In this document: positions 1-64,000 of the stretch, in pieces | How the letters are laid out: every line of letters starts with the position of its first letter | Numbering within the stretch: position 1 is the stretch's first letter | From: Flavihumibacter fluminis | GTDB lineage: Bacteria; Bacteroidota; Bacteroidia; Chitinophagales; Chitinophagaceae | Assembly (NCBI RefSeq): GCF_021491375.1 | Contig: NZ_JAKEVY010000002.1 | Coordinates: 992,001-1,056,000 of the forward strand | DNA: 64,000 bases | Direction of reading: 5' to 3' | Notes under the pieces: generated by a model | Database searches by the model: none | What the model was told of the DNA's origin: nothing | What the model saw: the letters and a program-made list of their open reading frames with translations, nothing else | Made by a program: the position numbers and the translations under genes

Positions 1-63
1 TCCGCCCTGGGTACCAAACCAGATATTTCCTTCCCGGTCTTCCACCATTTGCCGGATGGTTCG
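1..63 (-). other. In-frame continuation of the propeller sensor gene beyond its stop codon
   Basis: Read on the minus strand in the same frame as the neighbouring sensor gene, the 21 codons after the TAA at 64-66 encode a good next propeller blade, including VEDREGNIWFGTQGG, the usual two-component-regulator propeller signature. The gene therefore originally continued to the left and the TAA is an internal stop. The rest of the gene (remaining blades, Y_Y_Y domain and probably a kinase or DNA-binding output) would lie outside the window. Confidence 0.75.
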
Positions 64-1458
64 TTATTTGAAAATGGAGGGTTGGTCGTTGCGTACGGTA
101 CCAGTTTTGGGATTGTAGATCTTTAGAAATCCGGTTTGTTCACCTAGAAAAATCAGCCCTGTTTTACTGTGTTCCAGGATACTCCAGATGGTCATTGTAT
201 TCTTCCAGGGATTGAATGCAGCCGGTAGTTCCAGTGGCCTGAATTGCTTATCATAGAGATATAATCCTGCTCCCCAGGTGGCTACCAGGATCTGGCCATT
301 TTTTAATTGCTGAACATGCTCAACCGGACCGTCCTGCACATTTTTTTCTCCCGGCCTAACCAGGTAATAAGCATTAAATGCCTGGGCTGTTGGATTGAAT
401 AAAAACAGGCCGTCTGTTGTTGCCAGCCAAAGATTTTCTTGTCGGTCTTCATATGCTTGCAGACCTACATCAAACCGAAATTTTTCTGTGTAGGGGGCAG
501 TCTGATGTACAAACTGAAATCGTTGGTGTAAGGTATCGAACTCAGCAATAAAGGGCAGCCCATACACCCAGATCGTTCCGTTTTTTTGTTGGGACATACC
601 TCTGAATTCATGATAGACTCTTGGAATGTAAGGTCCAATATAATGGCGAGTCTTTTTGCCCGTATTGCCATCGTACCAATAGAAATAAGGAACAGGATGT
701 CGATAAGGCCAGTGAAACAGTGCCAGGCTTTTACTATTGTGAATGGGTTCAATTCCCTGGATATTATGTATACCTGCAAAGCTGTCGATGATTGGGTCCC
801 TGGACCGGTTGTTCCCGGGATAGGAGAGTCTTTTCAGATCCGGTTCGTATTTGACCAACCCCGAGTCGCATCCCAGCCAGAGCACTTTACGATTGGCATC
901 CGGTTGAAAATAGAGAACGGTCCAGTTTGCAGGAAGCGTTACCTCCCTGCTGATTGGCAGGAAGCGCTGTTGGCTTTCATCCAGGCGGAATACGCCTCTT
1001 CCAATCATCAGCAGGTAGAGGGTTCCTTTCCAGTCCTCTTTAAAGATAGAGGTATGAAAAATATTCAGTGATCTCGGAGGCATTTCAGCTTCTACATCCT
1101 TATAAGTGAAGCGTTCATTGTCAAACAGCCCAATTTGGTTTTCTTCATTAATAATCCACACCCTGCCTTTTGAATCGCAGAACATAGTAGCCAGGTTATT
1201 GGAAGGTATGCTGTTGGGCTGATTTGGATGGTGTTTGAAGGTGATAAATTCCCTGCCATCAAATCGCTGCAACCCATTGGTAGTGGCCAGCCAGATATAT
1301 CCTTTTTTATCCTGGCCAACTGCATTCACATGATTGGATACAAGTCCGTTTGCCGTACTGTATTGTGTAAAAGAATACTGTCTGGCCTGTTGTGCCAGCA
1401 GGGATGCTGTGCATCCTGCAAAAAAAAGCAGTACTGAAAGGAGGGATTGCTTCAACAT
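64..1458 (-). CDS. Two-component sensor, periplasmic beta-propeller part, truncated by in-frame TAA
   Basis: N-terminal sensor region of a one-piece (hybrid) two-component regulator. The ATG at 1458 is followed by a signal peptide ending near LLAQQ; the open frame continues upstream to 1614, but those residues are not signal-like, so 1458 is preferred. After the signal come propeller blades with repeated motifs such as GYIWLATTNGLQRF, RVWIINEENQIG and ENLWLATTDGLFLF. In Bacteroidota such periplasmic propellers sense oligosaccharides or other ligands and pass the signal to a cytoplasmic kinase. The frame ends at a TAA (64-66), yet an ordinary blade continues in frame after it, so the product made here would be a propeller fragment without membrane anchor or kinase. 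This may be a pseudogene or a sequencing error. Family is clear; ligand is unknown. Confidence 0.8.
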   Translation of the reverse strand: MLKQSLLSVLLFFAGCTASLLAQQARQYSFTQYSTANGLVSNHVNAVGQDKKGYIWLATTNGLQRFDGREFITFKHHPNQPNSIPSNNLATMFCDSKGRVWIINEENQIGLFDNERFTYKDVEAEMPPRSLNIFHTSIFKEDWKGTLYLLMIGRGVFRLDESQQRFLPISREVTLPANWTVLYFQPDANRKVLWLGCDSGLVKYEPDLKRLSYPGNNRSRDPIIDSFAGIHNIQGIEPIHNSKSLALFHWPYRHPVPYFYWYDGNTGKKTRHYIGPYIPRVYHEFRGMSQQKNGTIWVYGLPFIAEFDTLHQRFQFVHQTAPYTEKFRFDVGLQAYEDRQENLWLATTDGLFLFNPTAQAFNAYYLVRPGEKNVQDGPVEHVQQLKNGQILVATWGAGLYLYDKQFRPLELPAAFNPWKNTMTIWSILEHSKTGLIFLGEQTGFLKIYNPKTGTVRNDQPSIFK

Positions 1459-1687
1459 TCGTTTGTTCAGGTACTCAAATATACTCCGGTGAAAGGTACC
1501 AAAAGGAATGCCTTTACTAATATGCCAGAATCGTGGATGGATTGATGAATTTAATGGATAAGCTGTAATCAAGATAAGCTGGTTACAGTTGGGTGCAAGT
1601 TTTTGCGGTTTCATGCAGCAATGCCTTTCCCCGGGGCTTTGGGCAATTTAATATTGCAGACGCTTTTAATAACCTTATCGATCAGCT

Positions 1688-3070
1688 ATGAAATTATCAA
1701 CCGGCAGGAAGATCCTGTTCGCCAATGTACCGGCAGACGGGCATTTCAATCCACTCACTTCACTGGCTGCCCATCTGTTGGAAGAGGGCTATGAAATTGC
1801 CTGGTACTGTTCTGAGTTATACGAAGGAAAGATCCGGCAACTCGGAATTCGCTTTTTCCCCTTCCGGGAAGCATTGGATATCAATGTGCAGAATATTGAT
1901 GTGTTGCTTCCGGAGCGTTCCAAAAAAAAAGGCAAAATCGCGCAGCTCAATTTTGACATGCAGGAGTTTTTCATCAAAAGAGGGCCGGAATATTACCGCG
2001 ATCTGAAAGCGGTGTATGCTGAATTTCCTTTTGACCTGCTGATAGCGGACTGTGCATACATGGGTATTCCCTACGTGAAAGAAAAAATGAACATTCCGGT
2101 GCTTTCAATTGGTATTGTGCCACTGGTTGAAACTTCCCGGCAGCTTCCCCCGATGGGCCTTGGACTAACACCTTCGAATACCTTTCTGGGAAAACTGTTT
2201 CATAGGTTCCTGCGATTCCTGGTACTGGATTTTCTTTTTCAGCCCTCTTTCCGGTTAATGCATTCCCTGCTGGAGCAGCATGGCATTGAACATGGAAACC
2301 AGTATCTCTTTGACATGTGTATTTCCAAATCCGATCTCTACCTGCAAAGTGGTACACCCGGGTTTGAATATGAGCGCCCGGATTTGAGTGAGCAGATACG
2401 GTATATCGGTCCGGTTTTACCTCTGAAGAAATGGAAGAACCGGGAACCCTGGTATGATGCCAGGTTATCCTCCTACAACCGGGTAGTGCTCATCACGCAG
2501 GGAACTTTTGAAAAAGACTGTTCCAAATTACTGGAGCCGGCTATCGAAGCATTAAAAGACAGCAACTGCCTGCTGGTGGTTACAACCGGCGGATTTGGTC
2601 GCGATGCACTGTTGAAAAAATACAGCACACCCAATATTATCATTGAGGATTATATCCCTTTTGATGAAGTCCTTCCCTATACTGATGTCTATATATCGAA
2701 TGGCGGATATGGTGGCGTATTGCTGTCAATACAACATGGAGTGCCCATGGTAGTAGCGGGTATCCATGAGGGTAAGAGTGAGATCAATGCCAGGGTGGGG
2801 TATTTCGGACTTGGTATCAACCTGAAAACAGAGCGGCCAAAACCTGGAAAGATACGTGCAGCAGTGGAGGAAATCCTGCAGCAGGACAGCTATCGCCAGC
2901 GCGTGAAAGAAATGTCGCGGGAGTTCATGCAATACCAGCCCCAGGCACTAACGGCCTTGTATGTACGGGAATTACTGTTGAAAAATTCATTAACCATTAA
3001 CCATAAAAACAACCAACATGAAAAAAAGAGCAACAAAGCTGCTGCTGCTGGCAGCGATTATCGGATTTAG
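1688..3070 (+). CDS. UGT-type (GT1) glycosyltransferase
   Basis: Glycosyltransferase of the UDP-glucuronosyl/UDP-glucosyltransferase (MGT-like) family, GT-B fold. The N-terminal acceptor domain begins with KILFANVPADGHFNPLTSLA, typical for the family. The C-terminal donor domain has VVLITQGTFEKD, a DYIPFDEVLPYTDVYISNGG segment and GGYGGVLLSIQHGVPMVVAG, equivalent to the sugar-donor signature. No signal peptide, so probably cytosolic or membrane-associated. The acceptor could be a lipid or small molecule and cannot be read from sequence. The last 17 or so codons overlap the start of the next gene and look like translated intergenic sequence, suggesting that an earlier stop was lost. A TTTC, 19 bases, TAATATTG promoter-like arrangement lies at 1626-1656. 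Confidence 0.85.
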   Translation: MKLSTGRKILFANVPADGHFNPLTSLAAHLLEEGYEIAWYCSELYEGKIRQLGIRFFPFREALDINVQNIDVLLPERSKKKGKIAQLNFDMQEFFIKRGPEYYRDLKAVYAEFPFDLLIADCAYMGIPYVKEKMNIPVLSIGIVPLVETSRQLPPMGLGLTPSNTFLGKLFHRFLRFLVLDFLFQPSFRLMHSLLEQHGIEHGNQYLFDMCISKSDLYLQSGTPGFEYERPDLSEQIRYIGPVLPLKKWKNREPWYDARLSSYNRVVLITQGTFEKDCSKLLEPAIEALKDSNCLLVVTTGGFGRDALLKKYSTPNIIIEDYIPFDEVLPYTDVYISNGGYGGVLLSIQHGVPMVVAGIHEGKSEINARVGYFGLGINLKTERPKPGKIRAAVEEILQQDSYRQRVKEMSREFMQYQPQALTALYVRELLLKNSLTINHKNNQHEKKSNKAAAAGSDYRI

Positions 3071-3800
3071 TGCCTGCAGTAAAGACAAGGACGAAAAAGG
3101 CGGTGTATTTCAAGGTCCGCAGGTAGCATTTCACGGAGGCAAAGCGCATTCTTTTGTCCAGGTAGGAAAGGATGGCAAACCAGAAAAGATGGGTATCTCG
3201 ATCAATGACCAGGCCTGGAATAATTTACCAGTAGGTGGCGACCAGGGGCATAATCATGCCAATAGTGTTACGCTTCCGCTGCATGCAAAGGCGGAACTGG
3301 TTACACCCTTCAAACATATCGGACTGGATTGGAATCCTGCAGGACATGAACCTGAGAATGTGTACACCAAACCCCATTTTGATTTTCACTTTTACATGAT
3401 CAGTGAAGCAGAGCGGTTGGCCATTCCTCCCTATGAAACGAATGCGGCCGGATTTGATAACCTTCCGGATGCAGCTTTCCTGCCGGCAACTTATATCGCG
3501 CCTCCAGGTGGAGTTCCTCAGATGGGAAAACACTGGCTGGATGCAACGGCACCGGAGTTAAACGGGTCAGCATTTACTGAAACATTTATCTATGGTTCCT
3601 ATGATGGGAAGGTGAATTTCCTGGAACCAATGGTAACCAAAGCGTTCATTGAACAGTCTAATCTCTTTGAAAGGGCGATTCCTCAACCGCAGAAATTCAA
3701 AGTGGCAGGTTTTTATCCTACTAAAATGAAGATCGCGCGCGTAGGAACAAGCCGGGAGGTTACACTTGAAAACTTTGTGTACCGAGAAGCAAGCAATTAA
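3018..3800 (+). CDS. DUF5602/TTHB210-like lipoprotein
   Basis: Exported lipoprotein of about 260 residues. The start MKKRATKLLLLAAIIGFSACS is a clear type II signal peptide with a lipobox ending in Cys20. The mature part has many His and aromatic residues (GDQGHNHANSVTLPLH, YTKPHFDFHFYM, MGKHWLDATAPEL) matching my memory of the DUF5602 (TTHB210-like) family, whose biochemical role is unknown. The GHNH and HFDFHFY histidines could bind a metal; that is inference. It overlaps the end of the upstream glycosyltransferase by 53 bases in another frame, so the two are probably co-transcribed. Confidence 0.75.
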   Translation: MKKRATKLLLLAAIIGFSACSKDKDEKGGVFQGPQVAFHGGKAHSFVQVGKDGKPEKMGISINDQAWNNLPVGGDQGHNHANSVTLPLHAKAELVTPFKHIGLDWNPAGHEPENVYTKPHFDFHFYMISEAERLAIPPYETNAAGFDNLPDAAFLPATYIAPPGGVPQMGKHWLDATAPELNGSAFTETFIYGSYDGKVNFLEPMVTKAFIEQSNLFERAIPQPQKFKVAGFYPTKMKIARVGTSREVTLENFVYREASN

Positions 3801-3811
3801 ACCTAATCTAT

Positions 3812-4525
3812 ATGCGCAGGTTCAATTTATTTCAGACATCACACAGCGCGCTTCGGGCGCAGTTGCTGGATGCCAGCCTGCAATTGCAGTTTACGAACTT
3901 TACCAAACCCCAGCAGGTGCAGCATCGGTTCGATCAGGTGATCGAACTGGTGCTTGCCTGTCAGCGGCAGGCTGAGGAAGAAAGTAGGTATATCATTCCT
4001 GCATTACTCGTTTTTGAGAAAAAAGTACCGGAATGTTTTGCTGCGAGCCAGCAAGTACGTAATTCTCCATTGGACCGAATCCTGGATCATATGCTGGTTT
4101 TTGATAAAGAAGCAGGATCCGACCGTGCCAATAAATGGGCTGGTGTTCTTTTCAGGGCCAGTTTCCGGAAATTGTCAGATTGGGTGATTCAGGCCATGCA
4201 GCGGCAGGAAGAAATGTTGAACCCCTTGTTGTGGAAACATTATTCGGATGATGCACTTTATATGTTGCAGCTTCGCATTGAAGGCAAACAACCTTTATCT
4301 GAATGGCTGGAGCTTTGTTCCTGGATGATTAAGGATATGGATGATGAAGACATTGCAATATGGCTGAATTCTATGGAATCCAGTTTACCCGCGCCGGTTT
4401 TTGAACTATTACTGGAGAAGATACTGGGGCAGTTGCCTTTGCTGAAATGGGATATGGTGGAGGAAAGGAAGCGGGAGGAATGGAAGAAGGAGGAATGGAA
4501 GAGGGAGTATGGAGTTGTGGTATAA
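3812..4525 (+). CDS. Unrecognised protein, mostly helical, with repeat-grown C-terminus
   Basis: A 237-residue protein that I do not recognise. It lacks a signal peptide, looks largely alpha-helical and has several spaced His/Glu residues; a distant hemerythrin-like four-helix protein is one possibility but no HxxxE pattern is convincing. The C-terminus consists of five-residue repeats (EERKR, EEWKK, EEWKR, EYGVV) encoded by a 15-base tandem repeat at about 4475-4515, so the tail has probably grown by repeat expansion. It starts 11 bases after the DUF5602-like lipoprotein and probably shares its transcript. A hairpin terminator follows directly. Confidence 0.6.
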   Translation: MRRFNLFQTSHSALRAQLLDASLQLQFTNFTKPQQVQHRFDQVIELVLACQRQAEEESRYIIPALLVFEKKVPECFAASQQVRNSPLDRILDHMLVFDKEAGSDRANKWAGVLFRASFRKLSDWVIQAMQRQEEMLNPLLWKHYSDDALYMLQLRIEGKQPLSEWLELCSWMIKDMDDEDIAIWLNSMESSLPAPVFELLLEKILGQLPLLKWDMVEERKREEWKKEEWKREYGVVV

Positions 4526-4540
4526 AGAAGTGAAGAGACA

Positions 4541-4570
4541 AAAAAATACCCGCCGGTTGGCGGGTTTATT
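4541..4570. terminator. Bidirectional intrinsic terminator
   Basis: Stem ACCCGCC (4548-4554) and GGCGGGT (4559-4565) with loop GGTT. A-tract on the left and T-rich run on the right allow termination in both directions. It serves the plus-strand gene ending at 4525 and the minus-strand cytochrome gene ending at 4589. Confidence 0.85.
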
Positions 4571-4588
4571 TTTTAGGGTAGCTCCTGT

Positions 4589-5176
4589 TTAGAGTGCACT
4601 TAGTTGCTTGGGAGCAGGTACTACGTTGTTGATGGGCTTGCTAGCTTTCAGGTAAAGAAAAATAGCACGCAGGTCATCATCCTTTAACTTTGCAAAATTT
4701 GGCCAGGGCATAGGTGGTAACATTGGGCGACCGCCTTCCAGACCCTTGTATTTTCCTTCTCTCATAGCACGGAAAAATTGCTCTTCTGTCCAGGCACCGA
4801 TACCGGTTGAATCTCCACTGATATTGGCTGCATAGGAAACACCCCAGGGGCCAACAGCGGCGGTTAAGGAAGGTCCAAATAACAGCCATCCCTTTGATAA
4901 AACCGATGTATCAATTGGTCCGATTGGTTGTGTAGCCAGGTGACCTGCAAAGCGGAACTCCATATCCGGCTCAGGGCCATGAGCCCCCATTTTTTTAGGA
5001 GTATGACAATCGTCGCATCCGATGGTATTTACAAGGTATTCACCCCGTTTAACCGCATCCTCTGCTGTGGCAGTAGTTTCTGCAGCCTTGGAATCTGTAA
5101 CCGGAGCCTGGCAGGCAATAGCTGTAATCGCAACGATTGCTGCCAATCCTGCTACTGTTAACAAGATCTTTTTCAT
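4589..5176 (-). CDS. Monohaem cytochrome c lipoprotein
   Basis: Exported class I cytochrome c of 195 residues. The N-terminus has a hydrophobic signal with a possible lipobox (AITAIAC, Cys22), so it is probably anchored in a membrane and faces the periplasm. The single haem site is CDDCH (Cys54, Cys57, His58). Downstream PMLPPMPWPNF supplies candidate Met ligands, and LKDDDLRAIFLYLKASKP is the usual C-terminal helix of the fold. Likely an electron carrier or the cytochrome subunit of a dehydrogenase; no partner enzyme is adjacent. It stands alone on its strand and shares a terminator with the gene on the other side. Confidence 0.85.
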   Translation of the reverse strand: MKKILLTVAGLAAIVAITAIACQAPVTDSKAAETTATAEDAVKRGEYLVNTIGCDDCHTPKKMGAHGPEPDMEFRFAGHLATQPIGPIDTSVLSKGWLLFGPSLTAAVGPWGVSYAANISGDSTGIGAWTEEQFFRAMREGKYKGLEGGRPMLPPMPWPNFAKLKDDDLRAIFLYLKASKPINNVVPAPKQLSAL

Positions 5177-5342
5177 TGTTGATAGGTTGTTTGAAGATTA
5201 ATGAATTGGGGGCAAGGTAATCTTCCAAGGCTCCGGAGGCAAGGAATAAGAGGATAAACTGCATAAATTTCAGGATGAAGTGTGCAGCAGGGGGCTACCA
5301 CTGGTCGATCAGGTCAGATGACGAGATGGCAAAGAAACCTGT

Positions 5343-5597
5343 TTAAGAAACTCCGCAGCGGCTAAAGGCATACTGGTAAAAATCCTGCACAGTTATCATG
5401 CGGGTGAAGTCCTCCGGCTTTACTTTAAAGTTGAGGTGATGTTCTATTACTACCGCCAGGTCAATATAATCCAGGCTGTCCAATTCCAGGGTTTCCTTGA
5501 GATGGGCATCAGGGGTGATTTTTTCCGGTTCCACTTCAAATTCTTCCGCCAGAAAGTGGTTTATTTTCTCTATGATCTCTTGTTCTGTCATACTCAT
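5343..5597 (-). CDS. Acyl carrier protein, dedicated type
   Basis: Acyl carrier protein of about 84 residues. The phosphopantetheine site is Ser41 in LELDSLDYIDL, and the acidic four-helix pattern (FLAEEFEVEPEKITPDAHL) is normal for the family. The frame extends upstream only through a TTG, so ATG at 5597 (or 5591) is chosen. It differs from a housekeeping AcpP in carrying the DSLDYIDL motif and a tail with Cys, and no fatty-acid synthesis genes flank it. It is divergent from a CrtI-like oxidoreductase with 68 bases between them, so both could belong to a secondary pathway such as aryl-polyene or lipid modification (inference). Confidence 0.85.
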   Translation of the reverse strand: MSMTEQEIIEKINHFLAEEFEVEPEKITPDAHLKETLELDSLDYIDLAVVIEHHLNFKVKPEDFTRMITVQDFYQYAFSRCGVS

Positions 5598-5665
5598 AGA
5601 AATAAATATATTCAATATCCTATTCAAATGTACAACTAATGCCAAGTGTTTAGTAATTTTCTCGC

Positions 5666-7387
5666 ATGCTAAAACCAGGTTTAAACGACTCCTATGATGT
5701 TATAATAATCGGTTCAGGTGTGGGCGGACTGACCGCAGCAGCACTGTTGAGTAAGGCCGGTTATGCTGTTTGTGTGCTGGAAAAAGAGCCCCATGCAGGT
5801 GGTTACCTGGCGGGATTTCGTCGCAAACAATTCTTGTTTGATACAGCCATTCACTGGCTGAACCAGTATGGTCCGGGTGGATTGATCTGCCGGATTTTCG
5901 ACCTTATCGGCTCAGATTATCCGGTTGCTGTTCCCCAACAACGCATTCGTCGCTACCAGGGCAATTCGCATAGTTACCTGCTCACGAATAATCCGGATGA
6001 ATGGCGTGATCAGTTGATTCGCGAATTTCCTCATGAGGAAAAAGGAATCCGACGCTTTTTTGCCAGCGCAAAAAAAGTGGGCCGGTCTTTTAAGGAGTTC
6101 AACACCGTATTTCGTGCCAAGGAGAATATGTCAATCTGGGATAGGGTCAAATCGGGCTATAACACGTTTCGCTTTGTAATGCCGTTTATTCCCTACGTAA
6201 TGTACAGTGGTGAAAAAGGATTGAAAAAAGGATTGAATAAATTTTTTAAGGACCCGGGACTACATAAAATTTTTGCTGCAGAACACGAACTAATTGGTTG
6301 TTTTGTTCCCATTGGCTGGGCTTATTATGGTGATTTTCAAAGTCCTCCAAAAGGTGGCAGCCAAATGATCCCCAAATGGCTGCAGCATAATATTGAATCC
6401 CGCGGCGGGCAGGTACTGTTTCAAAGTTCCGTGAATCAGATCCTGGTGGAGGACAATAAGGCCACCGGTGTGCAGTTTACGCATCGCAAGAAGCCCTATA
6501 CGTTTAAGAGCAGGTACGTGATTGCAGCAAATGATATTGAAACTGTATATGAGAAAATGTTACCGGAACATGTGATACCTGCTAAACTGAAGGAAAAACT
6601 TCGGAAGGCAGAATTATATACCTCCTCAGTAACCTTATCCATTGCATTGGATTGTCCGGCTGAAGCGCTCGGTTTTGGTGAAGAGATGATTCATATCATC
6701 AATGACGGACAGCCATTTGAGGCTCATTCCAATGGTGATCCGGATACTGTTGAAATGAGTGTGCTCGCAGCAACGGTGCGTGACAAATCACTTTGCCCCG
6801 AACACCAGGGTACACTCACAGTTTATATGCCCGCGGAGATGCACTACCGGGATGAATGGCTTACTACCAAAGATGCCGAAGGCAATTATATACGCGGAGA
6901 AGCCTACCGTCAATTAAAGGAGGAAATCGGAGAGAAACTGATCCGGAGAGTAGAGGAAAAAGTGGCACCGGGCTTACGGGAACATATCCTGTTTTATGAA
7001 GTGGCTACTCCGGTTACGCATTATCGTTATACAGGCAATAAAAATGGTACGATGATGGGAGCAAGACCCGGACGAGCCAACATGCAGGCTAAAATCGCGC
7101 ATTATCAGACGCCGGTGCAAAACCTGATCCTGGGTGGTCACTGGGCTGAACTGGGTGGCGGTGTTCCGATTGCTGTAAAAGCCGGTGCGAATGCAGCTTT
7201 CCTGATCCTGAAAAAAGAAAAGCCAGCTCTTTTTAAAAAGCTGGCCCGTTATATGGATGGGAAATCGGATTTACAGGAGGTGTTAACAGATCCTTCTTTC
7301 AGCAGGGAAGAATTTCCATTCAAGGCTTTTCCTACTCCCGCTGAACGGGCTGCCCAAAAAGCTGCAGAACTTTCGTCTGCTTCCTAG
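5666..7387 (+). CDS. CrtI/retinol-saturase-like FAD-dependent oxidoreductase
   Basis: Flavoprotein of the phytoene desaturase, carotenoid isomerase and all-trans-retinol 13,14-reductase group. The N-terminal dinucleotide-binding motif is DVIIIGSGVGGLTAAALLSK followed by the second motif HAGGYLAGFRR. The C-terminal FAD motif is LILGGHWAELGGGVPIAVKAG. At 573 residues it is near the usual size. The substrate is probably a polyene or lipid; the sequence does not settle which. No carotenoid gene such as crtB is in the window. It diverges from an acyl carrier protein, so the substrate may be carrier-bound. A TAATTTTC box lies at 5654-5661, close to the start codon. Confidence 0.82.
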   Translation: MLKPGLNDSYDVIIIGSGVGGLTAAALLSKAGYAVCVLEKEPHAGGYLAGFRRKQFLFDTAIHWLNQYGPGGLICRIFDLIGSDYPVAVPQQRIRRYQGNSHSYLLTNNPDEWRDQLIREFPHEEKGIRRFFASAKKVGRSFKEFNTVFRAKENMSIWDRVKSGYNTFRFVMPFIPYVMYSGEKGLKKGLNKFFKDPGLHKIFAAEHELIGCFVPIGWAYYGDFQSPPKGGSQMIPKWLQHNIESRGGQVLFQSSVNQILVEDNKATGVQFTHRKKPYTFKSRYVIAANDIETVYEKMLPEHVIPAKLKEKLRKAELYTSSVTLSIALDCPAEALGFGEEMIHIINDGQPFEAHSNGDPDTVEMSVLAATVRDKSLCPEHQGTLTVYMPAEMHYRDEWLTTKDAEGNYIRGEAYRQLKEEIGEKLIRRVEEKVAPGLREHILFYEVATPVTHYRYTGNKNGTMMGARPGRANMQAKIAHYQTPVQNLILGGHWAELGGGVPIAVKAGANAAFLILKKEKPALFKKLARYMDGKSDLQEVLTDPSFSREEFPFKAFPTPAERAAQKAAELSSAS

Positions 7388-7405
7388 GGATAATCCTCCA
7401 GTAGT

Positions 7406-8269
7406 TTATACACCAAATTTTTTCTTCAGGTAAGTCAGTGCCATGGCATTGGCTTCCTGTGTTTTAGCAGGGTCATGTTTGGGATTACTGGGATTCGCAA
7501 AACCATGAACTGCATCAAAAATTTTATAATCCAGGGATTTGCCTGCCGCTTTCATATCAGCTGCAAATTGCTCGATGATTTCTTTGGAAATGTATTGTTC
7601 AGTTGCAAAAAGTCCAAGTACATCGGAATTCAGGGTCTTCAATAACTCTACATCTTTCACCGGCATGCCATAATAAATTACGGATCCGATATTTTGTTTG
7701 TTTCCAATAAGTGCAGAGCGGAGCGACCAGCTGCCACCGAAGCACCAACCGATATTCGCAACCTGTGCTTTTGAACCTGCATAACTATATGCACCTTTCA
7801 CGATGGTTTCCAGGCGTGCAGGATCTGTACCCTGCATGTATTGTCCGGCCATCTTCGGATCATTGGTTACTTTTCCATCATACATATCAATGGCTATCAC
7901 ATTTACTTTTTCTCCGAGGTCGGCATATAAGCGATCTGCTTCCTGTTTGATCTGGTCATTCAGTCCCCACCATTCCTGGTATACAAACAGCCATTTAGTG
8001 CTGGACTTTTTAGCTTTAATCAGGTAGGCAGAAGCAGTTTTTCCATCACTGGTGGGATAGCTGATCATGCTGCCCTTTGCATCCCATTGAATGGCAACCG
8101 GAATCGGATGTAGGGCCTGGAAAGCAGGATCGTTTGCAAAGTTTACCATATCGTCTGCCAGGGGATGACATACTACTGCATTCTTCAAATGTGCAGTTGA
8201 ATCAACGGGTTTCCACCAACCAATGGATGCCAGCAAAAGGCTGATGGGAAGTACTAAAAACTTTATCAT
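7406..8269 (-). CDS. Exported dienelactone-hydrolase family protein
   Basis: Alpha/beta hydrolase of the dienelactone hydrolase family with an N-terminal signal segment, so probably periplasmic. The nucleophile elbow is GWCFGGSWS with Cys in place of Ser, as in true dienelactone hydrolases. YQEWWGLND carries the conserved Glu that interacts with the Cys, and DAVHGFANPSNP the catalytic His. The third triad member is usually Asp in a GEKD-type motif; here the region reads LFATEQYIS, so the Asp is replaced or shifted. It converges with the oxidoreductase gene with 18 bases between stops. A TAACTTTT box lies upstream near 8290. Substrate unknown. Confidence 0.85.
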   Translation of the reverse strand: MIKFLVLPISLLLASIGWWKPVDSTAHLKNAVVCHPLADDMVNFANDPAFQALHPIPVAIQWDAKGSMISYPTSDGKTASAYLIKAKKSSTKWLFVYQEWWGLNDQIKQEADRLYADLGEKVNVIAIDMYDGKVTNDPKMAGQYMQGTDPARLETIVKGAYSYAGSKAQVANIGWCFGGSWSLRSALIGNKQNIGSVIYYGMPVKDVELLKTLNSDVLGLFATEQYISKEIIEQFAADMKAAGKSLDYKIFDAVHGFANPSNPKHDPAKTQEANAMALTYLKKKFGV

Positions 8270-8399
8270 TTCGTCTCGATTTAGGAAAAGTTAACAAGGA
8301 TCAGGACGCATTGTTCAAAGGGAACAGTAAGATTAGCTCAAACGATTGCGTCTGGCGCTTCGGCTCTAATGGTTTATATTTCAACAAATTCAACTGTGT

Positions 8400-10556
8400 A
8401 TGCGGTGTTTACCTTTTTTTCTGTTGATGTTATCACTCCATGCAGGTTCCCAGGTTGTACCGGCAAAGGATTGGTTGCTGCAGCCGGAGTCCTTTGTCGC
8501 CAGTGTAAAAACCAGTAAGGATGGGAAAGACCTTGAATTAAGCAATGGACTAATCAGCCGGCAATTTCGCCTGCAACCTAACCTGGTTTGTTATAGTTAT
8601 ACCAATCTGTCCAATGGAAGACAATTATTACGTTCCATCCGGGAGGAGGCACGCATTACTATAAATGGTAAAACCTATAAAATTGGCGGATTAAAAGTGC
8701 CGGATGAGAAAGCCTATTTTTTGCCTGAATGGCTGGATGGGCTGGCTGCTACAGACAGCAGCTTTCAATACCAGGAGCACCGGATAGAAGAGATAAAGCC
8801 TGTTCTCAACTGGAAAACCAGAGGCTGGGCATCCGGTGCGATACCCGCTACGGGAAAGAAACTGATCTTCAGGTATCGGTCGCCGTTAGCTGAACTGAAA
8901 GGGCTTGAAATCCTGGTAAATTATGAACTGTACAGCGGCCTGCCATTGGTTAGCAAATCGCTCCAGGTAATTAATAACAGCTCACGAAGCTTGCTCATTG
9001 ACAGCCTGGTGCATGAAGTGCTGGCGATGGTGGAAGAGGAGAGTGCAGTGATAGGAAGTCCTGAGCAGATGAAAAAACCAACGGGCATTTATTTTGAAAC
9101 GAATTATGCATTTAACAATGCGATGCGGTACACATTAAGTGATCAAACCCTGCATTGGAAAACGGATCCGGGATATACTTCGCAGGTAAATTATAATTAT
9201 GAAACACCCTGTTTGCTGGAGATCTATCCCGATCATGGTCCGGGTGTACAATTACATCCCGCCGACACGCTTCAGTCTGTAAAAACCTATGAACTTGCCC
9301 AGGATAATGCAGACCGGGAACGAAATGGCCTGGCTATCCGGAAAATGTATCGCACCATTGCTCCCTGGGTTACAGCCAACCCGATATTTATGCACCTGGT
9401 AAGCAAGAATGATGAAGAAGTAAAAACGGCTGTGGACCAGTGTGCAGCAACCGGATATGAGGCATTGATCCTGAGCTTTGGCAGTCACTGTAATATGGAA
9501 GATACGAGTGCCGAAAATATCAAAAAATGGAAGGAACTGGCTGATTATGCACACAGCAAAAAGGTCCTGATTGGTAGTTACTCCCTTTTTAGCTCACGCA
9601 GGATCAATGATGAGGAAGATGTGATCAACCCTAAAACCGGTAAACCCGGTGGCACCATGTTTGGCAATGCACCCTGTTTGGGAAGCCGGTGGGGACTGGA
9701 TTATATTCAGAAGTTAAAAACCTTTATGAGCCAAACGGGATTTGATCTGTTTGAGAATGATGGTCCTTATCCGGGTGATCGCTGTGCATCCACCAAACAT
9801 CCCGGGCATACCGGGCTGGATGATTCACAATGGAAACAAATGGAATTGCAAAAAAGCCTGTATCGGTGGTGTAATGAAAATGGGATTTATGTAAATGCGC
9901 CTGATTGGTATTTCCTGGATGGTACACATAAGATCGCAATTGGTTACAGGGAAGTGAATTTTTCTTTGTCGCGCGAGCAACAGAAAATCCTCAACAGGCA
10001 AAATATTTATGATGGCACTTGGGAAAAAACGCCCTCCATGGGATGGGGTTTTGTTCCCCTGATAAAATACCAGGGAGGCGGACCGGAAGCCATCCTGGAG
10101 CCACTTTCAGAGCATTTGAAAGACTATGAGCAACTGATGATGCAGTATTATGGTGCAGGGGTACAGGCCTGTTATCGCGGGCCACGTCTCTATGATACAG
10201 AAACAACCAAAGCAACTGTAATCAAAGTAATCAGTTGGTATAAGAAGTACAGGGAAATTCTGAATGCCGATGTGATTCATTTGAGGCGGGCTGATGGGAG
10301 AGATTGGGATGGAATCCTGCATGTTGATCCCAGACTTCCTGTTAAAGGATTGGCGATGTTATACAATCCGACCGGGAAGCCGATTACGCGTACCATTCAG
10401 CTGCCCTTGTATTATACAGGTTTGCAGCAATCAGTTGTACTAACATGGGCGGATAACCGAAAACAAACCGTTGCGCTCAACCGCGATTTTAATGCCACTA
10501 TTACAGTAACGATTCCTGCAAATGGGTATACCTGGATGACGGTTAGCAAACCATAA
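8400..10556 (+). CDS. Secreted glycoside-hydrolase-like protein, alpha-galactosidase-like
   Basis: Exported protein of 718 residues; MRCLPFFLLMLSLHAGSQVV is a signal peptide. The first 320 residues look like a beta-sandwich (super-sandwich type). A central (beta/alpha)8-like part follows, with ATGYEALILSFGSH, VLIGSYSLFSSRR, GFDLFENDGPYPGD and NGIYVNAPDWYFLDG. A C-terminal beta domain ends the protein. The order resembles clan GH-D enzymes (GH27/GH36), where the nucleophile is an Asp at a strand end; the Asp in LFENDGPYPG is the obvious candidate. I cannot assign a GH family. The substrate is presumably an alpha-linked sugar. It stands 25 kb from no other glycan gene except the susCD/GH92 locus 1.5 kb downstream. 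Confidence 0.65.
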   Translation: MRCLPFFLLMLSLHAGSQVVPAKDWLLQPESFVASVKTSKDGKDLELSNGLISRQFRLQPNLVCYSYTNLSNGRQLLRSIREEARITINGKTYKIGGLKVPDEKAYFLPEWLDGLAATDSSFQYQEHRIEEIKPVLNWKTRGWASGAIPATGKKLIFRYRSPLAELKGLEILVNYELYSGLPLVSKSLQVINNSSRSLLIDSLVHEVLAMVEEESAVIGSPEQMKKPTGIYFETNYAFNNAMRYTLSDQTLHWKTDPGYTSQVNYNYETPCLLEIYPDHGPGVQLHPADTLQSVKTYELAQDNADRERNGLAIRKMYRTIAPWVTANPIFMHLVSKNDEEVKTAVDQCAATGYEALILSFGSHCNMEDTSAENIKKWKELADYAHSKKVLIGSYSLFSSRRINDEEDVINPKTGKPGGTMFGNAPCLGSRWGLDYIQKLKTFMSQTGFDLFENDGPYPGDRCASTKHPGHTGLDDSQWKQMELQKSLYRWCNENGIYVNAPDWYFLDGTHKIAIGYREVNFSLSREQQKILNRQNIYDGTWEKTPSMGWGFVPLIKYQGGGPEAILEPLSEHLKDYEQLMMQYYGAGVQACYRGPRLYDTETTKATVIKVISWYKKYREILNADVIHLRRADGRDWDGILHVDPRLPVKGLAMLYNPTGKPITRTIQLPLYYTGLQQSVVLTWADNRKQTVALNRDFNATITVTIPANGYTWMTVSKP

Positions 10557-10560
10557 ATAA

Positions 10561-10568
10561 TATATTTG
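10561..10568 (+). promoter_or_regulatory. Promoter -7 box TATATTTG for the 2-hydroxyacid dehydrogenase
   Basis: Exact match to the Bacteroidota -7 consensus TAnnTTTG, four bases after the preceding stop codon and 18 bases before the next ATG. No TTTG is seen at the -33 position. It suggests the dehydrogenase has its own promoter with a very short leader. Confidence 0.5.
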
Positions 10569-10586
10569 GTGTACAAATAGGGAAAG

Positions 10587-11546
10587 ATGAAAATCGTTGT
10601 ACTGGATGGTTATACATTGAATCCGGGTGACCTTAGCTGGAAGGGCCTGGAAGCCCAGGGCACACTGATTGTTTATGACCGAACAGCACCTGATCAGGTA
10701 GTGGAGCGGGCAAAAGAAGCCACGATTGTACTAACGAATAAAACAGCCCTAACGGCGGATCAACTAGCGGAGTTACCCGAACTGAAATTCATCAGTGTAC
10801 TGGCAACAGGATTTAATATAATAGATATAGAGGCAACTAAACAATTAGGCATCACCGTTAGTAATGTTCCGGGCTATAGCAGTTATTCCGTGGTTCAGTT
10901 GTGTTTTGCCTTATTGTTTGAATTAACACATCGTGTACAGCAGCACAGTGATGCGGTGCACCAGGGACAATGGGTTAACGCTCCCGATTTTTCTTTCTGG
11001 CAACAACCTCTGGTGGAGTTGGCAGGAAAAAAAATGGGATTAATCGGATTGGGTGATATCGGTCAAAAAATGACGGATATGGCATTAGCGCTGGGCATGG
11101 AAGTGCTGGCTCACAGTCGAACCCGAAAAGGAAGACTGGAATCTCAACGTTTCAAATGGGTAGAGCTGGATGAATTGTTCCGTGAGGCAGATGTGGTGAG
11201 TTTGCATTGTCCGTTAACACCGCAAACAAAAGACATAATCAATGCAGCCAGGTTGCGTCAGATGAAGCAGACATCCTACCTATTAAATACAGCCAGGGGA
11301 CCATTGATTGTGGAAGCCGACCTGGCGCAGGCATTGAATGAAGGATGGATAGCAGGAGCCGGACTGGATGTGTTGAGTGTTGAACCACCTTCCGCAGACA
11401 ATCCTTTATTAACCGCCAAAAATTGCCTGATCACTCCGCATATTGCCTGGGCTTCCGTCGAAGCACGCACACGCCTGCTTGAGGAAACCATCGCAAACGT
11501 AAAGGCTTTCATTGCGGGTAAACCAAGAAATGTTATCGGACTGTAA
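10587..11546 (+). CDS. D-2-hydroxyacid dehydrogenase (glycerate dehydrogenase/hydroxypyruvate reductase-like)
   Basis: NAD(P)-dependent D-isomer-specific 2-hydroxyacid dehydrogenase, 319 residues, cytosolic. The Rossmann motif is MGLIGLGDIGQKM near residue 150. The catalytic Arg is in LLNTARGPLIVEADL, the Glu in LDVLSVEPPSADNPLL and the His in LITPHIAWAS, so the active site is complete. The N-terminus (MKIVVLDGYTLNPGDLSW) resembles glycerate dehydrogenase/hydroxypyruvate reductase more than lactate or phosphoglycerate dehydrogenases, which suggests hydroxypyruvate or glyoxylate reduction. A heptamer repeat array begins directly after its stop codon. Confidence 0.88.
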   Translation: MKIVVLDGYTLNPGDLSWKGLEAQGTLIVYDRTAPDQVVERAKEATIVLTNKTALTADQLAELPELKFISVLATGFNIIDIEATKQLGITVSNVPGYSSYSVVQLCFALLFELTHRVQQHSDAVHQGQWVNAPDFSFWQQPLVELAGKKMGLIGLGDIGQKMTDMALALGMEVLAHSRTRKGRLESQRFKWVELDELFREADVVSLHCPLTPQTKDIINAARLRQMKQTSYLLNTARGPLIVEADLAQALNEGWIAGAGLDVLSVEPPSADNPLLTAKNCLITPHIAWASVEARTRLLEETIANVKAFIAGKPRNVIGL

Positions 11547-11549
11547 TTT

Positions 11550-11601
11550 TCACCTTTCACCTTTCACTTCTTTTCACATCTCACGTCTCACGTCTCACTT
11601 C
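11550..11601. repeat. Heptamer tandem array, TCACNNN type
   Basis: Seven units of TCACNNN (two TCACCTT, TCACTTC, a 3-base slip, TCACATC, two TCACGTC, TCACTTC). It fills the gap between the dehydrogenase stop and the dodecin gene; the last unit supplies the final codons and TGA stop of dodecin. Complementary in sequence to the array at 16455-16496. Confidence 0.85.
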
Positions 11602-11798
11602 TCTATTTCAAAGCTCAACTTAACCGTCACACGATACGCGGTTATCTTACCATTTTCAACTGTGGCACTCATGTCCTGGATATAAACGGAACGGATATTA
11701 TGCAGGCTTTTGGAAGCTTCGGTAACAGCCTGCTGGGCGGCATCTTCCCAACTTTTTGTGGAGTTGGCCATCAATTCCAACACTTTTACAACTGACAT
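11595..11798 (-). CDS. Dodecin family flavin-binding protein
   Basis: Small protein of 67 residues with the dodecin fold (beta-alpha-beta-beta). SVVKVLELMANSTKSWEDAA includes the Trp that stacks on flavin in dodecins, and the last strand is YRVTVKLSFEIE. Dodecins form hollow dodecamers that store or buffer flavins, in the cytosol. Size and motif order match the family well. It converges on the 2-hydroxyacid dehydrogenase; its last codons GAG AAG TGA are made of heptamer repeat sequence. A TAACTTTA box about 40 bases before the start could be its -7 element. Confidence 0.9.
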   Translation of the reverse strand: MSVVKVLELMANSTKSWEDAAQQAVTEASKSLHNIRSVYIQDMSATVENGKITAYRVTVKLSFEIEK

Positions 11799-11903
11799 AG
11801 AATTTGTTTTAATGGTGAGTGAATGGAATGCCTTATAAAGTTAAACTTCTTCCATGAATGTTTAATCATCTAGTTTACGTGATACATCCTGAAAAATAAC
11901 CAC

Positions 11904-11947
11904 TCAACACATGTTAAAAGTGTTCCTGCAACGCAATGGTAATTTTG
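11904..11947 (+). promoter_or_regulatory. susC promoter: Crp/Fnr-type palindrome plus TAATTTTG box
   Basis: TAATTTTG at 11940-11947 matches the -7 consensus exactly. No TTTG lies at -33; instead a palindrome TCAACACATGTTAA (11904-11917) is centred 29.5 bases before the TA of the box, where a class II activator would bind. The arms are TCAAC and GTTAA, close to the site beside the Crp/Fnr gene at 30 kb. This is a pattern inference without experimental support. Confidence 0.55.
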
Positions 11948-12001
11948 ATTGTCTCTGCCTTCACGAAAAGAAGAGTAAACATTTAACGAAAAAACAGCAT
12001 T

Positions 12002-14998
12002 ATGAGGAAATTTATCTTGTACTTAACGGTTTTGATTTCGTTGAGTACAACCGCAGCTGCACAAAAAGCTGTTACGGGTAAAGTGGTGGATGAAAAGGAT
12101 GGAAGTCCAGTTGTAGGAGCTTCCATTCGGGTAAAAAATGGGGCCATTCTGGGCACAACCAATGAGCAGGGAGGATTCTCGGTTTCTGCTCCAGACAATG
12201 CACGTGCATTGGTATTTACCTATGTTGGATACGATGAAATAGAAGTAGCAATCACCGGAAATGAACTGCTGGTTAATATGAAACAGGCCAGCCGTTCCTT
12301 AAATGAAGTGGTGGTAACAGGATATGCAACCCGTACACGTCGCGCCAATACAGGTTCTGTATCTGTAGTGTCAATTGATGATATCCGGACACAGCCGAAT
12401 GCTTCTTTTGATCAGATGTTACAGGGACAGGCACCTGGTATCAACGTAAAAACAGGATCCGGGCAACCGGGTAGAAATGCGGATGTAATCATCCGTGGTA
12501 AAGGATCCATCAATGGATCCAATGCGCCTTTGTATATTCTGGACGGAGTTGAAATTCGTGCGGGTGATTTCAGCACCATGAACCAAAATGATTTTGAGTC
12601 TGTAACCATTTTGAAAGATGCAGCTTCTACTGCTATTTATGGATCACGTGGTGCTAATGGGGTAATTGTGATTACAACCAAAAAGGGAAGAGCGGGACGT
12701 ATGCGTCTTAGCTATGATGGCCAGATCGGTACGGCAAGACTTCCAGAGAATCAGTTAAAACTAATGAATACCCAGGAAAAACTGGATTTCGAAATGAATA
12801 TTGCCGGTAACCCCTGGGGCTGGTCGGCTGCAGATGTGGAAGAGCTTAGTAAGGTCAATACCAATTGGAACGATCATGTTTTCCGCAATGCGGGTATGCA
12901 ATCACACCAGATTTCTGCTTCAGGTGGTTCCGATAAAACCACATTTTATACTTCACTAGGTTATTACGATGAAGAAGGAATCACGATTGGAACCGGAATC
13001 AAAAAATACAATGGCCGGATCAACATCGCACATACTGATAATAACCTGAAAATTGGTGCCAATATGGCCGGCGGCTGGTCAAGTTATACAGGTACTTTTG
13101 AAGGAGATCAGAGTATTGGTTCTCCGCTGAATACTGTAATCTGGGCCTTGCCTTATGAGCGTCCCTACAATGCGGATGGTTCTTATGGAGAGTCCGTTCA
13201 GTTCCCTTTCTGGATTAATCCGGCTGAAGACCTGATTGAAAACCCTAATCGCAGCTGGCAGTTAAAAGGTTCAGGAAATATTTACCTGGAATACAAATTA
13301 CCCTGGGTGAAGAACCTGACCTATCGTATCAATGCTGGTGGCGATTATTCTCAATTGGAAGGATTTAGTATCATCAAAAATGGTACGCAGTCGGCTCGTC
13401 AGAATGAAGCATTTGGTCAGGATTTCCGCCGGAATGGTGAAATCGCCAGAAGCCTGGACAGACGTTTCCGGTATACTATAACCAACAGTTTGAATTATAA
13501 AACCGATCTGGATCAGGATGGTGATCATAATTTGTCAGTATCGCTGTTTACGGAGTTTGTAAAAAACACATCCCGTTCATTCAATTATACAGCTTATGGC
13601 TTACTGCTGCCGTTTGAGAATGAAGCAGGGTTGGTACCTGGAACTGTTGACAATGGATTCATTCCGGTTGTAGGTGGTGGATTTCCGGAGAACAATGCCC
13701 TGATGTCTTATTTCGGATCAGTGGATTATGCGTATAAGGGTCGTTATTTTCTGACCTTGACAGGAAGAACCGATGGTTCATCCAAATTGAGCCCGGAGAA
13801 CCGCTGGACACAATACGGATCAGTAGGTGCGAGCTGGATTGTGAGCGATGAAGATTTTTTCAAGTTCAATGCAATGAATTTCCTCAAACTCAAAGCGAGT
13901 TACGGATCTGTGGGTAACCAGAATGGTATTGGCGATTTCCCTTATCTGCAACAATATGGAAGAGGTAGTTATGGTGGTCGCGGTTCCCTGAGTGTAAATC
14001 GTTTGGGAAATAACCTGCTGACCTGGGAGATCAGAAGCACACTTAACATAGGTGCTGATATGGAATTCTTTCAATCGCGGGTGCGGGCATCTGTTGAATG
14101 GTATAACAGCTTAACCAAGGGATTGTATTTCTCTCCCTTTGTTCCAAGTACCAGTGGAGGAAATGGAACCTTACTGAGCAACAATGGTAGCATGCAGAAC
14201 CGTGGTATTGAAGCTTCCATTGGTGTGAAGATTATCAATAAGCGGAATTTCAAATGGTCAATTGATGCGAACTATGCGTATAATAAAAATACGATTAAGT
14301 CGCTCCCGGATGGCCAGGATTTCCAATTGTACAAGAGCTTCCAGGCACTCCAGGTAGGTAAACCTTTCAACAGTTTTTACCTGGTACGGTATGCAGGTGT
14401 GAATCCGGCGAATGGAAATTCACAGTACTATAAAGCCGATGGAAAAACAATTACAGAGCAGTATGATGCAAATGACCTGGTGGTGTTGGGAACAAGTGAT
14501 GCTCCGCACAATGCTGGTTTAACTACAACGGTAAGTTATAAAGGGATCGAGTTTTCTGCCTTCGGTGTTTTATCTGCCGGAAACTACATCTATAACAATG
14601 CACGCCTGAATGTGGAATACAATGGTTATACCACTTCCGGTTTTGCAAGAAGTGGATTGACGGCCTGGACAACACCCGGACAAATCACCAATTTCCCCCG
14701 GATCAGTGAAACAACAGAGTCCAATACTACCCGCTTCCTGGAGAAAGGAGATTTCTTCCGGTTGAGGAATGTACAACTGGCCTATACCTTACCCGCAGAA
14801 GTGGTAAGTCGCCTTAAGATCCAGGGCTTCCGAATTTTTGTACAGGGTCAGAATCTGTATACCAAATTCAAGTTCCAGGGCTGGGATCCGGAAGTATCCA
14901 GTGTGAATGATGCAGATCCGAACTCCAATGCCTCGGTAAGTGGAGCACAGTATCCTTCTTTAAAGCGTGTAACCGTAGGCGTTAACCTTACCCTTTAA
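12002..14998 (+). CDS. SusC/RagA-type TonB-linked outer membrane protein
   Basis: TonB-dependent outer membrane transporter of the SusC/RagA family, 998 residues. A signal peptide (MRKFILYLTVLISLSTTAAA) is followed by a carboxypeptidase-regulatory-like domain (VTGKVVDEKDGSPVVGASIR), then the plug with NEVVVTGYATRT, ILDGVEIRAGDF and YGSRGANGVIVITTKKGR, then a beta-barrel to the C-terminal Leu. Together with the SusD lipoprotein 18 bases downstream it should import an oligosaccharide or peptide across the outer membrane. The following GH92 mannosidase suggests a mannose-rich glycan substrate (inference). Promoter and a possible Crp/Fnr operator lie at 11904-11947. Confidence 0.95.
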   Translation: MRKFILYLTVLISLSTTAAAQKAVTGKVVDEKDGSPVVGASIRVKNGAILGTTNEQGGFSVSAPDNARALVFTYVGYDEIEVAITGNELLVNMKQASRSLNEVVVTGYATRTRRANTGSVSVVSIDDIRTQPNASFDQMLQGQAPGINVKTGSGQPGRNADVIIRGKGSINGSNAPLYILDGVEIRAGDFSTMNQNDFESVTILKDAASTAIYGSRGANGVIVITTKKGRAGRMRLSYDGQIGTARLPENQLKLMNTQEKLDFEMNIAGNPWGWSAADVEELSKVNTNWNDHVFRNAGMQSHQISASGGSDKTTFYTSLGYYDEEGITIGTGIKKYNGRINIAHTDNNLKIGANMAGGWSSYTGTFEGDQSIGSPLNTVIWALPYERPYNADGSYGESVQFPFWINPAEDLIENPNRSWQLKGSGNIYLEYKLPWVKNLTYRINAGGDYSQLEGFSIIKNGTQSARQNEAFGQDFRRNGEIARSLDRRFRYTITNSLNYKTDLDQDGDHNLSVSLFTEFVKNTSRSFNYTAYGLLLPFENEAGLVPGTVDNGFIPVVGGGFPENNALMSYFGSVDYAYKGRYFLTLTGRTDGSSKLSPENRWTQYGSVGASWIVSDEDFFKFNAMNFLKLKASYGSVGNQNGIGDFPYLQQYGRGSYGGRGSLSVNRLGNNLLTWEIRSTLNIGADMEFFQSRVRASVEWYNSLTKGLYFSPFVPSTSGGNGTLLSNNGSMQNRGIEASIGVKIINKRNFKWSIDANYAYNKNTIKSLPDGQDFQLYKSFQALQVGKPFNSFYLVRYAGVNPANGNSQYYKADGKTITEQYDANDLVVLGTSDAPHNAGLTTTVSYKGIEFSAFGVLSAGNYIYNNARLNVEYNGYTTSGFARSGLTAWTTPGQITNFPRISETTESNTTRFLEKGDFFRLRNVQLAYTLPAEVVSRLKIQGFRIFVQGQNLYTKFKFQGWDPEVSSVNDADPNSNASVSGAQYPSLKRVTVGVNLTL

Positions 14999-15016
14999 TT
15001 CTCAAAAACAGAACAC

Positions 15017-16453
15017 ATGAAACGTAGTTTTTTATATACAACCATTTTAGCTGGAGGCCTGCTGGTACTGAGTGCCTGTAACAAACAGCTGGAAACCGAA
15101 CCGCAGACAGAACTGACCGAATTGAAAACCTTTGAAGATGTTCAATCTGCTCTTCAGGGAAGTTATGAAGGATTTAAAAGTGTAAGGTATTACAATAATC
15201 CTGCAGCAAGTGGATTTTCAAGTGCCTGGAGTGCATTACCCGATATGATGGGTGATGATATGATTGAGGCATTGGAAAGTCTTGGTAACTGGCGTATTTT
15301 ATCTGAGCTGGCCTACAATGCAGATAATGGTGCGGTACAGGGTGCGTTCCGGCAAGGATATGAAATCATTTCCCGTGTGAACAATGTGTTGCAGGCATTG
15401 CCTGTATATGAGACCGGAGATACAGAGGCGGAAGCAAAAACGGTTCGGGGGCAGGCACTGGCAATTCGTGCACATGCTCATTTTGACTTGTTGCGTTATT
15501 TTGCTCCCCAATACGATCGGAATTCTACCGAGCTGGCAATTCCTTATGTTACCAGTTTTGATCCTTTAAATCCGCTTACTATTTTGCCGGCACGAAATAC
15601 GGTAAAAGAAGTCTATGACCGGATCTTTGAAGATCTCGACAATGCCTTGACTGCTTTTGAGCAGGGAGGTAATCCTTCCGGAAATACTGCCCGCTATTAC
15701 ATTGATGAAACAGTAGTTCATGCTATGCGGGCCCGAATCAATTTATATGCTGGAAACTGGCAGGCAGCAATTGATGAAGCAACTGCGGCATTGGATGCTC
15801 GTGGACTCACAGATGCCGATGGTTATGTAGCAGCGTTTTCAACCGATACAGAAGCTGCTCCTTCGAGTGAAGTGTATTGGTCGATTCCCTCTGACAATTC
15901 GCTTACACCTGGTGGTGGTATCTCCGGAGGCAATCCCAATTACCGGGTAGCAACTCCGATCAGTAATATTATTAAAGATATGGGTGGTGCTTACGACGAA
16001 CCAGGAGTCATTCTCTTTGATCAAACCGGTATTGGTGGTTTTCAACGAACCATCGTTGATAAATACCCGGGCGTAAACAGTTTTAAAGTATTCCGTGCAG
16101 GGGAGATGATGCTGATTCGGGCAGAAGCAAAACAGCGTCTTGGAAATCCAACTGCTCTGGAAGATCTGAATGCGTTGCGTACTGCACGCGGTGTGGATGA
16201 AGGCAATGAAACGGGTGCAGCACTTCTGGATGCGATCCTGTTGTTGCGCAGAGTGGAATTGCTGGGTGAAGGACATCGCTGGTTTGATATCAAGCGTACT
16301 ACGCGCATCATCAATAGAACTGAATGTGGTACTGCAGGTGGGTCTTCTTCCAACAATTGTACTGTTGGAGCCAACTCGCGTTCCTGGGCATTTCCCATTC
16401 CTTTTAATGATATTCGGGTGAATCCGAACCTGGTACAGAATCAGGGATACTAA
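15017..16453 (+). CDS. SusD/RagB family nutrient-binding lipoprotein
   Basis: Outer-membrane lipoprotein of 478 residues acting as the lid of the adjacent SusC transporter. The signal peptide ends in the lipobox LVLSAC (Cys21). TPR-like helices typical of SusD follow, with RGQALAIRAHAHFDLLRYFA, a conserved SusD segment. The C-terminal part has ELLGEGHRWFDIKRTTRI and ends FPIPFNDIRVNPNLVQNQGY, the standard family ending. It starts 18 bases after susC, so one operon. A heptamer repeat and a strong terminator follow. Confidence 0.95.
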   Translation: MKRSFLYTTILAGGLLVLSACNKQLETEPQTELTELKTFEDVQSALQGSYEGFKSVRYYNNPAASGFSSAWSALPDMMGDDMIEALESLGNWRILSELAYNADNGAVQGAFRQGYEIISRVNNVLQALPVYETGDTEAEAKTVRGQALAIRAHAHFDLLRYFAPQYDRNSTELAIPYVTSFDPLNPLTILPARNTVKEVYDRIFEDLDNALTAFEQGGNPSGNTARYYIDETVVHAMRARINLYAGNWQAAIDEATAALDARGLTDADGYVAAFSTDTEAAPSSEVYWSIPSDNSLTPGGGISGGNPNYRVATPISNIIKDMGGAYDEPGVILFDQTGIGGFQRTIVDKYPGVNSFKVFRAGEMMLIRAEAKQRLGNPTALEDLNALRTARGVDEGNETGAALLDAILLLRRVELLGEGHRWFDIKRTTRIINRTECGTAGGSSSNNCTVGANSRSWAFPIPFNDIRVNPNLVQNQGY

Positions 16454-16454
16454 A

Positions 16455-16496
16455 GAAGTTAGAAGTTAGAAGTTAGAAGTGAGAAGTGAGAAGTGA
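16455..16496. repeat. Heptamer tandem array, GAAGTTA/GAAGTGA
   Basis: Six perfect 7-base units: three GAAGTTA followed by three GAAGTGA, beginning one base after the susD stop codon and ending 12 bases before the terminator stem. Same family, opposite orientation, as the array at 11550-11601. Confidence 0.92.
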
Positions 16497-16507
16497 GACC
16501 TGGAACG

Positions 16508-16544
16508 AAAAGCCTCAATTGCCTGCTGGGTAATTGAGGCTTTT
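16508..16544 (+). terminator. Strong intrinsic terminator of susCD
   Basis: Perfect 13-base-pair stem AAAAGCCTCAATT (16508-16520) with AATTGAGGCTTTT (16532-16544), loop of 11 bases. Symmetric A and T ends make it usable in both directions. It separates susCD from the GH92 gene. Confidence 0.88.
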
Positions 16545-16615
16545 GCGCAAATTGAGGGCAGGGGGAGGCGCAGATCCTTTTTCGGGTGCAGCAGATTTCT
16601 TATTTTCAGGGCCGT

Positions 16616-19600
16616 ATGAAACAGGCTCTTTTTTCTTTAGTAGCAACTGCAATAGCGGGGTGCGTATTTGTTCCTTTTTATGCTGCTGCGCAAGCGGTCC
16701 AAACAACCCAGGCAACAACTGTACTGAACTTCGTTAATCCCTTTATTGGCACTACCAATGCCGAACAGCCTACCAAATGGGGAGCAGAAGGGGGAACCTA
16801 TCCCGGTGCTGTAGCGCCCTGGGGAAGAGTGCAATTAAGTCCGGAAACAAAAACCGGTGGACTGAAGGGATATGATTACCGCGACTCCATCATCTATTTT
16901 TTCAGTTGTACCAATCATAGCAGCGGTTACCCGAACGGTTCTGCAGGAAATATGAAAGTGCTGCCACTTGCGGATTCCAGGTTTCGAAAGAAACCCAGTG
17001 CCGGCCGGCCTTTTCGTCATAGGGAGGAAAATGCTCAACCGGGGTATTACCAGGTTCAGTTCACTGATGACCAGGGTACTGCAGAAATGACTACATCCGT
17101 TCGTACCGGGCTTTTCCGTTTTCGTTTTCCCAATGGTGTATTACCACGGATCTTTTTGGGCGATATGGGTAAACTCATACCAAGATCCAAGCGCCTCCTC
17201 TATAGTGAACGCCAGAACCTGCTGCTTGCATTTCCAACTGATATGATGGGCTTGGAACCTGTTGAAGATGGTGTGATCCTGACTTTTTCACCCCGCTCCG
17301 CTGATAACTCGGTGTTGATGAAATTATCAGTATCCTCAGTTGATGAAGCCGGGAGTATGCGAAATATGCAGCGTGAATGTCCGGATTGGGATTTTGACGC
17401 TTTCCGGACTGGGAACCAGCAGCAATGGACAAACCTGCTCAACCTCATCCAGGTGGAGGATCCTTCTGAAGTAAATAAAACAAAGTTTTATACGGCGCTT
17501 TATCATTCTTTCTTGGTGCCCTGGATTATTTCGGATGTTGATGACCGTTATAGAGGAGCGGGTGGTAAGATTTTCTCCACGAAAGGTACTAATCAGTTCA
17601 GTAAATTCTCTCCCTGGGATACCTACCGAAGTTTACATCCCTTACTGGCACTGCTGGTTCCATCTGTACAGGAAGATATGATTCGTTCCATGCTGGACCA
17701 TTTTGAACAAACAGGTAAATTGCCTAAGGGTCCGATGACCGGTTACCACTCGCTTCCGGTTATACTGGATAGCTGGCGCAAGGGAATTCGTGGATTTGAT
17801 TTACAACTTGCCTGGAAAGCTATGCTGGCTTCCCTGGATTCCACTATGCAGGAACCTGATTTCGCAGAATACCGGCAAAAAGGATATGTGTCAGCAAATT
17901 TCTCTGAATCAGTTACGAAGACGGTAGAATTTTCCTATAATGACTGGGTAATGTCGGAAATGGCAAAAGAAGCAAATGATTCAGCCAGCATCAGTTTTTT
18001 TAGTCCGCTTGCATACAGCTACCGTAACCTGTTTCATTCACCCAGTGGATTTATCCTGCCCAAAAAACAGGAGGAATTCATAGTTGAACCAGAGAGTAAC
18101 GGGTATAAAGAAGGGGATAAGTGGATCTATAGTTATGTGATACCTCATGATGCACGGGGACTTGTAAACCTGATGGGAGGGGATTCCGCTTTTATTGCCA
18201 AACTTGATTCCGCGCTCACAACCGGACTTTTGCTATTTGATAATGAACCGGCATTTCATGTACCTTATTTATTCAATTTTACAAATCAGCCTTCCCTTTC
18301 ACAGGCATGGGTACGCGAAATTATGCAGGAAAAATTTTCTGCTGGTCCGGGTGGTATTCCCGGCAACGACGACCTTGGTTCCATGTCGAGCTGGTTTGTT
18401 TTTAGCGCCATGGGTTTTTATCCGGTAGCAGTAGGGGCTCCTGTGTATGAAATCGGATCTCCTCTGTTTAAACAGGTAAAACTGCAACTGCCAGGAGGCA
18501 AAACAGTTGAAATAAAAGCAGCTTCGAATTCTGTAGAAAATATCTATGTACAAGGACTAAGTCTCCGTGACAAACCATTGAATCAGTTATTTCTGCACCA
18601 TGAGGAGCTTGTTACGGGAGGGAAATTGGTATTTGAGCTTGGATCAAAGCCTGCGGATGAAAAATTCCAATCCACGCGGTTTTATGGCAGATCGGCAACG
18701 ATTCATCCTGTACAACCGGAGCTACTTGGCTACTATATCAGGAAGCAGGAGGTAATGCCCAACGATTCAGTTTGGGTAATTTATACATTGCGAAATACTG
18801 GTGCTGATGGAAATGCTTCTGTTCAGCTTCTGGTAGACGGGCAACCGAAAAATATAAAAATGAGCTGGTTACCGGAAGGAGCCACCGTTACAGATTCAGT
18901 GCTGCTTCAGGCGTACCAGCCAGGTGAGCATACGATTCAATTGAATGAGGGACACCTTATTCCCTTCTCGGTGAAACTTCCTGCGGAGGCACCAGATCAA
19001 AAATTTTTGGTAAAGGAATTGAGGACTGTACCACTGGCTCAATACGGAACCGCGCATCGGCTAGATTATATCGTTCAAAATATAACAGGTAAAACAGAAA
19101 CAGTGTTGCTGCCGGTATTGGTAAATGGCCGAAAGGTAAAGGATGAAAGTATTACACTGGAGGCTGGTGAAGAAAAAAGGCAATCTGTTCAAGTGCCGGC
19201 TGATCTTCCTGGAATTATGCAGGTTCAGATTGGAGATAAGGCTGCCTCAGTTAAAGTTTTTGAGCAAGCTCGGGAGAAAATGATATTGGATATCTCGATG
19301 GGTAAAGCGAAGCCGGGAGAGCAAATAAAGGACGGATCGGGGCTTGGAAATCATGGCTTATTCAAACAGGAAACCCGGCTCATGGGAGATAATACTACCC
19401 AAACCATTCAATATGTACAGTTTGAGAATTCTCCAAGCCTGGATGAACTGCAGGATGAAATTACTGTAATGGCCTGGGTATTACCAGGAAAACAAAAAGG
19501 TATGGCGGATATACTTGCAAAGGGAGATTTTATTGTACTGCAGCAGACAGGGCAATCCTTAAGTTTTTTTGCGGGTGGCTGGGGGCAGGGTTCCTGTGAT

Positions 19601-19873
19601 ATGCCCTTGCCAAAGGATTGGGAAAACAAATGGCATCATATTGCCGGTGTGTGTAAAGGAAGAATCTTTACCCTTTACATTGATGGTGTGAAAGCAGGTT
19701 CTTTTGAAGTAGACAGGGCAGTGAATTTGTCGAGTCGGCTGCGGTGGGTAATGGGAGGTAATGAAGAGTTTCCTGATCAACGTTATTTCAATGGCAAGAT
19801 TAATGGGTTTAAAGTATTTGCGGCTGCCTTGAATGCAGATGAAATTGAAGAGGAAATGCTGCCGATGGAATAA
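16616..19873 (+). CDS. GH92 alpha-1,x-mannosidase with CARDB-like and LamG-like C-terminal domains
   Basis: Secreted GH92 exo-alpha-mannosidase. The frame opens at 16586, but the ATG at 16616 (MKQALFSLVATAIAG) starts a proper signal peptide. GH92 landmarks: FVNPFIGT and GGTYPGAVAPWGRVQLSPET near the start; SPWDTYRSLHPLL; YKEGDKWIYSYVIPHD with the Glu matching the known catalytic acid; and GGIPGNDDLGSMSSWFVFSA with the Asp pair that positions the base, so the site looks complete. GH92 enzymes need Ca2+ and trim alpha-mannosides of N-glycans or yeast mannan. Residues from about 690 form one or two CARDB-like beta modules, and the last 190 a LamG/concanavalin-like domain (WVLPGKQKGMADILAKGDF, IDGVKAGSFEV), probably glycan-binding. 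It follows susCD behind a terminator, so is separately transcribed. Confidence 0.92.
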   Translation: MKQALFSLVATAIAGCVFVPFYAAAQAVQTTQATTVLNFVNPFIGTTNAEQPTKWGAEGGTYPGAVAPWGRVQLSPETKTGGLKGYDYRDSIIYFFSCTNHSSGYPNGSAGNMKVLPLADSRFRKKPSAGRPFRHREENAQPGYYQVQFTDDQGTAEMTTSVRTGLFRFRFPNGVLPRIFLGDMGKLIPRSKRLLYSERQNLLLAFPTDMMGLEPVEDGVILTFSPRSADNSVLMKLSVSSVDEAGSMRNMQRECPDWDFDAFRTGNQQQWTNLLNLIQVEDPSEVNKTKFYTALYHSFLVPWIISDVDDRYRGAGGKIFSTKGTNQFSKFSPWDTYRSLHPLLALLVPSVQEDMIRSMLDHFEQTGKLPKGPMTGYHSLPVILDSWRKGIRGFDLQLAWKAMLASLDSTMQEPDFAEYRQKGYVSANFSESVTKTVEFSYNDWVMSEMAKEANDSASISFFSPLAYSYRNLFHSPSGFILPKKQEEFIVEPESNGYKEGDKWIYSYVIPHDARGLVNLMGGDSAFIAKLDSALTTGLLLFDNEPAFHVPYLFNFTNQPSLSQAWVREIMQEKFSAGPGGIPGNDDLGSMSSWFVFSAMGFYPVAVGAPVYEIGSPLFKQVKLQLPGGKTVEIKAASNSVENIYVQGLSLRDKPLNQLFLHHEELVTGGKLVFELGSKPADEKFQSTRFYGRSATIHPVQPELLGYYIRKQEVMPNDSVWVIYTLRNTGADGNASVQLLVDGQPKNIKMSWLPEGATVTDSVLLQAYQPGEHTIQLNEGHLIPFSVKLPAEAPDQKFLVKELRTVPLAQYGTAHRLDYIVQNITGKTETVLLPVLVNGRKVKDESITLEAGEEKRQSVQVPADLPGIMQVQIGDKAASVKVFEQAREKMILDISMGKAKPGEQIKDGSGLGNHGLFKQETRLMGDNTTQTIQYVQFENSPSLDELQDEITVMAWVLPGKQKGMADILAKGDFIVLQQTGQSLSFFAGGWGQGSCDMPLPKDWENKWHHIAGVCKGRIFTLYIDGVKAGSFEVDRAVNLSSRLRWVMGGNEEFPDQRYFNGKINGFKVFAAALNADEIEEEMLPME

Positions 19874-19893
19874 AAGCAACAGCAACTCATATA

Positions 19894-19937
19894 TTGATAT
19901 TTATCATTTTTACTGGGTGAAAACTTGTCTAATCTTG
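19894..19937 (+). promoter_or_regulatory. SDR promoter: FNR-like palindrome plus TAATCTTG box
   Basis: TTGATATTTATCAT (19894-19907) differs in one base from the perfect FNR-type box at 45100-45113. TAATCTTG (19930-19937) matches the -7 consensus in all but one position. The palindrome centre is 29.5 bases before the TA of the box, the same distance as at the susC and FAD-monooxygenase promoters. Inference from pattern. Confidence 0.55.
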
Positions 19938-19950
19938 TTGAAACAAAAGG

Positions 19951-20766
19951 ATGATGGCAAATTCAACACAGAATCGATTGCTTCGTGATTACGGTCCCTG
20001 GGCCCTGGTGACCGGAGCCTCTTCAGGAATTGGATACCAGATTGCATTGCAATTAAGTGAGATTGGATTTAATCTGGTAATTCATGGTCGTAATACAACT
20101 GCCCTGGAATTAATGGCCAATGAAATTCGGTACGGAGGAACGGAGGTTCTTGTGATTTCAGGTGATCTTTCTAAAGAAAAGGACAATGAGAGGCTGCTGG
20201 AAAGCACTGCCAATTTACCAATTGGTCTATTAGTGGCATCAGCGGGATATGCTACCTCTGGTTTGTTTGCTGGCAGCAAGCTGGATGAAGAGATTGATAT
20301 GCTGCAGGTTAATGTGCAGGCAGTACTGACACAGGTACATAATTTTATCCAGCGATTCAAAAGCAGAAAGAGAAGTGGAATTATTTTAATAAGCTCTATC
20401 GTGGGCTTTCAGGGCGTTCCATATGCTGCACATTATGCCGCAACCAAAGCATATGTACAAACGTTGGGAGAGGGGTTGTCAAGAGAACTTAAAAAGGAAG
20501 GAATTGATATATTGGTTGCTGCACCCGGACCTGTTCATACAGGATTTGCCGGTAGAGCGAAAATGAAAATGAAGCAGGCTTTACAACCGGCAGATGTGGC
20601 CCGGGACTGTCTGAGCAATCTTGGAAAAAAAAGCACATTGAAGCCAGGTTGGTTAAGTAAACTGTTATATTATTCTTTGGCAATGTTACCGAGGGCCGGA
20701 AAAATTCGCATAATGGAAAAAGTTATGAAAGACATGGTTCAGCGAAAGTCCGATTCATTGGCTTGA
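19951..20766 (+). CDS. Short-chain dehydrogenase/reductase
   Basis: Classical SDR of 271 residues. Cofactor motif WALVTGASSGIGYQIALQL, the NAG-like motif LLVASAGYATSG, and the catalytic Ser (LISSIVGF) and Tyr-Lys pair in HYAATKAYVQ are all present. The layout resembles the DltE/YqjQ-like subgroup that reduces acyl or keto groups; the true substrate cannot be read. Two adjacent ATG codons begin the gene; the first is used here. The end overlaps the convergent HNH gene by 28 bases. Upstream carries an FNR-like box, so expression may follow a Crp/Fnr regulator. Confidence 0.88.
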   Translation: MMANSTQNRLLRDYGPWALVTGASSGIGYQIALQLSEIGFNLVIHGRNTTALELMANEIRYGGTEVLVISGDLSKEKDNERLLESTANLPIGLLVASAGYATSGLFAGSKLDEEIDMLQVNVQAVLTQVHNFIQRFKSRKRSGIILISSIVGFQGVPYAAHYAATKAYVQTLGEGLSRELKKEGIDILVAAPGPVHTGFAGRAKMKMKQALQPADVARDCLSNLGKKSTLKPGWLSKLLYYSLAMLPRAGKIRIMEKVMKDMVQRKSDSLA

Positions 20767-21368
20767 AGTTGCTTTCTTACAAATTCAATGAGTTGAGTCC
20801 GATCCTCCGCAGTGGTTACGTATTCCTTTTTGTGAACAGGCTCCTGGAGGAAAAGAGCTGCCGTATTTTTTCCTGCAAACGCTGTTTCAAACTTGACTAT
20901 AAAGCCAATCTCTCCAAATAGTTCGATATAACCAGTCATCCAACCAGTATGCTCGCGGGCTTCCAGGTAAATCAGGTGTATTGGCAATTCAGGATAAAAG
21001 CGGGGTACTACCCGGAAATACTTTTGTATGGAATCATAGTGTAGGATTCTGCTAGCAGGTTTCCATTTCCAGAAGTAGAAGTTGGCAAGAATTTTATGCA
21101 CAGCCAACATCACCATTTCTGATGTAAATGACTGAGGCTTCCAATCCTGGCTGGAATTGATTCTGTCTGGTTGTATACCAAATTTATCCAATTGATTCCG
21201 GCAGTATGCTACAAGAGCCTGGTCAATTGTACTTCCCGCTTTTTCATTGCAGGCTTTGCAGAGAATCCGCCGGCTTTTGGTAGAGCCACCCAGTGCGCTG
21301 GGAATAATATGTTCCCAGGACTGATTTTTTCGATTTAACAGTGCATGACAGGTATAGCAGGTGGCCAT
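20739..21368 (-). CDS. HNH endonuclease family protein
   Basis: Protein of 209 residues with an N-terminal HNH-type zinc-bound motif: CYTCHALLNRKNQSWEHIIP followed by SALGGSTKSRRILCKACNEK. The two CxxC pairs and EHIIPSALGG fit the HNH_5 family. The C-terminal 140 residues are not recognised and contain many aromatic residues. The target DNA is unknown; lone HNH proteins of this kind occur as housekeeping-like or defence genes. It is the last gene of a minus-strand run with the DoxX-like, AraC and monooxygenase genes (9 bases from the DoxX-like gene). Confidence 0.78.
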   Translation of the reverse strand: MATCYTCHALLNRKNQSWEHIIPSALGGSTKSRRILCKACNEKAGSTIDQALVAYCRNQLDKFGIQPDRINSSQDWKPQSFTSEMVMLAVHKILANFYFWKWKPASRILHYDSIQKYFRVVPRFYPELPIHLIYLEAREHTGWMTGYIELFGEIGFIVKFETAFAGKNTAALFLQEPVHKKEYVTTAEDRTQLIEFVRKQLQANESDFR

Positions 21369-21377
21369 CGCTGTAAA

Positions 21378-21785
21378 TTACTTGATTTGCCTCATCAGTA
21401 AACGTATATGAATCAAGGCAGCCAGAAGAAAAAATGCGGGGATATAAGGTGGTTTGATTTTCAACGGCAAGACTGCTGCGGGAACTGCCGGATGCAGGTG
21501 TACATACATGCCGGTTGCCATCATCAATACAAGCAGTGAAGCTGAAGTAACTCCCATAAATCTGATTTTTTCGCTGCTGAACTTTTTACGATTGATCACC
21601 GTCAGTAACAACATAGCACCTACTCCTATTTCACCAATAATGCCCAGCCAGTAAGCGGCAGTTCCAAGTCCGCTTGAACTAATCTGGGTCTGGTACCAGG
21701 AACGAAAGGGATCTATAAATTTGAGGATACCAAAAACAAAAATTGAACCACCTAAGAAGGCAGCAAGAAAATGGATCTGTTTCAT
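21378..21785 (-). CDS. DoxX-like small membrane protein
   Basis: Integral membrane protein of 135 residues with about four hydrophobic helices (FLAAFLGGSIFVFGILKFID, YWLGIIGEIGVGAMLLLTVI, ASLLVLMMATGMYVHL, YIPAFFLLAALIHIRLLM). The GxxKF in the first helix and E in the second resemble the DoxX/DoxD group, which are quinone-related or of unknown function. It lies between the AraC regulator (36 bases) and the HNH gene (9 bases). Confidence 0.7.
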   Translation of the reverse strand: MKQIHFLAAFLGGSIFVFGILKFIDPFRSWYQTQISSSGLGTAAYWLGIIGEIGVGAMLLLTVINRKKFSSEKIRFMGVTSASLLVLMMATGMYVHLHPAVPAAVLPLKIKPPYIPAFFLLAALIHIRLLMRQIK

Positions 21786-21821
21786 AAAGTAAAACTACTG
21801 ATGGCCAATCGGAAAGAATGG

Positions 21822-22697
21822 TCAGTTTTGCTCAAAAGCTGGTCTGTTTGGTTCAGGATCCGGGCGATTGTTTCTGAATTCCATTGGTGAATGGCCTGCC
21901 CATTTCCGAAAAACTTTAGTGAAATGTGAAGGGTCCTGAAATCCGGTACGGTATGCTATTTCACGAACGCTAAGGGAGGAGCGTAACAGTAAGTTGCAGG
22001 CTTCCTGGATTTTTCGTGATTGAATGTATTGTGCCGGACTATCCTGGTAAATTTTTTCGAAATGTCGTTTAAAGCTGGAAAGGCTCATGCCGGTTAAACG
22101 GGCGAGGTCATTGATGCTTGCACTTGAAAAAATATGTGACTCAATGATTTCCCTGAACGAGGCAAGTTGAGGGGAAAAGAGTTGATCAATCAAATCATTA
22201 ATGGATTTGGCATAGTTTGTTTGTACTAGCAGTAAAACCAGTTCACGAATTTTGCCGGTTAATATCGCATCGTTGGTTAATTCAGGTGATTCAAAGTAGA
22301 TAATAAGAGATTGTATAAATGCCGCCAACACCCGGGAACTGGTTGCTGGAGAAATAATCGATGTGGCTGAGACAGTTTTTATCGTTAATTGATCATCCTG
22401 CTGAATCAGTTTTTTGAGAAGATCTTTTGGTAGATGAATGGCTACAACGGTTGCATGGGTTTGATCTGCCTGTTGAAGGAGTTCTGCAAAATAAATTCCA
22501 CATTTAAGCAACAGGTTCTCCCCTGATTGCATGCTTTGAGTTCCATTTATGGATTCAAGTTCAAGACTGCCTTTGTTCAAATAAAGCAGGCAGGCTTCAT
22601 TTGGGAAAATAGCTTTGTGCTTAAAAGGAGGTTCAATGGTTAGTTTTTCGAAAACAACCTGGCCATTGATTTGTAAAATCTGTCGTTGACTGATCAT
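21822..22697 (-). CDS. AraC family transcriptional regulator
   Basis: Transcription factor of 291 residues. The C-terminal two-helix-turn-helix domain is textbook: SINDLARLTGMSLSSFKRHF and LLRSSLSVREIAYRTGFQDP followed by SHFTKVFRKWAGHSPMEFR. The N-terminal 170 residues resemble the cupin-like effector domain (EACLLYLNKGSLELESINGT). It is 26 bases after the small monooxygenase gene, which it may regulate, and precedes a DoxX-like gene. Effector unknown. Confidence 0.92.
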   Translation of the reverse strand: MISQRQILQINGQVVFEKLTIEPPFKHKAIFPNEACLLYLNKGSLELESINGTQSMQSGENLLLKCGIYFAELLQQADQTHATVVAIHLPKDLLKKLIQQDDQLTIKTVSATSIISPATSSRVLAAFIQSLIIYFESPELTNDAILTGKIRELVLLLVQTNYAKSINDLIDQLFSPQLASFREIIESHIFSSASINDLARLTGMSLSSFKRHFEKIYQDSPAQYIQSRKIQEACNLLLRSSLSVREIAYRTGFQDPSHFTKVFRKWAGHSPMEFRNNRPDPEPNRPAFEQN

Positions 22698-22723
22698 GGT
22701 TTGTAAATCTCATGATTTTTCAA

Positions 22724-23107
22724 TTATTTATCTTCCGGTTTTCTCGCAACTCCTATTATTGATACATCAATCAGCTCAAGAGATTTCACCATGTCCTTAA
22801 CGGTTTCCTTGTATTTCAGGAAATGAGCTGTTTTGATGTGCGACAAATAGGCACTGCTATCAGCATAAATTTCAAGAATGGTGATCCGGTGCGGAGCTGT
22901 TTTTTCGGCTACCGCATAATAGGTTAGCACTCCTGGTTCCTTTATTATAGCTACTTGCATTTGTTCTCTCAACGCTTTGTTATAAACTTCAACTTGAGTG
23001 GGATCCACTTCAATTTTCGCCAATCGCACCATTTGATGTGAAGATTGAGCTAATGAGCAGAGGCTGGTTGCCAAAAGGAAGACAAGTAAAAAAGAATATG
23101 TATTCAT
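22724..23107 (-). CDS. Exported antibiotic-biosynthesis-monooxygenase (ABM) domain protein
   Basis: Protein of 127 residues: a signal peptide ([20 protein letters not shown]) and then one ABM-type dimeric ferredoxin-like domain, with [33 protein letters not shown] and a [13 protein letters not shown] helix. Cytosolic members oxidise quinone or haem-like compounds, but many only bind. An exported copy is less common and suggests handling of a redox-active compound in the periplasm (inference). It heads a four-gene minus-strand run with AraC, DoxX-like and HNH genes. Confidence 0.8.
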
Positions 23108-23170
23108 TCGGCTGCTTTTCTACTAAGGTACTTTAATGGAAAGCTGCTTTCAAATTCTTACATTCGGATT

Positions 23171-25057
23171 ATGAAAAAGATATCCCTGCTCTTTATTGGC
23201 TTTCTGCTGGCATTCCAGCTGTCGGCTCAGGATACAGCTGCTATTTACCGGAAACTCGATTCCATCGCCATCATTGACCAGAAGGTTATGATGCCCATGC
23301 GTGATGGCATCCGACTTGCTACGGATATCTATCGCCCCAAAGGCAATCAGCAAGTGCCGATTGTATTCAGCCGCACACCCTATAACTTCAATACCTGGGT
23401 AGATGGTAAGATGACCACGCGTACCCTGGAAGAAGCCTATGCTGCCGTGAGCCGGGGATATGCATATGTAGTACAGAATGAGCGCGGACGCTTTTTTTCA
23501 GAAGGTGAATGGGATATCCTGGGTACGCCGCTTACCGATGGTTACGATGCATTCGAATGGATGTCGAAACAGTCCTGGAGTAATGGAAAGATCGGACTGA
23601 TCGGTTGTTCCTCTACAGCTGAATGGCAGATGGCTGCTGCCTCGCTGAATCATCCGGCATTGGCAGCAATGGTAGCACAGGGATTTGGCGCCGGAGTAGG
23701 CAGGGTAGGAAAATTTTTTGAGCAGGGAAACTGGTACAGAGGCGGAGCCCAGCAAATGTTATTTACTGCCTGGTTGTATGGAACACAACACGATCTGTAT
23801 CGCCCCAGGCTTCCCAAAGATATCAGTCAGCAAGACCTGCAGCGCATTCAGCGTTTTTATGATATGGGGCCGGAAATGCCAAGAGTTGATTGGGCAGATA
23901 AACTGAAGCACCTGCCAGTAAAAGATATCATAAAAAATGCACAGGGATCAACCGGCATTTATGATAAGATGATCGTTCGAAAACCCAATGATCCGGCCTG
24001 GTTCCAGGGAGGATTGTACCATGATAATATGCCGATGGAAGTACCTGCTTTCTGGTTTGTTTCCTGGTACGATGTATCCTCGGCTCCCAATATTGCACTC
24101 TTTAATCATGTGCGCAATACAGCGAAGAAGCCTGGAGTGGCAGATAACCAATACCTGATTATAGCACCTGTTTTGCATTGTTCTTATAAACGTGCTACTG
24201 AAAATACCGTTGTTGGAGAAAGGAGTGTGGGAGATGCGCGACTGAATTATGATGAACTTACCTGGGGCTGGTTCGATATGCTCCTGAAAGGCGAGCAAAA
24301 TAATTTTAAGACCAGCAATCCGCGAGTTCGGTACTATACCATGGGTAGCAATAAATGGCAGCAGGCGGAAAGTTTTCCTTTGCCTAATACCGAAATGCGC
24401 AGCTTTTATTTAAATAGTGGTGGCAGCGCTAACAGTCGGCTTGGAGATGGTATCCTGAGCATCAAAAAGCCCGGTGCAAAGAGTAAACCTGACAGGTTCA
24501 CCTATGATCCGATGAATCCTGTTCCCTCATATGGCGGAAATGTTTGTTGTACAGGAAATGCCATCCAGGGAGGTTCCTTTGATCAGTCTGCCATGGAATT
24601 GAGAAATGATATCCTGGTATACACTTCGGAGGAATTAAAAGAAGGGGTGGAGGTAACGGGATTTATTGAAACCTCTTTATATGTTTCATCAACCGGACCG
24701 GATACAGATATCACCATTAAACTGATTGATGTGTATCCGGATGGCAAGGCCTACAACCTGGATGAAACGATTCAGCGCCTTCGCTACCGGGAAGGATACG
24801 ATAAGGAAGTAATGATGGAAAATGATAAAGTGTATAAGGTGGATCTAACGCCGATGGTCACCAGTAATTATTTTGCGCCCGGTCACCGGATTCGTATTGA
24901 AATTTCCAGCAGTAATTTCCCCAGATTTGAGCGTAACCTGAATACAGGTGGTAACAATTATGATGAATCAGAGGGTAGAGTAGTGGAGAATACCATTCAC
25001 CATTCTGCAAAATATCCATCTGTAATCCGGCTGCCGATCATCAAAGCTGGAAATTGA
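23171..25057 (+). CDS. CocE/NonD family exported hydrolase
   Basis: Serine hydrolase of 628 residues in the CocE/NonD (X-Pro dipeptidyl-peptidase S15-like) family. A signal peptide ends at FQLSAQ. The N-terminal alpha/beta hydrolase part contains [18 protein letters not shown] (standard start), the oxyanion Tyr in FSRTPYNF, and the nucleophile region [17 protein letters not shown]; then a C-terminal jelly-roll ([20 protein letters not shown]). Substrates in the family are acyl esters, peptides or beta-lactam esters. Periplasmic. A TACATTCG box at 23159-23166 lies close to the start, so the leader would be very short. Its end overlaps the convergent 25041-26798 gene by 17 bases. Confidence 0.9.
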
Positions 25058-26798
25058 TGCAATCAAGTTCCAGTTCTGCCAGTTGAAGGTCCTTTTGAAA
25101 TTGTTCCGGGTACTGAATACTTCCTGGAGGCAGGTTCAGATAGTATCGGATTCCGAGATACAGGTTTTTTAGGAAGGTACGGTAGTAGGATTGATTCCTT
25201 TCAAATAATCCGGAGGTTTTATCTTCCCCGATTTTTTCTTTTAAAAAATCAATATAGAGATGCAGTTCCGCAATAAACATATGAGGGCGCACTGGATTGG
25301 TAACAATATCTGTGCGGCCATAAATATGGTCAGTCATGGTTTGCAGAGAAACCAGCTTTGAAAAATTTACAATGTTTGGGCCGGGACAAATGGTTACTGC
25401 ATCCAGTTTTTTTACAAAGGTTTGCTCATAATTTATGGCCGCTGAATTACTCAAGCCAACACATAAACATTCCTTGTCTAAAACTTCTGTAGTTTGGCGC
25501 TTATATTCAGCTTCCGGTAAACCCAATGTTTTTAACTGCTCCAGTTTCAGGCGCTGGTATTTTTTCGAAGCTGTACAAATGGGCTCTTCTGTGAATTCAG
25601 TATTGAATGCAAGGTGTTTTTCGGTGCAGGGACTGCCAGGATTATTTCTCTCGATTCTGCTTTTCCTTTCTTTTTCTGCACTGGTTCCTCTAAGATAGTG
25701 AAAACGTACGCCAAGCGGAGAACTATTGCTTAAACTCAGATCACTTTCTCTGGCTTTGCATAAAAGTTCCAGGGTTTCTTTGTCAACTGTGGTGGCTTCA
25801 GGAACCAGCAAAAAGGGAGTACCCCAGCCAGTGCTGTCCATTTCATAATAGCTGTGAAGCAATTCATCTTCAGCAGCAGTTCCAATACCGCCCTGAACAG
25901 AAAATTGAATCGGTGGAGGAACTGATAATGGCTGCTTTTTTTGAAGGACCAGACTCTGATTAAACATTTCAAAAAGAGTATCTGTTAATTCCTTTCGTTT
26001 TGCTTTGAATTCATCCAGAATGGGACCAAGTAAGATTCCATCCGTAGCAAATGCATGGCCTCCACAATTCAGGCCGGATTCAATCCTGAACTCACTAACC
26101 CAGCGCCCTTTTTTGGCCAGGTATTTACCCTGGATCAGGGCAGATCTGTAATCACTTACCTTGATAACAATTTTCTTGTCAAAGCTACCCTGTTCATTTA
26201 GATCGAAAGCTTTACTGGTACCGATAAAATTGAATAAACGGGGGTTTAATCCCGCTGAAAATACAATAGATGAATTCCTGAGATCACTCTCTGCATACCC
26301 TTTCAATGCTGTGACAGCATCTGAATCCCGGTCCACTTTGGTCATAATATTGACATCAATGGATCCTGCAATAATGCTTGATCTAAGGTGTTTTTCAAGT
26401 GCTGTTTTTTCAGCCGGACTGGATGCTTTTTGAAAATTTTGATAGGCTTGTTTTAAGGGATTGGAATCCGGCAGCATTTCAAAATACTTAACGATTTCTG
26501 AACCCGTTTCAAATGCAGACTGTTTGAGTTGATCCATCTGTTTTTTCACCAGCTCGTTCAGCAGATTCAGGTAATCTGTAATACGTCTGCTACGTGCATC
26601 CGGTTCCTGTGCGGTGATGGGCGTATAATTTAGATTATGGAGTGTATAATAATGCTTCCGCATCATTTCAACCAGTTTGTCTTCAACAATCGAGACAACG
26701 GAAGAAATACCAAATCGGGCTACTTTCAGCGGACTGTCGATAGTAAATGCCAATCCCATTACCGGAATATGAAACCGGTGCAAATTACTCTGTTGCAT
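25041..26798 (-). CDS. Nitronate-monooxygenase-like TIM-barrel protein with Cys-rich C-terminal part, function unknown
   Basis: Protein of 585 residues I cannot name. The frame begins at a TTG (26810); the ATG at 26798 is preferred. The opening [20 protein letters not shown], the [15 protein letters not shown] segment (residues about 244-258) and [16 protein letters not shown] followed by [13 protein letters not shown] recall the FMN-binding motifs of nitronate monooxygenases, where an AGGH motif and a later GGI motif hold the cofactor. The last 200 residues contain five Cys (about 391, 408, 444, 446, 471) in GSPC, ICTAS, ECLC and CPGP settings, which could bind an iron-sulphur cluster or metal. 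Cytosolic, no signal. Family likeness is a judgement from motifs only. Confidence 0.5.
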
Positions 26799-26973
26799 AA
26801 GTGGGGGCAATGGTACGGTAGAATATTTCTATAGGATATGATTTCCGTCATATAAGGAAGTAATGTCTGTTATTTTGTGCTAAATGAATTTTTATTATAC
26901 CATACAATATGAAGTGTCTGGATGGTATCGGTTTTAGGCAAAAGCAATGGCTGTCATGATTTTTGGTGGAAAA

Positions 26974-27004
26974 TTTGGATTCTATTATTCTTCTATTATT
27001 TTTG
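26974..27004 (+). promoter_or_regulatory. Consensus Bacteroidota promoter of the porin gene
   Basis: TTTG (26974-26977), 19-base spacer, TATTTTTG (26997-27004): a perfect match to the Bacteroidota -33/-7 consensus, 26 bases before the porin ATG. The remaining gap 26811-26973 shows nothing else recognisable. Confidence 0.75.
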
Positions 27005-27029
27005 AGCCCATTAAAAACTAACTTTTTCT

Positions 27030-27647
27030 ATGAAAAACAATTTCCTTAAGCCACTGGTATTGGCCTGTTCCTCCTTTTTTCTAATTTCAACTGCTTCTTT
27101 TGCTCAGGTTAGTGTAGGTCCTGAAGCCGGGTTTACTGCTTCTGGCTTGTATGATCAGGATGCAAATACTTACGCAGGTGTAAATTATCAGCTTGGGGCA
27201 ACTGCACATTTTCAATTGAATCATTTCCTGGCTGTTCGTCCCTCGGTTTTGTTCCGTGCGGGCAAATTGTCGTATGAAGGATGGGATGAATTTAAGCTGA
27301 ATCGCATCTCAGTACCTGTTCCCATCATGTATTCTCATATTTTCAACAACAACAGTACAATCTTTGCTGGACTGGGTCCGAATTTTATGTATACACTGTC
27401 CGGGAAATATTCCTATGATGGAATTACTGAAGATATTCAATTTGGAAAAGGTGAGGGTGAGATGAAACGAATGGATATTGGTGTGCAGATTAAAGGAGGT
27501 TACCAGTTTGCAAATGGTATTGCACTTAGTACTTTTTTCAACTTTGGAACAACTAATTTGTCAAATGTCGATGGACAAAAACTACGCTCACTGGATGCTG
27601 TAGGATTTTCCGTAGGTTGGATGTTTGGTAGTCATTCTTCCGAATAG
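27030..27647 (+). CDS. Outer membrane beta-barrel protein (porin family)
   Basis: Secreted 205-residue protein: signal peptide (ACSSFFLISTASFAQ) and then an eight-strand-type beta-barrel with alternating hydrophobic strands (VSVGPEAGFTASGLY, LNHFLAVRPSVLFRAG, NSTIFAGLGPNFMYTLSG, AVGFSVGWMFG). It matches the PRT/OmpW-like opacity family common in Bacteroidota; the function of single members is mostly unknown. Strong promoter at 26974-27004; terminator follows at 27697. Confidence 0.85.
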   Translation: MKNNFLKPLVLACSSFFLISTASFAQVSVGPEAGFTASGLYDQDANTYAGVNYQLGATAHFQLNHFLAVRPSVLFRAGKLSYEGWDEFKLNRISVPVPIMYSHIFNNNSTIFAGLGPNFMYTLSGKYSYDGITEDIQFGKGEGEMKRMDIGVQIKGGYQFANGIALSTFFNFGTTNLSNVDGQKLRSLDAVGFSVGWMFGSHSSE

Positions 27648-27696
27648 TCCTCTGAACCCTTTTTATTAGGGTTGAAGTGTATGCCAAAGAATCAGA

Positions 27697-27749
27697 AAAG
27701 TCAGGCTTGTCCCAGGGATAACCTGACTTTACTGTTTGCTTGTTTTTTT
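27697..27749 (+). terminator. Intrinsic terminator of the porin gene
   Basis: Stem AAAGTCAGG (27697-27705) with CCTGACTTT (27722-27730), 16-base loop, and a run of seven T at 27743-27749. Confidence 0.75.
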
Positions 27750-27769
27750 CACCGCATAATGAAAGAAAA

Positions 27770-28147
27770 TCAGCGAATAAGTTGAAGAAACTTGCTTCGA
27801 TTTTCCCACATAATCCAGCCTATTACTGCCCATATTATCAATGCCATAATAAGTCCGTCCGGGGCAACCGTCAGGTGTGTCAATAGTACTCCTGTCATAA
27901 CCGGGAAAACGATTAACAATCCTAGCGCGCGGGTCCGTGGAAAAAGGATTAGCAGTCCGCCCGTTAGTTCAGCGCTGGCAATCAGTGGCATTAGCCAGGA
28001 TATCTCCATAAGTGCCATGCTATCTTTCATTAATGGTTCCGGCAGGTTTTCAGGTACCGGCATGTAATTGAAAAATTTGTTGAGGCCTCCATTGATCAGG
28101 AGCAATCCGAATAAAACAGAAACAATATTGAAAATTTTATTTTTCAT
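27770..28147 (-). CDS. DoxX family membrane protein
   Basis: Membrane protein of about 125 residues (ATG at 28147; an upstream ATG at 28174 adds nine non-conserved residues). Four hydrophobic helices, with GLLLINGGLNKFFNYM and LMPLIASAELTGGLLILFPR as the DoxX-family landmarks. Its start overlaps the end of the SRPBCC-VOC gene by 11 bases and it is the third gene of the ArsR-led operon. DoxX proteins are membrane partners in redox or thiol-stress modules; the exact role here is unknown. Confidence 0.82.
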   Translation of the reverse strand: MKNKIFNIVSVLFGLLLINGGLNKFFNYMPVPENLPEPLMKDSMALMEISWLMPLIASAELTGGLLILFPRTRALGLLIVFPVMTGVLLTHLTVAPDGLIMALIIWAVIGWIMWENRSKFLQLIR

Positions 28148-29120
28148 GGGTAGGTTGTTTTTGATTATTAACATGAATCATCCAGTTGATACCAAACTTG
28201 TCTGTGAAACTTCCGAAATACGCACCAAAGAACATATCCTGCATGGGCATTTCAATGACACCGCCTTCCGAAAGCGCTTTGAATATCCGATCTGCTTCTG
28301 TTCTTGATTCGGGTTCCAGCTGGATGTGCATATTGTTACCCTCTGATAAAGTGAATCCCATTTCTTTGGGCGCGTCTGTACCCATCAGGATATGTCCACC
28401 AAGTATAGGTAACTCTACATGTAAGACCATGTTTTTTATGTTTTCGGCTACTGGTGGGTGCGAGGAATCAGCTGGGAGATCTCCAAAGCGTTGGATCCCA
28501 TTTATAAACTCAGATTGAAACACATCCCGATAAAAATAGAAGGCTTGGTCTGTGTTTCCTGCAAAATTGAGATAGGTCGAAACCCTGGCCCTGGAATCTG
28601 TTCGGTTTTTCTTTCGCAGGTAAAATTGTGCTGCAATATATTGATCCAGGTTTTCCAGTCCGGCTGTAAATCCTTCCTTGAAGCCCATCTGAATAATAGT
28701 TTCCAGGTCTTCCAGTTTTTCAAACTGTAGTTGTATGCGCACCAGGGTTTGCTCTTCGGCAGGTTCAAAATCATTGCTCCATTGTACCCGGGGTTGAGTT
28801 TCGTTGATGATGCCCTGTTCATTGCAGAATGCATCCATTCCTGAAAAATGTTTTAATGGTATGATTTTTTCAAAATCAAAGAGGCTCCAGTGTTTTTCGC
28901 CATCGGGTCCCTGCATATAATAAAACCAGCGTCCTCCTTCCCTAAAGTTCATTGATTGGGTGACCGCCTGCCAGGGTTTGGGGGCCCACCACTGATCAAG
29001 AATTTCGGCTTCCGTCCAGGCAGCCCAAACCAAGTCTACCGCTGCATCAAAGGAGCGTTCCACATGGATCCGTTTGTTTTCTTTATCTGTTCTAAATTCA
29101 AATAGGATGGTTTTGTTCAT
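28137..29120 (-). CDS. SRPBCC (AHSA1-type)/VOC (PhnB-type) fusion protein
   Basis: Two-domain cytosolic protein of 327 residues. Residues 1-165 are an AHSA1-type START/SRPBCC domain ([48 protein letters not shown]). Residues 180-320 are a PhnB-like VOC domain ([55 protein letters not shown]). Both domains usually occur as separate genes next to ArsR regulators, so the fusion keeps an existing partnership. Ligand unknown; both folds bind small hydrophobic or metal-bound compounds. The start overlaps the ArsR stop by four bases (ATGA). Confidence 0.88.
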
Positions 29121-29443
29121 CGTTTGGTATTTTTTAGGTTTCTAAGTACATCATCCAATTGATCGAATCGTTTGGCTAATAGTTTTTTGAATTGCTCCAG
29201 CCATTTTTCGATCTCTTTCATTTTTACTGTATTCAGGTGATAGTGAATTTCTCTGCCCTGTTGTTCCTGGGTAACGATTTCACATTCCGACAGAATCTGC
29301 AAATGCTTCGATACAGCCTGCCTGCTGGAATTAAAATGCTCCGCAAGGGCATTGGGTGTCATAGATCCAGCTGCCAGTAACAAAATAATAGCTCTGCGGG
29401 TGGGGTCGGCTATCGCCTGAAAAACATCTCTTCTGCTATTCAT
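29117..29443 (-). CDS. ArsR family repressor
   Basis: Winged helix-turn-helix repressor of 108 residues (ATG at 29443; the frame also opens at 29461). Motifs: [40 protein letters not shown] and [16 protein letters not shown], standard for the YgaV/SdpR-like ArsR group that often precedes AHSA1 proteins. No metal-binding Cys motif is seen, so a non-metal signal is more likely. It heads a three-gene operon with four- and eleven-base overlaps. Palindromes over its promoter (29466-29500) suggest autorepression. Confidence 0.9.
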
Positions 29444-29465
29444 AGTTTTACATGCTACCAAATGG

Positions 29466-29500
29466 TTGCATAAATATATGCAATTATATGGTTGCGCAAA
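29466..29500 (-). promoter_or_regulatory. ArsR operon promoter overlapped by two palindromes
   Basis: On the minus strand: TTTG (29500-29497), 18 bases, TATATTTA (29478-29471). The palindrome TTGCAT-AAATAT-ATGCAA (29466-29483) covers the -7 element, and TTGCGCAA (29492-29499) covers most of the -33 element. This is the arrangement expected of autorepression by the ArsR protein. Confidence 0.6.
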
Positions 29501-29559
29501 TTATTTTCAATTTTATTTTTCGATCTGCATTAATTTCATTTTGCATTCAGCAGTAATAC

Positions 29560-30153
29560 ATGAGCAGTTGTTTATCTCCGATACTAAAAAAATCACTTGC
29601 TTTTCAACTTGGACTTCCTATGGATCGGTTGGAGGAATTTCTTGGTATATGTGTGTTTGAAAAACTGGGTAAGAATCAATTGGTATATCCTGGAAACAGG
29701 TGTTTTGATCGGCTTTATTTTATCGTGGACGGTGCGGTTCGAACCTTCTATCATACGGATATGGATGAGGAAATAAGTTATCTTTTACAGGTAAATGGAG
29801 ATTTTTTTGGTGATTATGAAAGTTTTATTACCGGACAGAAATCAAGGTTTACCATTCAGGTAATGGTTGATTCCGAATTCTTTTATTTTACCAAATCAAG
29901 TTTACTTACACTTGTTAATCGGGAAGCATTCTGGCTGGAGTTTAAATCAAGAATCGCAGACCTGGCCTTTCTGGACGCAAAAGAAAGAATTAATGAGCTG
30001 TTGTTCTATAATCCTGAAAAAAGATACCTTAATCTGCTTACAAAGAATCCGGAGATCGTTCAGAAAATTCCACAAAAATATTTGTCGAGTTATCTTGGAA
30101 TTACACCTCAATCCTTAAGCAGGATACGAAAACGACTGGCTGCTGGGTGCTGA
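29560..30153 (+). CDS. Crp/Fnr family regulator, QxxSR type
   Basis: Transcription factor of 197 residues: an N-terminal cyclic-nucleotide-binding-like beta-roll (FEKLGKNQLVYPGNRCFDRL, YFIVDGAVRTFY) and a C-terminal helix-turn-helix (IPQKYLSSYLGITPQSLSRI). In the recognition helix the Glu of classic FNR/CRP proteins is replaced by Gln184, with Ser187 and Arg188 kept. No N-terminal Cys cluster, so not an oxygen sensor of the FNR kind; the usual cAMP-binding residues are not evident. It precedes an FAD monooxygenase by 63 bases, and that gap holds a matching palindrome, so the monooxygenase is a likely target. Confidence 0.88.
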   Translation: MSSCLSPILKKSLAFQLGLPMDRLEEFLGICVFEKLGKNQLVYPGNRCFDRLYFIVDGAVRTFYHTDMDEEISYLLQVNGDFFGDYESFITGQKSRFTIQVMVDSEFFYFTKSSLLTLVNREAFWLEFKSRIADLAFLDAKERINELLFYNPEKRYLNLLTKNPEIVQKIPQKYLSSYLGITPQSLSRIRKRLAAGC

Positions 30154-30157
30154 CTAA

Positions 30158-30201
30158 TTAACAATGGTTAACGCGGTATCGGTTGCCTGCCGGTAGCTTT
30201 G
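30158..30201 (+). promoter_or_regulatory. FAD-monooxygenase promoter: TTAAC-N4-GTTAA operator plus TAGCTTTG box
   Basis: The palindrome TTAACAATGGTTAA (30158-30171) starts five bases after the Crp/Fnr stop. TAGCTTTG (30194-30201) is an exact -7 box 16 bases before the next ATG. The operator centre is 29.5 bases before the TA, i.e. near -41 of the expected start, in place of a -33 element: the classic position of a Crp-type activator. Confidence 0.65.
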
Positions 30202-30216
30202 TAAAAAAAAGAAAAT

Positions 30217-31353
30217 ATGCAGGTTGCAATTGTTGGAGGAGGAATAGGCGGACTAACCACTGCGCTGGTACTTAAGAACGCAAATATCCCATTTACGTTG
30301 TATGAAGCTGCCTCCGAAATCAGGCAGGTAGGCGCAGGTATTATTCTGGCCAGTAACGCGATGCAGGTGTTAGCAAAGTATGGGCTTGATCAACTACTGT
30401 ATTCGAAAGGCCATCGAATAGATACTATGCTAATAACAGATGCTGGCCTTGGAACTCTTTCCCAATTTTCGCTAAAAGGATTCGAGCAGCAATATGGATT
30501 ACAAAATTTGGCCATTCATCGGGCGCACTTGCATGAAATACTTTGGAAAGAAGTGGGAGGTCAGCATATCAAACTGAATAAAAGACTCCACTCGGTTATC
30601 CGGGACGGGAACAATTTTGTACTAAGTTTTGAGGATGGCAGTACTTCCCTCGTTACGCATATTATTGGGGCGGATGGTATCAAGTCAAAAGTGAGAGAGC
30701 TCTTGTTCCCGGCTGTTCAATACCGTTCTGCTAACCAGGTTTGCTGGAGGGGAGTTTTAAATTTTCAACTACCGGTAAGTTATGAGCATGGTGCAGTTGA
30801 AGCCTGGGGAAAAGGTAAAAGGATGGGATTTGTTCAAATCAATGAGCAGGAAGTTTATTGGTATGCGGTTATCAATGAGGATATGATAGCCACGGATCAA
30901 ACGGTGGATTTACCTGCTTTGTTCAGGGAATTTCATCCCATTGTAAAGGATTTGCTTGAACAAACTTCACCTGACAAACTGATCAGGGGGCCGCTGTATG
31001 ATATTCAGCCTTTCACTACCTGGAATCAAAGCAGGGTCTGCTTGCTGGGTGATGCTGCACATGCCACCACTCCCAACCTGGGACAAGGAGCCTGTCAGGC
31101 CATTGAAGATGCATTTGTGCTGGGTGAATTACTAAAAAAAGGAACGCTGGATCAGGCAATTGAGTGCTATCCGGCTGTTCGCATGGAGAAAGCTCATTAT
31201 GTAGTGAATACATCCTGGCAGCTGGGAAAAATATCTCATCTGACGAATCCTGTTGGAATGGGTTTGCGAAATTTTGTGCTGAAATACCTCACGCCAGATT
31301 TTGTCAATCGCAGACAATTGGACAAGTTGTTTAAGTTGGATACAATACGTTAA
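30217..31353 (+). CDS. FAD-dependent monooxygenase (aromatic hydroxylase type)
   Basis: Flavoprotein monooxygenase of 378 residues, group A (salicylate/p-hydroxybenzoate hydroxylase-like, UbiH fold). FAD motif QVAIVGGGIGGLTTALVLKN at the N-terminus, the DG motif HIIGADGIKSKVREL, and the GD motif VCLLGDAAHATTPNLGQGAC are all intact. Substrate not inferable; family members hydroxylate aromatics, tetracyclines or similar compounds with NAD(P)H and O2. Cytosolic. Preceded by a Crp/Fnr gene and a likely operator, so probably inducible. A hairpin terminator follows. Confidence 0.9.
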   Translation: MQVAIVGGGIGGLTTALVLKNANIPFTLYEAASEIRQVGAGIILASNAMQVLAKYGLDQLLYSKGHRIDTMLITDAGLGTLSQFSLKGFEQQYGLQNLAIHRAHLHEILWKEVGGQHIKLNKRLHSVIRDGNNFVLSFEDGSTSLVTHIIGADGIKSKVRELLFPAVQYRSANQVCWRGVLNFQLPVSYEHGAVEAWGKGKRMGFVQINEQEVYWYAVINEDMIATDQTVDLPALFREFHPIVKDLLEQTSPDKLIRGPLYDIQPFTTWNQSRVCLLGDAAHATTPNLGQGACQAIEDAFVLGELLKKGTLDQAIECYPAVRMEKAHYVVNTSWQLGKISHLTNPVGMGLRNFVLKYLTPDFVNRRQLDKLFKLDTIR

Positions 31354-31360
31354 ATAAGTA

Positions 31361-31399
31361 TGCACTGCCAGTATCATATAGAACCGGACTGGCAGTGCA
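31361..31399. terminator. Hairpin between convergent genes
   Basis: Perfect 12-base-pair stem TGCACTGCCAGT (31361-31372) with ACTGGCAGTGCA (31388-31399), 15-base loop. No long T-tract on either side. It lies between the stops of the FAD monooxygenase and the metacaspase gene and could end both transcripts. Confidence 0.6.
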
Positions 31400-31416
31400 T
31401 TATAGTCAAACAGTGG

Positions 31417-33114
31417 TCAATACTCCATTTCTTCCATCATCCGCATTGAATAAGTTGCCACACCTGCTTTGATGTAGAGTAAAATCACAGATCCCTTATC
31501 CGGCCGGAATATCCCCGAGGGCGAACATTCATTAGCTGTCTGAAATTTTTTGATGGCTGCGATAGTTCCTGAACCACATATTCCATCAACCAGAATTCCG
31601 GGTGTACCTCCCTCTGCTGCTGAAATCTGACTTAACAACTGTTGAATCAGTCTGACATCAGCAGCTTGATTACTGCCACCGGACCCAACCGATTGCTGGA
31701 TCCTCTTATTGGTGGTTTCATCTCCGCCGGAAACCGGTTCATTCCCGGCATCCGTATCCGGTTTGGGTGTCTCTTCCACTACTTCACTAATTACCTGGAA
31801 GGAGGGGGCACTTGCATACTGGTCGTCGGGGAAAGAAACTTTCCATCCATTCCAGCTGTAGTCAACCGTTGATCCGATTCTGAAATAGATTACCGGTGCA
31901 TTTTTTAACGCATCCCAGGCATAGGATTTCATGGTATAGGTATTGCCCGATTCCAATGCATAGCCATTTTGTTCGTCTGAATAACTGGCATAGAAATTAC
32001 TGCTGTTCCTCCTGCTTTCGTGATTGGCTGCATCAAACAATTGATTGTCGGTCGCAAATTCAACATAGTATTGAGGATTCCCAGCCTTATCCACCTGGAA
32101 ACTTGGTGGCATACTGGCAGCATTCCAACTGGCCGGCGCCTGCATGGAGGGTAAGGCGGATGGGGTTGCGTTTGTTGAAGTGCCACTGCCTGTACCTACA
32201 ATACAGAAGGGACGCTGTGCTTCAAAAGGAGCAATATTACTGCCAAGTGTCATGTAGTTGGGAGTTTGATCTGCTGGCATATCTGCAATAATGGTATCAT
32301 AAAATGTTTTGTAATGGCCTGTAAAGGCACCATTGTTCCAAACTTCCAGCAGCCTTCCTGTGAATACGCCATTGGTAGCGCCATCACCGCTTAACTGGTT
32401 GTCCTGGCACCCGGAAATATAAATTAGAGAAGCTGGAAATTCATTGGCTGCTTTTGCATTACGGGTCAAAAACTGTATGTTCTGGTAGAGGGTTTTATTC
32501 TTCACATAGTTCTGCAGACTCGCAGCAATCGGTATGCTTTTCCTGGTTGGTCCAACCAGCACAGACCGGGAAGGATGTTTTTCGAGTTGGCGATTGAAAA
32601 TTTCTATGTCCGATTCGGTGAAGGTTTTTCGCAAGGATCGTTTACCCGGATTTTTATCATGCATGAAATTCAATAATAACATACGTACCATGGAGCCACT
32701 ATGACAACTGTCGGACGTCACAAAAATCCGGACACCTGCCGCAAATTTTTTCCAGCAGCTGAATAACTCATTGTCAATTAATTGCCGGTCGTACAAAACC
32801 CATGTTTCATTCATCCCATCTTCTTCTTCGCCGGTTTCATCCGGCACCTGACTACCATGACCAGAATAGGTCAACAGGAAAATATCTCCACTGCAGAGTT
32901 GCGAAGATGCTTCGTTTATTTTTTGCAATACATTCATGGCAGTTGCCTGGCCGTCAAGCAATTGATCCGTTGTACTGAACCCGGCTTGTTGCGCAATACT
33001 CTTCATGGAGTTGGCATCATTGATGCACCCCGCTAAGTCCGGAATGGTGTATCCGGGATACTGGCTGTTGTCCACCCGGTTGAGTCCGATGTGGAGGGAA
33101 ATTCCTCTTGACAT
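31417..33114 (-). CDS. Metacaspase-like (C14) protease with C-terminal peptidoglycan-binding-like domain
   Basis: Caspase-clan cysteine protease of 565 residues with no signal peptide. The p20-like domain has DLAGCINDANSMKSIAQQAG, the catalytic His86 in LTYSGHGSQVPD, and Cys137 in FVTSDSCHSGS, so the dyad is intact; the acidic stretch TGEEEDGMNETWVLYDRQLI is typical of metacaspases, which cut after Arg or Lys. Residues about 340-450 form an unassigned beta domain (SWNGWKVSFPDDQY). After a linker, residues about 490-550 match a PG_binding_1 fold (LIQQLLSQ, ILVDGICGSGTIAAIKKFQ). It is the last gene of a three-gene run, 11 bases after the 908-residue gene. Prokaryotic caspases often execute regulated death or cleave a partner; which applies here is unknown. 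Confidence 0.88.
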   Translation of the reverse strand: MSRGISLHIGLNRVDNSQYPGYTIPDLAGCINDANSMKSIAQQAGFSTTDQLLDGQATAMNVLQKINEASSQLCSGDIFLLTYSGHGSQVPDETGEEEDGMNETWVLYDRQLIDNELFSCWKKFAAGVRIFVTSDSCHSGSMVRMLLLNFMHDKNPGKRSLRKTFTESDIEIFNRQLEKHPSRSVLVGPTRKSIPIAASLQNYVKNKTLYQNIQFLTRNAKAANEFPASLIYISGCQDNQLSGDGATNGVFTGRLLEVWNNGAFTGHYKTFYDTIIADMPADQTPNYMTLGSNIAPFEAQRPFCIVGTGSGTSTNATPSALPSMQAPASWNAASMPPSFQVDKAGNPQYYVEFATDNQLFDAANHESRRNSSNFYASYSDEQNGYALESGNTYTMKSYAWDALKNAPVIYFRIGSTVDYSWNGWKVSFPDDQYASAPSFQVISEVVEETPKPDTDAGNEPVSGGDETTNKRIQQSVGSGGSNQAADVRLIQQLLSQISAAEGGTPGILVDGICGSGTIAAIKKFQTANECSPSGIFRPDKGSVILLYIKAGVATYSMRMMEEMEY

Positions 33115-33125
33115 AATTTGATTTT

Positions 33126-35852
33126 TTAAAGGTTGATTGATATGAAGTTTCCTTTTTCGCTCAGGTCCTGTTCTGAATAGTTGGTTGTTGGTAGCGTTTC
33201 TGTACTGTCGGTTTTGACAAGTTTGCTGATTTTATATTCAATGATTCGCTCCATCAGGAAATGGGTTACCGGCATTTGAATATATACTTCCTGGCTGCGT
33301 TCTTCTGCTGATAATTCTAATTTTTGCGCCTCCGTTTGTCCTTTTAGTTTAAAGCTTATTTCAATTCTTGCGAGGCCCGATTCTTTAAAATCCGCTGTGC
33401 AAATAAAAATCACCTGGCATTGCACGTCTTCTATGTATTGATTAATCTGTTCCAATTCTACAGGTACAGGATCTACCAGCACGTAATCCGCAATGAATCC
33501 CTGGTAATCCAGTTCAGGTACCGTTTGCTCAAACTCTTCGAAGGCATCCAGTTCTGCTATCAGTTCCAGTTCTTCCTCTTTTTCTGAGTCGAGCAGCCCG
33601 GTAATTCCTGAAAGCTGTAACCTGGATTCTGTTAAATTGGTTAGCTTCAACTTACCCTTACCATCATACGAAAACACACAATGCCCTTTGTTCCATTCTC
33701 CTCCGATATGCTGCAGACTTGGCATTATTCGGCTACTGTATTTTTCCTGTTCCGGCAGGTTAATGGTTAGCAGGCCGTTGATGGCATCCCGCTTAAGCAT
33801 TTCCAGTAGTATCAAAATAGAACTGATATCGGTTTCAATGGTCATTCGCAGGTATTCACCATATGGATAAATATTGGTTGTTGTGCCCGTCATTTGATCC
33901 ATCGATAATACTGTTTCACTTGTACCCATCGGGATTTCCGTCAGGTAATGGAGCTGAGGCAGATAGGGCGTCAGTTTCGCACAGGCCTTTTTTAAAAGAT
34001 GCCGTTGAACCAGGCTGATATCCGGAATTAAGGTAGCATCCAGCACCCATTTACTGGTTCCGGAAACGGCATCCAGTGTTGAATAGAGCAGGATCATTGG
34101 TTTAAGCAACTGCCTGCCGTTTTCTTCCACCGCCTGCCTTCCGATTACGTATTGGGTGGGAACAACAAGAAAATCATTGGGTACATTGGTCGACCGGTAA
34201 ACCTTATACTGATCAGATTCAAGGGAAGCAATCGGGGTATAGAGCACTGGGGATACTTCTCCCAGTTTATAGGCTTCCTTACATCCGATAGCTGTAAAAC
34301 CAGCTCCTGATTCCTCCTGGTAATAGGTTCCAAAATCAGTGCAGGGGAAATGCAGGTCAACTCCAGAGGATCGTACATAACTCTGGATTTTATACTGTAC
34401 TGCAGGTTCGATCAGTTGTGCCAACACTACAGGTTGAAGAAGGGTTTCGATTCTGCTATTCCAGGCCGGTTTCACTCCACGATTCAATTTCGTCAAGGAT
34501 AATTTTGTTCCAACTATTGAGTTTAATTGCAATAATTGCGGTTCCAGTTTTGAGTATCCTGAAAATGCCATTGCCACCTGCAACTTCAACTTTGGTTGGT
34601 TGCCGGAAATCGCTGCATAACACATTCGGATCGCATTGTTGAGTAAACGAAATACCAGTTGTGTTTGCCCATTTTCAAGCAATGTTATTTCGCCTGGAGA
34701 TAGTTGCAGGTTTACGGTTTCCTGTGCGTCATTTACATATGGAATCGTCAACAGGTAGCTGATTTGATCAAACTGAATGGCAGCAATGCTTTTTCCTGGA
34801 AATGCTGCTTCTGCTTTTGCTTTCAGCGATTCAGAAATGCCATGGTTCAATGTCACCTGGAGCGATCCTTCCAATACCGGTTTCCCATTGCTTTCTGTCA
34901 GTCCCGTATTCCGGAATATAAACCGAAAGGCAGCCTGTTCTGGTGGTGTTTGCAAGTTGGGTATCACCAATTGGGGTTCTGTCAGTACCAGTACTTCCTG
35001 TTGATTTCTCCGGTTCAACCAGTACTGGGATGACTCATCCGTTACGATAGGATAATCTTTAATTGTTTCAGCTCCGGAAATAGCAATGCTCCAGTTGTTC
35101 AGCAAATGCAGTTTGATCCTGTTATCATACTTTAATTGATCCTGTTTTTGAATGGCTGATATTGGTAGTGCTACAGTAGCTACCTGTGCAAAGGATGCAT
35201 TCAGGATTTTTCCTTTTTCCATCTTTCCTGATGCCGTGGTTTGAATAGCTCTTGTTTTATCACTTGTTTTTATTTGTTCAGGGATCAGCCGGTAATTGTT
35301 GTAAGGCGGATCAAAATATTTGAACTGTACCTGGTATTGATCAAATGCCCGGATCAACTCTTCCAGCAGTAGCTTGCTGTTTATCCTGTACTGATGCTGG
35401 CTGTCTGGAGCAACTACATCCGATACCAGGTGCAGGATTAGACCGGATTTTTTTTGTTGTATGGCCAATAACAACGCATCGGCAGCTTTGGCATCCAACA
35501 CACCTTGCAAACTGGTTGCTGTTCCGGAAAATGTTTTTTCCAGCAGCAGCCGATTGGTTGCACCTTCATTCAACAATAATTTTATTACTGTATTGGTTCG
35601 GATGAACCTTTCCTGTTCAGTAGTTTCCGGTAGTTGCAGGGACAGCCGGATTTGCAGTGTTGCCCGTTCAAGTTTCCTGTAAGTAGTTGGATCTTTATTG
35701 GGCAGGTATTGATCCTGGAAAAAAGTAAAAGCGTTGTTGCTGCCTATCAGACTTGGATAAATACTGATTCTGCCCAGGTCTTCTTCAAGGTATGGCCAAC
35801 CTGTACCATTTGGCAGGCGCATGGTTTTTTCCTGTAATAGTTCAGTAGACAT
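33126..35852 (-). CDS. Very large unrecognised protein, partner of the metacaspase
   Basis: A 908-residue protein I do not recognise. There is no signal peptide or membrane helix, so it should be cytosolic unless exported by a dedicated machine. It is rich in alternating beta-strand segments (LQVTLNHGISES, LTKLNRGVKPAWN, GHCVFSYDGKGKLKLTNLTE) with a more helical N-terminal third. Four Cys are scattered. The final 100 residues (ADFKESGLARIEISFKLKG ... ERIIEYKISKLVK) resemble in layout a segment near the end of the upstream 776-residue protein, so the two may share a beta module. Spacing is 18 bases from the upstream gene and 11 from the metacaspase gene: one operon. A protease substrate, scaffold or sensor for the metacaspase is possible but unproven. 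Confidence 0.6.
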   Translation of the reverse strand: MSTELLQEKTMRLPNGTGWPYLEEDLGRISIYPSLIGSNNAFTFFQDQYLPNKDPTTYRKLERATLQIRLSLQLPETTEQERFIRTNTVIKLLLNEGATNRLLLEKTFSGTATSLQGVLDAKAADALLLAIQQKKSGLILHLVSDVVAPDSQHQYRINSKLLLEELIRAFDQYQVQFKYFDPPYNNYRLIPEQIKTSDKTRAIQTTASGKMEKGKILNASFAQVATVALPISAIQKQDQLKYDNRIKLHLLNNWSIAISGAETIKDYPIVTDESSQYWLNRRNQQEVLVLTEPQLVIPNLQTPPEQAAFRFIFRNTGLTESNGKPVLEGSLQVTLNHGISESLKAKAEAAFPGKSIAAIQFDQISYLLTIPYVNDAQETVNLQLSPGEITLLENGQTQLVFRLLNNAIRMCYAAISGNQPKLKLQVAMAFSGYSKLEPQLLQLNSIVGTKLSLTKLNRGVKPAWNSRIETLLQPVVLAQLIEPAVQYKIQSYVRSSGVDLHFPCTDFGTYYQEESGAGFTAIGCKEAYKLGEVSPVLYTPIASLESDQYKVYRSTNVPNDFLVVPTQYVIGRQAVEENGRQLLKPMILLYSTLDAVSGTSKWVLDATLIPDISLVQRHLLKKACAKLTPYLPQLHYLTEIPMGTSETVLSMDQMTGTTTNIYPYGEYLRMTIETDISSILILLEMLKRDAINGLLTINLPEQEKYSSRIMPSLQHIGGEWNKGHCVFSYDGKGKLKLTNLTESRLQLSGITGLLDSEKEEELELIAELDAFEEFEQTVPELDYQGFIADYVLVDPVPVELEQINQYIEDVQCQVIFICTADFKESGLARIEISFKLKGQTEAQKLELSAEERSQEVYIQMPVTHFLMERIIEYKISKLVKTDSTETLPTTNYSEQDLSEKGNFISINL

Positions 35853-35870
35853 GGCAACAACGCTTTAGGG

Positions 35871-38201
35871 TTAAACTTGTTTCCATCCACCATTTTCACT
35901 CACCTCCCGTTGAACAATCTTTCTGGACAGTGGTGTTTTACTGCCGGATGGTGGCTGGTGAATTCTTCCTCCTTCTTCTACGGAATAGGTTCCCCTGATT
36001 GGTTCAGCCGGTTGGCTTATTTCGCGGGTAGTTACTGAAACAGGCGGCTGCAGGATGATTTCACGCGCTTTGGATTGGATATCACGTTTGATTACAACAC
36101 CTTCATCTTCGGTGGATGGTACACTGATGGTAAGCGGTCCGTTTCCAATCATGTTTACCCATGGACCTGTCCATTCCATTCCTTTGGTGAATAAACTTCC
36201 TTTGACGATGACCCTTACCTGGTACTTGAAGAATGAGCGGATGGTAGCATCGGAACTGAATACCGACCAAAACCTGGGTGTTTCCTGGTCAAGATGGTTC
36301 CAGCTAAATTTCTGGGGTGGAAAGCGGGTAAGATCAGCACCGTTTTCATCTATTGCCTGGAAGGTTACTTCAACCAGTTGTTTGTTGTCTTCCAGTGCCA
36401 CATTTAATCCAAGTGGTCCTACCCGGATTCGACCTGCTTCATCTGCTCTCACTTCCAATGTTACATCATTCATCAGGCTTCCGTTTTCTCCCGGATCCAG
36501 TACAATTTCATTGTCTTCAATTTGTACCCGCACAAAGGGGTTGGCAATTGGATCCGGCGGTTCCAGCATATGAACTTTCCGCCTGATAAAGGTTTTATCA
36601 GGTGTCCAGTTGGCTGGAGCATTGCTTACATCGGCCGCAGCTTTCTGTGTGGTTTCAACTTTCCAGGTGTCGGTAGGGGAGGAACTGCTGTCAAAATAAT
36701 GGCCTACCCAGTTGATCTCACCGGAGGTGTTGGGATATCCAACTTCAACGGATACAAAGGAGACGGGTTCTCCAGCCCAATTGTTGGCAGGTTGTGGCCA
36801 GTTTACCACCGGCTTGATGATACGTGCCAGTTTTCTTGGCCAATCATCCATATAAACTGTCACGAAATATTTCTTCTCTGCGTCCGGATCTTTTTTCATT
36901 TCCTCAAAAGCTCCTTCCAGGTTGGAAGAAATGACATGATCCTGCAGATAAGCCAATTGCCTTTTCTCATGATAATTGAGATTGAGCTTGGTGCTGTCGC
37001 GACGATATTTCAAAGCTACACCACCACCCCAAAGTCCGAACAATCCGCCTGATGAACTGGCTTCAGCAGCCTGCACAGTAGGTTGTGGCGGATCAAAGAT
37101 GATGCCTTTCGCCTGTTCCATAAATTTTTGCGAAATGAGATCGGTTTTTTTGTCAACATAGTCCTGGATTTTTTCCGCTCCGGGAATGGTCGGATCCACT
37201 TTTACATCCACTTCAATGCCACCGCTGATGCGCATGTTGTTAAACTCTGCTTTGATATCTGCAGAGAACCATAAGTACTTGCCTTTTGCATTGGCGGAGA
37301 AATGTTCAAAAATGCGGTCCCAGTTTCCTTTTATGGTGATCTCAATAATAGGTACCCAGAATTTCACTTTCATAGCCTGGCATACCCGCACAGGTGTGTA
37401 TGCCATTTTGAATGCCTGGTAGAGAATACTGGCAGGATAGACACCCATCAATCCGGAGTAGGCATTTTGTCCCATTGGATCAATGGATCCATTGCCCTGT
37501 CCCTGCATATTGAAATACCAGGGGTCGAGGTTGCCATCCCGAACATTTCGTTTGTCAAAAGAGCGGGTAGTAAATCCTTTTTCTGTTATAAAGCGTGGCA
37601 CTGGAACAGTTTCATAACGCAGTTGCCGGTTAGGAGCCGGCGGCCCGGCTGGTCCGGCAGGCGCACCCGGATTCACGGGTGTAGCCGGATTGGCAGGTGT
37701 TCCGGAAACGGGTTGTACTACAGATCCATCGGCATTGGGAGAGAGGTTGGAAATAGAGGTATGATTGGATGTGATTACCACCGGCCGGAAAATAGGTTTA
37801 ACCCGGGAGCGGATACCCCAGAAAAAATCAACTTTTCCCTGGTACATATTGATGATTTCCTGCTGCCCTTCCTCGAGAACATGGTATGGAGGTGCTGCGG
37901 TAGTAGTTACTCCTAATACACCACCTGCTACTTCTCTGCTTTCACCTTCTTCCAGTCCGATATTGCCTTCACTGGTTTGCTTTCCTGCAAAGCGCAACAT
38001 CAGGAACATCAGGTCTCCATCTTCCCGACCATTTTTGCGCGCAATATGAACATAGTTGGGTAGCCAGTAAAATACAGGTGGCTTGCCTTCATTTTGTAGT
38101 GCATCATTATTTACATCAGGATAATAGATGAGTTCGTACCCATCTTTGATGATAGGTTGAATCCCACCGGCCATGGTAGGACCCAAAGCGGTAGTTGCCA
38201 T
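35871..38201 (-). CDS. Very large unrecognised protein, first gene of the metacaspase operon
   Basis: A 776-residue protein without recognised family and without signal peptide. Residues about 165-195 are a Pro/Ala/Gly-rich linker (GTPANPATPVNPGAPAGPAG) separating an N-terminal domain from the rest. The middle (IRSRVKPIFRP, MKVKFWVPIIEITIKGNWDR, ISGGIEVDVKVDPTIPG) is beta-rich, followed by a Gly-rich GGLFGLWGGGVAL patch, which might touch a membrane. The C-terminal third has strand-rich repeats (RVQIEDNEIVLDPGENGSLM, KQLVEVTFQAID). The tail is basic and disordered. It heads the operon with the 908-residue protein and the metacaspase. Function unknown. Confidence 0.6.
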   Translation of the reverse strand: MATTALGPTMAGGIQPIIKDGYELIYYPDVNNDALQNEGKPPVFYWLPNYVHIARKNGREDGDLMFLMLRFAGKQTSEGNIGLEEGESREVAGGVLGVTTTAAPPYHVLEEGQQEIINMYQGKVDFFWGIRSRVKPIFRPVVITSNHTSISNLSPNADGSVVQPVSGTPANPATPVNPGAPAGPAGPPAPNRQLRYETVPVPRFITEKGFTTRSFDKRNVRDGNLDPWYFNMQGQGNGSIDPMGQNAYSGLMGVYPASILYQAFKMAYTPVRVCQAMKVKFWVPIIEITIKGNWDRIFEHFSANAKGKYLWFSADIKAEFNNMRISGGIEVDVKVDPTIPGAEKIQDYVDKKTDLISQKFMEQAKGIIFDPPQPTVQAAEASSSGGLFGLWGGGVALKYRRDSTKLNLNYHEKRQLAYLQDHVISSNLEGAFEEMKKDPDAEKKYFVTVYMDDWPRKLARIIKPVVNWPQPANNWAGEPVSFVSVEVGYPNTSGEINWVGHYFDSSSSPTDTWKVETTQKAAADVSNAPANWTPDKTFIRRKVHMLEPPDPIANPFVRVQIEDNEIVLDPGENGSLMNDVTLEVRADEAGRIRVGPLGLNVALEDNKQLVEVTFQAIDENGADLTRFPPQKFSWNHLDQETPRFWSVFSSDATIRSFFKYQVRVIVKGSLFTKGMEWTGPWVNMIGNGPLTISVPSTEDEGVVIKRDIQSKAREIILQPPVSVTTREISQPAEPIRGTYSVEEGGRIHQPPSGSKTPLSRKIVQREVSENGGWKQV

Positions 38202-38307
38202 AACAATAAGTTTAATGTTTGGTAAATAGCGGGCGGACTAAATACAGCTGTAGCTAGGAACCAGAGTGGGGGTTAAATAGATGAATTTGGAATAGGGCGG
38301 AAGACTA

Positions 38308-38336
38308 TAAAGATACGAAAAATGGAGGAGAACAAA
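38308..38336 (-). promoter_or_regulatory. Possible promoter of the metacaspase operon
   Basis: Minus strand: TTTG (38336-38333), 17 bases, TATCTTTA (38315-38308), seven of eight positions of the -7 consensus. The leader to the first gene would be about 100 bases. The spacer is shorter than usual, so this is tentative. Confidence 0.35.
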
Positions 38337-38453
38337 CGGTTGTTTTCATCCTCCTTTGCACGGGAAAAAGACCCTGCAGCAATCGTAAAAGATGAAGTGT
38401 TTATTTCGGAAAATACGGTGAAAAATCATGTATATCGATCGGATTTGTTTTAA
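38322..38453 (+). pseudogene. Relic of a LuxR/GerE-type helix-turn-helix regulator
   Basis: A 43-codon frame from ATG 38322 to TAA 38453. Residues 22-39 read VKDEVFISENTVKNHVYR, an almost perfect copy of the GerE/LuxR recognition helix region (usually IADELFISENTVKNHVYR). Preceding SFAREKDPAAIV matches the start of that domain with the middle helix deleted; the following residues lose the family. So this looks like the broken C-terminus of a regulator, not a functional small protein. It lies antisense to the leader of the metacaspase operon. Confidence 0.6.
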
Positions 38454-38473
38454 TCCATTTCTCTATTCATTCG

Positions 38474-38878
38474 CTATGTGCCGCTGCCTGAAATTTCCAG
38501 ATTTTCAGTTACGAAATAAAGCGTAAAAGGAGGAATTTCCCATTCTCCGGCAAAAAATCCTTCTGATTGATATTGACCAGAATAATTTATATCATAAGCT
38601 GGTTCATCATCAAATACTTCCATTTCTCCTGAAAGAGAATTTCTTAAACATAGATTTGGATATTGTTTTGTGAAAAAGATATGCTTGTTTTCTATGAATC
38701 CAAAGATATTTCCAGCACTTCTGAATAAATGTTTTGTTTCCTCATCTGTAATGGTCCCAGTTATTTCTATTCCATTCATTTTTAAAATCAGTTCAAACTG
38801 TACGGTTTTGCCATGCATTTCCGGTGTATATCCATCTCCATAAGTGAATGTTCCACTCCACTTTCCAGCAATATTCAT
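38474..38878 (-). CDS. Unrecognised small protein, lipocalin-like beta fold
   Basis: A 134-residue protein without signal peptide. It opens MNIAGKWSGTFTYGDGY, a G-x-W pattern seen at the start of lipocalin-like barrels, and continues with alternating strands (GKTVQFELILKMNGIEITGT, HIFFTKQYPNL, FFAGEWEIPPFTLYF). No family is certain. The DNA is visibly richer in A and T than the neighbours, as is the next gene 19 bases upstream, suggesting acquisition from elsewhere. Its size, solo domain and position beside the metacaspase block would fit an immunity or inhibitor protein, but this is guesswork. Confidence 0.55.
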   Translation of the reverse strand: MNIAGKWSGTFTYGDGYTPEMHGKTVQFELILKMNGIEITGTITDEETKHLFRSAGNIFGFIENKHIFFTKQYPNLCLRNSLSGEMEVFDDEPAYDINYSGQYQSEGFFAGEWEIPPFTLYFVTENLEISGSGT

Positions 38879-38897
38879 AGATGCGTTATTTTCTTAT

Positions 38898-39404
38898 TTA
38901 TTCTAATGTTGACGACAGATAAATTGATCCATTCTTCCTTTTCTCAATAAAAGTCATTGTGCATTTGCTATGATCCTTTTCACTATTTTCAGTAAAATCG
39001 AAGCCAAAATGTATCCCTTTGGGAATAGAGAGAACTATGTAGCCTGGTTGAATGTATTTCTTCTCGAAATCCAGTTTTAACTTAAGCAGTGCCACTATAG
39101 TTTGTTTAAGTGAAATCTTTTTTTTATCAAAAAGCCACCAATCTGTAATTTTTATCTTTTTGCCACCATCTAATCTTTGTGTAACATAATCCGAGAATAT
39201 TGACTCCAGCCTGCTGTTCGAATCAAAATAAAACTCAAAATTTCCATATGTCCAGCATGATGAATCTTCCATGCTGTTATTTGAAAACCAATTTTCCGGC
39301 TTCAATCCTAAGTCTAATAATTCATTTTTGGAAGTTCCTAATTCGATTTTTCCAAAATCTCCTTTTTCAACCAGCTCTTTTAAATTCAATTTAATTTTTG
39401 CCAT
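38898..39404 (-). CDS. Unrecognised 168-residue AT-rich-island protein
   Basis: A 168-residue soluble protein I do not recognise. It begins MAKIKLNLKELVEKGDFGKI and has mixed alpha/beta character with aromatic-rich segments (DSSCWTYGNFEFYF, KGIHFGFDFTE). The layout (short N-terminal strand and helix, then a four-strand sheet) recalls immunity proteins of polymorphic toxin systems, without a specific match. One 60-base line of the gene (39061-39120) is 19/60 G+C, much lower than the surroundings. It starts 80 bases from the tRNA-Leu 3' end and precedes the 134-residue gene by 19 bases. Confidence 0.55.
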   Translation of the reverse strand: MAKIKLNLKELVEKGDFGKIELGTSKNELLDLGLKPENWFSNNSMEDSSCWTYGNFEFYFDSNSRLESIFSDYVTQRLDGGKKIKITDWWLFDKKKISLKQTIVALLKLKLDFEKKYIQPGYIVLSIPKGIHFGFDFTENSEKDHSKCTMTFIEKRKNGSIYLSSTLE

Positions 39405-39434
39405 ACACTAAATGAATTATGGTAAAACAAGAAA

Positions 39435-39469
39435 CAAAAAACCCCTGATAGTTACACTATCAGGGGTTT
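39435..39469 (-). terminator. Intrinsic terminator of tRNA-Leu
   Basis: On the minus strand: stem ACCCCTGATAGT with ACTATCAGGGGT (39441-39452 and 39456-39467 on the plus strand), a 3-base loop, and six T (39440-39435). It ends the tRNA transcript before the 168-residue gene. Confidence 0.88.
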
Positions 39470-39483
39470 CCATTTTTAACTCG

Positions 39484-39567
39484 TGCCCAGAACAGGAATC
39501 GAACCTGCACTCCCTTGCGAGAACCAGATTTTGAGTCTAGCGCGTCTACCAATTCCGCCATCTGGGC
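39484..39567 (-). tRNA. tRNA-Leu (anticodon CAA)
   Basis: An 84-base cloverleaf on the minus strand. Acceptor stem GCCCAGA/TCTGGGC with discriminator A; D-arm GGCGGAATTGGTAGACGCGC; anticodon loop CTCAAAA giving anticodon CAA (codon UUG); long variable arm GTTCTCGCAAGGGAGT as in class II tRNAs; T-loop GGTTCGATTCC. CCA is not encoded. A terminator follows. Confidence 0.95.
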
Positions 39568-39773
39568 TTTTTCCGGTCTGAACCGGGTTGCAATATTACG
39601 GTCTGCTCCAGTTTCAGCCAAAATTTATTTGCAACATGATTTCCGGGGCAGTAGAAGTTTTACGAGGAAACTGACTATTTTTTTAAAAAACATGCCCAAA
39701 GTTACCAATTCGTCCGCCAGCTGACATAATTAACGCGTAAGCTGGTTTAGTTTTAACGTCACAACGTAAAAAA

Positions 39774-40346
39774 ATGAAGCATTTACTTATCGGAGTTTTG
39801 CTGCTGGGTGCCCAGGTTCTCTATGCCCAGCCATCTGGCCTCCGGGTAGGAGAAAAGGCACCTGATTTCTCAGCAACTGATCAGCATGGTCAACTGGTGC
39901 AGTTAGAGAAACTGGTAAAGAAAGGACCGGTAGTCGTATTCTTTTACCGGGGACAATGGTGCCCTTACTGCAACAAACAAATCAAACAGATGCAGGATTC
40001 CCTTCAACTGCTCTCCGCAAAAGGAGCCAGCGTACTGGCGGTGAGCCCGGAAATTCAGGAGAATATCGCTAAAACAGTCTCCAAAACAAAGGCGGAATTC
40101 CCTGTGCTGCACGATGAAGGCCTGCGCATCATGAATGCTTATAAAGTCACTTATGCAGTTGACCCGGCTACCATTGACCGGTACAAAAAATTCAATATCG
40201 ATTTTAATCAGGTGAATGGAACAAATGGTGCCAAACTGCCCGTTCCGGCAGTATATATCATCAAAAACGGGGTGATTAGTTATCGTTATTTCAACGAGGA
40301 TTATACCAAACGTCCGAGTATCCGGGAATTGGTACAACAGCTATAG
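39774..40346 (+). CDS. Exported peroxiredoxin-like (AhpC/TSA) protein
   Basis: Thioredoxin-fold protein of 190 residues with signal peptide (LLIGVLLLGAQVLYAQ). The redox motif is FFYRGQWCPYCNKQI with Cys63 and Cys66, a CPYC motif seen in the PRX-like 2/AhpC-TSA group; no separate resolving Cys is seen later. Likely a periplasmic peroxidase or thiol oxidoreductase; the partner is unknown. A TAGTTTTA box lies at 39748-39755. It converges with the YCF48-like gene with 5 bases between stops. Confidence 0.85.
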   Translation: MKHLLIGVLLLGAQVLYAQPSGLRVGEKAPDFSATDQHGQLVQLEKLVKKGPVVVFFYRGQWCPYCNKQIKQMQDSLQLLSAKGASVLAVSPEIQENIAKTVSKTKAEFPVLHDEGLRIMNAYKVTYAVDPATIDRYKKFNIDFNQVNGTNGAKLPVPAVYIIKNGVISYRYFNEDYTKRPSIRELVQQL

Positions 40347-40351
40347 TTTTC

Positions 40352-41374
40352 TTAACGTATCAACTTTCCAATCCGGCCATTACCCCCAGCCAGGTAAACA
40401 GCCCTGCCGTCTTTTGCTTTTTGCACCACATGATACCCGACAGGTGAAATCAACGACCAGGTGCGGCCACCATCCCGCGACCAATCCACGCCCGATGTAC
40501 CACAAGCTATCAATTGGTTGCCTCGCACATAACTTATGCCGGAACGATAGCCTTGTGGTGGCGCTGCTGCCTGCTGCCAGCTCGCACCCCCATCCCGTGT
40601 GAAACAAATATTACCGGTCCTTTCTTTGTCTTTTGCAAAATCACCACCTACTACTACCCAATGCCGTCCACCCCGTTTGCGGTTGGGATGTTTCAGGGCG
40701 ATGGCATTCGCACCGGTGCTGGTTTCCCCCTGTTTTAACGGCAGCTCGAATGCCTGGCCAGCATAAAAGACCCGCGATTGTTTTCCGCCACTTACAAATA
40801 TGGTTTCGGCTTTTTTTAAGGTCACGATATTTCCTCCGCTTGCTGCAAAAAACGCTTCGCCTTCCATGGGTGCAGGATAGGCAGTAGGATAGGGTTGCCA
40901 GCTTCTGCCGCCGTCTGCTGTACGCAATAGTAAAATCTTCCCATCTATGGGATCACCAACTGCCATGCCTTCGTCTTTATTGCGAAAATGCAGGGCATCC
41001 AGAAAAATTCCGGATCGATTATCCCGATACACTTCCTGCCAGCTTTCTCCTCCATCAAAGGTTCTCAATATCAATCCGGGTGAGTCCACTGCTAGTATTA
41101 CTGCGGTTACTGCATCAAATGCTTCAATGTCTCTGAAATCTCTTTTCTCATGCCCCTTTACAGTCATCCACTGAAAACTCTTTCCTCCATCCGTACTTCT
41201 ACCCACCGTTCCTTTATTTCCACTGACCCAAAGCAGCCGGTCATTCACTACGCTTAAACCACGAAAACTAATGCCTTCCTTGCCTGGTAATTCCTGGATT
41301 TTCTGCGCTGCCACATCCTGTAGCAAGAGCACGAATGACAGCATACCTATCAATTGAAAAACTGTTTTCCTCAT
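40352..41374 (-). CDS. YCF48/HCF136-like beta-propeller protein
   Basis: Exported 340-residue protein with repeated photosynthesis-system-II-stability-like (BNR/YCF48) blades: GTVGRSTDGGKSFQWMTVKG, ILRTFDGGESWQEVY, ILLLRTADGGRSWQPY, FTRDGGASWQQAA and DWSRDGGRTWSLISP. In phototrophs the family helps assemble photosystem II, but in Bacteroidota it is a general outside-cell propeller of unknown task. Signal peptide at the start (SFVLLLQDVAAQ). Minus-strand run with the two membrane-protein genes upstream. Confidence 0.85.
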   Translation of the reverse strand: MRKTVFQLIGMLSFVLLLQDVAAQKIQELPGKEGISFRGLSVVNDRLLWVSGNKGTVGRSTDGGKSFQWMTVKGHEKRDFRDIEAFDAVTAVILAVDSPGLILRTFDGGESWQEVYRDNRSGIFLDALHFRNKDEGMAVGDPIDGKILLLRTADGGRSWQPYPTAYPAPMEGEAFFAASGGNIVTLKKAETIFVSGGKQSRVFYAGQAFELPLKQGETSTGANAIALKHPNRKRGGRHWVVVGGDFAKDKERTGNICFTRDGGASWQQAAAPPQGYRSGISYVRGNQLIACGTSGVDWSRDGGRTWSLISPVGYHVVQKAKDGRAVYLAGGNGRIGKLIR

Positions 41375-41392
41375 CTCCCAAAGTTGGGAAAT

Positions 41393-42166
41393 TTATCCTA
41401 TCAACGGGTAACCTTTCAGTACCTGAACATATAGTAATACAAGAAACAGTAACCAACTTGCTGCAATCACCTGCATGGATCGTTTGCTGTGAATCATATA
41501 AAATCCAAGCAGAGGTAAGAGTTGCAACGAATGCATTCCAAAGAAATGGATCACCCGCAGATCACCGTGCACCTTGCTCCAGTTCAGTACCAGATAGCCT
41601 TCGCCGCCATCCAATCCGCCTATGCTGTGCTGATTGATGATGGACATATGTGCCCCCTGAAAGGCAGACAATACAAAAAATAAAATGCCCAGTCGGATGC
41701 CCCAGATATAACCCTGGTTCATCCAGAGTGGAAACTCCTTTTGTTTGAAAAACAAATACCCGATATAGGCTGTCCACAAGGTGAAAATAGTGATGGCCAA
41801 TCCCATTGCCTGGTATAAAATTGCATTGGTCCAGCTGCTGATATTGAAATGAGAGGCCTGTCCAACTGCTGCCTGATAGGTGATGATACCAAGCTCCACG
41901 ATCATTGTATAAACCACCACCCAACTGTAGCGCCTAACCGCTTTTTGATTTTTCAGGTACACCATCAGCCAGGCCATAGTAAACATGGCTATTGCAAGCG
42001 AAAGGTGAAACTTCATTGGTTTGATCCAGGCCCTAACGCCACCCACTTCAAGCGGACTCAGCATTGCCAGCAACCCGCAAACCAGGGCGCCGGTCAAACT
42101 CACGGCACCCACATAAAACAGTACCTTGTTCCGGCTTTTCAGTTTTAGTATAAATTCATTCAACAT
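41393..42166 (-). CDS. Unrecognised multi-pass membrane protein
   Basis: A 257-residue inner-membrane protein with seven or so hydrophobic helices (VLFYVGAVSLTGALVCGLLA, FHLSLAIAMFTMAWLMVYL, GLAITIFTLWTAYIGYLFF, QVIAASWLLFLVLLYVQVL). His residues sit in or near helices (GQASHFNIS, DLRVIHFFGMHSLQLLPLL), which could bind a cofactor. I cannot name the family. It starts inside the last codons of the ABA4-like gene (11-base overlap), so the two are translationally coupled and probably work together. Confidence 0.7.
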   Translation of the reverse strand: MLNEFILKLKSRNKVLFYVGAVSLTGALVCGLLAMLSPLEVGGVRAWIKPMKFHLSLAIAMFTMAWLMVYLKNQKAVRRYSWVVVYTMIVELGIITYQAAVGQASHFNISSWTNAILYQAMGLAITIFTLWTAYIGYLFFKQKEFPLWMNQGYIWGIRLGILFFVLSAFQGAHMSIINQHSIGGLDGGEGYLVLNWSKVHGDLRVIHFFGMHSLQLLPLLGFYMIHSKRSMQVIAASWLLFLVLLYVQVLKGYPLIG

Positions 42167-42590
42167 CGATCCAATAGTTTTTGGTGCGCGCCCAACGGAT
42201 CAGGAGATACAGCAATAAGCCTACTGGTCCCAGCATGAAAGTAAAAAACAGGCAGGGCAGGAGCAACGCTATCCCGATACCATTTTTACGCGCATTGTTG
42301 ACAATAAAAATGCCGGTCAGCAGATCAAACGCCAGGTAATGTACCCAACCCGCCAACAACGCTTCACGGTTGACAAAGAGCGCAGCCACACCATCCAGGG
42401 ATCCAAAACTATCAGGCTGCATTCCTCCGAAATTTTTGGCGATCAGCCAGGTATAAAGAAGACACATCAGTAGAATGATTGTTCCGATTAAAGCCCTGGA
42501 TATCCAAAGTGTTTTGTGAAAGATGGCTAGCAGGATCCAGCCTATCATGGCCAGGGTGCTGCTGATTTGAAACAACTGATCGGCATGCAT
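42156..42590 (-). CDS. ABA4-like (DUF4281) membrane protein
   Basis: Membrane protein of 144 residues in four helices. FGGMQPDSFGSLDGVAALF and LLAGWVHYLAFDLLTGIF are the landmarks of the ABA4-like family, which in plants takes part in neoxanthin formation and in bacteria is of unknown function. The family call is from memory of these motifs. It is 34 bases downstream of the TonB receptor and overlaps the next gene by 11 bases. A link to carotenoid or isoprenoid chemistry is possible. Confidence 0.8.
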   Translation of the reverse strand: MHADQLFQISSTLAMIGWILLAIFHKTLWISRALIGTIILLMCLLYTWLIAKNFGGMQPDSFGSLDGVAALFVNREALLAGWVHYLAFDLLTGIFIVNNARKNGIGIALLLPCLFFTFMLGPVGLLLYLLIRWARTKNYWIDVE

Positions 42591-42624
42591 AAGATTTGTT
42601 TTTCCGAATGTACTATTTGTAAGC

Positions 42625-45015
42625 CTAGAATTGCACCCGGTACAATAAATCAGGAAAGAAGCCTAACTGGTATACATTGCCGATTCCACCTCTTTGGGCG
42701 TTGTACCTTCGTAGGAAAATATTTTCACGGTTGGATACATTTTGCAGATCAAGATAAAATGTCTGGCTCAGTTTGCGCTTTTTACTGTTGAGTCGATACC
42801 CGAATTTCAGGTCGAGCCGCAGATAAGCATCAAGCCGCTCGCTATTGTAACGGCGCTCATCCAGGATTTCCCTGCCGGCCAATTGGGAAGCGGCCAGGTC
42901 TACCGGTGTGGCATATCGCCCGCCAACAGTGCTGAAGCGGCCATCAACCGTGAAGGCATTGCGCCTGTCTTTTCCAAGTTTCCATTCTTTTCCTCCCAAT
43001 ACATTCCATACATATCCATAATTGAAACTGGTATTTCGTTCTATGTTATCACTTCCCTTGTATTTGGAATCAAACAGCGAAACCGTATTCAGTACATACC
43101 AGCCGTTCTGCAGAAATTTTTCCAGGGTAATTTCCAATCCGTAATTCCTGCCGGTTCCTTCATTCACCAGTCCGGCTTTTCTTGGAAACGCAAAGTCAGC
43201 ACCACTGTTCAGGATAGAGAAGCCGGATGAAATTGACTCTACAGGTACATCAAACAGCTGTTGATAATAGGCTTCCGCTTTGGCTCTCCAGTTGTTTCCA
43301 AACCGTTTTTCCAATCCGGCTACAAAATGATGTGCTTTCGTGAAATCAAGCTGTGCATTTCCGCTATTGTACTTTCCCGTGGCTTCATCGTATTCCTGGT
43401 AGAGATAAACCGGGAAGGGCTGGGTTTGCGCGTGTAAACCGTAAGACATATATAGATTCCATCCGCCTTTGGGTAACCAGCTCACCGATGCCCTTGGTTC
43501 CAGTATGGAGCTTTCATTAAAACTGAAATATTGTCCGTGTAATCCTGCTGTAATCAGCCATTGCTCCGCTGGCTTATACCTGGTTTGCGCATAAACCTGC
43601 CACAAGCTATAACGCTGGTTATATTGATTGAGTAATTGGAAGGGTGCATTCGCATCCTGTCCTTCGCGATCTTGCAGGAAGGAGTTCAGCCGACTCATTT
43701 CTCCCGTTAAACCCGCCCTCCAGGATAGTTTGGCATTCAGTTTCTGATTGATATAACTGCTAAGGTTAACCGAATTCAAAGTGTTCTTTCGCTCTGTAAT
43801 CTGCCATCTGCCCTGATAGGGCGGAACAGGATTCGGGTATTGGTAATTGTCAAACTGATCCCGCTGGTATACATAGGCAACGGATGTTTTCCAGTAGGTG
43901 CGCTCATTCAGATCCCGCTGGTGTTTGATACCTGTCGTATTCATCCTGTTACGTACATATCCATCCTGGTCCTGCCTTGCATAAAAATCACTGGTGTCGA
44001 TATCCTTTCCGATAAAATCAATAGCACTTACACCCCCCATGCCATAAAGCGAAACCTGTCCCCATTTGCCTTTGGCCGATTGAAAATTAAATACCCAGTC
44101 CTGGTACTTGGGTACCGCATCAGTTCCTACGTTCAATCCAATGGATTGTGCTAACTGCACAAAGGAGTAGCGATAGCCGATCATATAAGAGGCACCTTTC
44201 CGCTGTTTGCCAAGTGGTCCTTCCGCCATTAGCTCGAGGCCACTAAACAGATTAAGTTGTGTTGTAAACTCATGTGTATATGCATTGCCTGCTCTGAGTT
44301 GCAGATCAAATACTGCCGCGGTTGCATTCCCATATTCTGCCGGGAAAGCACCTGTATAAAAATCTGCCGACTTAAGTGCATTGGTATTGAGTATGGTTAC
44401 CGGTCCGCCGGTTGTACCCAGACTAGCGAAATGATTGGGGTTAGCAGCGGGTACACCTTCCAGTCGCCATAAAACGCCGGTAGGTGAGTTGCCTCTTACC
44501 ACAATATCATTTCGATTATCATTATTTGAAATCACACCTGCGAAATTGCTTACCATTTTGGATGGATCATTCCGACCTCCGCTGAACCTTGTTACTTCTT
44601 CCATATTGATGGATCGGTTGCTGCCGATGGCATATTCGTTGGAAGCAATTCCTTTTTTCAATTTTGGAGCCTTTACGGTTACTTCCGCCAGGGTATTGAC
44701 CTGCTGCTCCAGCCGGATATCCAATTGTACTTCCTTTCCGGTAGTAAGCAGGATTTCATGTAACAGGGCGGAACTGTAGCCAATATAATCCACCCTTAGT
44801 TGAATACGGCCAACCGGAATACCGGTGATGACAAACCGACCATCTTCGTCAGAGAGTGTTTGTAAGGAACTGCTATTAATCTGAATAGTTGCTCCCTGTA
44901 GTGCCTGCTCCGAGATACGGTCGGTGATCCGGCCACGAATGGTCTGGGTCGGAGTTTGTGAAAAGCTAGTGATGGATAGGCTCATGAATACCCATAGGAA
45001 AAGTCTTGCTAACAT
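42625..45015 (-). CDS. TonB-dependent receptor with carboxypeptidase-like N-domain
   Basis: Outer-membrane receptor of 796 residues: signal peptide (FLWVFMSLSITSFSQ), regulatory-like beta domain (IRGRITDRISEQALQGATIQ), plug domain (DPSKMVSNFAGVISNNDNRN, IVVRGNSPTGVLWRLEGVPA, FPAEYGNATAAVFDLQLRAG) and a barrel ending LYRVQF with terminal Phe. The substrate class is not evident; the plug resembles CirA/FecA-like Bacteroidota receptors without a SusD partner. It leads the ABA4-like, membrane and YCF48 genes on the same strand. A perfect FNR-type box lies 85 bases upstream, directly downstream of a Crp/Fnr gene. Confidence 0.92.
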   Translation of the reverse strand: MLARLFLWVFMSLSITSFSQTPTQTIRGRITDRISEQALQGATIQINSSSLQTLSDEDGRFVITGIPVGRIQLRVDYIGYSSALLHEILLTTGKEVQLDIRLEQQVNTLAEVTVKAPKLKKGIASNEYAIGSNRSINMEEVTRFSGGRNDPSKMVSNFAGVISNNDNRNDIVVRGNSPTGVLWRLEGVPAANPNHFASLGTTGGPVTILNTNALKSADFYTGAFPAEYGNATAAVFDLQLRAGNAYTHEFTTQLNLFSGLELMAEGPLGKQRKGASYMIGYRYSFVQLAQSIGLNVGTDAVPKYQDWVFNFQSAKGKWGQVSLYGMGGVSAIDFIGKDIDTSDFYARQDQDGYVRNRMNTTGIKHQRDLNERTYWKTSVAYVYQRDQFDNYQYPNPVPPYQGRWQITERKNTLNSVNLSSYINQKLNAKLSWRAGLTGEMSRLNSFLQDREGQDANAPFQLLNQYNQRYSLWQVYAQTRYKPAEQWLITAGLHGQYFSFNESSILEPRASVSWLPKGGWNLYMSYGLHAQTQPFPVYLYQEYDEATGKYNSGNAQLDFTKAHHFVAGLEKRFGNNWRAKAEAYYQQLFDVPVESISSGFSILNSGADFAFPRKAGLVNEGTGRNYGLEITLEKFLQNGWYVLNTVSLFDSKYKGSDNIERNTSFNYGYVWNVLGGKEWKLGKDRRNAFTVDGRFSTVGGRYATPVDLAASQLAGREILDERRYNSERLDAYLRLDLKFGYRLNSKKRKLSQTFYLDLQNVSNRENIFLRRYNAQRGGIGNVYQLGFFPDLLYRVQF

Positions 45016-45063
45016 AGTGCTGGTTTTGATAGCAAGTTATTTCCAGTCGGTGCCCTTTTCCAT

Positions 45064-45113
45064 TAACATATATCAAGAAGCCAGATCATATCAACGATCT
45101 TGATATTTATCAA
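45064..45113 (-). promoter_or_regulatory. FNR-type operator(s) upstream of the TonB receptor
   Basis: TTGATATTTATCAA (45100-45113) is a perfect FNR-type palindrome, eight bases beyond the Crp/Fnr stop and 85 bases before the receptor start. A second, degenerate one (TTGATATATGTTAA on the minus strand, 45077-45064) follows 36 bases nearer the gene; TAACTTGC (45039-45032) may be the -7 box. A 9-base inverted repeat ATATCAAGA/TCTTGATAT also joins the two sites. Confidence 0.6.
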
Positions 45114-45121
45114 CGAGGTAA

Positions 45122-45697
45122 CTAGCGGATCATTTTTTTTCGAATGCGGCTGAGGTGCTCCGGACTGATACCTATAAAGGAAGCCAGCATGTATTGAGGA
45201 ACTCTCTGGATTAGATGATATTGATTGTCTATGATATACTGGTACCGGTCTTCCGGGCTCAGTGTGAGTAAACGCGTATTGTAACGGGAAATCAGAATGA
45301 ACAATCCCTCCGCAATTTTTCTGCCGGCCTGGTTATAGATTGGATAGTTCCGGTAGAGATCCTGCATTTTTTCATAAGGAAGGTTGATGATTATTGTATC
45401 CTCCAGTACATCCATGGATTGAGAGGCTGGCGACTGGGTCAGGAAGCTATCATATTCACTTAGGTATTCCCCTTCTTTGGCAAATCCCGTACAGATTTCC
45501 CGTCCATCTACCGTATAATACAAACGGGCTAATCCTTTATGGATATAATAAACGCCTTTACAGTTTTCTCCTTCCCTGCAAACCAGGGACCCTTTGGGAT
45601 ACGATTCAATCACCAGCCTGTTTTCCAGCTGCAGCCATTCTTCATCAGAAAGTTTCGGAATCAGTTCCTGGTAATATTGCCGGATACCATCAAACAT
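45122..45697 (-). CDS. Crp/Fnr family regulator, ExxSR type
   Basis: Regulator of 191 residues with an N-terminal beta-roll (ESYPKGSLVCREGENCKGVY, YIHKGLARLYYTVDG) and C-terminal helix-turn-helix (YMLASFIGISPEHLSRIRKK). The recognition helix carries Glu180, Ser183 and Arg184, the ExxSR set which in FNR proteins reads TTGAT half-sites. No [4Fe-4S] Cys set of FNR type is evident. The gene is five bases downstream of purC, so it may be transcribed with it, and it is followed by an FNR-type box and a TonB receptor on the same strand, which it probably controls (inference). Confidence 0.88.
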   Translation of the reverse strand: MFDGIRQYYQELIPKLSDEEWLQLENRLVIESYPKGSLVCREGENCKGVYYIHKGLARLYYTVDGREICTGFAKEGEYLSEYDSFLTQSPASQSMDVLEDTIIINLPYEKMQDLYRNYPIYNQAGRKIAEGLFILISRYNTRLLTLSPEDRYQYIIDNQYHLIQRVPQYMLASFIGISPEHLSRIRKKMIR

Positions 45698-45702
45698 CGT
45701 GC

Positions 45703-46629
45703 TTACAACAAATGCTCCAGTGATTTTTCAATTGCAGCCTGTGTCTCTTCGGTTGTCCAGGCTTGTGGAATAAAGGTTTCGCCGATCACCTGCTCGTATA
45801 ATTGAATGTATCGTTTGCTGATGGTGTCAATCCATTCAGGTGTCATCTCAGGAACCGTTTGTCCTTCTTTACCCATGAAATTGTTTGCGATCAGCCATTC
45901 CCGCACGAACTCTTTACTGAGCTGTTGCTGTTTTTCGCCCTTTGCCTGCCGTTCTTCAAATCCATCGGCAAAAAAATACCGGGAGGAATCGGGGGTATGA
46001 ATCTCATCCATCAGGTAGATGGTATCACCTATTTTCCCAAATTCATATTTGGTATCTACGAGTATCAGTCCGCGTTTGGCAGCGATCTGTTTACCTCTTT
46101 CAAAAAGGGCGAGGGTATATTTTTCAAGTATCTTCCAATCTTCGGCGCTTGCCAACCCTTTCGCAATAATTTCTTCTTTGCTGATATCCTCATCATGCCC
46201 TTCGGATGCTTTGGTGGAGGGTGTAATGATAGGAGTGGGGAAGTAATCGTTTTCCCTTAGTCCTTCCGGTAATGCAACGCCACAAAGTGATCTTTTTCCG
46301 CTGTTATATGTTCTCCATGCATGACCGGTAAGATTGCCTCGAACTACCATTTCAATTTTGAAGGGAACACATTTTTTTCCTATCGAAACATGGGGAGCAG
46401 GGGTTTCCAGTAACCAGTTGGGGCAAATGTCGGCAGTAGCTTTCAACATGTATGCAGCTATCTGGTTTAATACTTGTCCTTTATAAGGGATGGGTTCTGG
46501 TAAGATGACGTCAAAAGCGGAAATCCTGTCGGATGCGATCATTACCAATAAGCGGTCCTGGATGGTGTAAACGTCCCGCACTTTTCCTTTGTAAAAGGCG
46601 GTTTGTGTGGGGAATTGAAATGGTGCCAT
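45703..46629 (-). CDS. purC: Phosphoribosylaminoimidazole-succinocarboxamide synthase
   Basis: SAICAR synthase, joining aspartate to CAIR in purine biosynthesis with ATP, cytosolic. 308 residues, the longer SAICAR form as in yeast Ade1. [20 protein letters not shown] and [20 protein letters not shown] at the N-terminus, [14 protein letters not shown] and [32 protein letters not shown] are the signature sequences; all intact. It diverges from the TonB receptor on the plus strand with 90 bases between, and precedes the Crp/Fnr gene by five bases. Confidence 0.96.
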
Positions 46630-46719
46630 TTCACGAAGTTATAATCCGTTTGGAAAAAAACGGTACGGAATTAATAAATCCTTATTTTGCTCACGAATAA
46701 CACATAAAACCTACATGGT

Positions 46720-49437
46720 ATGAGAAAAAGCAACAGCTATCTTGCCATGATGCTGTTGGCTCTGTTCACTTCGATTGCTGCATTTGCCCAAACCGTTACC
46801 GTAACAGGAAACGTAAAAAACAGCTCGAACGCTGACGTGGTGCCAGCCGTATCAGTTACGATCAAAGGAACCTCCAGTGGTACCTTTACAGATGACAAAG
46901 GAAATTTTAGTCTGACAACTTCCCAAAAACCCCCATTTACCTTAGTGTTCACATCCATTGGATTTGATCCGCTCGAAGTAGTGGTGAACAATGCCAGTGA
47001 TGCTGTGAATGTAAACCTGGCTCCCTCCAGCTCCCTGGGTACTGAAGTAGTAGTATCCGCCAGCCGGGTTCCTGAAAAAATCCTGGAATCACCTGTATCT
47101 ATTGAACGGGTTAGTTCCGCTGCAATCAGAGTTTCACCTGCTGCCAGTTATTACGATATCGTCGGCAGTTTGAAAGGGGTGGACATGGTTACTTCTTCAC
47201 TCACTTTTAAAACGCCTACCACCCGTGGTTTTGCGGGTAGTGGTAATACCCGTTTCAACCAGTTGGTGGATGGAATGGATAACCAGGCGCCCGGCCTGAA
47301 TTTCTCAGTGGGTGCTATCATTGGTTTATCCGAACTGGATGTTGATAATATGGAATTGCTGCCTGGAGCGTCCTCTGCGTTGTATGGTCCGGGTGGTATG
47401 AACGGAACCCTGCTGGTTTCCAGTAAGAATCCGTTTAAGTACACCGGTCTTTCCTTCCAGGCAAAAGCCGGTATTATGAATACCGATAGTCGCTATCGGG
47501 GTGCTTCCGGTTATCATAACTGGGCGGTTCGCTGGGCAGAGAACATTAAGGATAAGTTCGCATACAAGATCAATGCGGAATTTATCCATGCGAAAGACTG
47601 GCTGGCTGCTGATCAGCGCAATTTCGTTGGTCGCCAAAGCGGTCGTGGATTACCAGGTCCTGGTACCCGCACTACGGACCCCAACTATGATGGTGTAAAC
47701 ATCTATGGAGATGAAACAACAATTGATATCCGGTCAGCAGTTTTTCCGGCAATTGCCCAGGCTGCACCTTTCCTCGCGCCTTATATTCAATCCCTGGGTA
47801 ACAACCCGATTAATGTGAGCCGTACTGGTTACAATGAAGCCGATATCATTGACCCCAATACCCTGAATTTCAAATTGAGTGGTGCGCTTCATTATAAAAT
47901 AACTCCCAAACTGGAAGCTGTGCTGGCTGGTAGCTGGGGTACAGGTAACTCCGTGTACACCGGATCTGACCGGTATTCTTTCCGGGATTTCAAAATGGGG
48001 CAATACAAACTGGAATTGAATGCGAAAAACTGGTTTGTACGGACTTACACCACACAAGAAAATGCAGGACAATCGTATAATGCTACCGTTACAGCACGTC
48101 TGTTGAATGAAGCGTGGAAGCCTTCCACAACCTGGTATCCGGAGTATAGCCAGACCTACCTGGCGAATCTCTTAGCCGGACAGGATAACCAGACTGCGCA
48201 CAATAATGCCCGTGCTTTTGCAGATCGCAATCGCCCTGCACCAGGCTCTGACCAGTTCAAGCAATTGTTCGACCGGGTTCGTTCCATTCCGATTTCCAGC
48301 GGTGGTGGTTTGTTCATCGAGAAATCTGACCTGTATTTTACAGAAGCTCAATACAATCTTTCTGACTGGACCGGCAAATTTGCTGATATCCTGATCGGGG
48401 GTAACTGGCGTCAGTATGTTCTGAATTCAGAAGGTACCCTGTTTACGGATTCTGCTGCTCCCATTAAGATCAACGAAGTGGGTGCTTATATCCAGGCCAC
48501 CCGTCGTCTATTCAATGATGTATTGAAACTTACCTTCTCTGGTCGCTATGATAAAAATGAAAACTTCGAAGGTCGTTTTACACCAAGGGCTACTGCGGTT
48601 GTAACGGTTGCTAAGAACAACAATATCCGTTTGTCTTACCAGTCAGCGTATCGTTTCCCTTCTACGCAGCAGCAATTCATTAACCTGAACGTTGGTGGTG
48701 GGGTGCAGTTGATTGGTGGAGACAAGAGTTTCCAGAACTTCTACCAGTTCGACCGGAATCGTCCTTACGCTTTGACGAATCCGTCCCAGCTGCATGATTT
48801 TAAAACCTTCAAACCGGAGTCTGTAACCTCTTATGAACTTGGTTATAAAGGTCTGCTGGCAAATGGAAAAATCCTGGTGGATGCCTATGGCTATTTTGGC
48901 CGATATCAGAATTTTATTGCGCGTACACTCATCGGACAAACAGCAACTGTTGGAGGAACACCAAACCCTGCAACCGATCGTAAGTTCTCTGTTCCCGTGA
49001 ACATTGAAGACGATGTTACCACCTATGGATTTGGTATTGGAATTGACTATCGTTTCGTACGTGCCTGGACGTTGAGCATGAATCTTTCATCCGACCGTTT
49101 ACAGGATGTGCCTGCAGGGTATATCGCATTCTTCAACGCGCCTAAATACCGCTTCAATGCAACCCTTTCTAATTCAGGATTTGGTACTGACAAGCGTATC
49201 GGCTTCAATGTTAGCTACCGGTGGCAGGATGCTTTCTTCTATGAAGGTGATTTCGCAAACGGTGATATAGCAGCCATCCATACAGTAGATGCACAGGTGT
49301 CTTACAAACTGCCAAAAGTGAAAAGTGTGGTTAAACTGGGTGGAAACAATATCCTGAACCAGTACTACTTCAATGCACTTGGTAACAGTTTTGTAGGTGG
49401 ACTGTACTATGTATCCTTCGGTTACAACATTTATTAA
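46720..49437 (+). CDS. TonB-dependent receptor, paired with a fasciclin lipoprotein
   Basis: Outer-membrane receptor of 905 residues. Signal peptide (LLALFTSIAAFAQ), carboxypeptidase-like domain (VTGNVKNSSNADVVPAVSVT), plug (VVVSASRVPEKILESPVSIE, TRGFAGSGNTRFNQLVDGMD, GASSALYGPGGMNGTLLVSS) and barrel ending with GLYYVSFGYNIY. The plug has classic TonB-box-downstream motifs of BtuB/FepA-like receptors, not of SusC. The next gene, 15 bases on, is a lipoprotein with two fasciclin domains, likely its surface partner. The substrate is unknown. Confidence 0.92.
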   Translation: MRKSNSYLAMMLLALFTSIAAFAQTVTVTGNVKNSSNADVVPAVSVTIKGTSSGTFTDDKGNFSLTTSQKPPFTLVFTSIGFDPLEVVVNNASDAVNVNLAPSSSLGTEVVVSASRVPEKILESPVSIERVSSAAIRVSPAASYYDIVGSLKGVDMVTSSLTFKTPTTRGFAGSGNTRFNQLVDGMDNQAPGLNFSVGAIIGLSELDVDNMELLPGASSALYGPGGMNGTLLVSSKNPFKYTGLSFQAKAGIMNTDSRYRGASGYHNWAVRWAENIKDKFAYKINAEFIHAKDWLAADQRNFVGRQSGRGLPGPGTRTTDPNYDGVNIYGDETTIDIRSAVFPAIAQAAPFLAPYIQSLGNNPINVSRTGYNEADIIDPNTLNFKLSGALHYKITPKLEAVLAGSWGTGNSVYTGSDRYSFRDFKMGQYKLELNAKNWFVRTYTTQENAGQSYNATVTARLLNEAWKPSTTWYPEYSQTYLANLLAGQDNQTAHNNARAFADRNRPAPGSDQFKQLFDRVRSIPISSGGGLFIEKSDLYFTEAQYNLSDWTGKFADILIGGNWRQYVLNSEGTLFTDSAAPIKINEVGAYIQATRRLFNDVLKLTFSGRYDKNENFEGRFTPRATAVVTVAKNNNIRLSYQSAYRFPSTQQQFINLNVGGGVQLIGGDKSFQNFYQFDRNRPYALTNPSQLHDFKTFKPESVTSYELGYKGLLANGKILVDAYGYFGRYQNFIARTLIGQTATVGGTPNPATDRKFSVPVNIEDDVTTYGFGIGIDYRFVRAWTLSMNLSSDRLQDVPAGYIAFFNAPKYRFNATLSNSGFGTDKRIGFNVSYRWQDAFFYEGDFANGDIAAIHTVDAQVSYKLPKVKSVVKLGGNNILNQYYFNALGNSFVGGLYYVSFGYNIY

Positions 49438-49452
49438 TGGAAAAATTATTCT

Positions 49453-50517
49453 ATGCTTACGTCATTTAAAAAATATACAGGTATCGGGCTGATGTCCCTG
49501 TTGCTGCTTGGACAGATCACAGCCTGTAACAAGATTCCGGAAGCGGAAGAGATTGTGCCGGGATCGAATCCAGGTCAAACCATATTTGAGATCGTTAATA
49601 CTGATCCTCAATACTCTATTCTGAAAGCAGCTGTAACCAAGGCGGGAGTGGGGCCGTTGCTGAACAAACGGGATAACAAGCTCACGTTGTTTGCTCCAAA
49701 TAATGATGCCATGACCCGCTCTGGTATTTCTGAAGCCGTAATTGGTGTATTACCTGCTGCACAGCTGGCTGCAATTCTGAGTTATCATGTGATTCCACAG
49801 GAGATTGCTTCTGCTGCGATTCCTGGATTGCCATTACCGAATATCCAGATGCCTAGTTTACTGCAGCCGCTGGCAAGCCAGCCCTTGTTTAAAATGCCCA
49901 TTTTCCCATCGAAAAGGCCAACCGGAGCATTCGTGAATAATATTCCTATCACGGCAGTGGATAAACGTGCTGCGAATGGTTACATCCATGATGTGTTTGC
50001 ATTGGTAGCACCTCCTGACAGAACGATGAAAACGCTGATCGCTGGTCAGGCAGACCTGAGCTTTTTACGTGCGGCGATTGCCCGCGCTGATGAAGGTCAG
50101 ACTGGTTTGAACCGGATTGATTCGCTGCTGAACTATCCCTTCCCGAATATTACGCTGTTTGCACCCAATGATGATGCCTTTAAAGCAGCATTGACCTTGT
50201 TGGGGGCACCTCCGGTGGTGGAAGCGTTTGCTGCGCTGCCACCAGAGACCGTTCGTGGTATTCTGGCTTATCATGTACTGGCGGTAAATGGTACACCTGC
50301 TTTCCGTGTATTTAGTCCCAACCTGGTTAGTGGTACAGTTGAGACCCTGATTGGTCCATCACCCATGCCTCAATTAACCATTGATGCCACCAATCCGATG
50401 GCACCAACCGTAAAAGGTCGGATTAACCCTACACCTGCCAATGTGGTAGCAGCTGATTTGAATGCGGTTAATGGCGTATTACATAAGATTGATCAGGTAT
50501 TGATACCGCAGATGTAA
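49453..50517 (+). CDS. Fasciclin (FAS1) two-domain lipoprotein
   Basis: Lipoprotein of 354 residues: signal with lipobox (LLLLGQITAC, Cys25), then two FAS1 domains (about 45-185 and 195-350). Each has the H1 and H2 motifs: NKLTLFAPNNDAMTRSG with ILSYHVIPQEIAS, and NITLFAPNDDAFKAAL with ILAYHVLAVNGT. FAS1 domains act in adhesion or ligand binding outside the cell. Cotranscription with the upstream TonB receptor (15-base gap) suggests it works as a surface lipoprotein of the uptake complex, in the way SusD serves SusC. Heptamer repeats start directly after its stop. Confidence 0.9.
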   Translation: MLTSFKKYTGIGLMSLLLLGQITACNKIPEAEEIVPGSNPGQTIFEIVNTDPQYSILKAAVTKAGVGPLLNKRDNKLTLFAPNNDAMTRSGISEAVIGVLPAAQLAAILSYHVIPQEIASAAIPGLPLPNIQMPSLLQPLASQPLFKMPIFPSKRPTGAFVNNIPITAVDKRAANGYIHDVFALVAPPDRTMKTLIAGQADLSFLRAAIARADEGQTGLNRIDSLLNYPFPNITLFAPNDDAFKAALTLLGAPPVVEAFAALPPETVRGILAYHVLAVNGTPAFRVFSPNLVSGTVETLIGPSPMPQLTIDATNPMAPTVKGRINPTPANVVAADLNAVNGVLHKIDQVLIPQM

Positions 50518-50520
50518 GGA

Positions 50521-50548
50521 ACGTGAGACGTGAGATGTGAGACGTCAG
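50521..50548. repeat. Heptamer array, ACGTGAG type
   Basis: Four 7-base units (two ACGTGAG, ATGTGAG, ACGTCAG) three bases after the fasciclin stop codon. Same sequence family as the TCACNNN/GAAGTGA arrays. Confidence 0.8.
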
Positions 50549-50555
50549 AAAGCTA

Positions 50556-50583
50556 CTTCATAATTCACACTTCATACTTCATA
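50556..50583. repeat. Heptamer array, CTTCATA/ATTCACA type
   Basis: Four 7-base units (CTTCATA, ATTCACA, CTTCATA, CTTCATA), leading into the following terminator hairpin. Related to the ATTCATA array at 51989-52023. Confidence 0.8.
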
Positions 50584-50588
50584 ATTGA

Positions 50589-50612
50589 AAGGCCCTCCTT
50601 GCGGAGGGCCTT
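50589..50612. terminator. Intrinsic terminator of the TonB-fasciclin operon
   Basis: Ten-base-pair stem AAGGCCCTCC (50589-50598) with GGAGGGCCTT (50603-50612), loop TTGC. There is no pronounced T-run; T-rich sequence follows about 20 bases later. Confidence 0.7.
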
Positions 50613-50729
50613 CGTCATGGGGAACGTTATTTTCTATTGGGTCGTTTCAACAAAGATGCATCAGAAGATGCTATGCGTTTATTGGTTTCAGTTATAATAA
50701 AGAATGTTCAAATTTAGGGGTTTTCCGTC

Positions 50730-50757
50730 TCACTTCTCACGTCTCACATTTCACCTC
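50730..50757. repeat. Heptamer array, TCACNNN type
   Basis: Four units (TCACTTC, TCACGTC, TCACATT, TCACCTC) 14 bases from the ychF stop codon. The remainder of the gap 50613-50729 shows nothing recognisable. A short palindrome TTAACGTC-GTTA-GACGTTAA (50762-50781) surrounds the ychF stop. Confidence 0.82.
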
Positions 50758-50770
50758 CGACTTAACGTCG

Positions 50771-51871
50771 TTAGACGTTAAATCGGAAATGCATCACATC
50801 TCCATCTTTCACCAGGTATTCTTTCCCTTCGATTCTGAGTTTGCCGGCATCGCGACAGGCAGCTTCTGAACCGTAGTGAATGAAATCTTCATACGCAATC
50901 ACTTCGGCCTTGATAAATCCTTTTTCGAAATCAGTGTGGATTACGCTGGCAGCCTGTGGTGCTTTCCAGCCTTCCAATATGGTCCATGCACGTACTTCCT
51001 GCACTCCGGCAGTAAAATAGGTCTGTAATTTCAGGAGTTTGTAAGTGGCGCGGATGAGTTTGTTCAATGCGGGTTCTTTCATTTTGTATTCGTCCATGAA
51101 CAGGGCGCGGTCATCAGGATCTTCCATTTCTGCAATCTGCTGTTCAATGGAGTTGTTCATTACAATTACTTCAGCACCTTCTTTGGCTACGGCTGCTTTC
51201 AGGGCTTCTGAAAATTTATTGCCGGTATGCATGGATGGTTCATCCACATTGGCAACATAGAGTACAGGCTTCTCAGTCAGCAGGAAGAGATCTGCAATCG
51301 CTGTCCGATCCTCTTTGCTTAAGCCTAACTCGCGGATATTTTTTCCTTGTTCCAGGTGAGCGTGACAGCGTTTCAGTATTTCAAGTTCAGCTTTTGTTTT
51401 GGCATCGCCGGTCTTGGCCATTTTTTCAGCCCGCTGTAATTTTTTCTCCACACTATCCAGGTCTTTCAGCTGTAATTCCGTATCGATGATGTCTTTATCA
51501 CCAACGGGATTAATGGGGCCCTCATCACGCAGGATATTTTCATCCTCAAAACAACGAATCACATGTACGATGGCATCCACTTCACGGATATTGGCCAGGA
51601 ATTTATTACCAAGTCCTTCTCCCTTGCTGGCTCCTTTTACAAGTCCGGCAATGTCCACAATTTCAATCTGGGTGGGAACTGTGCGATTGGGCTTTACCAG
51701 TTCGGCCAGTTTGTCAATTCGTTCATCGGGCACATTTACCAACCCTACGTTCGGCTCAATCGTACAAAAGCGATAGTTGCTCGCCTGCGCTTTTGCACTG
51801 CTGCTCACTGCATTAAAAAGGGTGGACTTGCCCACATTCGGTAATCCTACTATTCCTGCTTGTAATCCCAT
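50771..51871 (-). CDS. ychF: Redox-regulated GTPase/ATPase YchF (Obg family)
   Basis: Cytosolic P-loop NTPase of 366 residues. The frame is open to 51994, but ATG at 51871 gives the conserved start MGLQAGIVGLPNVGKSTLFN with the P-loop at residues 10-17. The YchF-specific NVDEP in the position of the G4 motif (LYVANVDEPSMH) and switch region (EIVDIAGLVKGASKGEGLGN) are present; the C-terminal TGS domain ends GEVMHFRFNV-like (DGDVMHFRFNV). YchF binds ribosomes and is linked to oxidative-stress and translation control. Monocistronic here. Confidence 0.96.
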   Translation of the reverse strand: MGLQAGIVGLPNVGKSTLFNAVSSSAKAQASNYRFCTIEPNVGLVNVPDERIDKLAELVKPNRTVPTQIEIVDIAGLVKGASKGEGLGNKFLANIREVDAIVHVIRCFEDENILRDEGPINPVGDKDIIDTELQLKDLDSVEKKLQRAEKMAKTGDAKTKAELEILKRCHAHLEQGKNIRELGLSKEDRTAIADLFLLTEKPVLYVANVDEPSMHTGNKFSEALKAAVAKEGAEVIVMNNSIEQQIAEMEDPDDRALFMDEYKMKEPALNKLIRATYKLLKLQTYFTAGVQEVRAWTILEGWKAPQAASVIHTDFEKGFIKAEVIAYEDFIHYGSEAACRDAGKLRIEGKEYLVKDGDVMHFRFNV

Positions 51872-51988
51872 GCTTCCAGTATTTACGTTTTTCGCGCCGC
51901 GAAGATAAGGAAATCCCGCTTCACCCGACCGGTGCCACCGGTCGGGTGGCATCCGTCCAGGCGGATGAATAAAATTCCTATCTTCCCA

Positions 51989-52023
51989 ATTCATAATTCA
52001 TAATTCAGAATTCATACTTCATC
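51989..52023. repeat. Heptamer array, ATTCATA type
   Basis: Five 7-base units (two ATTCATA, ATTCAGA, ATTCATA, CTTCATC) ending two bases before the ATG of the SpmAB gene. Hence the array forms the entire translation-initiation region of that gene. Confidence 0.85.
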
Positions 52024-52025
52024 GG

Positions 52026-53264
52026 ATGGCTTTAAATATTGTCTGGATCGCATTTTTTGTCATAGCTTTTGTAGTTGCCCTGATTAAACTGATTTTTGAA
52101 GGGGATGTGGATATATTCAAACGCCTGGCCGATGGGGTATTTGACTCAGCGAAATCTTCGGTATTGGATGTAGCTTTCCCCCTGGCCGGAACCATGGTTT
52201 TTTTCCTGGGATTGCTCAACATTGCAGAAAAAGCAGGCGCAGTGCGTTTCCTGGCCCGGTTTCTGAACCCGCTGATGAAGCGGATCTTTCCAGAAGTGCC
52301 AAGCGGTCACCCGGCACAGGGACAAATGGTTATGAATTTCTCTGCCAACCTGCTGGGGCTCGATAATGCGGCCACCCCATTCGGACTTAAGGCCATGGAA
52401 AGCCTGCAACAGCTCAATCCACAAAAGGAGAAGGCCACGAATGCCCAGATTATGTTCCTGGTGCTGCACACATCCGGACTTACCCTCATTCCCTTAACAA
52501 TTATTGCCTATCGCGTTTCTGTTGGAAGCATACAGCCCGCAGCCATCTTCATTCCCTGTGTTCTGGGTACCATGATGACAACCCTGGCTTCGGTAATTGT
52601 AGTAAGTGTTTGGCAACGGATCAAATGGGACTGGGTACTGTATGCCTGGGTAGCAGCAGCTATTGCATTTGTTGGAGTTCTGCTGTATTATGTAGGCGGA
52701 CTAGATACAGCCGGTAAGGAAACTTTTGGAAAGGTCGTAGGAAATGTATTGCTGATGGTGATTATTCTTGGGTTTATTCTTGGAGGCGTGTGGAAAAAAG
52801 TGAATGTATTTGATGCCTTTATTGAAGGTGCCAAAGGAGGATGGGACGTGGTGCTGAAGATCATTCCGTATCTGGTTGGTATGCTTGTCGGTATCCGGGT
52901 ATTCCGTGATTCAGGTGCGCTTGATTATGTTGTACGCTTTTTCTCCTGGATCATCGGTTCTTTGGGATTTGATACCAAATTCGTGGATGCATTACCGGTA
53001 GCGATCATGAAACCCTTCAGTGGGAGTGGAGCAAGAGGTATGATGCTCGATATCTTCAAAAATCCTGAACTGGGTCCGGATTCTTTTGCCGGTTTAACGG
53101 CCAGTATCTTCCAGGGTTCTGCAGATACAACTTTCTATATCATTGCGCTTTATTTCGGAAGCGTGGGTATCAAAAATGTCAGGTATTCCATCTGGGCAGG
53201 TATGATCGCTGATTTTATCGGGGTGATCGCTGCTATTTTTATTGCCTATATATTCTTCACCTGA
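52026..53264 (+). CDS. SpmA-SpmB fusion (nucleoside recognition domain membrane protein)
   Basis: Multi-pass membrane protein of 412 residues. The first half is SpmA-like (FDSAKSSVLDVAFPLAGTMV, MVMNFSANLLGLDNAATPFG), and the second SpmB-like (FIEGAKGGWDVVLKIIPYLV, FSGSGARGMMLDIFKNP, IFQGSADTTFYIIALYFG). In Bacillus the two are separate spore-maturation proteins; the organism here is not a spore former, so the fusion likely has a transport or envelope role. A heptamer repeat fills the region before its start. Confidence 0.9.
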   Translation: MALNIVWIAFFVIAFVVALIKLIFEGDVDIFKRLADGVFDSAKSSVLDVAFPLAGTMVFFLGLLNIAEKAGAVRFLARFLNPLMKRIFPEVPSGHPAQGQMVMNFSANLLGLDNAATPFGLKAMESLQQLNPQKEKATNAQIMFLVLHTSGLTLIPLTIIAYRVSVGSIQPAAIFIPCVLGTMMTTLASVIVVSVWQRIKWDWVLYAWVAAAIAFVGVLLYYVGGLDTAGKETFGKVVGNVLLMVIILGFILGGVWKKVNVFDAFIEGAKGGWDVVLKIIPYLVGMLVGIRVFRDSGALDYVVRFFSWIIGSLGFDTKFVDALPVAIMKPFSGSGARGMMLDIFKNPELGPDSFAGLTASIFQGSADTTFYIIALYFGSVGIKNVRYSIWAGMIADFIGVIAAIFIAYIFFT

Positions 53265-53276
53265 TAACAACAGAGC

Positions 53277-53306
53277 AAAAAAAAGCCACCCTGCGTAAGG
53301 GTGGCT
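53277..53306 (-). terminator. Intrinsic terminator of the SusCD-DUF4397 operon
   Basis: Nine-base-pair stem AGCCACCCT (53284-53292) with AGGGTGGCT (53298-53306), loop GCGTA. The eight-A run at 53277-53284 becomes a T-run on the minus strand, so it best serves the operon arriving from the right; it may also stop the SpmAB transcript. Confidence 0.82.
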
Positions 53307-53328
53307 GGCACTTGTGTGCTTAGTCTGC

Positions 53329-54075
53329 CTAGTATGTAAGAAAATTGGTAAGCGTTCTGGCTGTAGCACCGGAACTGGCTCCGTAGGCACCTCTGAAAAC
53401 GATCGTATAAGAACGTTTCCTGGCAGGAGCAAACGTGTTCATAGTAGCCAAGTTGGTGGTAGTTCCTGTTTCACGAACATATAAGGTATCCGTCTGAGCT
53501 GCTTCATAGGGAATAAAATCCGTCGCGCTGTTCAGGCTGATATTGGAGAAAACATTTGCACCTCTTCTCTTCGAATATACGTCAACGTTAGGAATTGCGT
53601 TTCGGGAAAAAGGGATATTCACAAAACGAACCCTTGCAGATGTATCTGCAGGCACTTCAACCCTGTCTTCTATGGTTAGCTGTTTTGCCTGGGTAGCGGT
53701 ATCGTAAGTGAAAATGGTATACCGCTTTCCTGCATCAAAGGTTCCCGCCACCGGAACAACCGGTTGTACGGCTCCGGTAATGGTATCCTTGACATTCAGG
53801 TTCAGTTGTCCGGCTGGAATAGCACTGTAAAAACCTCCGGTTGCCGGAAAGAGCCCTCCATAACCAACCGCAGCGCCGGTCAGAGGGTTTTCATTCAAAT
53901 AGAGGAAATTTCTGGCAGTTCCTACTGCTCCATTGTACAAACGAACAAATGCTTTATCGCTCAGTTCAAAATTTTCTTTTACCGGCGGGGCGAATTTCTC
54001 GCGCTGGCATCCAATCAGCAGGCTGATGGCCAACATAGACGCACCGGTTGTATAAATTAGTTTATTAGCTAACAT
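53329..54075 (-). CDS. DUF4397 lipoprotein
   Basis: Lipoprotein of 248 residues: signal and lipobox (LAISLLIGC), then a DUF4397-type beta-sandwich region (AFVRLYNGAVGTARNFLYLN, GTFDAGKRYTIFTYDTAT, ARVRFVNIPFSRNAIPNVDV). DUF4397 proteins are common third genes behind susCD pairs, probably surface glycan or peptide binding, function unproven. It is the last gene of the SusC-SusD operon, 14 bases after susD, with a terminator behind. Confidence 0.82.
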   Translation of the reverse strand: MLANKLIYTTGASMLAISLLIGCQREKFAPPVKENFELSDKAFVRLYNGAVGTARNFLYLNENPLTGAAVGYGGLFPATGGFYSAIPAGQLNLNVKDTITGAVQPVVPVAGTFDAGKRYTIFTYDTATQAKQLTIEDRVEVPADTSARVRFVNIPFSRNAIPNVDVYSKRRGANVFSNISLNSATDFIPYEAAQTDTLYVRETGTTTNLATMNTFAPARKRSYTIVFRGAYGASSGATARTLTNFLTY

Positions 54076-54089
54076 GATTAAGTTTTTTG

Positions 54090-55724
54090 TTATTCAGTAA
54101 TTGAAAACCACTGTTCCTTGGTATGATAGTCGAGATCCAGTCCGCCAAGCCGATTCAGCTCTTCCACATTGTAGAGATATTCTGAGTTGTAACGAGGCCT
54201 TGCTCTCTGAACCGGTTTACCATTGTTATTGATAAAGAGATCCAGGCCGGTTGGTAAAACAAAATCAGCATATACCTGATTGCCAGTCTGCGGATCCAGA
54301 TCAACATAATGGAAACGGCGCATATCAGTCCAGGTTTCAATCATACCATACCCAAACAATGCGATATATTTCTGCAGCATGATATGAGAAAGTGTAAGGT
54401 CTTGTGGAGCTGGTACCACTGCCGGGTTTGCCAGGTAATCTGCGATCGCCTGATCTGTTATTTGTTTATCTGCAGGTACTGATTCATTATAAGTAGTTCG
54501 CAGCATATTCATGCTGAGTTCGATACCTTCCTGGTAAGCCTGTTGGGCCTGCGGGCGGCTGCCTTTACGCAGCAGTGCTTCGGCTTTCATGAATTTCACT
54601 TCACTGGCTGTAAGGATGGGGAATTCAGCACCATTTTTGAAAATATAGCGTGCAGTGGCATCAGAGGATGGAGCAGCAGTGAGTGCATATCCACGGCCCC
54701 AAAAGCCAAAGGGTTGCTTATTTGCAGGCAAAGAACTATTTCCCCGGTTTGGAAGAATACCGGTAATTTCTCCGGTAGAATCTTCGCGCAATAAATAATG
54801 CGCACGGGGGTCATAGGCACCATTAAACATGGTTCCTTTTCCGGTAACCAGGTTGGCAACATAAGCTGTCTGGCGCAGCGTACCTACGTTAGAACGAAAG
54901 GGGCCATAAAAGTTGGATGTTCCGGTGATTCCAGTATTTGCGAATTTCGCGGATGCATTCTCTGAATTGGAATTGATACCCAGGTCACAATAATGCACTA
55001 CACTGTCAGCATTGTAAGCACTCTTATTGGAGAGTTGGTTGAAAGAGCGTGCAATGACGGAATAGGCAAATTTTTTCCATTTGCTTACATCCCCATTGTA
55101 GAAATAGGCATCGCCTTTTGCCAGGTTCTGCTGACTTACATTTCCATCGGTGCGGTCCAGGTAAGCAATGGCGGTACGGGCAATAGCACGTACCGTGTCA
55201 TAAATAAATGGCTGTGCATCGTATTTGAAGGTAAGTGCACTTGTGTTGAATGCTTCTTTCACAATCGCTTCTCCATATACATTTGTAAGCGTTAGCATAC
55301 TCCATGCACGGATTGCAAGGGCTGCGCCAACATAATCCCATTTTTGCTCTTCTGTTCCCCATTCAACAATCCGGTTCAGGTTTTGCCCCATGCCGTAATA
55401 ATGCATGGCCCATACGGAACCCAATACATCTGAAGCACCGGTAGCTCCTCCCATCTGATCATACTGATTTCCTGCTGTATTGGTTGCCCAAAACTGAACA
55501 TATCTGCCAATATATAACCCATCATTAGCCGTTCCATAAGCACTACCTGCCGCAGAGGAACTACCTACCATGTTTCCGATAATACCTGGCATTATTTCTT
55601 CAATAGGCTGACGAACTGCCGCATTGGGATTTGGATAGGCATCGTCAATTAATTTTGAACAGCCACTGGATACCATGGCAACCAGTGAGCCGGCTAATAT
55701 TGTATTTCTAATAGTACGTTTCAT
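54090..55724 (-). CDS. SusD/RagB family lipoprotein
   Basis: SusD-like nutrient-binding lipoprotein of 544 residues, SusD-like-2 subgroup. Lipobox in LAGSLVAMVSSGC. Family segments: WDYVGAALAIRAWSMLTLTN, EFPILTASEVKFMKAEALLR and the end region LFGYGMIETWTDMRRFHYVD with YNVEELNRLGG. It sits 21 bases after susC and 14 before the DUF4397 gene. Substrate unknown; no glycosidase is linked. Confidence 0.93.
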   Translation of the reverse strand: MKRTIRNTILAGSLVAMVSSGCSKLIDDAYPNPNAAVRQPIEEIMPGIIGNMVGSSSAAGSAYGTANDGLYIGRYVQFWATNTAGNQYDQMGGATGASDVLGSVWAMHYYGMGQNLNRIVEWGTEEQKWDYVGAALAIRAWSMLTLTNVYGEAIVKEAFNTSALTFKYDAQPFIYDTVRAIARTAIAYLDRTDGNVSQQNLAKGDAYFYNGDVSKWKKFAYSVIARSFNQLSNKSAYNADSVVHYCDLGINSNSENASAKFANTGITGTSNFYGPFRSNVGTLRQTAYVANLVTGKGTMFNGAYDPRAHYLLREDSTGEITGILPNRGNSSLPANKQPFGFWGRGYALTAAPSSDATARYIFKNGAEFPILTASEVKFMKAEALLRKGSRPQAQQAYQEGIELSMNMLRTTYNESVPADKQITDQAIADYLANPAVVPAPQDLTLSHIMLQKYIALFGYGMIETWTDMRRFHYVDLDPQTGNQVYADFVLPTGLDLFINNNGKPVQRARPRYNSEYLYNVEELNRLGGLDLDYHTKEQWFSITE

Positions 55725-55745
55725 TGTTGTCTGCTTTTTTAATCA

Positions 55746-58700
55746 TTAAAATCCTACTCTGAATCCGATGTTCACACTAATCGGCGGAGGCAGTGTGCCA
55801 TAATCAAATCCAAAGCCACCTACACCACGGCTACCAGCTGTGTTCCCACTAACCGAAGGGTCTCCATCGGTATAGTTGGTAATCAGAATCAGGTCGTTAC
55901 CTGTGAGGAAGGCGCTCAGGTTTTTCACCGATTTCCATCTTGCATACATTGATTTGGGGAATGTATAGGCAAGTGTCAGGTCGCGCAGGCGCAGCCAGTT
56001 TACATCCTTCTGAATGAAAGCTTCTTCCGGCATACTGGTAGAGGTATAATAAGCATCATTGTAAGCAGGGATTACACTGATTGTATTGGGTGTTGGGTTG
56101 GCAGTATTTTCTTTTCCATCCAGTAACACACCATCCAGAACGCGGGGTTCAAAACGATCTGCAGTTACATTACTGCGACCGATAGAAGTCAGGTACATTT
56201 TCGTTGCATTGAAAATATCACCGCCTACTTTGAGATCAAACATGAAGTTCAGGTTCCAATTGCCATAGGACAATCGGTTACCGATGCCCAGGGTGAAATC
56301 AGGATTACGATCTCCCCGAACTTTAAAAACACCTTCTAAAACTGGCAGACCGGTTGTCGGATTAATCAGGATTTGTCCTGCTTCGTTTCTTCTGTAACCA
56401 TAGGAAGTGATGGAAGTAGTTGGACCGTTTAATACCAGTCCACCTCTTGCGTTACCATATAACCAGGTATCTGCCAGGTAGAACTCAGACAACATGGCTG
56501 GCATTTTGATCACCTTGTTGTACATTTTGTTGAAGTTCAGGAGTAGGTTCCAACTGAACTTATTGTTAGAAACCATGTTCGCATCAAGGGTTACTTCAAT
56601 ACCCTGGTTGCGGGTGCTGGCAGCATTCTGTGTATTCAACACAAAACCGGTACCATAACTCAAACGGAAATTCTCTACAATCTGTCCTTTGTTCAGGGTA
56701 TTGTAATAGGTCGCGTCAAGGGAAACACGGTTGTTGAACAATTTGAACTCGGCTCCAATTTCAAAGGTGCTTTGCTTCTCGGGCGCCAGGTTGGGATTGG
56801 CATTCACAAATCCGTAAGAATATCCTCCTCCACTTGCGAAGTTGTTTACAAAAACGGATTGGGTAGAGTAAGGTGAGTTCAATCGGGCCGTACTTGCCAC
56901 AGACCCACGCAATTTAAAGTAATTAAGTACATACCCGCCTTTTAGGAATGGAAGGATATCGCTCATAATAAAGCTTGCACTTACTCCCGGATAATTGTAA
57001 TTCCGGTTTTTCCTTGGTAAGGTAGAAGCTGATTCAAAGCGGTGGGTATAGTTCAGGAATGCCAGGTTCTTATATCCAATCGCCACTTCTCCGAAATAAG
57101 CCAACTGACGAACGATGGATCGATTATAACGGCCAAAATTATTCTGCAACAAGCGGGTACGGCTACCCGGAGTAGTTGCATTGGAGTCGGAAGGAAGACC
57201 AACCAATTGGTCTATATTGGCATTGGTTACGATGGTGCCGTTTTTATACATGATACCATTTACAATGGAATCAACGAGCCCATTTCCTGCCACCGCATAC
57301 ATTTGGGTTTCATAATCCTGCCACATAGTACCGCCCATTACACGCAGGCTGAAATCACCAATTTGTTTTTTGGCAGTAGCAGTGATGGTATGGTTATAGC
57401 CTGCATAACGGCGGAAATAATTGTCCTGCTGGCCCCGGATACCCTGAGAAATAAAAAAGGATAGTGGGTGATATCTCGTGTACCCATCCTGTTTATACGT
57501 ATCATAACCGAAGCGGCCAGCAATACTCAACCAATCGGTTGGATTGTAATTGATACCCAGGGTGGCAGTTAAACGATCCGTTACATCCCGGCTTGGGTTT
57601 TTATATACGTTGAAGAAAGGGTTGTCAATTTCCGTATTACCGGCATTCGCAGCAAGTAAGGGAAGCTTATTTCCGTTTTCATCTTCATACTGCCTAATAT
57701 CATTTGTTACAGGCCAGGCATATAATCCAAGGAGGTAACCTCCCGCACTTCTTAATACCTTATCGTTTTCAGAACGGGCAAAAGCTAAAGAGGGTATAAC
57801 TTCAATCTTTTTTCCAATCTTGGTGGTGTTGGAGATCCTCAGGTTATAACGGCGAAAATCATTGTTCGGTACTACTCCTTTTTGATCGAAGAAAGATCCA
57901 CTGGCCCGGAAAATGGATTTTCCAAAACCAAAATCTGCACCAAGGTTATGGGTCTGGGAAAAGCCGGTACGAAAGAATTCATCAACATTTTTATAAGTTG
58001 GCGTTCCTGCTGGAATTTCCGGACCGAAATAACGGAAGATGTTGGATGCATTTCCATTGGTACCATTGGAATACTTATCATAAGTATCCTGCAATCTTGC
58101 AACTTTACTGGCGCGGAATGAATTGTCATACTGAACGGCCAGTTTGTTTGATTTTGCCTTTTTAGTGGTAATAATAATGGCGCCTGAACTAGCCTGGCTA
58201 CCATAAAGTGCCGTAGCTTCCGGTCCTTTTAATACTGTTACATTTTCGATATCATTCGGGTTGATATCGGAAATCCGGTTGGCATAGTCGTTGTTGCGAT
58301 TCGGACGGTCAGATGCCAATCCAACACCCGTACCACCACCACTTGTTTCGTCGAGGGTCGTATTGTCGATGATAACCCCATCAACTACAAAAAGCGGCTG
58401 GTTGTTCTGAGAAAGCGAATTAAATCCACGTAAAACAATCTGTGAAGAGGCGCCAGCAATACCAGATGTCTGATTGATTGTCAGACCGGCAACGCGACCC
58501 TGTAAACTGTTCAGGAAATTTTCCCGCTGTGTCTGCTGAATTTCAGCACCCTTTACCTGTTGGGTGGAATAACCCAGCTCCCTGGGTTTTCTTTTCAGAT
58601 CCATGGCCACCACTACTTCATCCATAGTGTTGTCCTGTTCTGTAAGGCTGATGGTGTAATTGGCATTTTCAGCTACCCGGATTTCCCTACCGGTGTAACC

Positions 58701-58928
58701 AACATAACTGATCACCAGTACATCACCGTTTTTGGCAGTAATGGTGAAAGATCCATTGTCTCCTGTGAGTACCGACCGGGTTGTTCCTTTAATGGTGACT
58801 GTTGCACCGGATAAAGGCCCGCCGGATGCGGATTGTACTTTGCCGGTGATGGACCTCTCCTGGGCCCATACCAGTACCGACATGCATAGGAGAAACAAGG
58901 CCATTAAGGCCTGCTTTGCAGTTCTCAT
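55746..58928 (-). CDS. SusC/RagA-type TonB-linked outer membrane protein
   Basis: SusC-family transporter of 1060 residues. Signal peptide (ALMALFLLCMSVLVWAQ), carboxypeptidase-like domain (ITGKVQSASGGPLSGATVTI), plug with LQGRVAGLTINQTSGIAGAS, QIVLRGFNSLSQNNQPLFVV and ALYGSQASSGAIIITTKKAK, then barrel ending SVNIGFRVGF. Operon with SusD and DUF4397. The DeoR-type regulator gene is 42 bases upstream on the same strand, so it may control or share this transcript. The gap lacks an obvious -7 box. Confidence 0.95.
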   Translation of the reverse strand: MRTAKQALMALFLLCMSVLVWAQERSITGKVQSASGGPLSGATVTIKGTTRSVLTGDNGSFTITAKNGDVLVISYVGYTGREIRVAENANYTISLTEQDNTMDEVVVAMDLKRKPRELGYSTQQVKGAEIQQTQRENFLNSLQGRVAGLTINQTSGIAGASSQIVLRGFNSLSQNNQPLFVVDGVIIDNTTLDETSGGGTGVGLASDRPNRNNDYANRISDINPNDIENVTVLKGPEATALYGSQASSGAIIITTKKAKSNKLAVQYDNSFRASKVARLQDTYDKYSNGTNGNASNIFRYFGPEIPAGTPTYKNVDEFFRTGFSQTHNLGADFGFGKSIFRASGSFFDQKGVVPNNDFRRYNLRISNTTKIGKKIEVIPSLAFARSENDKVLRSAGGYLLGLYAWPVTNDIRQYEDENGNKLPLLAANAGNTEIDNPFFNVYKNPSRDVTDRLTATLGINYNPTDWLSIAGRFGYDTYKQDGYTRYHPLSFFISQGIRGQQDNYFRRYAGYNHTITATAKKQIGDFSLRVMGGTMWQDYETQMYAVAGNGLVDSIVNGIMYKNGTIVTNANIDQLVGLPSDSNATTPGSRTRLLQNNFGRYNRSIVRQLAYFGEVAIGYKNLAFLNYTHRFESASTLPRKNRNYNYPGVSASFIMSDILPFLKGGYVLNYFKLRGSVASTARLNSPYSTQSVFVNNFASGGGYSYGFVNANPNLAPEKQSTFEIGAEFKLFNNRVSLDATYYNTLNKGQIVENFRLSYGTGFVLNTQNAASTRNQGIEVTLDANMVSNNKFSWNLLLNFNKMYNKVIKMPAMLSEFYLADTWLYGNARGGLVLNGPTTSITSYGYRRNEAGQILINPTTGLPVLEGVFKVRGDRNPDFTLGIGNRLSYGNWNLNFMFDLKVGGDIFNATKMYLTSIGRSNVTADRFEPRVLDGVLLDGKENTANPTPNTISVIPAYNDAYYTSTSMPEEAFIQKDVNWLRLRDLTLAYTFPKSMYARWKSVKNLSAFLTGNDLILITNYTDGDPSVSGNTAGSRGVGGFGFDYGTLPPPISVNIGFRVGF

Positions 58929-58970
58929 GATTGCGCGTTTTGATTAGTATTTAGTATGTAGTGTATCTGT

Positions 58971-59720
58971 TTATAGTACCTGTACTCCAGCTGCAGCGTA
59001 AGGCTGAAGGGCAGGATCGGTTGCGTTTAGTTCAGTTATTAATGTATTTACTTTTGAAATATCGCAAACATGCAGAGGTTGGGTGGAATTCATTTTTTCA
59101 GAAATAGTGAGACAAACAACCCGTTTTGCTGATTCAATCATGGCTCTTTTTACCATCACCACTTCCCAATCATTATCAGTAACTCCATGTTGTATGTCAA
59201 TGGCATTAATACCTAAAAAACAGATATCTGCACGGATACTTTTTATCTGCTGAATGGCATCTGCACCAACGGTAATCTTGGAGTTTTTAGCTACCTTATC
59301 ACCAATTACAATTACATCAATATTGGGGTGATTGCTGTATTCCATAATTACCGGAATACTTCCTGAAATAAAAGTGGCTTTTAGCCCGGGCGGTAATGCT
59401 CTTGCCATTTCCAGAATAGTTGTTCCGCCTGTTGTCAGGATGAACATACCGTCTTCGATCAGGGCTGCTGCTTTGCGGGCAATTTCCTGTTTATTGGCCT
59501 GTGAATAGATTTCGACCGGAGTGAAATTAACCTGGCTGAAGGAATGTGATAGGGCTCCTCCATGCACTTTGATCAGTTTGTTCTGATCAGCTAATTCCTG
59601 AAGATCCCTTCTGATAGTATCTTCTGATACATTGATTTCCTGGCAAAGCTGAGCTGATAAAACCTTATTGTGCAAGTTTACCTGATGCAAAATATAAGCT
59701 TGTCGCTCTCGTTTAAGCAT
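58971..59720 (-). CDS. DeoR/GlpR family transcriptional regulator
   Basis: Repressor of 249 residues. The N-terminal winged helix is RQAYILHQVNLHNKVLSAQL followed by CQEINVSEDTIRRDLQELAD and IKVHGGALS, the family signature. The C-terminal sugar-phosphate-sensing (ISOCOT) domain has the AALIEDGMFILTTGGTTILE, FISGSIPVIMEYSNHPNIDV and ADICFLGINAID motifs. The effector is presumably a phosphorylated sugar. It is 42 bases upstream of susC on the same strand and therefore a likely regulator of that uptake locus. Two direct repeats in its promoter could be operators. Confidence 0.92.
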   Translation of the reverse strand: MLKRERQAYILHQVNLHNKVLSAQLCQEINVSEDTIRRDLQELADQNKLIKVHGGALSHSFSQVNFTPVEIYSQANKQEIARKAAALIEDGMFILTTGGTTILEMARALPPGLKATFISGSIPVIMEYSNHPNIDVIVIGDKVAKNSKITVGADAIQQIKSIRADICFLGINAIDIQHGVTDNDWEVVMVKRAMIESAKRVVCLTISEKMNSTQPLHVCDISKVNTLITELNATDPALQPYAAAGVQVL

Positions 59721-59738
59721 AGTTTGTTGGTTGGGCCC

Positions 59739-59789
59739 TCAATATACGAGAAAACCGCACAAACAAGCAAACAATCTTTTAAAACCGCA
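59739..59789 (-). promoter_or_regulatory. DeoR promoter with AAAACCGCA direct repeats
   Basis: Minus strand: TTTG (59771-59768), 21 bases, TATATTGA (59746-59739). On the plus strand AAAACCGCA occurs at 59751-59759 and again at 59781-59789, exactly 30 bases (about three helical turns) apart; the first copy is between the promoter elements. Candidate operator for autoregulation. Confidence 0.45.
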
Positions 59790-59808
59790 TTAAAATTGCA
59801 TGATTGCG

Positions 59809-60996
59809 CTAAGGTTGGGTGTTTTTGGGCTTGCCGCTCAGGTAAAGTAATAGTAATCCTGCAGCAACCGAAACCACAGCGCCAATCAGGATAGCCAGCT
59901 TGGCTATATTTTGCGTAGCAGGATCTGTAAATGCCAGCATGGTAATGAAGATAGACATGGTAAAGCCAATGCCAGCGAGTGCGCCCATTCCTATCAATTG
60001 CATCCAGTTGGTGCCGGAAGGCCGCTCGCCAAGTCCGGTTGCTACGGTTATCCAGGACGCAAGTGTAATGCCCAATGGTTTTCCTAATACCAGTCCGGCC
60101 AGTACTCCCCAGCTCAGGCTGGTAGTAATTGCTTCGCTAAAATTGCCTGGTATTTCAATGGCAGTATTGGCAAGTGCAAAAAGTGGCAGGATGATAAAGT
60201 TCACCGGGTCATGCAGGGCATGCTCATAATTGGATAAACGTTCAAGCGGAACAAGAAACGCAACCAACACCCCGGCAATGGTAGCATGTATACCAGAATT
60301 GAAGATGCAGTACCAAACCAATAGACCGATGATAAGCGTTACCCACCATTTGTTGCCTCTTAATTTATTCAACAGGTGCAGGATGCCAAGTAAAACAGCA
60401 GCTCCGAGCAGATAATACCAGGATATATCACCTCCATAAAATACAGCAATCACGAGGATGGCTCCCAAATCATCAATAATAGCCAGCGCCATTAAAAAGA
60501 TCTTTAAAGTAACCGGCACACGGCTGCCTAATAAAGAAGCAACCCCTAACGAAAAGGCAATATCGGTTGCCATTGGAATGCCCCAACCACTATGGTAAGG
60601 GGTGGATGCATTAAACATTGCATAGATGCCGGCAGGAACCAGCATTCCACCAAGTGCGGCGGCAATTGGGAGAGATGCTTTTTTTATGGAGGACAATTCA
60701 CCAATCAGTAATTCCCGTTTGATTTCCATGCCAACAAGAAAAAAGAAGACCGTCATCAAGCCATCGTTGATCCAATGCAAGATGGAGTGGGGAAGATGCA
60801 GAAAAGGTAGGATATGTGTTTCCTTCTCCATAAAGTGCACATAGGCATCTTTCCATTGGCTGTTGGCCAAGAGAAGAGATATAATAGTACAGACCAACAA
60901 TGTAATTCCCACTGCCCGGCTGTCTTTGATAAACTCCTGAATCGGACTGATTAGTTGTTTCCTTATGATTTGCCGTATGCTGGGAATGGTTGCCAT
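59809..60996 (-). CDS. nhaA: Na+/H+ antiporter NhaA
   Basis: Inner-membrane antiporter of 395 residues with about 12 helices, expelling Na+ (or Li+) in exchange for protons. Landmarks: MTVFFFLVGMEIKRELLIGE, PMATDIAFSLGVASLLGSRV and the ion-binding Asp pair in ALAIIDDLGAILVIAVFY; GIHATIAGVLVAF and IGFTMSIFITMLAF near the C-terminus. It starts one base after the OstA-like gene's stop, so it is in the envelope operon. Confidence 0.96.
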   Translation of the reverse strand: MATIPSIRQIIRKQLISPIQEFIKDSRAVGITLLVCTIISLLLANSQWKDAYVHFMEKETHILPFLHLPHSILHWINDGLMTVFFFLVGMEIKRELLIGELSSIKKASLPIAAALGGMLVPAGIYAMFNASTPYHSGWGIPMATDIAFSLGVASLLGSRVPVTLKIFLMALAIIDDLGAILVIAVFYGGDISWYYLLGAAVLLGILHLLNKLRGNKWWVTLIIGLLVWYCIFNSGIHATIAGVLVAFLVPLERLSNYEHALHDPVNFIILPLFALANTAIEIPGNFSEAITTSLSWGVLAGLVLGKPLGITLASWITVATGLGERPSGTNWMQLIGMGALAGIGFTMSIFITMLAFTDPATQNIAKLAILIGAVVSVAAGLLLLYLSGKPKNTQP

Positions 60997-60997
60997 G

Positions 60998-62683
60998 CTA
61001 TTCGTTTATTACCGGGTCCTCGAAAAGTTCAAATTTAGTTTTTGGGCGCCTTTTTTCCAACCATTTAAATCCACGCAAGCGCATTTCACCATGATTTACC
61101 TGGCGGAAGGGATACATGGTTCCCTCAACGGAGCTTCGGAAAACAACCCGATTGAGTTCCTTGTTTGCAAAATAAAAATCAATAATATCTGCAGTAGATC
61201 GGTTTACTCCGGAATAGGCCGAATCCTGATCCTGCGCATAATATATACTCTCTGCGGAACCTTTCGCCCGCATGTAATTGATTACGCCATCCGTGAAATA
61301 GCCATTGATCGTATTACCTTTAATCTGATTGTAAAAATCTTCTGCAGTCCGGTTTATTACCAGCCCATTATCAAATACATGCAGCCGTTCCGGGTCTTTG
61401 TTTTTGGTATATAAATAAATGGTATCGCCTGTTACCTGCGTCCCATTTGCCCAGGCTACCGGATCATGAAACATCCGGAAAATGGAATCCACTCCTGAAT
61501 AAAACAGACTGTCGCAAACCGCCTGCAAAGAATCACTGAATATCCTTACCCGGTGCCAGGCCTGGAAATAACGGTTACGGTTAGTTGTATCTGCCGGGTC
61601 CAGTACGGTAAGCCTCCATAAACTGTCAGAAAGCGCCGTGCTGTCGGTACCCAAACTATCCGTTACCACCTGCACAGGGCGGATAAAGGTTTTCTGGTAA
61701 TCTGCCTTATCCGTTAATCGGGCAGAATACAAGGTATCCGCTGATACGAATACGGAATCCTCTTTTTGTTTGATGATCATCAGCGGTCGTTGCGTTGCCA
61801 ACAGGGTATTGGTTTTTTTATTCGCTTTCAAATCATTGGCCAGTATGGAGATGCCCTGGGCTGTATCCCGGAATACCGCATTCCCCCTCGCATAACTATC
61901 ACCGGTATTATCATCAAAACCAACATCATCTCCGGTTACAAATGTGGTTCCGTCTTTGATCACCGGCCGGCGACCGAATTTGGCCACTTTGTTTTTCATA
62001 TCATAATATCCTTCTGATGTGGTGATATCACGTCTTCCGCTATCTGAAACAATTCTCGTTTTGGTTATAAAGGTAGCTATTCGGCTATCTGTGTTAAAAA
62101 GGAGCGAGTCTGTTGCCAGGTCGTATTCCGGATCTTTCATCTTTACGTCCTTTTTGAAATAGACGTCTTTCATGTCGCCGTAATAGATCGCTTCCTTACT
62201 GGTCAGTACCGTTTTATCACTGACTACTTTACCTCCATTGGTGTAGGTGCCGATTTTTAAATTGGTATCGTATTCCAGGTCATTGGTTGTTAGCACGCCT
62301 TTGCCATCCGTCAGCCTTACATTCTTTTTGAGATAGGCTTTTTTCTCATTGGAATAATAGATCAGGTATTGTGCATAGGTGTGTATGCTGTCGGCATCAT
62401 TAATATGTACGTTTCCAAAGGCCTCCACAACTCCGGTGGCTGGATTAATCACTGCACTGTCGCAGTAAAATTTGGTGGTTCCCTGTTCTAGGAAAACATT
62501 GCCCGCCAGCATCTGGAGCTCGGTCACCGAATCTTTTTTCACGTAACGAAACCGATCGGTTTTACGCACCAGTACAATATCCATGGTATCAGCCGGATTG
62601 GCAGGTGGAACAGGCTCCTGCGCAATAGCAGGCAGCATTGCCAGCAAAAGCAACCAGCTTAACAGTAGTCCAACCAGTCGCAT
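60998..62683 (-). CDS. OstA/LptA-like envelope protein
   Basis: Exported protein of 561 residues (ATG at 62683, one base after the MlaD stop, with signal MRLVGLLLSWLLLLAMLPA; the frame extends to 62719 without conservation). Repeated OstA/LptA-type strands: YCDSAVINPATGVVEAFGNV, NDLEYDTNLKIGTYTNGGKV, EGYYDMKNKVAKFG. It is much longer than E. coli LptA; this OstA-like form of Bacteroidota is thought to take part in lipopolysaccharide transport between membranes. Co-transcribed with MlaD-like, amidase and nhaA genes. Confidence 0.88.
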   Translation of the reverse strand: MRLVGLLLSWLLLLAMLPAIAQEPVPPANPADTMDIVLVRKTDRFRYVKKDSVTELQMLAGNVFLEQGTTKFYCDSAVINPATGVVEAFGNVHINDADSIHTYAQYLIYYSNEKKAYLKKNVRLTDGKGVLTTNDLEYDTNLKIGTYTNGGKVVSDKTVLTSKEAIYYGDMKDVYFKKDVKMKDPEYDLATDSLLFNTDSRIATFITKTRIVSDSGRRDITTSEGYYDMKNKVAKFGRRPVIKDGTTFVTGDDVGFDDNTGDSYARGNAVFRDTAQGISILANDLKANKKTNTLLATQRPLMIIKQKEDSVFVSADTLYSARLTDKADYQKTFIRPVQVVTDSLGTDSTALSDSLWRLTVLDPADTTNRNRYFQAWHRVRIFSDSLQAVCDSLFYSGVDSIFRMFHDPVAWANGTQVTGDTIYLYTKNKDPERLHVFDNGLVINRTAEDFYNQIKGNTINGYFTDGVINYMRAKGSAESIYYAQDQDSAYSGVNRSTADIIDFYFANKELNRVVFRSSVEGTMYPFRQVNHGEMRLRGFKWLEKRRPKTKFELFEDPVINE

Positions 62684-62684
62684 T

Positions 62685-63683
62685 TTATTGAGATTGTGGC
62701 GTCGTTTGTGTAGAATCATTTAAGGGCGCCTGCAGGGGTTTATTCTTATCTTTACGACCGAATACCGATACATTAATATATCGTTTCGGATGCACCCTTA
62801 CATCATCGAGCAAAATATTCAAACTTCTGGTTGTGTTTTCCAGGTTCTGATATAATTGTTTATCATTTAACAGAAGTCCCAATGACCCATCCTTACTGTT
62901 CGCTTTCTCCACCAGGCCATTCAAATTGCCGATGGTTGTCTGCAGGTTGTCTACCATACCTTTAATATCGGCAGCAGCCAGTTGATCAGTGGTTTTTTCC
63001 AGGTTACCCAGGGTATGGGTAATACTTTCATTATTGGAAGCAAGGTTGCCACTAACCGATTCCAGATTGGCCATGGTTTTATTAAGATTGCTGTTCTGTG
63101 ATGCAATCAATTGATTTAATGCGGCAGAAGCTTTTGCCAGATTGGCAATGATAGTATGGAAATTATTTTTGGTATTGGGATCAAAATAAGTCCCTACTAC
63201 CTGGATGAGTGAATCAAGGGAAACAAGTGTGCCATCCAGGGATTTCAGGGCGGGGTTCAGTGTGCCGGTTACTTCATCCAGCATCGCCATTTTCACTTTG
63301 CTGCCTATCGTATCCCCATCTGCCAGGAATTCACCGGCAGAACCTGGTTCAATTACAAGGTTGGAGGTGCCCAAAAGACTTGCATCAATAAAGGCAACGG
63401 AATTTTTTGGAATGTTAATATGGCGGGCCAGGTTGATGGTTACAACTATTCCGTCTTCAATATTGGGGCTGCGTTCACGAATTTCAGAAACCATCCCGAT
63501 CTGAAGACCATTGAGTAAAACGGGACTTGAATTCGCGAGTCCGGTTACTTTCGGAAAGATCGTATATACCTGATCGTTTTTGTCGAAGAAACTTTTTCCT
63601 TTCAGAAAATTGAAGCCAAGTATCAGTAAGGTAATACTTACCACTGCCAGGATTCCGATCTTGGTTTCATTAGATATTTTCAT
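62685..63683 (-). CDS. MlaD/MCE family lipid-transport protein
   Basis: Membrane-anchored MCE-domain protein of 332 residues. One N-terminal helix (IGILAVVSITLLILGFNFLK) followed by the MCE domain (LANSSPVLLNGLQIGMVSEI, VAFIDASLLGTSNLVIEPG), then a long helical or coiled-coil region (LGNLEKTTDQLAAADIKGMV). MCE proteins form hexameric rings for phospholipid traffic between membranes. Between an amidase and the OstA-like gene, an order that I recall as common in Bacteroidota. An exact -7 box lies 18 bases before the start. Confidence 0.9.
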   Translation of the reverse strand: MKISNETKIGILAVVSITLLILGFNFLKGKSFFDKNDQVYTIFPKVTGLANSSPVLLNGLQIGMVSEIRERSPNIEDGIVVTINLARHINIPKNSVAFIDASLLGTSNLVIEPGSAGEFLADGDTIGSKVKMAMLDEVTGTLNPALKSLDGTLVSLDSLIQVVGTYFDPNTKNNFHTIIANLAKASAALNQLIASQNSNLNKTMANLESVSGNLASNNESITHTLGNLEKTTDQLAAADIKGMVDNLQTTIGNLNGLVEKANSKDGSLGLLLNDKQLYQNLENTTRSLNILLDDVRVHPKRYINVSVFGRKDKNKPLQAPLNDSTQTTPQSQ

Positions 63684-63700
63684 GCACTATGAATTGGAGT

Positions 63701-63708
63701 CAAATGTA
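63701..63708 (-). promoter_or_regulatory. -7 box TACATTTG before the MlaD-family gene
   Basis: Exact match to TAnnTTTG on the minus strand, 18 bases before the ATG at 63683 and just after the amidase stop. No -33 TTTG is seen, so this may be a minor internal promoter. Confidence 0.4.
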
Positions 63709-63713
63709 AGGAT

Positions 63714-64000
63714 TTAATTTCCAGTTGTGTTTCGGGGCAAATGCCGTGGGTTTTCCAATTCTTCTTTATAGCGTTTGAACGCAGTTACTATATTGGTAAC
63801 CACTTCCTGCTGTCCGGCTTCACTTACCAGGTACTCTTCTTCCTCCTTATTGGTAATAAAACCGGTCTCAATCAGGATGCTGGGCATACCAGTTGCCTGT
63901 AAGACCCAGATTCCCTTGTGGTTTCGTTGCTTCACACCAAAGCTTTTCCTTCCTGCATTGGCAAACTCTTCCTCAACAAATTGTGCCAGCAGTGCTGAAT
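63714..64000 (-). CDS. N-acetylmuramoyl-L-alanine amidase, C-terminal part (cut by window edge)
   Basis: Partial Amidase_3 catalytic domain, running off the right edge in frame from 64000 (apparent starts near 63935 are internal). Visible residues include FVEEEFANAGRKSFGVKQ and GIWVLQATGMPSILIETGFI with the conserved catalytic Glu, then TNKEEEEYLVSE and a C-terminal helix. Enzymes of this family are zinc amidases that cleave the sugar-peptide bond of peptidoglycan in the periplasm, often at division. Followed by the MlaD-family gene 30 bases later. Confidence 0.88.
   Translation of the reverse strand, partial: SALLAQFVEEEFANAGRKSFGVKQRNHKGIWVLQATGMPSILIETGFITNKEEEEYLVSEAGQQEVVTNIVTAFKRYKEELENPRHLPRNTTGN

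Follow-up and report, generated by a model that had tools for sequence, protein, structure and literature searches.

Three adjacent genes of Flavihumibacter fluminis appear to form a conserved operon in which a metacaspase (C, 565 aa) follows two large proteins (A, 776 aa; B, 908 aa) for which the searched libraries gave no match to a named family. They lie as intact ORFs, all on the minus strand and in the order A-B-C, in the 64,000-nucleotide stretch of contig NZ_JAKEVY010000002.1 analysed here (the window; Table 1). We tentatively prefer the reading that A and B are a scaffold or carrier and that the third gene encodes an exchangeable wall-directed hydrolase, and we rank it above a cell death or defence switch.

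The ORFs and the gaps of 18 bases (A-B) and 11 bases (B-C) given in the first-pass annotation were reproduced. A promoter and terminator scan of the trio gave sites at levels not above those of shuffled sequences (13 versus 17.6 and 9 versus 9.8), so that the co-transcription of A, B, and C is predicted from their spacing alone. In comparison with the Flavihumibacter trio L005, a pair with unsaturated dS (0.31 to 0.37), the dN/dS values were 0.03 for A, 0.15 for B, and 0.07 for C, B being the fastest evolving. These low values, together with the same gene order in another phylum, argue that the trio is real beyond chance. Neither an N-terminal signal nor a clear transmembrane helix was seen in any of the three by hydropathy (19-residue maxima: A, 0.99; C, 1.20; B, a borderline 1.60 at residue 216), and all are predicted to be cytosolic. 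This agrees with the earlier description of the two partners, B being the borderline case.

Table 1. Features of the metacaspase trio (window positions)
Feature	Position	Strand	Basis
Gene A, first in trio, member of large-paralogue superfamily without family name	35871..38201	-	Profile match to G298 proteins; Deinococcus homologue
Part of A matched by superfamily profile A9, about residues 40-491	36729..38084	-	hmmsearch frame residues 52-503, converted by hand
Basic, poorly conserved C-terminal tail of A, residues 703-776	35874..36095	-	Computed pI 9.98
Gene B, second in trio, 908 aa	33126..35852	-	dN/dS; profile matches to G474 and G393 proteins
Gene C, third in trio, 565-aa metacaspase	31417..33114	-	phmmer to 3bij/GSU0716, E 1.8e-69
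Peptidase_C14 domain of C, residues 15-285	32260..33072	-	Pfam PF00656, 1.4e-19, 71.2 bits (cut-off 21.4)
Catalytic residues of C, His86 and Cys137	32857-32859 and 32704-32706	-	Alignment of trio caspases
Middle region of C without a family name, about residues 330-445	31780..32127	-	Alignment of trio caspases; plasmid search
PG_binding_1 domain of C, residues 484-535	31510..31665	-	Pfam PF01471, 2.5e-5, 24.8 bits (cut-off 23)

The trio was present in 5 of 15 Flavihumibacter genomes, and its order is common to Flavihumibacter (L005 to L008) and a Deinococcus plasmid, so the restriction to a single strain that the first-pass annotation had considered does not hold. The Deinococcus proteins are 51% (A), 40% (C), and 25% (B, over half its length) identical to those of the window; the identity of A is 50.6% across the entire query. 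Family-wide, 2 of 195 genomes were positive, including that of the window, in counts that cover Bacteroidota only. C14 genes with open frames of 580 to 604 aa were found in all five A-positive Flavihumibacter genomes and in none of the ten A-negative ones, which carry six C14 genes of other lengths. In viral contigs, the caspase alone matched four loci. A profile search found neither A nor B at these loci or at the plasmid caspase loci of Palleronia, Rhodococcus, Rhizobium, and Annamia, and GSU0716-like caspases thus also exist independently of A and B.

Metacaspases cleave after Arg or Lys and depend on calcium. C, a bacterial relative of the human cell death proteases, is by its sequence a GSU0716-type metacaspase and looks catalytically intact, as had been proposed for the His86/Cys137 dyad. 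All six trio caspases exceed the Peptidase_C14 cut-off, and both residues are invariant in the six aligned sequences, in YSGH and DSCHSG contexts. The caspase region aligns with GSU0716 of Geobacter sulfurreducens (3bij), Metacaspase-4, and Metacaspase-1. GSU0716 is the closest solved relative, matching both halves of the caspase domain and having the same H/C motifs; however, 3bij has 285 residues, whereas C adds the middle region and PG_binding_1 and neighbours A and B. In the plasmids searched, the Deinococcus trio caspase alone had the middle region as well; the Deinococcus stretch, used as the query, matched one record, itself. The C-terminal PG_binding_1 domain, overlooked in the first-pass annotation, also occurs in the five other trio caspases, in four of them above the cut-off and in L007 below it (21.0 bits). 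Since C has no signal peptide, contact with peptidoglycan is putative, and the domain may have another ligand.

Caspase domains paired, as in C, with a putative peptidoglycan-binding domain are known from a metacaspase survey, the portions of which considered here list 11 such sequences (1.6% of the survey) and an amidase gene in a metacaspase operon of G. sulfurreducens (PMC3501461). Those portions describe no large partners like A and B; they leave the function of 70 of 217 operons unassigned, and operons of the A/B type could be among these (PMC3501461). Literature searches, mostly by words, listed no paper on the trio, although papers using other terms could be missed. The two-gene EACC1-caspase system, as far as the consulted part of its description goes, resembles the trio in that the caspase gene comes last in a short operon with exchangeable partner domains, but the trio has no EACC1 gene or partner with a transmembrane helix (PMC7159879). 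Identity with an EACC1/EAD system was rejected: the NCBIfam EACC1-associated caspase model scored 24.4 bits (cut-off 140), over residues 16 to 90 of C only, and neither A nor B has the single clear transmembrane helix of the 5' neighbour in that system.

A and B had no match at an E value of ≤1 in Pfam, NCBIfam, or PADLOC. In PHROGs, A had none at this threshold and B matched one family non-significantly (E 0.17). Sequence searches of the PDB gave an unconvincing best E value of 0.23 for A and no match for B, and profiles A6, A5, and A2 found none at an E value of ≤5. The partners have thus not turned out to be known structural families, an outcome that the first-pass annotation had entertained, and its statement that they match nothing stands for the named families of these libraries. 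It does not stand for homology at large, as A falls into a paralogue superfamily and B has homologues. Profile-profile comparison (hhalign) of A with proteins of the G298 operon gave a probability of 98.3 (E 2.2e-14, 533 columns), and profile A9, built without A, recovered A of the window (hmmsearch E 2e-16). A is thereby placed, at the profile level, in a superfamily that has no name in the searched libraries and whose paralogues lie in runs in Bacteroidota and in Alphaproteobacteria. Profile-level homologues of A form runs on Paracoccus and Pararhizobium plasmids and in G298, one Paracoccus plasmid encoding five. These runs hold several A-like paralogues, whereas the trio has one A and one B. 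The G298 run, like the trio, includes metacaspases (two, at its end); the Paracoccus runs hold other enzymes (phospholipase D-like, tyrosinase, and trypsin-like). By eye, the Paracoccus tyrosinase has a Tat-exported look and the adjoining A-like proteins do not. AlphaFold2 yielded no usable model for full-length A (seven sequences; pLDDT 41.1, pTM 0.27) or for a 412-residue crop of the Allorhizocola A protein (seven sequences; pLDDT 39.2, pTM 0.29).

The profile of B matched B-like proteins of two flavobacterial genomes, G474 (E 5.9e-10) and G393 (E 4.1e-5), which appear to be distant homologues. Direct profile comparison of A with B gave nothing (probability 0.1, E 0.68). Weak matches of B to A9 (probability 1.6, E 0.031), of proteins of 867 to 887 aa to A9 (2.5, E 0.019), and of B to the latter proteins (2.1, E 0.023) fall on a similar type of segment and are no more than suggestive. 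B also matched a mixed set (probability 90, E 1.4e-6), but this set includes the flavobacterial B-like proteins and the match is therefore not decisive on common ancestry of A and B.

In both flavobacterial genomes, an A-B pair without a caspase is followed by a protein with PG_binding_1 and Muramidase domains. Fourteen A-superfamily loci could be read on both sides, counting Flavihumibacter and the near-identical Paracoccus plasmids once each and dropping Allorhizocola, whose contig ends inside the second gene. As raw counts without a background rate, a peptidase gene was present in the run in 6/14 loci, a PG-binding or wall hydrolase gene in 6/14 (two being Amidase_2 matches below the Pfam cut-off), and one or the other in 9/14; in the remaining five (L010, L020, L058, L059, and L060), neither was recognised. 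Related operons have cytosolic and exported forms, the exported loci all coming from one family, and their genes include secreted astacin/C70 or amidase-like ones. When a simple cut-off on hydropathy was applied, A-like proteins and their recognised partner had the same signal peptide status in nine of ten loci. The exception is L061, where the A-like protein falls below the cut-off and its amidase above; in L062, one of five A-like proteins falls slightly below. The Paracoccus tyrosinase and its A-like neighbours also depart from this agreement.

The conservation of the trio, the superfamily of A, the PG_binding_1 domain in both kinds of third-position enzyme, and the matching signal peptide status in most loci are the grounds for our tentative preference. 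A and B would bind each other and the enzyme, forming a large scaffold or carrier, a putative label that we derive solely from size and paralogy. The third gene would supply an exchangeable hydrolase: a metacaspase with a PG-binding domain in Flavihumibacter and Deinococcus and, in the two flavobacterial genomes, a muramidase that also carries such a domain. The enzyme would act at the cell wall, C cutting after Arg or Lys, with the tail of A as one possible site. With no signal peptide on A, B, or C, the complex would get to the wall through lysis, through a non-Sec pathway, or from within in the course of programmed lysis. A bolder and less probable extension makes A and B part of a new multi-subunit machine of bacteria that is widely exchanged and is cytosolic or exported depending on the lineage. 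Its conserved body would bring a swappable hydrolase (metacaspase, papain, trypsin, astacin/C70, muramidase, or amidase) to a cell envelope, either its own, in altruistic lysis, or a neighbour's, in competition.

The first-pass annotation had favoured a role in defence or abortive infection, in which A or B would sense a cytosolic trigger and free the metacaspase to kill or disable the cell, A or B perhaps also being its substrate. We regard this as rather unlikely, although the intact protease, the predicted cytosolic location of all three proteins, and the fast evolution of B agree with it. The patchy spread (5/15 in the genus, 2/195 in the family) and the plasmid copy fit a mobile accessory system, and the relative set on one Paracoccus plasmid adjoins EAD1, trypsin, and STAND-type genes, which are parts of conflict systems in the consulted part of PMC7159879. 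However, a PADLOC scan of 35 of the 51 window ORFs gave scattered single-component matches, mostly to families with regulator names (11 families, each in one or two proteins), and recognised no complete defence system there or by the trio; A and B had no match, and C matched a caspase model partially (35.9 bits). The partly exported related operons, with their secreted enzymes, are a poor fit to a cytosolic phage sensor, and the relatives of A and B suggest a structural or scaffold-like function next to enzymes more than they do a sensor. Neither the window scan nor the phage and viral searches linked the trio to phage defence. A phage origin of the trio was rejected, A having no match in phage records and no relative of A, of a G298 A-like protein, or of B being found in viral contigs.

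It is less likely still that the metacaspase trims A, at its basic tail, or B for assembly, like the processing proteases of large assemblies. The tail, which the first-pass annotation had correctly called basic, is apparently disordered by composition and a possible protease site; by eye, tails are long in caspase-linked A proteins and almost missing in the two from Streptomyces, which have no caspase next to them, and proteases of unrelated classes recur by A-like runs. However, identity over its last 76 positions is 14/76 with Deinococcus and 4/76 with Allorhizocola, so that hardly any cleavage motif is kept across phyla. Moreover, wall hydrolases at the same position could not be maturases, and some A-like runs have no recognised protease (5/14 have neither a protease nor a wall enzyme). 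An ordinary housekeeping or stress role, such as protein quality control or envelope maintenance with a coincidental wall enzyme neighbourhood, is the least probable: caspase genes occur fairly often in the family (62/147 genomes) and the wall enzyme association is a raw count, but the trio is absent from 10 of 15 genus genomes, its caspase type strictly co-occurs with A, and its gene order is identical in another phylum.

The substrates and partners of bacterial metacaspases are a long-standing question. In the trio, a metacaspase keeps the same two large partners in different phyla, and a single compact operon thereby makes its substrate, activator, and localisation testable. Should the A superfamily prove to be a shared body that carries exchangeable enzymes, it would be a new kind of assembly, unnamed in the family libraries searched, and would account for many orphan genes of 600 to 900 residues.

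The three genes occupy the minus-strand positions given by the first-pass annotation, with gene A (776 amino acids) first and gene C (565 amino acids) last, and the intergenic gaps are 18 and 11 bases, as had been claimed. The product of gene C, likewise as annotated, belongs to Peptidase_C14 and has the residues H86 and C137; it carries a Pfam PG_binding_1 domain at its C terminus, and its top solved relative is GSU0716 (3bij; E value, 1.8e-69). PG_binding_1 is present in all six trio caspases, the copy in the Flavihumibacter-type locus L007 being just under the Pfam cutoff. Proteins A and B (908 amino acids) had no matches at E values of ≤1 in Pfam, NCBIfam, or PADLOC; in PHROGs, A had no match and B had one, nonsignificant (0.17). 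Literature searches found no paper describing the trio. Upstream of gene A, by ~1.3 kb, lies a tRNA-Leu gene; integration often occurs at tRNA genes. Two small orphan ORFs in the tRNA-to-A interval had no significant match in Pfam, NCBIfam, PADLOC, or PHROGs, and L005 (Flavihumibacter cheonanensis) also has a protein resembling the product of the longer one upstream of A.

The observation stands, and it reaches further than the first-pass annotation claimed: a conserved metacaspase trio, with partners of unnamed families, that occurs beyond one strain in other Flavihumibacter-type genomes and on a Deinococcus plasmid. A contig scan with a three-row alignment of A gave six loci (four Flavihumibacter-type, Allorhizocola, and Streptomyces), and the A-B-C order is present in all four Flavihumibacter-type loci. 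The Allorhizocola locus has A and a second ORF, truncated at the contig end, that is not recognized by the B profile, and no B or C match adjoins the tandem A genes of Streptomyces sp. FH025, which are spaced by 12 bases. The Deinococcus taeanensis plasmid has A, B, and C in the same order, with identities to the window proteins of 50.6% (whole query), 25.0% (51% of the query), and 39.5% (95% of the query), respectively; the identity of B per 100 residues is 11 to 32%. Gene A was found in 5 of 15 Flavihumibacter genomes, including the window's own, and a single-protein search at the family level matched 2 of 195 genomes, the window's own and G108. Flanking genes are common to the window and L005; L006, L007, and L008 have different neighbors. 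Only L005 gave a comparison at low synonymous divergence (dS, 0.31 to 0.37), and relative to it the dN/dS ratios of A, B, and C were 0.028, 0.148, and 0.070, respectively. Those relative to L006 and L007 (0.04 to 0.05, 0.07 to 0.12, and 0.03 to 0.07, respectively) are rough because dS was 1.2 to 4.2; dS was not computable for L008 or Deinococcus. B was the fastest-changing gene in every comparison that gave a value.

A belongs to a large unnamed family, and B belongs to an unnamed family. The A profile detected distant relatives in 4 of 296 Bacteroidota genomes, its own included. In one, G298, three A-like proteins stand in succession, and the run ends with two metacaspases; when the profile of these three proteins was compared with that of A, the probability was 98.3 and the E value was 2.2e-14 over 533 columns, and tblastn with one of the three found homologue runs on Pararhizobium and Paracoccus plasmids. 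A profile of 12 superfamily proteins built without A (A9) matches window A at an E value of 2e-16; among 296 Bacteroidota genomes it matched 5, one of them the window's own, and, in the order of G298, only G298 itself (1 of 128). A further profile, run on 299 genomes of the family to which the flavobacterial genome G474 belongs, matched 6, with G474 among them; the five new genomes had E values of 4e-4 to 6e-8, and with A9 the best protein per locus reached 3e-20 or better. When 37 and 33 operon proteins were scanned against Pfam, with counts per family and not rows per protein as output, the hits were to enzymes, lectins, NTPases, and a few further domains with weak matches; no named family emerged for the A-like proteins. 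The B profile matches proteins adjoining A in G474 (717 amino acids; E value, 5.9e-10) and in G393, also flavobacterial (715 amino acids; 4.1e-5). For B as a possible distant member of the A superfamily, direct comparison with A gave an E value of 0.68, and three other comparisons gave 0.019 to 0.031 with probabilities of 1.6 to 2.5%. The 362-amino-acid protein at one flavobacterial run end had no Pfam match.

Coordinates of features in the window and in related loci
Feature	Location	Coordinates (strand)	Remarks
tRNA-Leu gene	Window	39483-39567 (-)	
Hairpin	Window	39437-39471	Strong, terminator-like; beside tRNA-Leu gene
Orphan ORF	Window	38474-38878 (-)	134 aa
Orphan ORF	Window	38898-39404 (-)	168 aa
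Large regulator, BTAD domain	L003 (Deinococcus)	9629-11527 (-)	Upstream of A, opposite strand
Large regulator, LuxR/AAA	L009 (Allorhizocola)	3743-6325 (-)	Upstream of A by several ORFs, opposite strand
Tandem A genes	L010 (Streptomyces)	9986-12034 and 12047-13864 (+)	
Five A-like proteins in run	L021 and L023 (Paracoccus plasmid)	6730-30119 (L021)	With phospholipase D-like and tyrosinase genes; preceded by trypsin-like, EAD1, and STAND-type genes
Astacin + C70 (AvrRpt2-type papain-like) in one protein	L062 (G719)	309-1775 (-)	Signal-like N terminus; beside five A-like proteins
Protein at end of A-like run	L059 (flavobacterial)	5031-6119 (-)	362 aa; related to L060 protein; small TM-like protein (189 aa) at run end
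Protein at end of A-like run	L060 (flavobacterial)	12185-13270 (+)	361 aa; small TM-like protein (175 aa) at run end
GSU0716-like caspase	L034 (IMG/VR viral contig, 64.5 kb)	Match at 10001	
GSU0716-like caspase	L035 (IMG/VR viral contig, 43.3 kb)	Match at 10001	

A defense role for the trio, as the first-pass annotation proposed, is possible, but it gained no positive support. PADLOC, run on 35 of the 51 window ORFs (at least 90 amino acids) and scored per family without assignment to single proteins, gave hits to 11 families, each in one or two window proteins; most were to models of CRISPR-associated regulators, to a desaturase-type model, to mad8, to PDC-M05A, or to the caspase model. We take these to be isolated generic domains rather than a defense island. 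A had no match in phage records. The caspases of two viral contigs are 40 to 41% identical to C over ~300 residues, and neither contig matched the A or B profile. On one Paracoccus plasmid, EAD1, trypsin-like, and STAND-type genes precede the A-like run, the one link to conflict systems described in PMC7159879. Some C14 gene occurs in 62 of 147 genomes of the family, and therefore caspases as such are not rare. The five A-positive Flavihumibacter genomes have six C14 genes, five within the trio (open frames, 580 to 604 amino acids); the 10 A-negative genomes have six, spread over four genomes (294 to 1,296 amino acids), and none has a frame of trio size.

Instead of the caspase, a protein with PG_binding_1 and Muramidase domains comes after the A-B pair in G474 and G393 (in G474 after one intervening 220-amino-acid gene); both genomes lack a C14 gene at an E value of ≤1e-5. 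The wall-binding module is therefore constant, being shared by the trio caspases and these muramidases, while the catalytic module varies, and this is the main ground for a wall-directed reading. Neighbors were counted in 14 A-superfamily loci for which both flanks were read; the Flavihumibacter loci entered as one, as did two near-identical Paracoccus plasmids, and Allorhizocola was dropped. Six runs include a peptidase (window type, Deinococcus, G474 [papain-type], G298, Paracoccus [trypsin-like], and G719 [astacin plus C70]), and six include a peptidoglycan-binding or wall hydrolase gene (window type, Deinococcus, G474, G393, G413, and G785), the Amidase_2 matches in G413 and G785 (23.4 and 19.0 bits) being under the cutoff of 26. 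By raw count, one or the other is present in 9 of 14 loci, and neither was recognized in Streptomyces, Pararhizobium, G797, G620, or G790.

Signals were called by a 12-residue hydropathy cutoff of 2.0 within the first 55 residues; on this basis, A-like proteins agreed with their recognized partners in 9 of 10 loci, which are not independent. The discordant locus is that of G785 (A-like protein, 1.65; amidase-like partner, 2.38); of the five A-like proteins in G719, four were above the cutoff and one was at 1.87. The Paracoccus tyrosinase is under the cutoff and has, by eye, a Tat-type signal, so its locus would be an exception to the agreement in compartment.

According to PMC3501461, 11 metacaspases (1.6%) have a putative peptidoglycan-binding domain, 70 of 217 metacaspase operons have no known function, and one Geobacter sulfurreducens metacaspase operon includes an amidase gene; this last operon is presumably that of GSU0716. 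We tentatively infer that A and B form a scaffold for an exchangeable hydrolase directed at the wall, a reading that fits more of the data than defense does.
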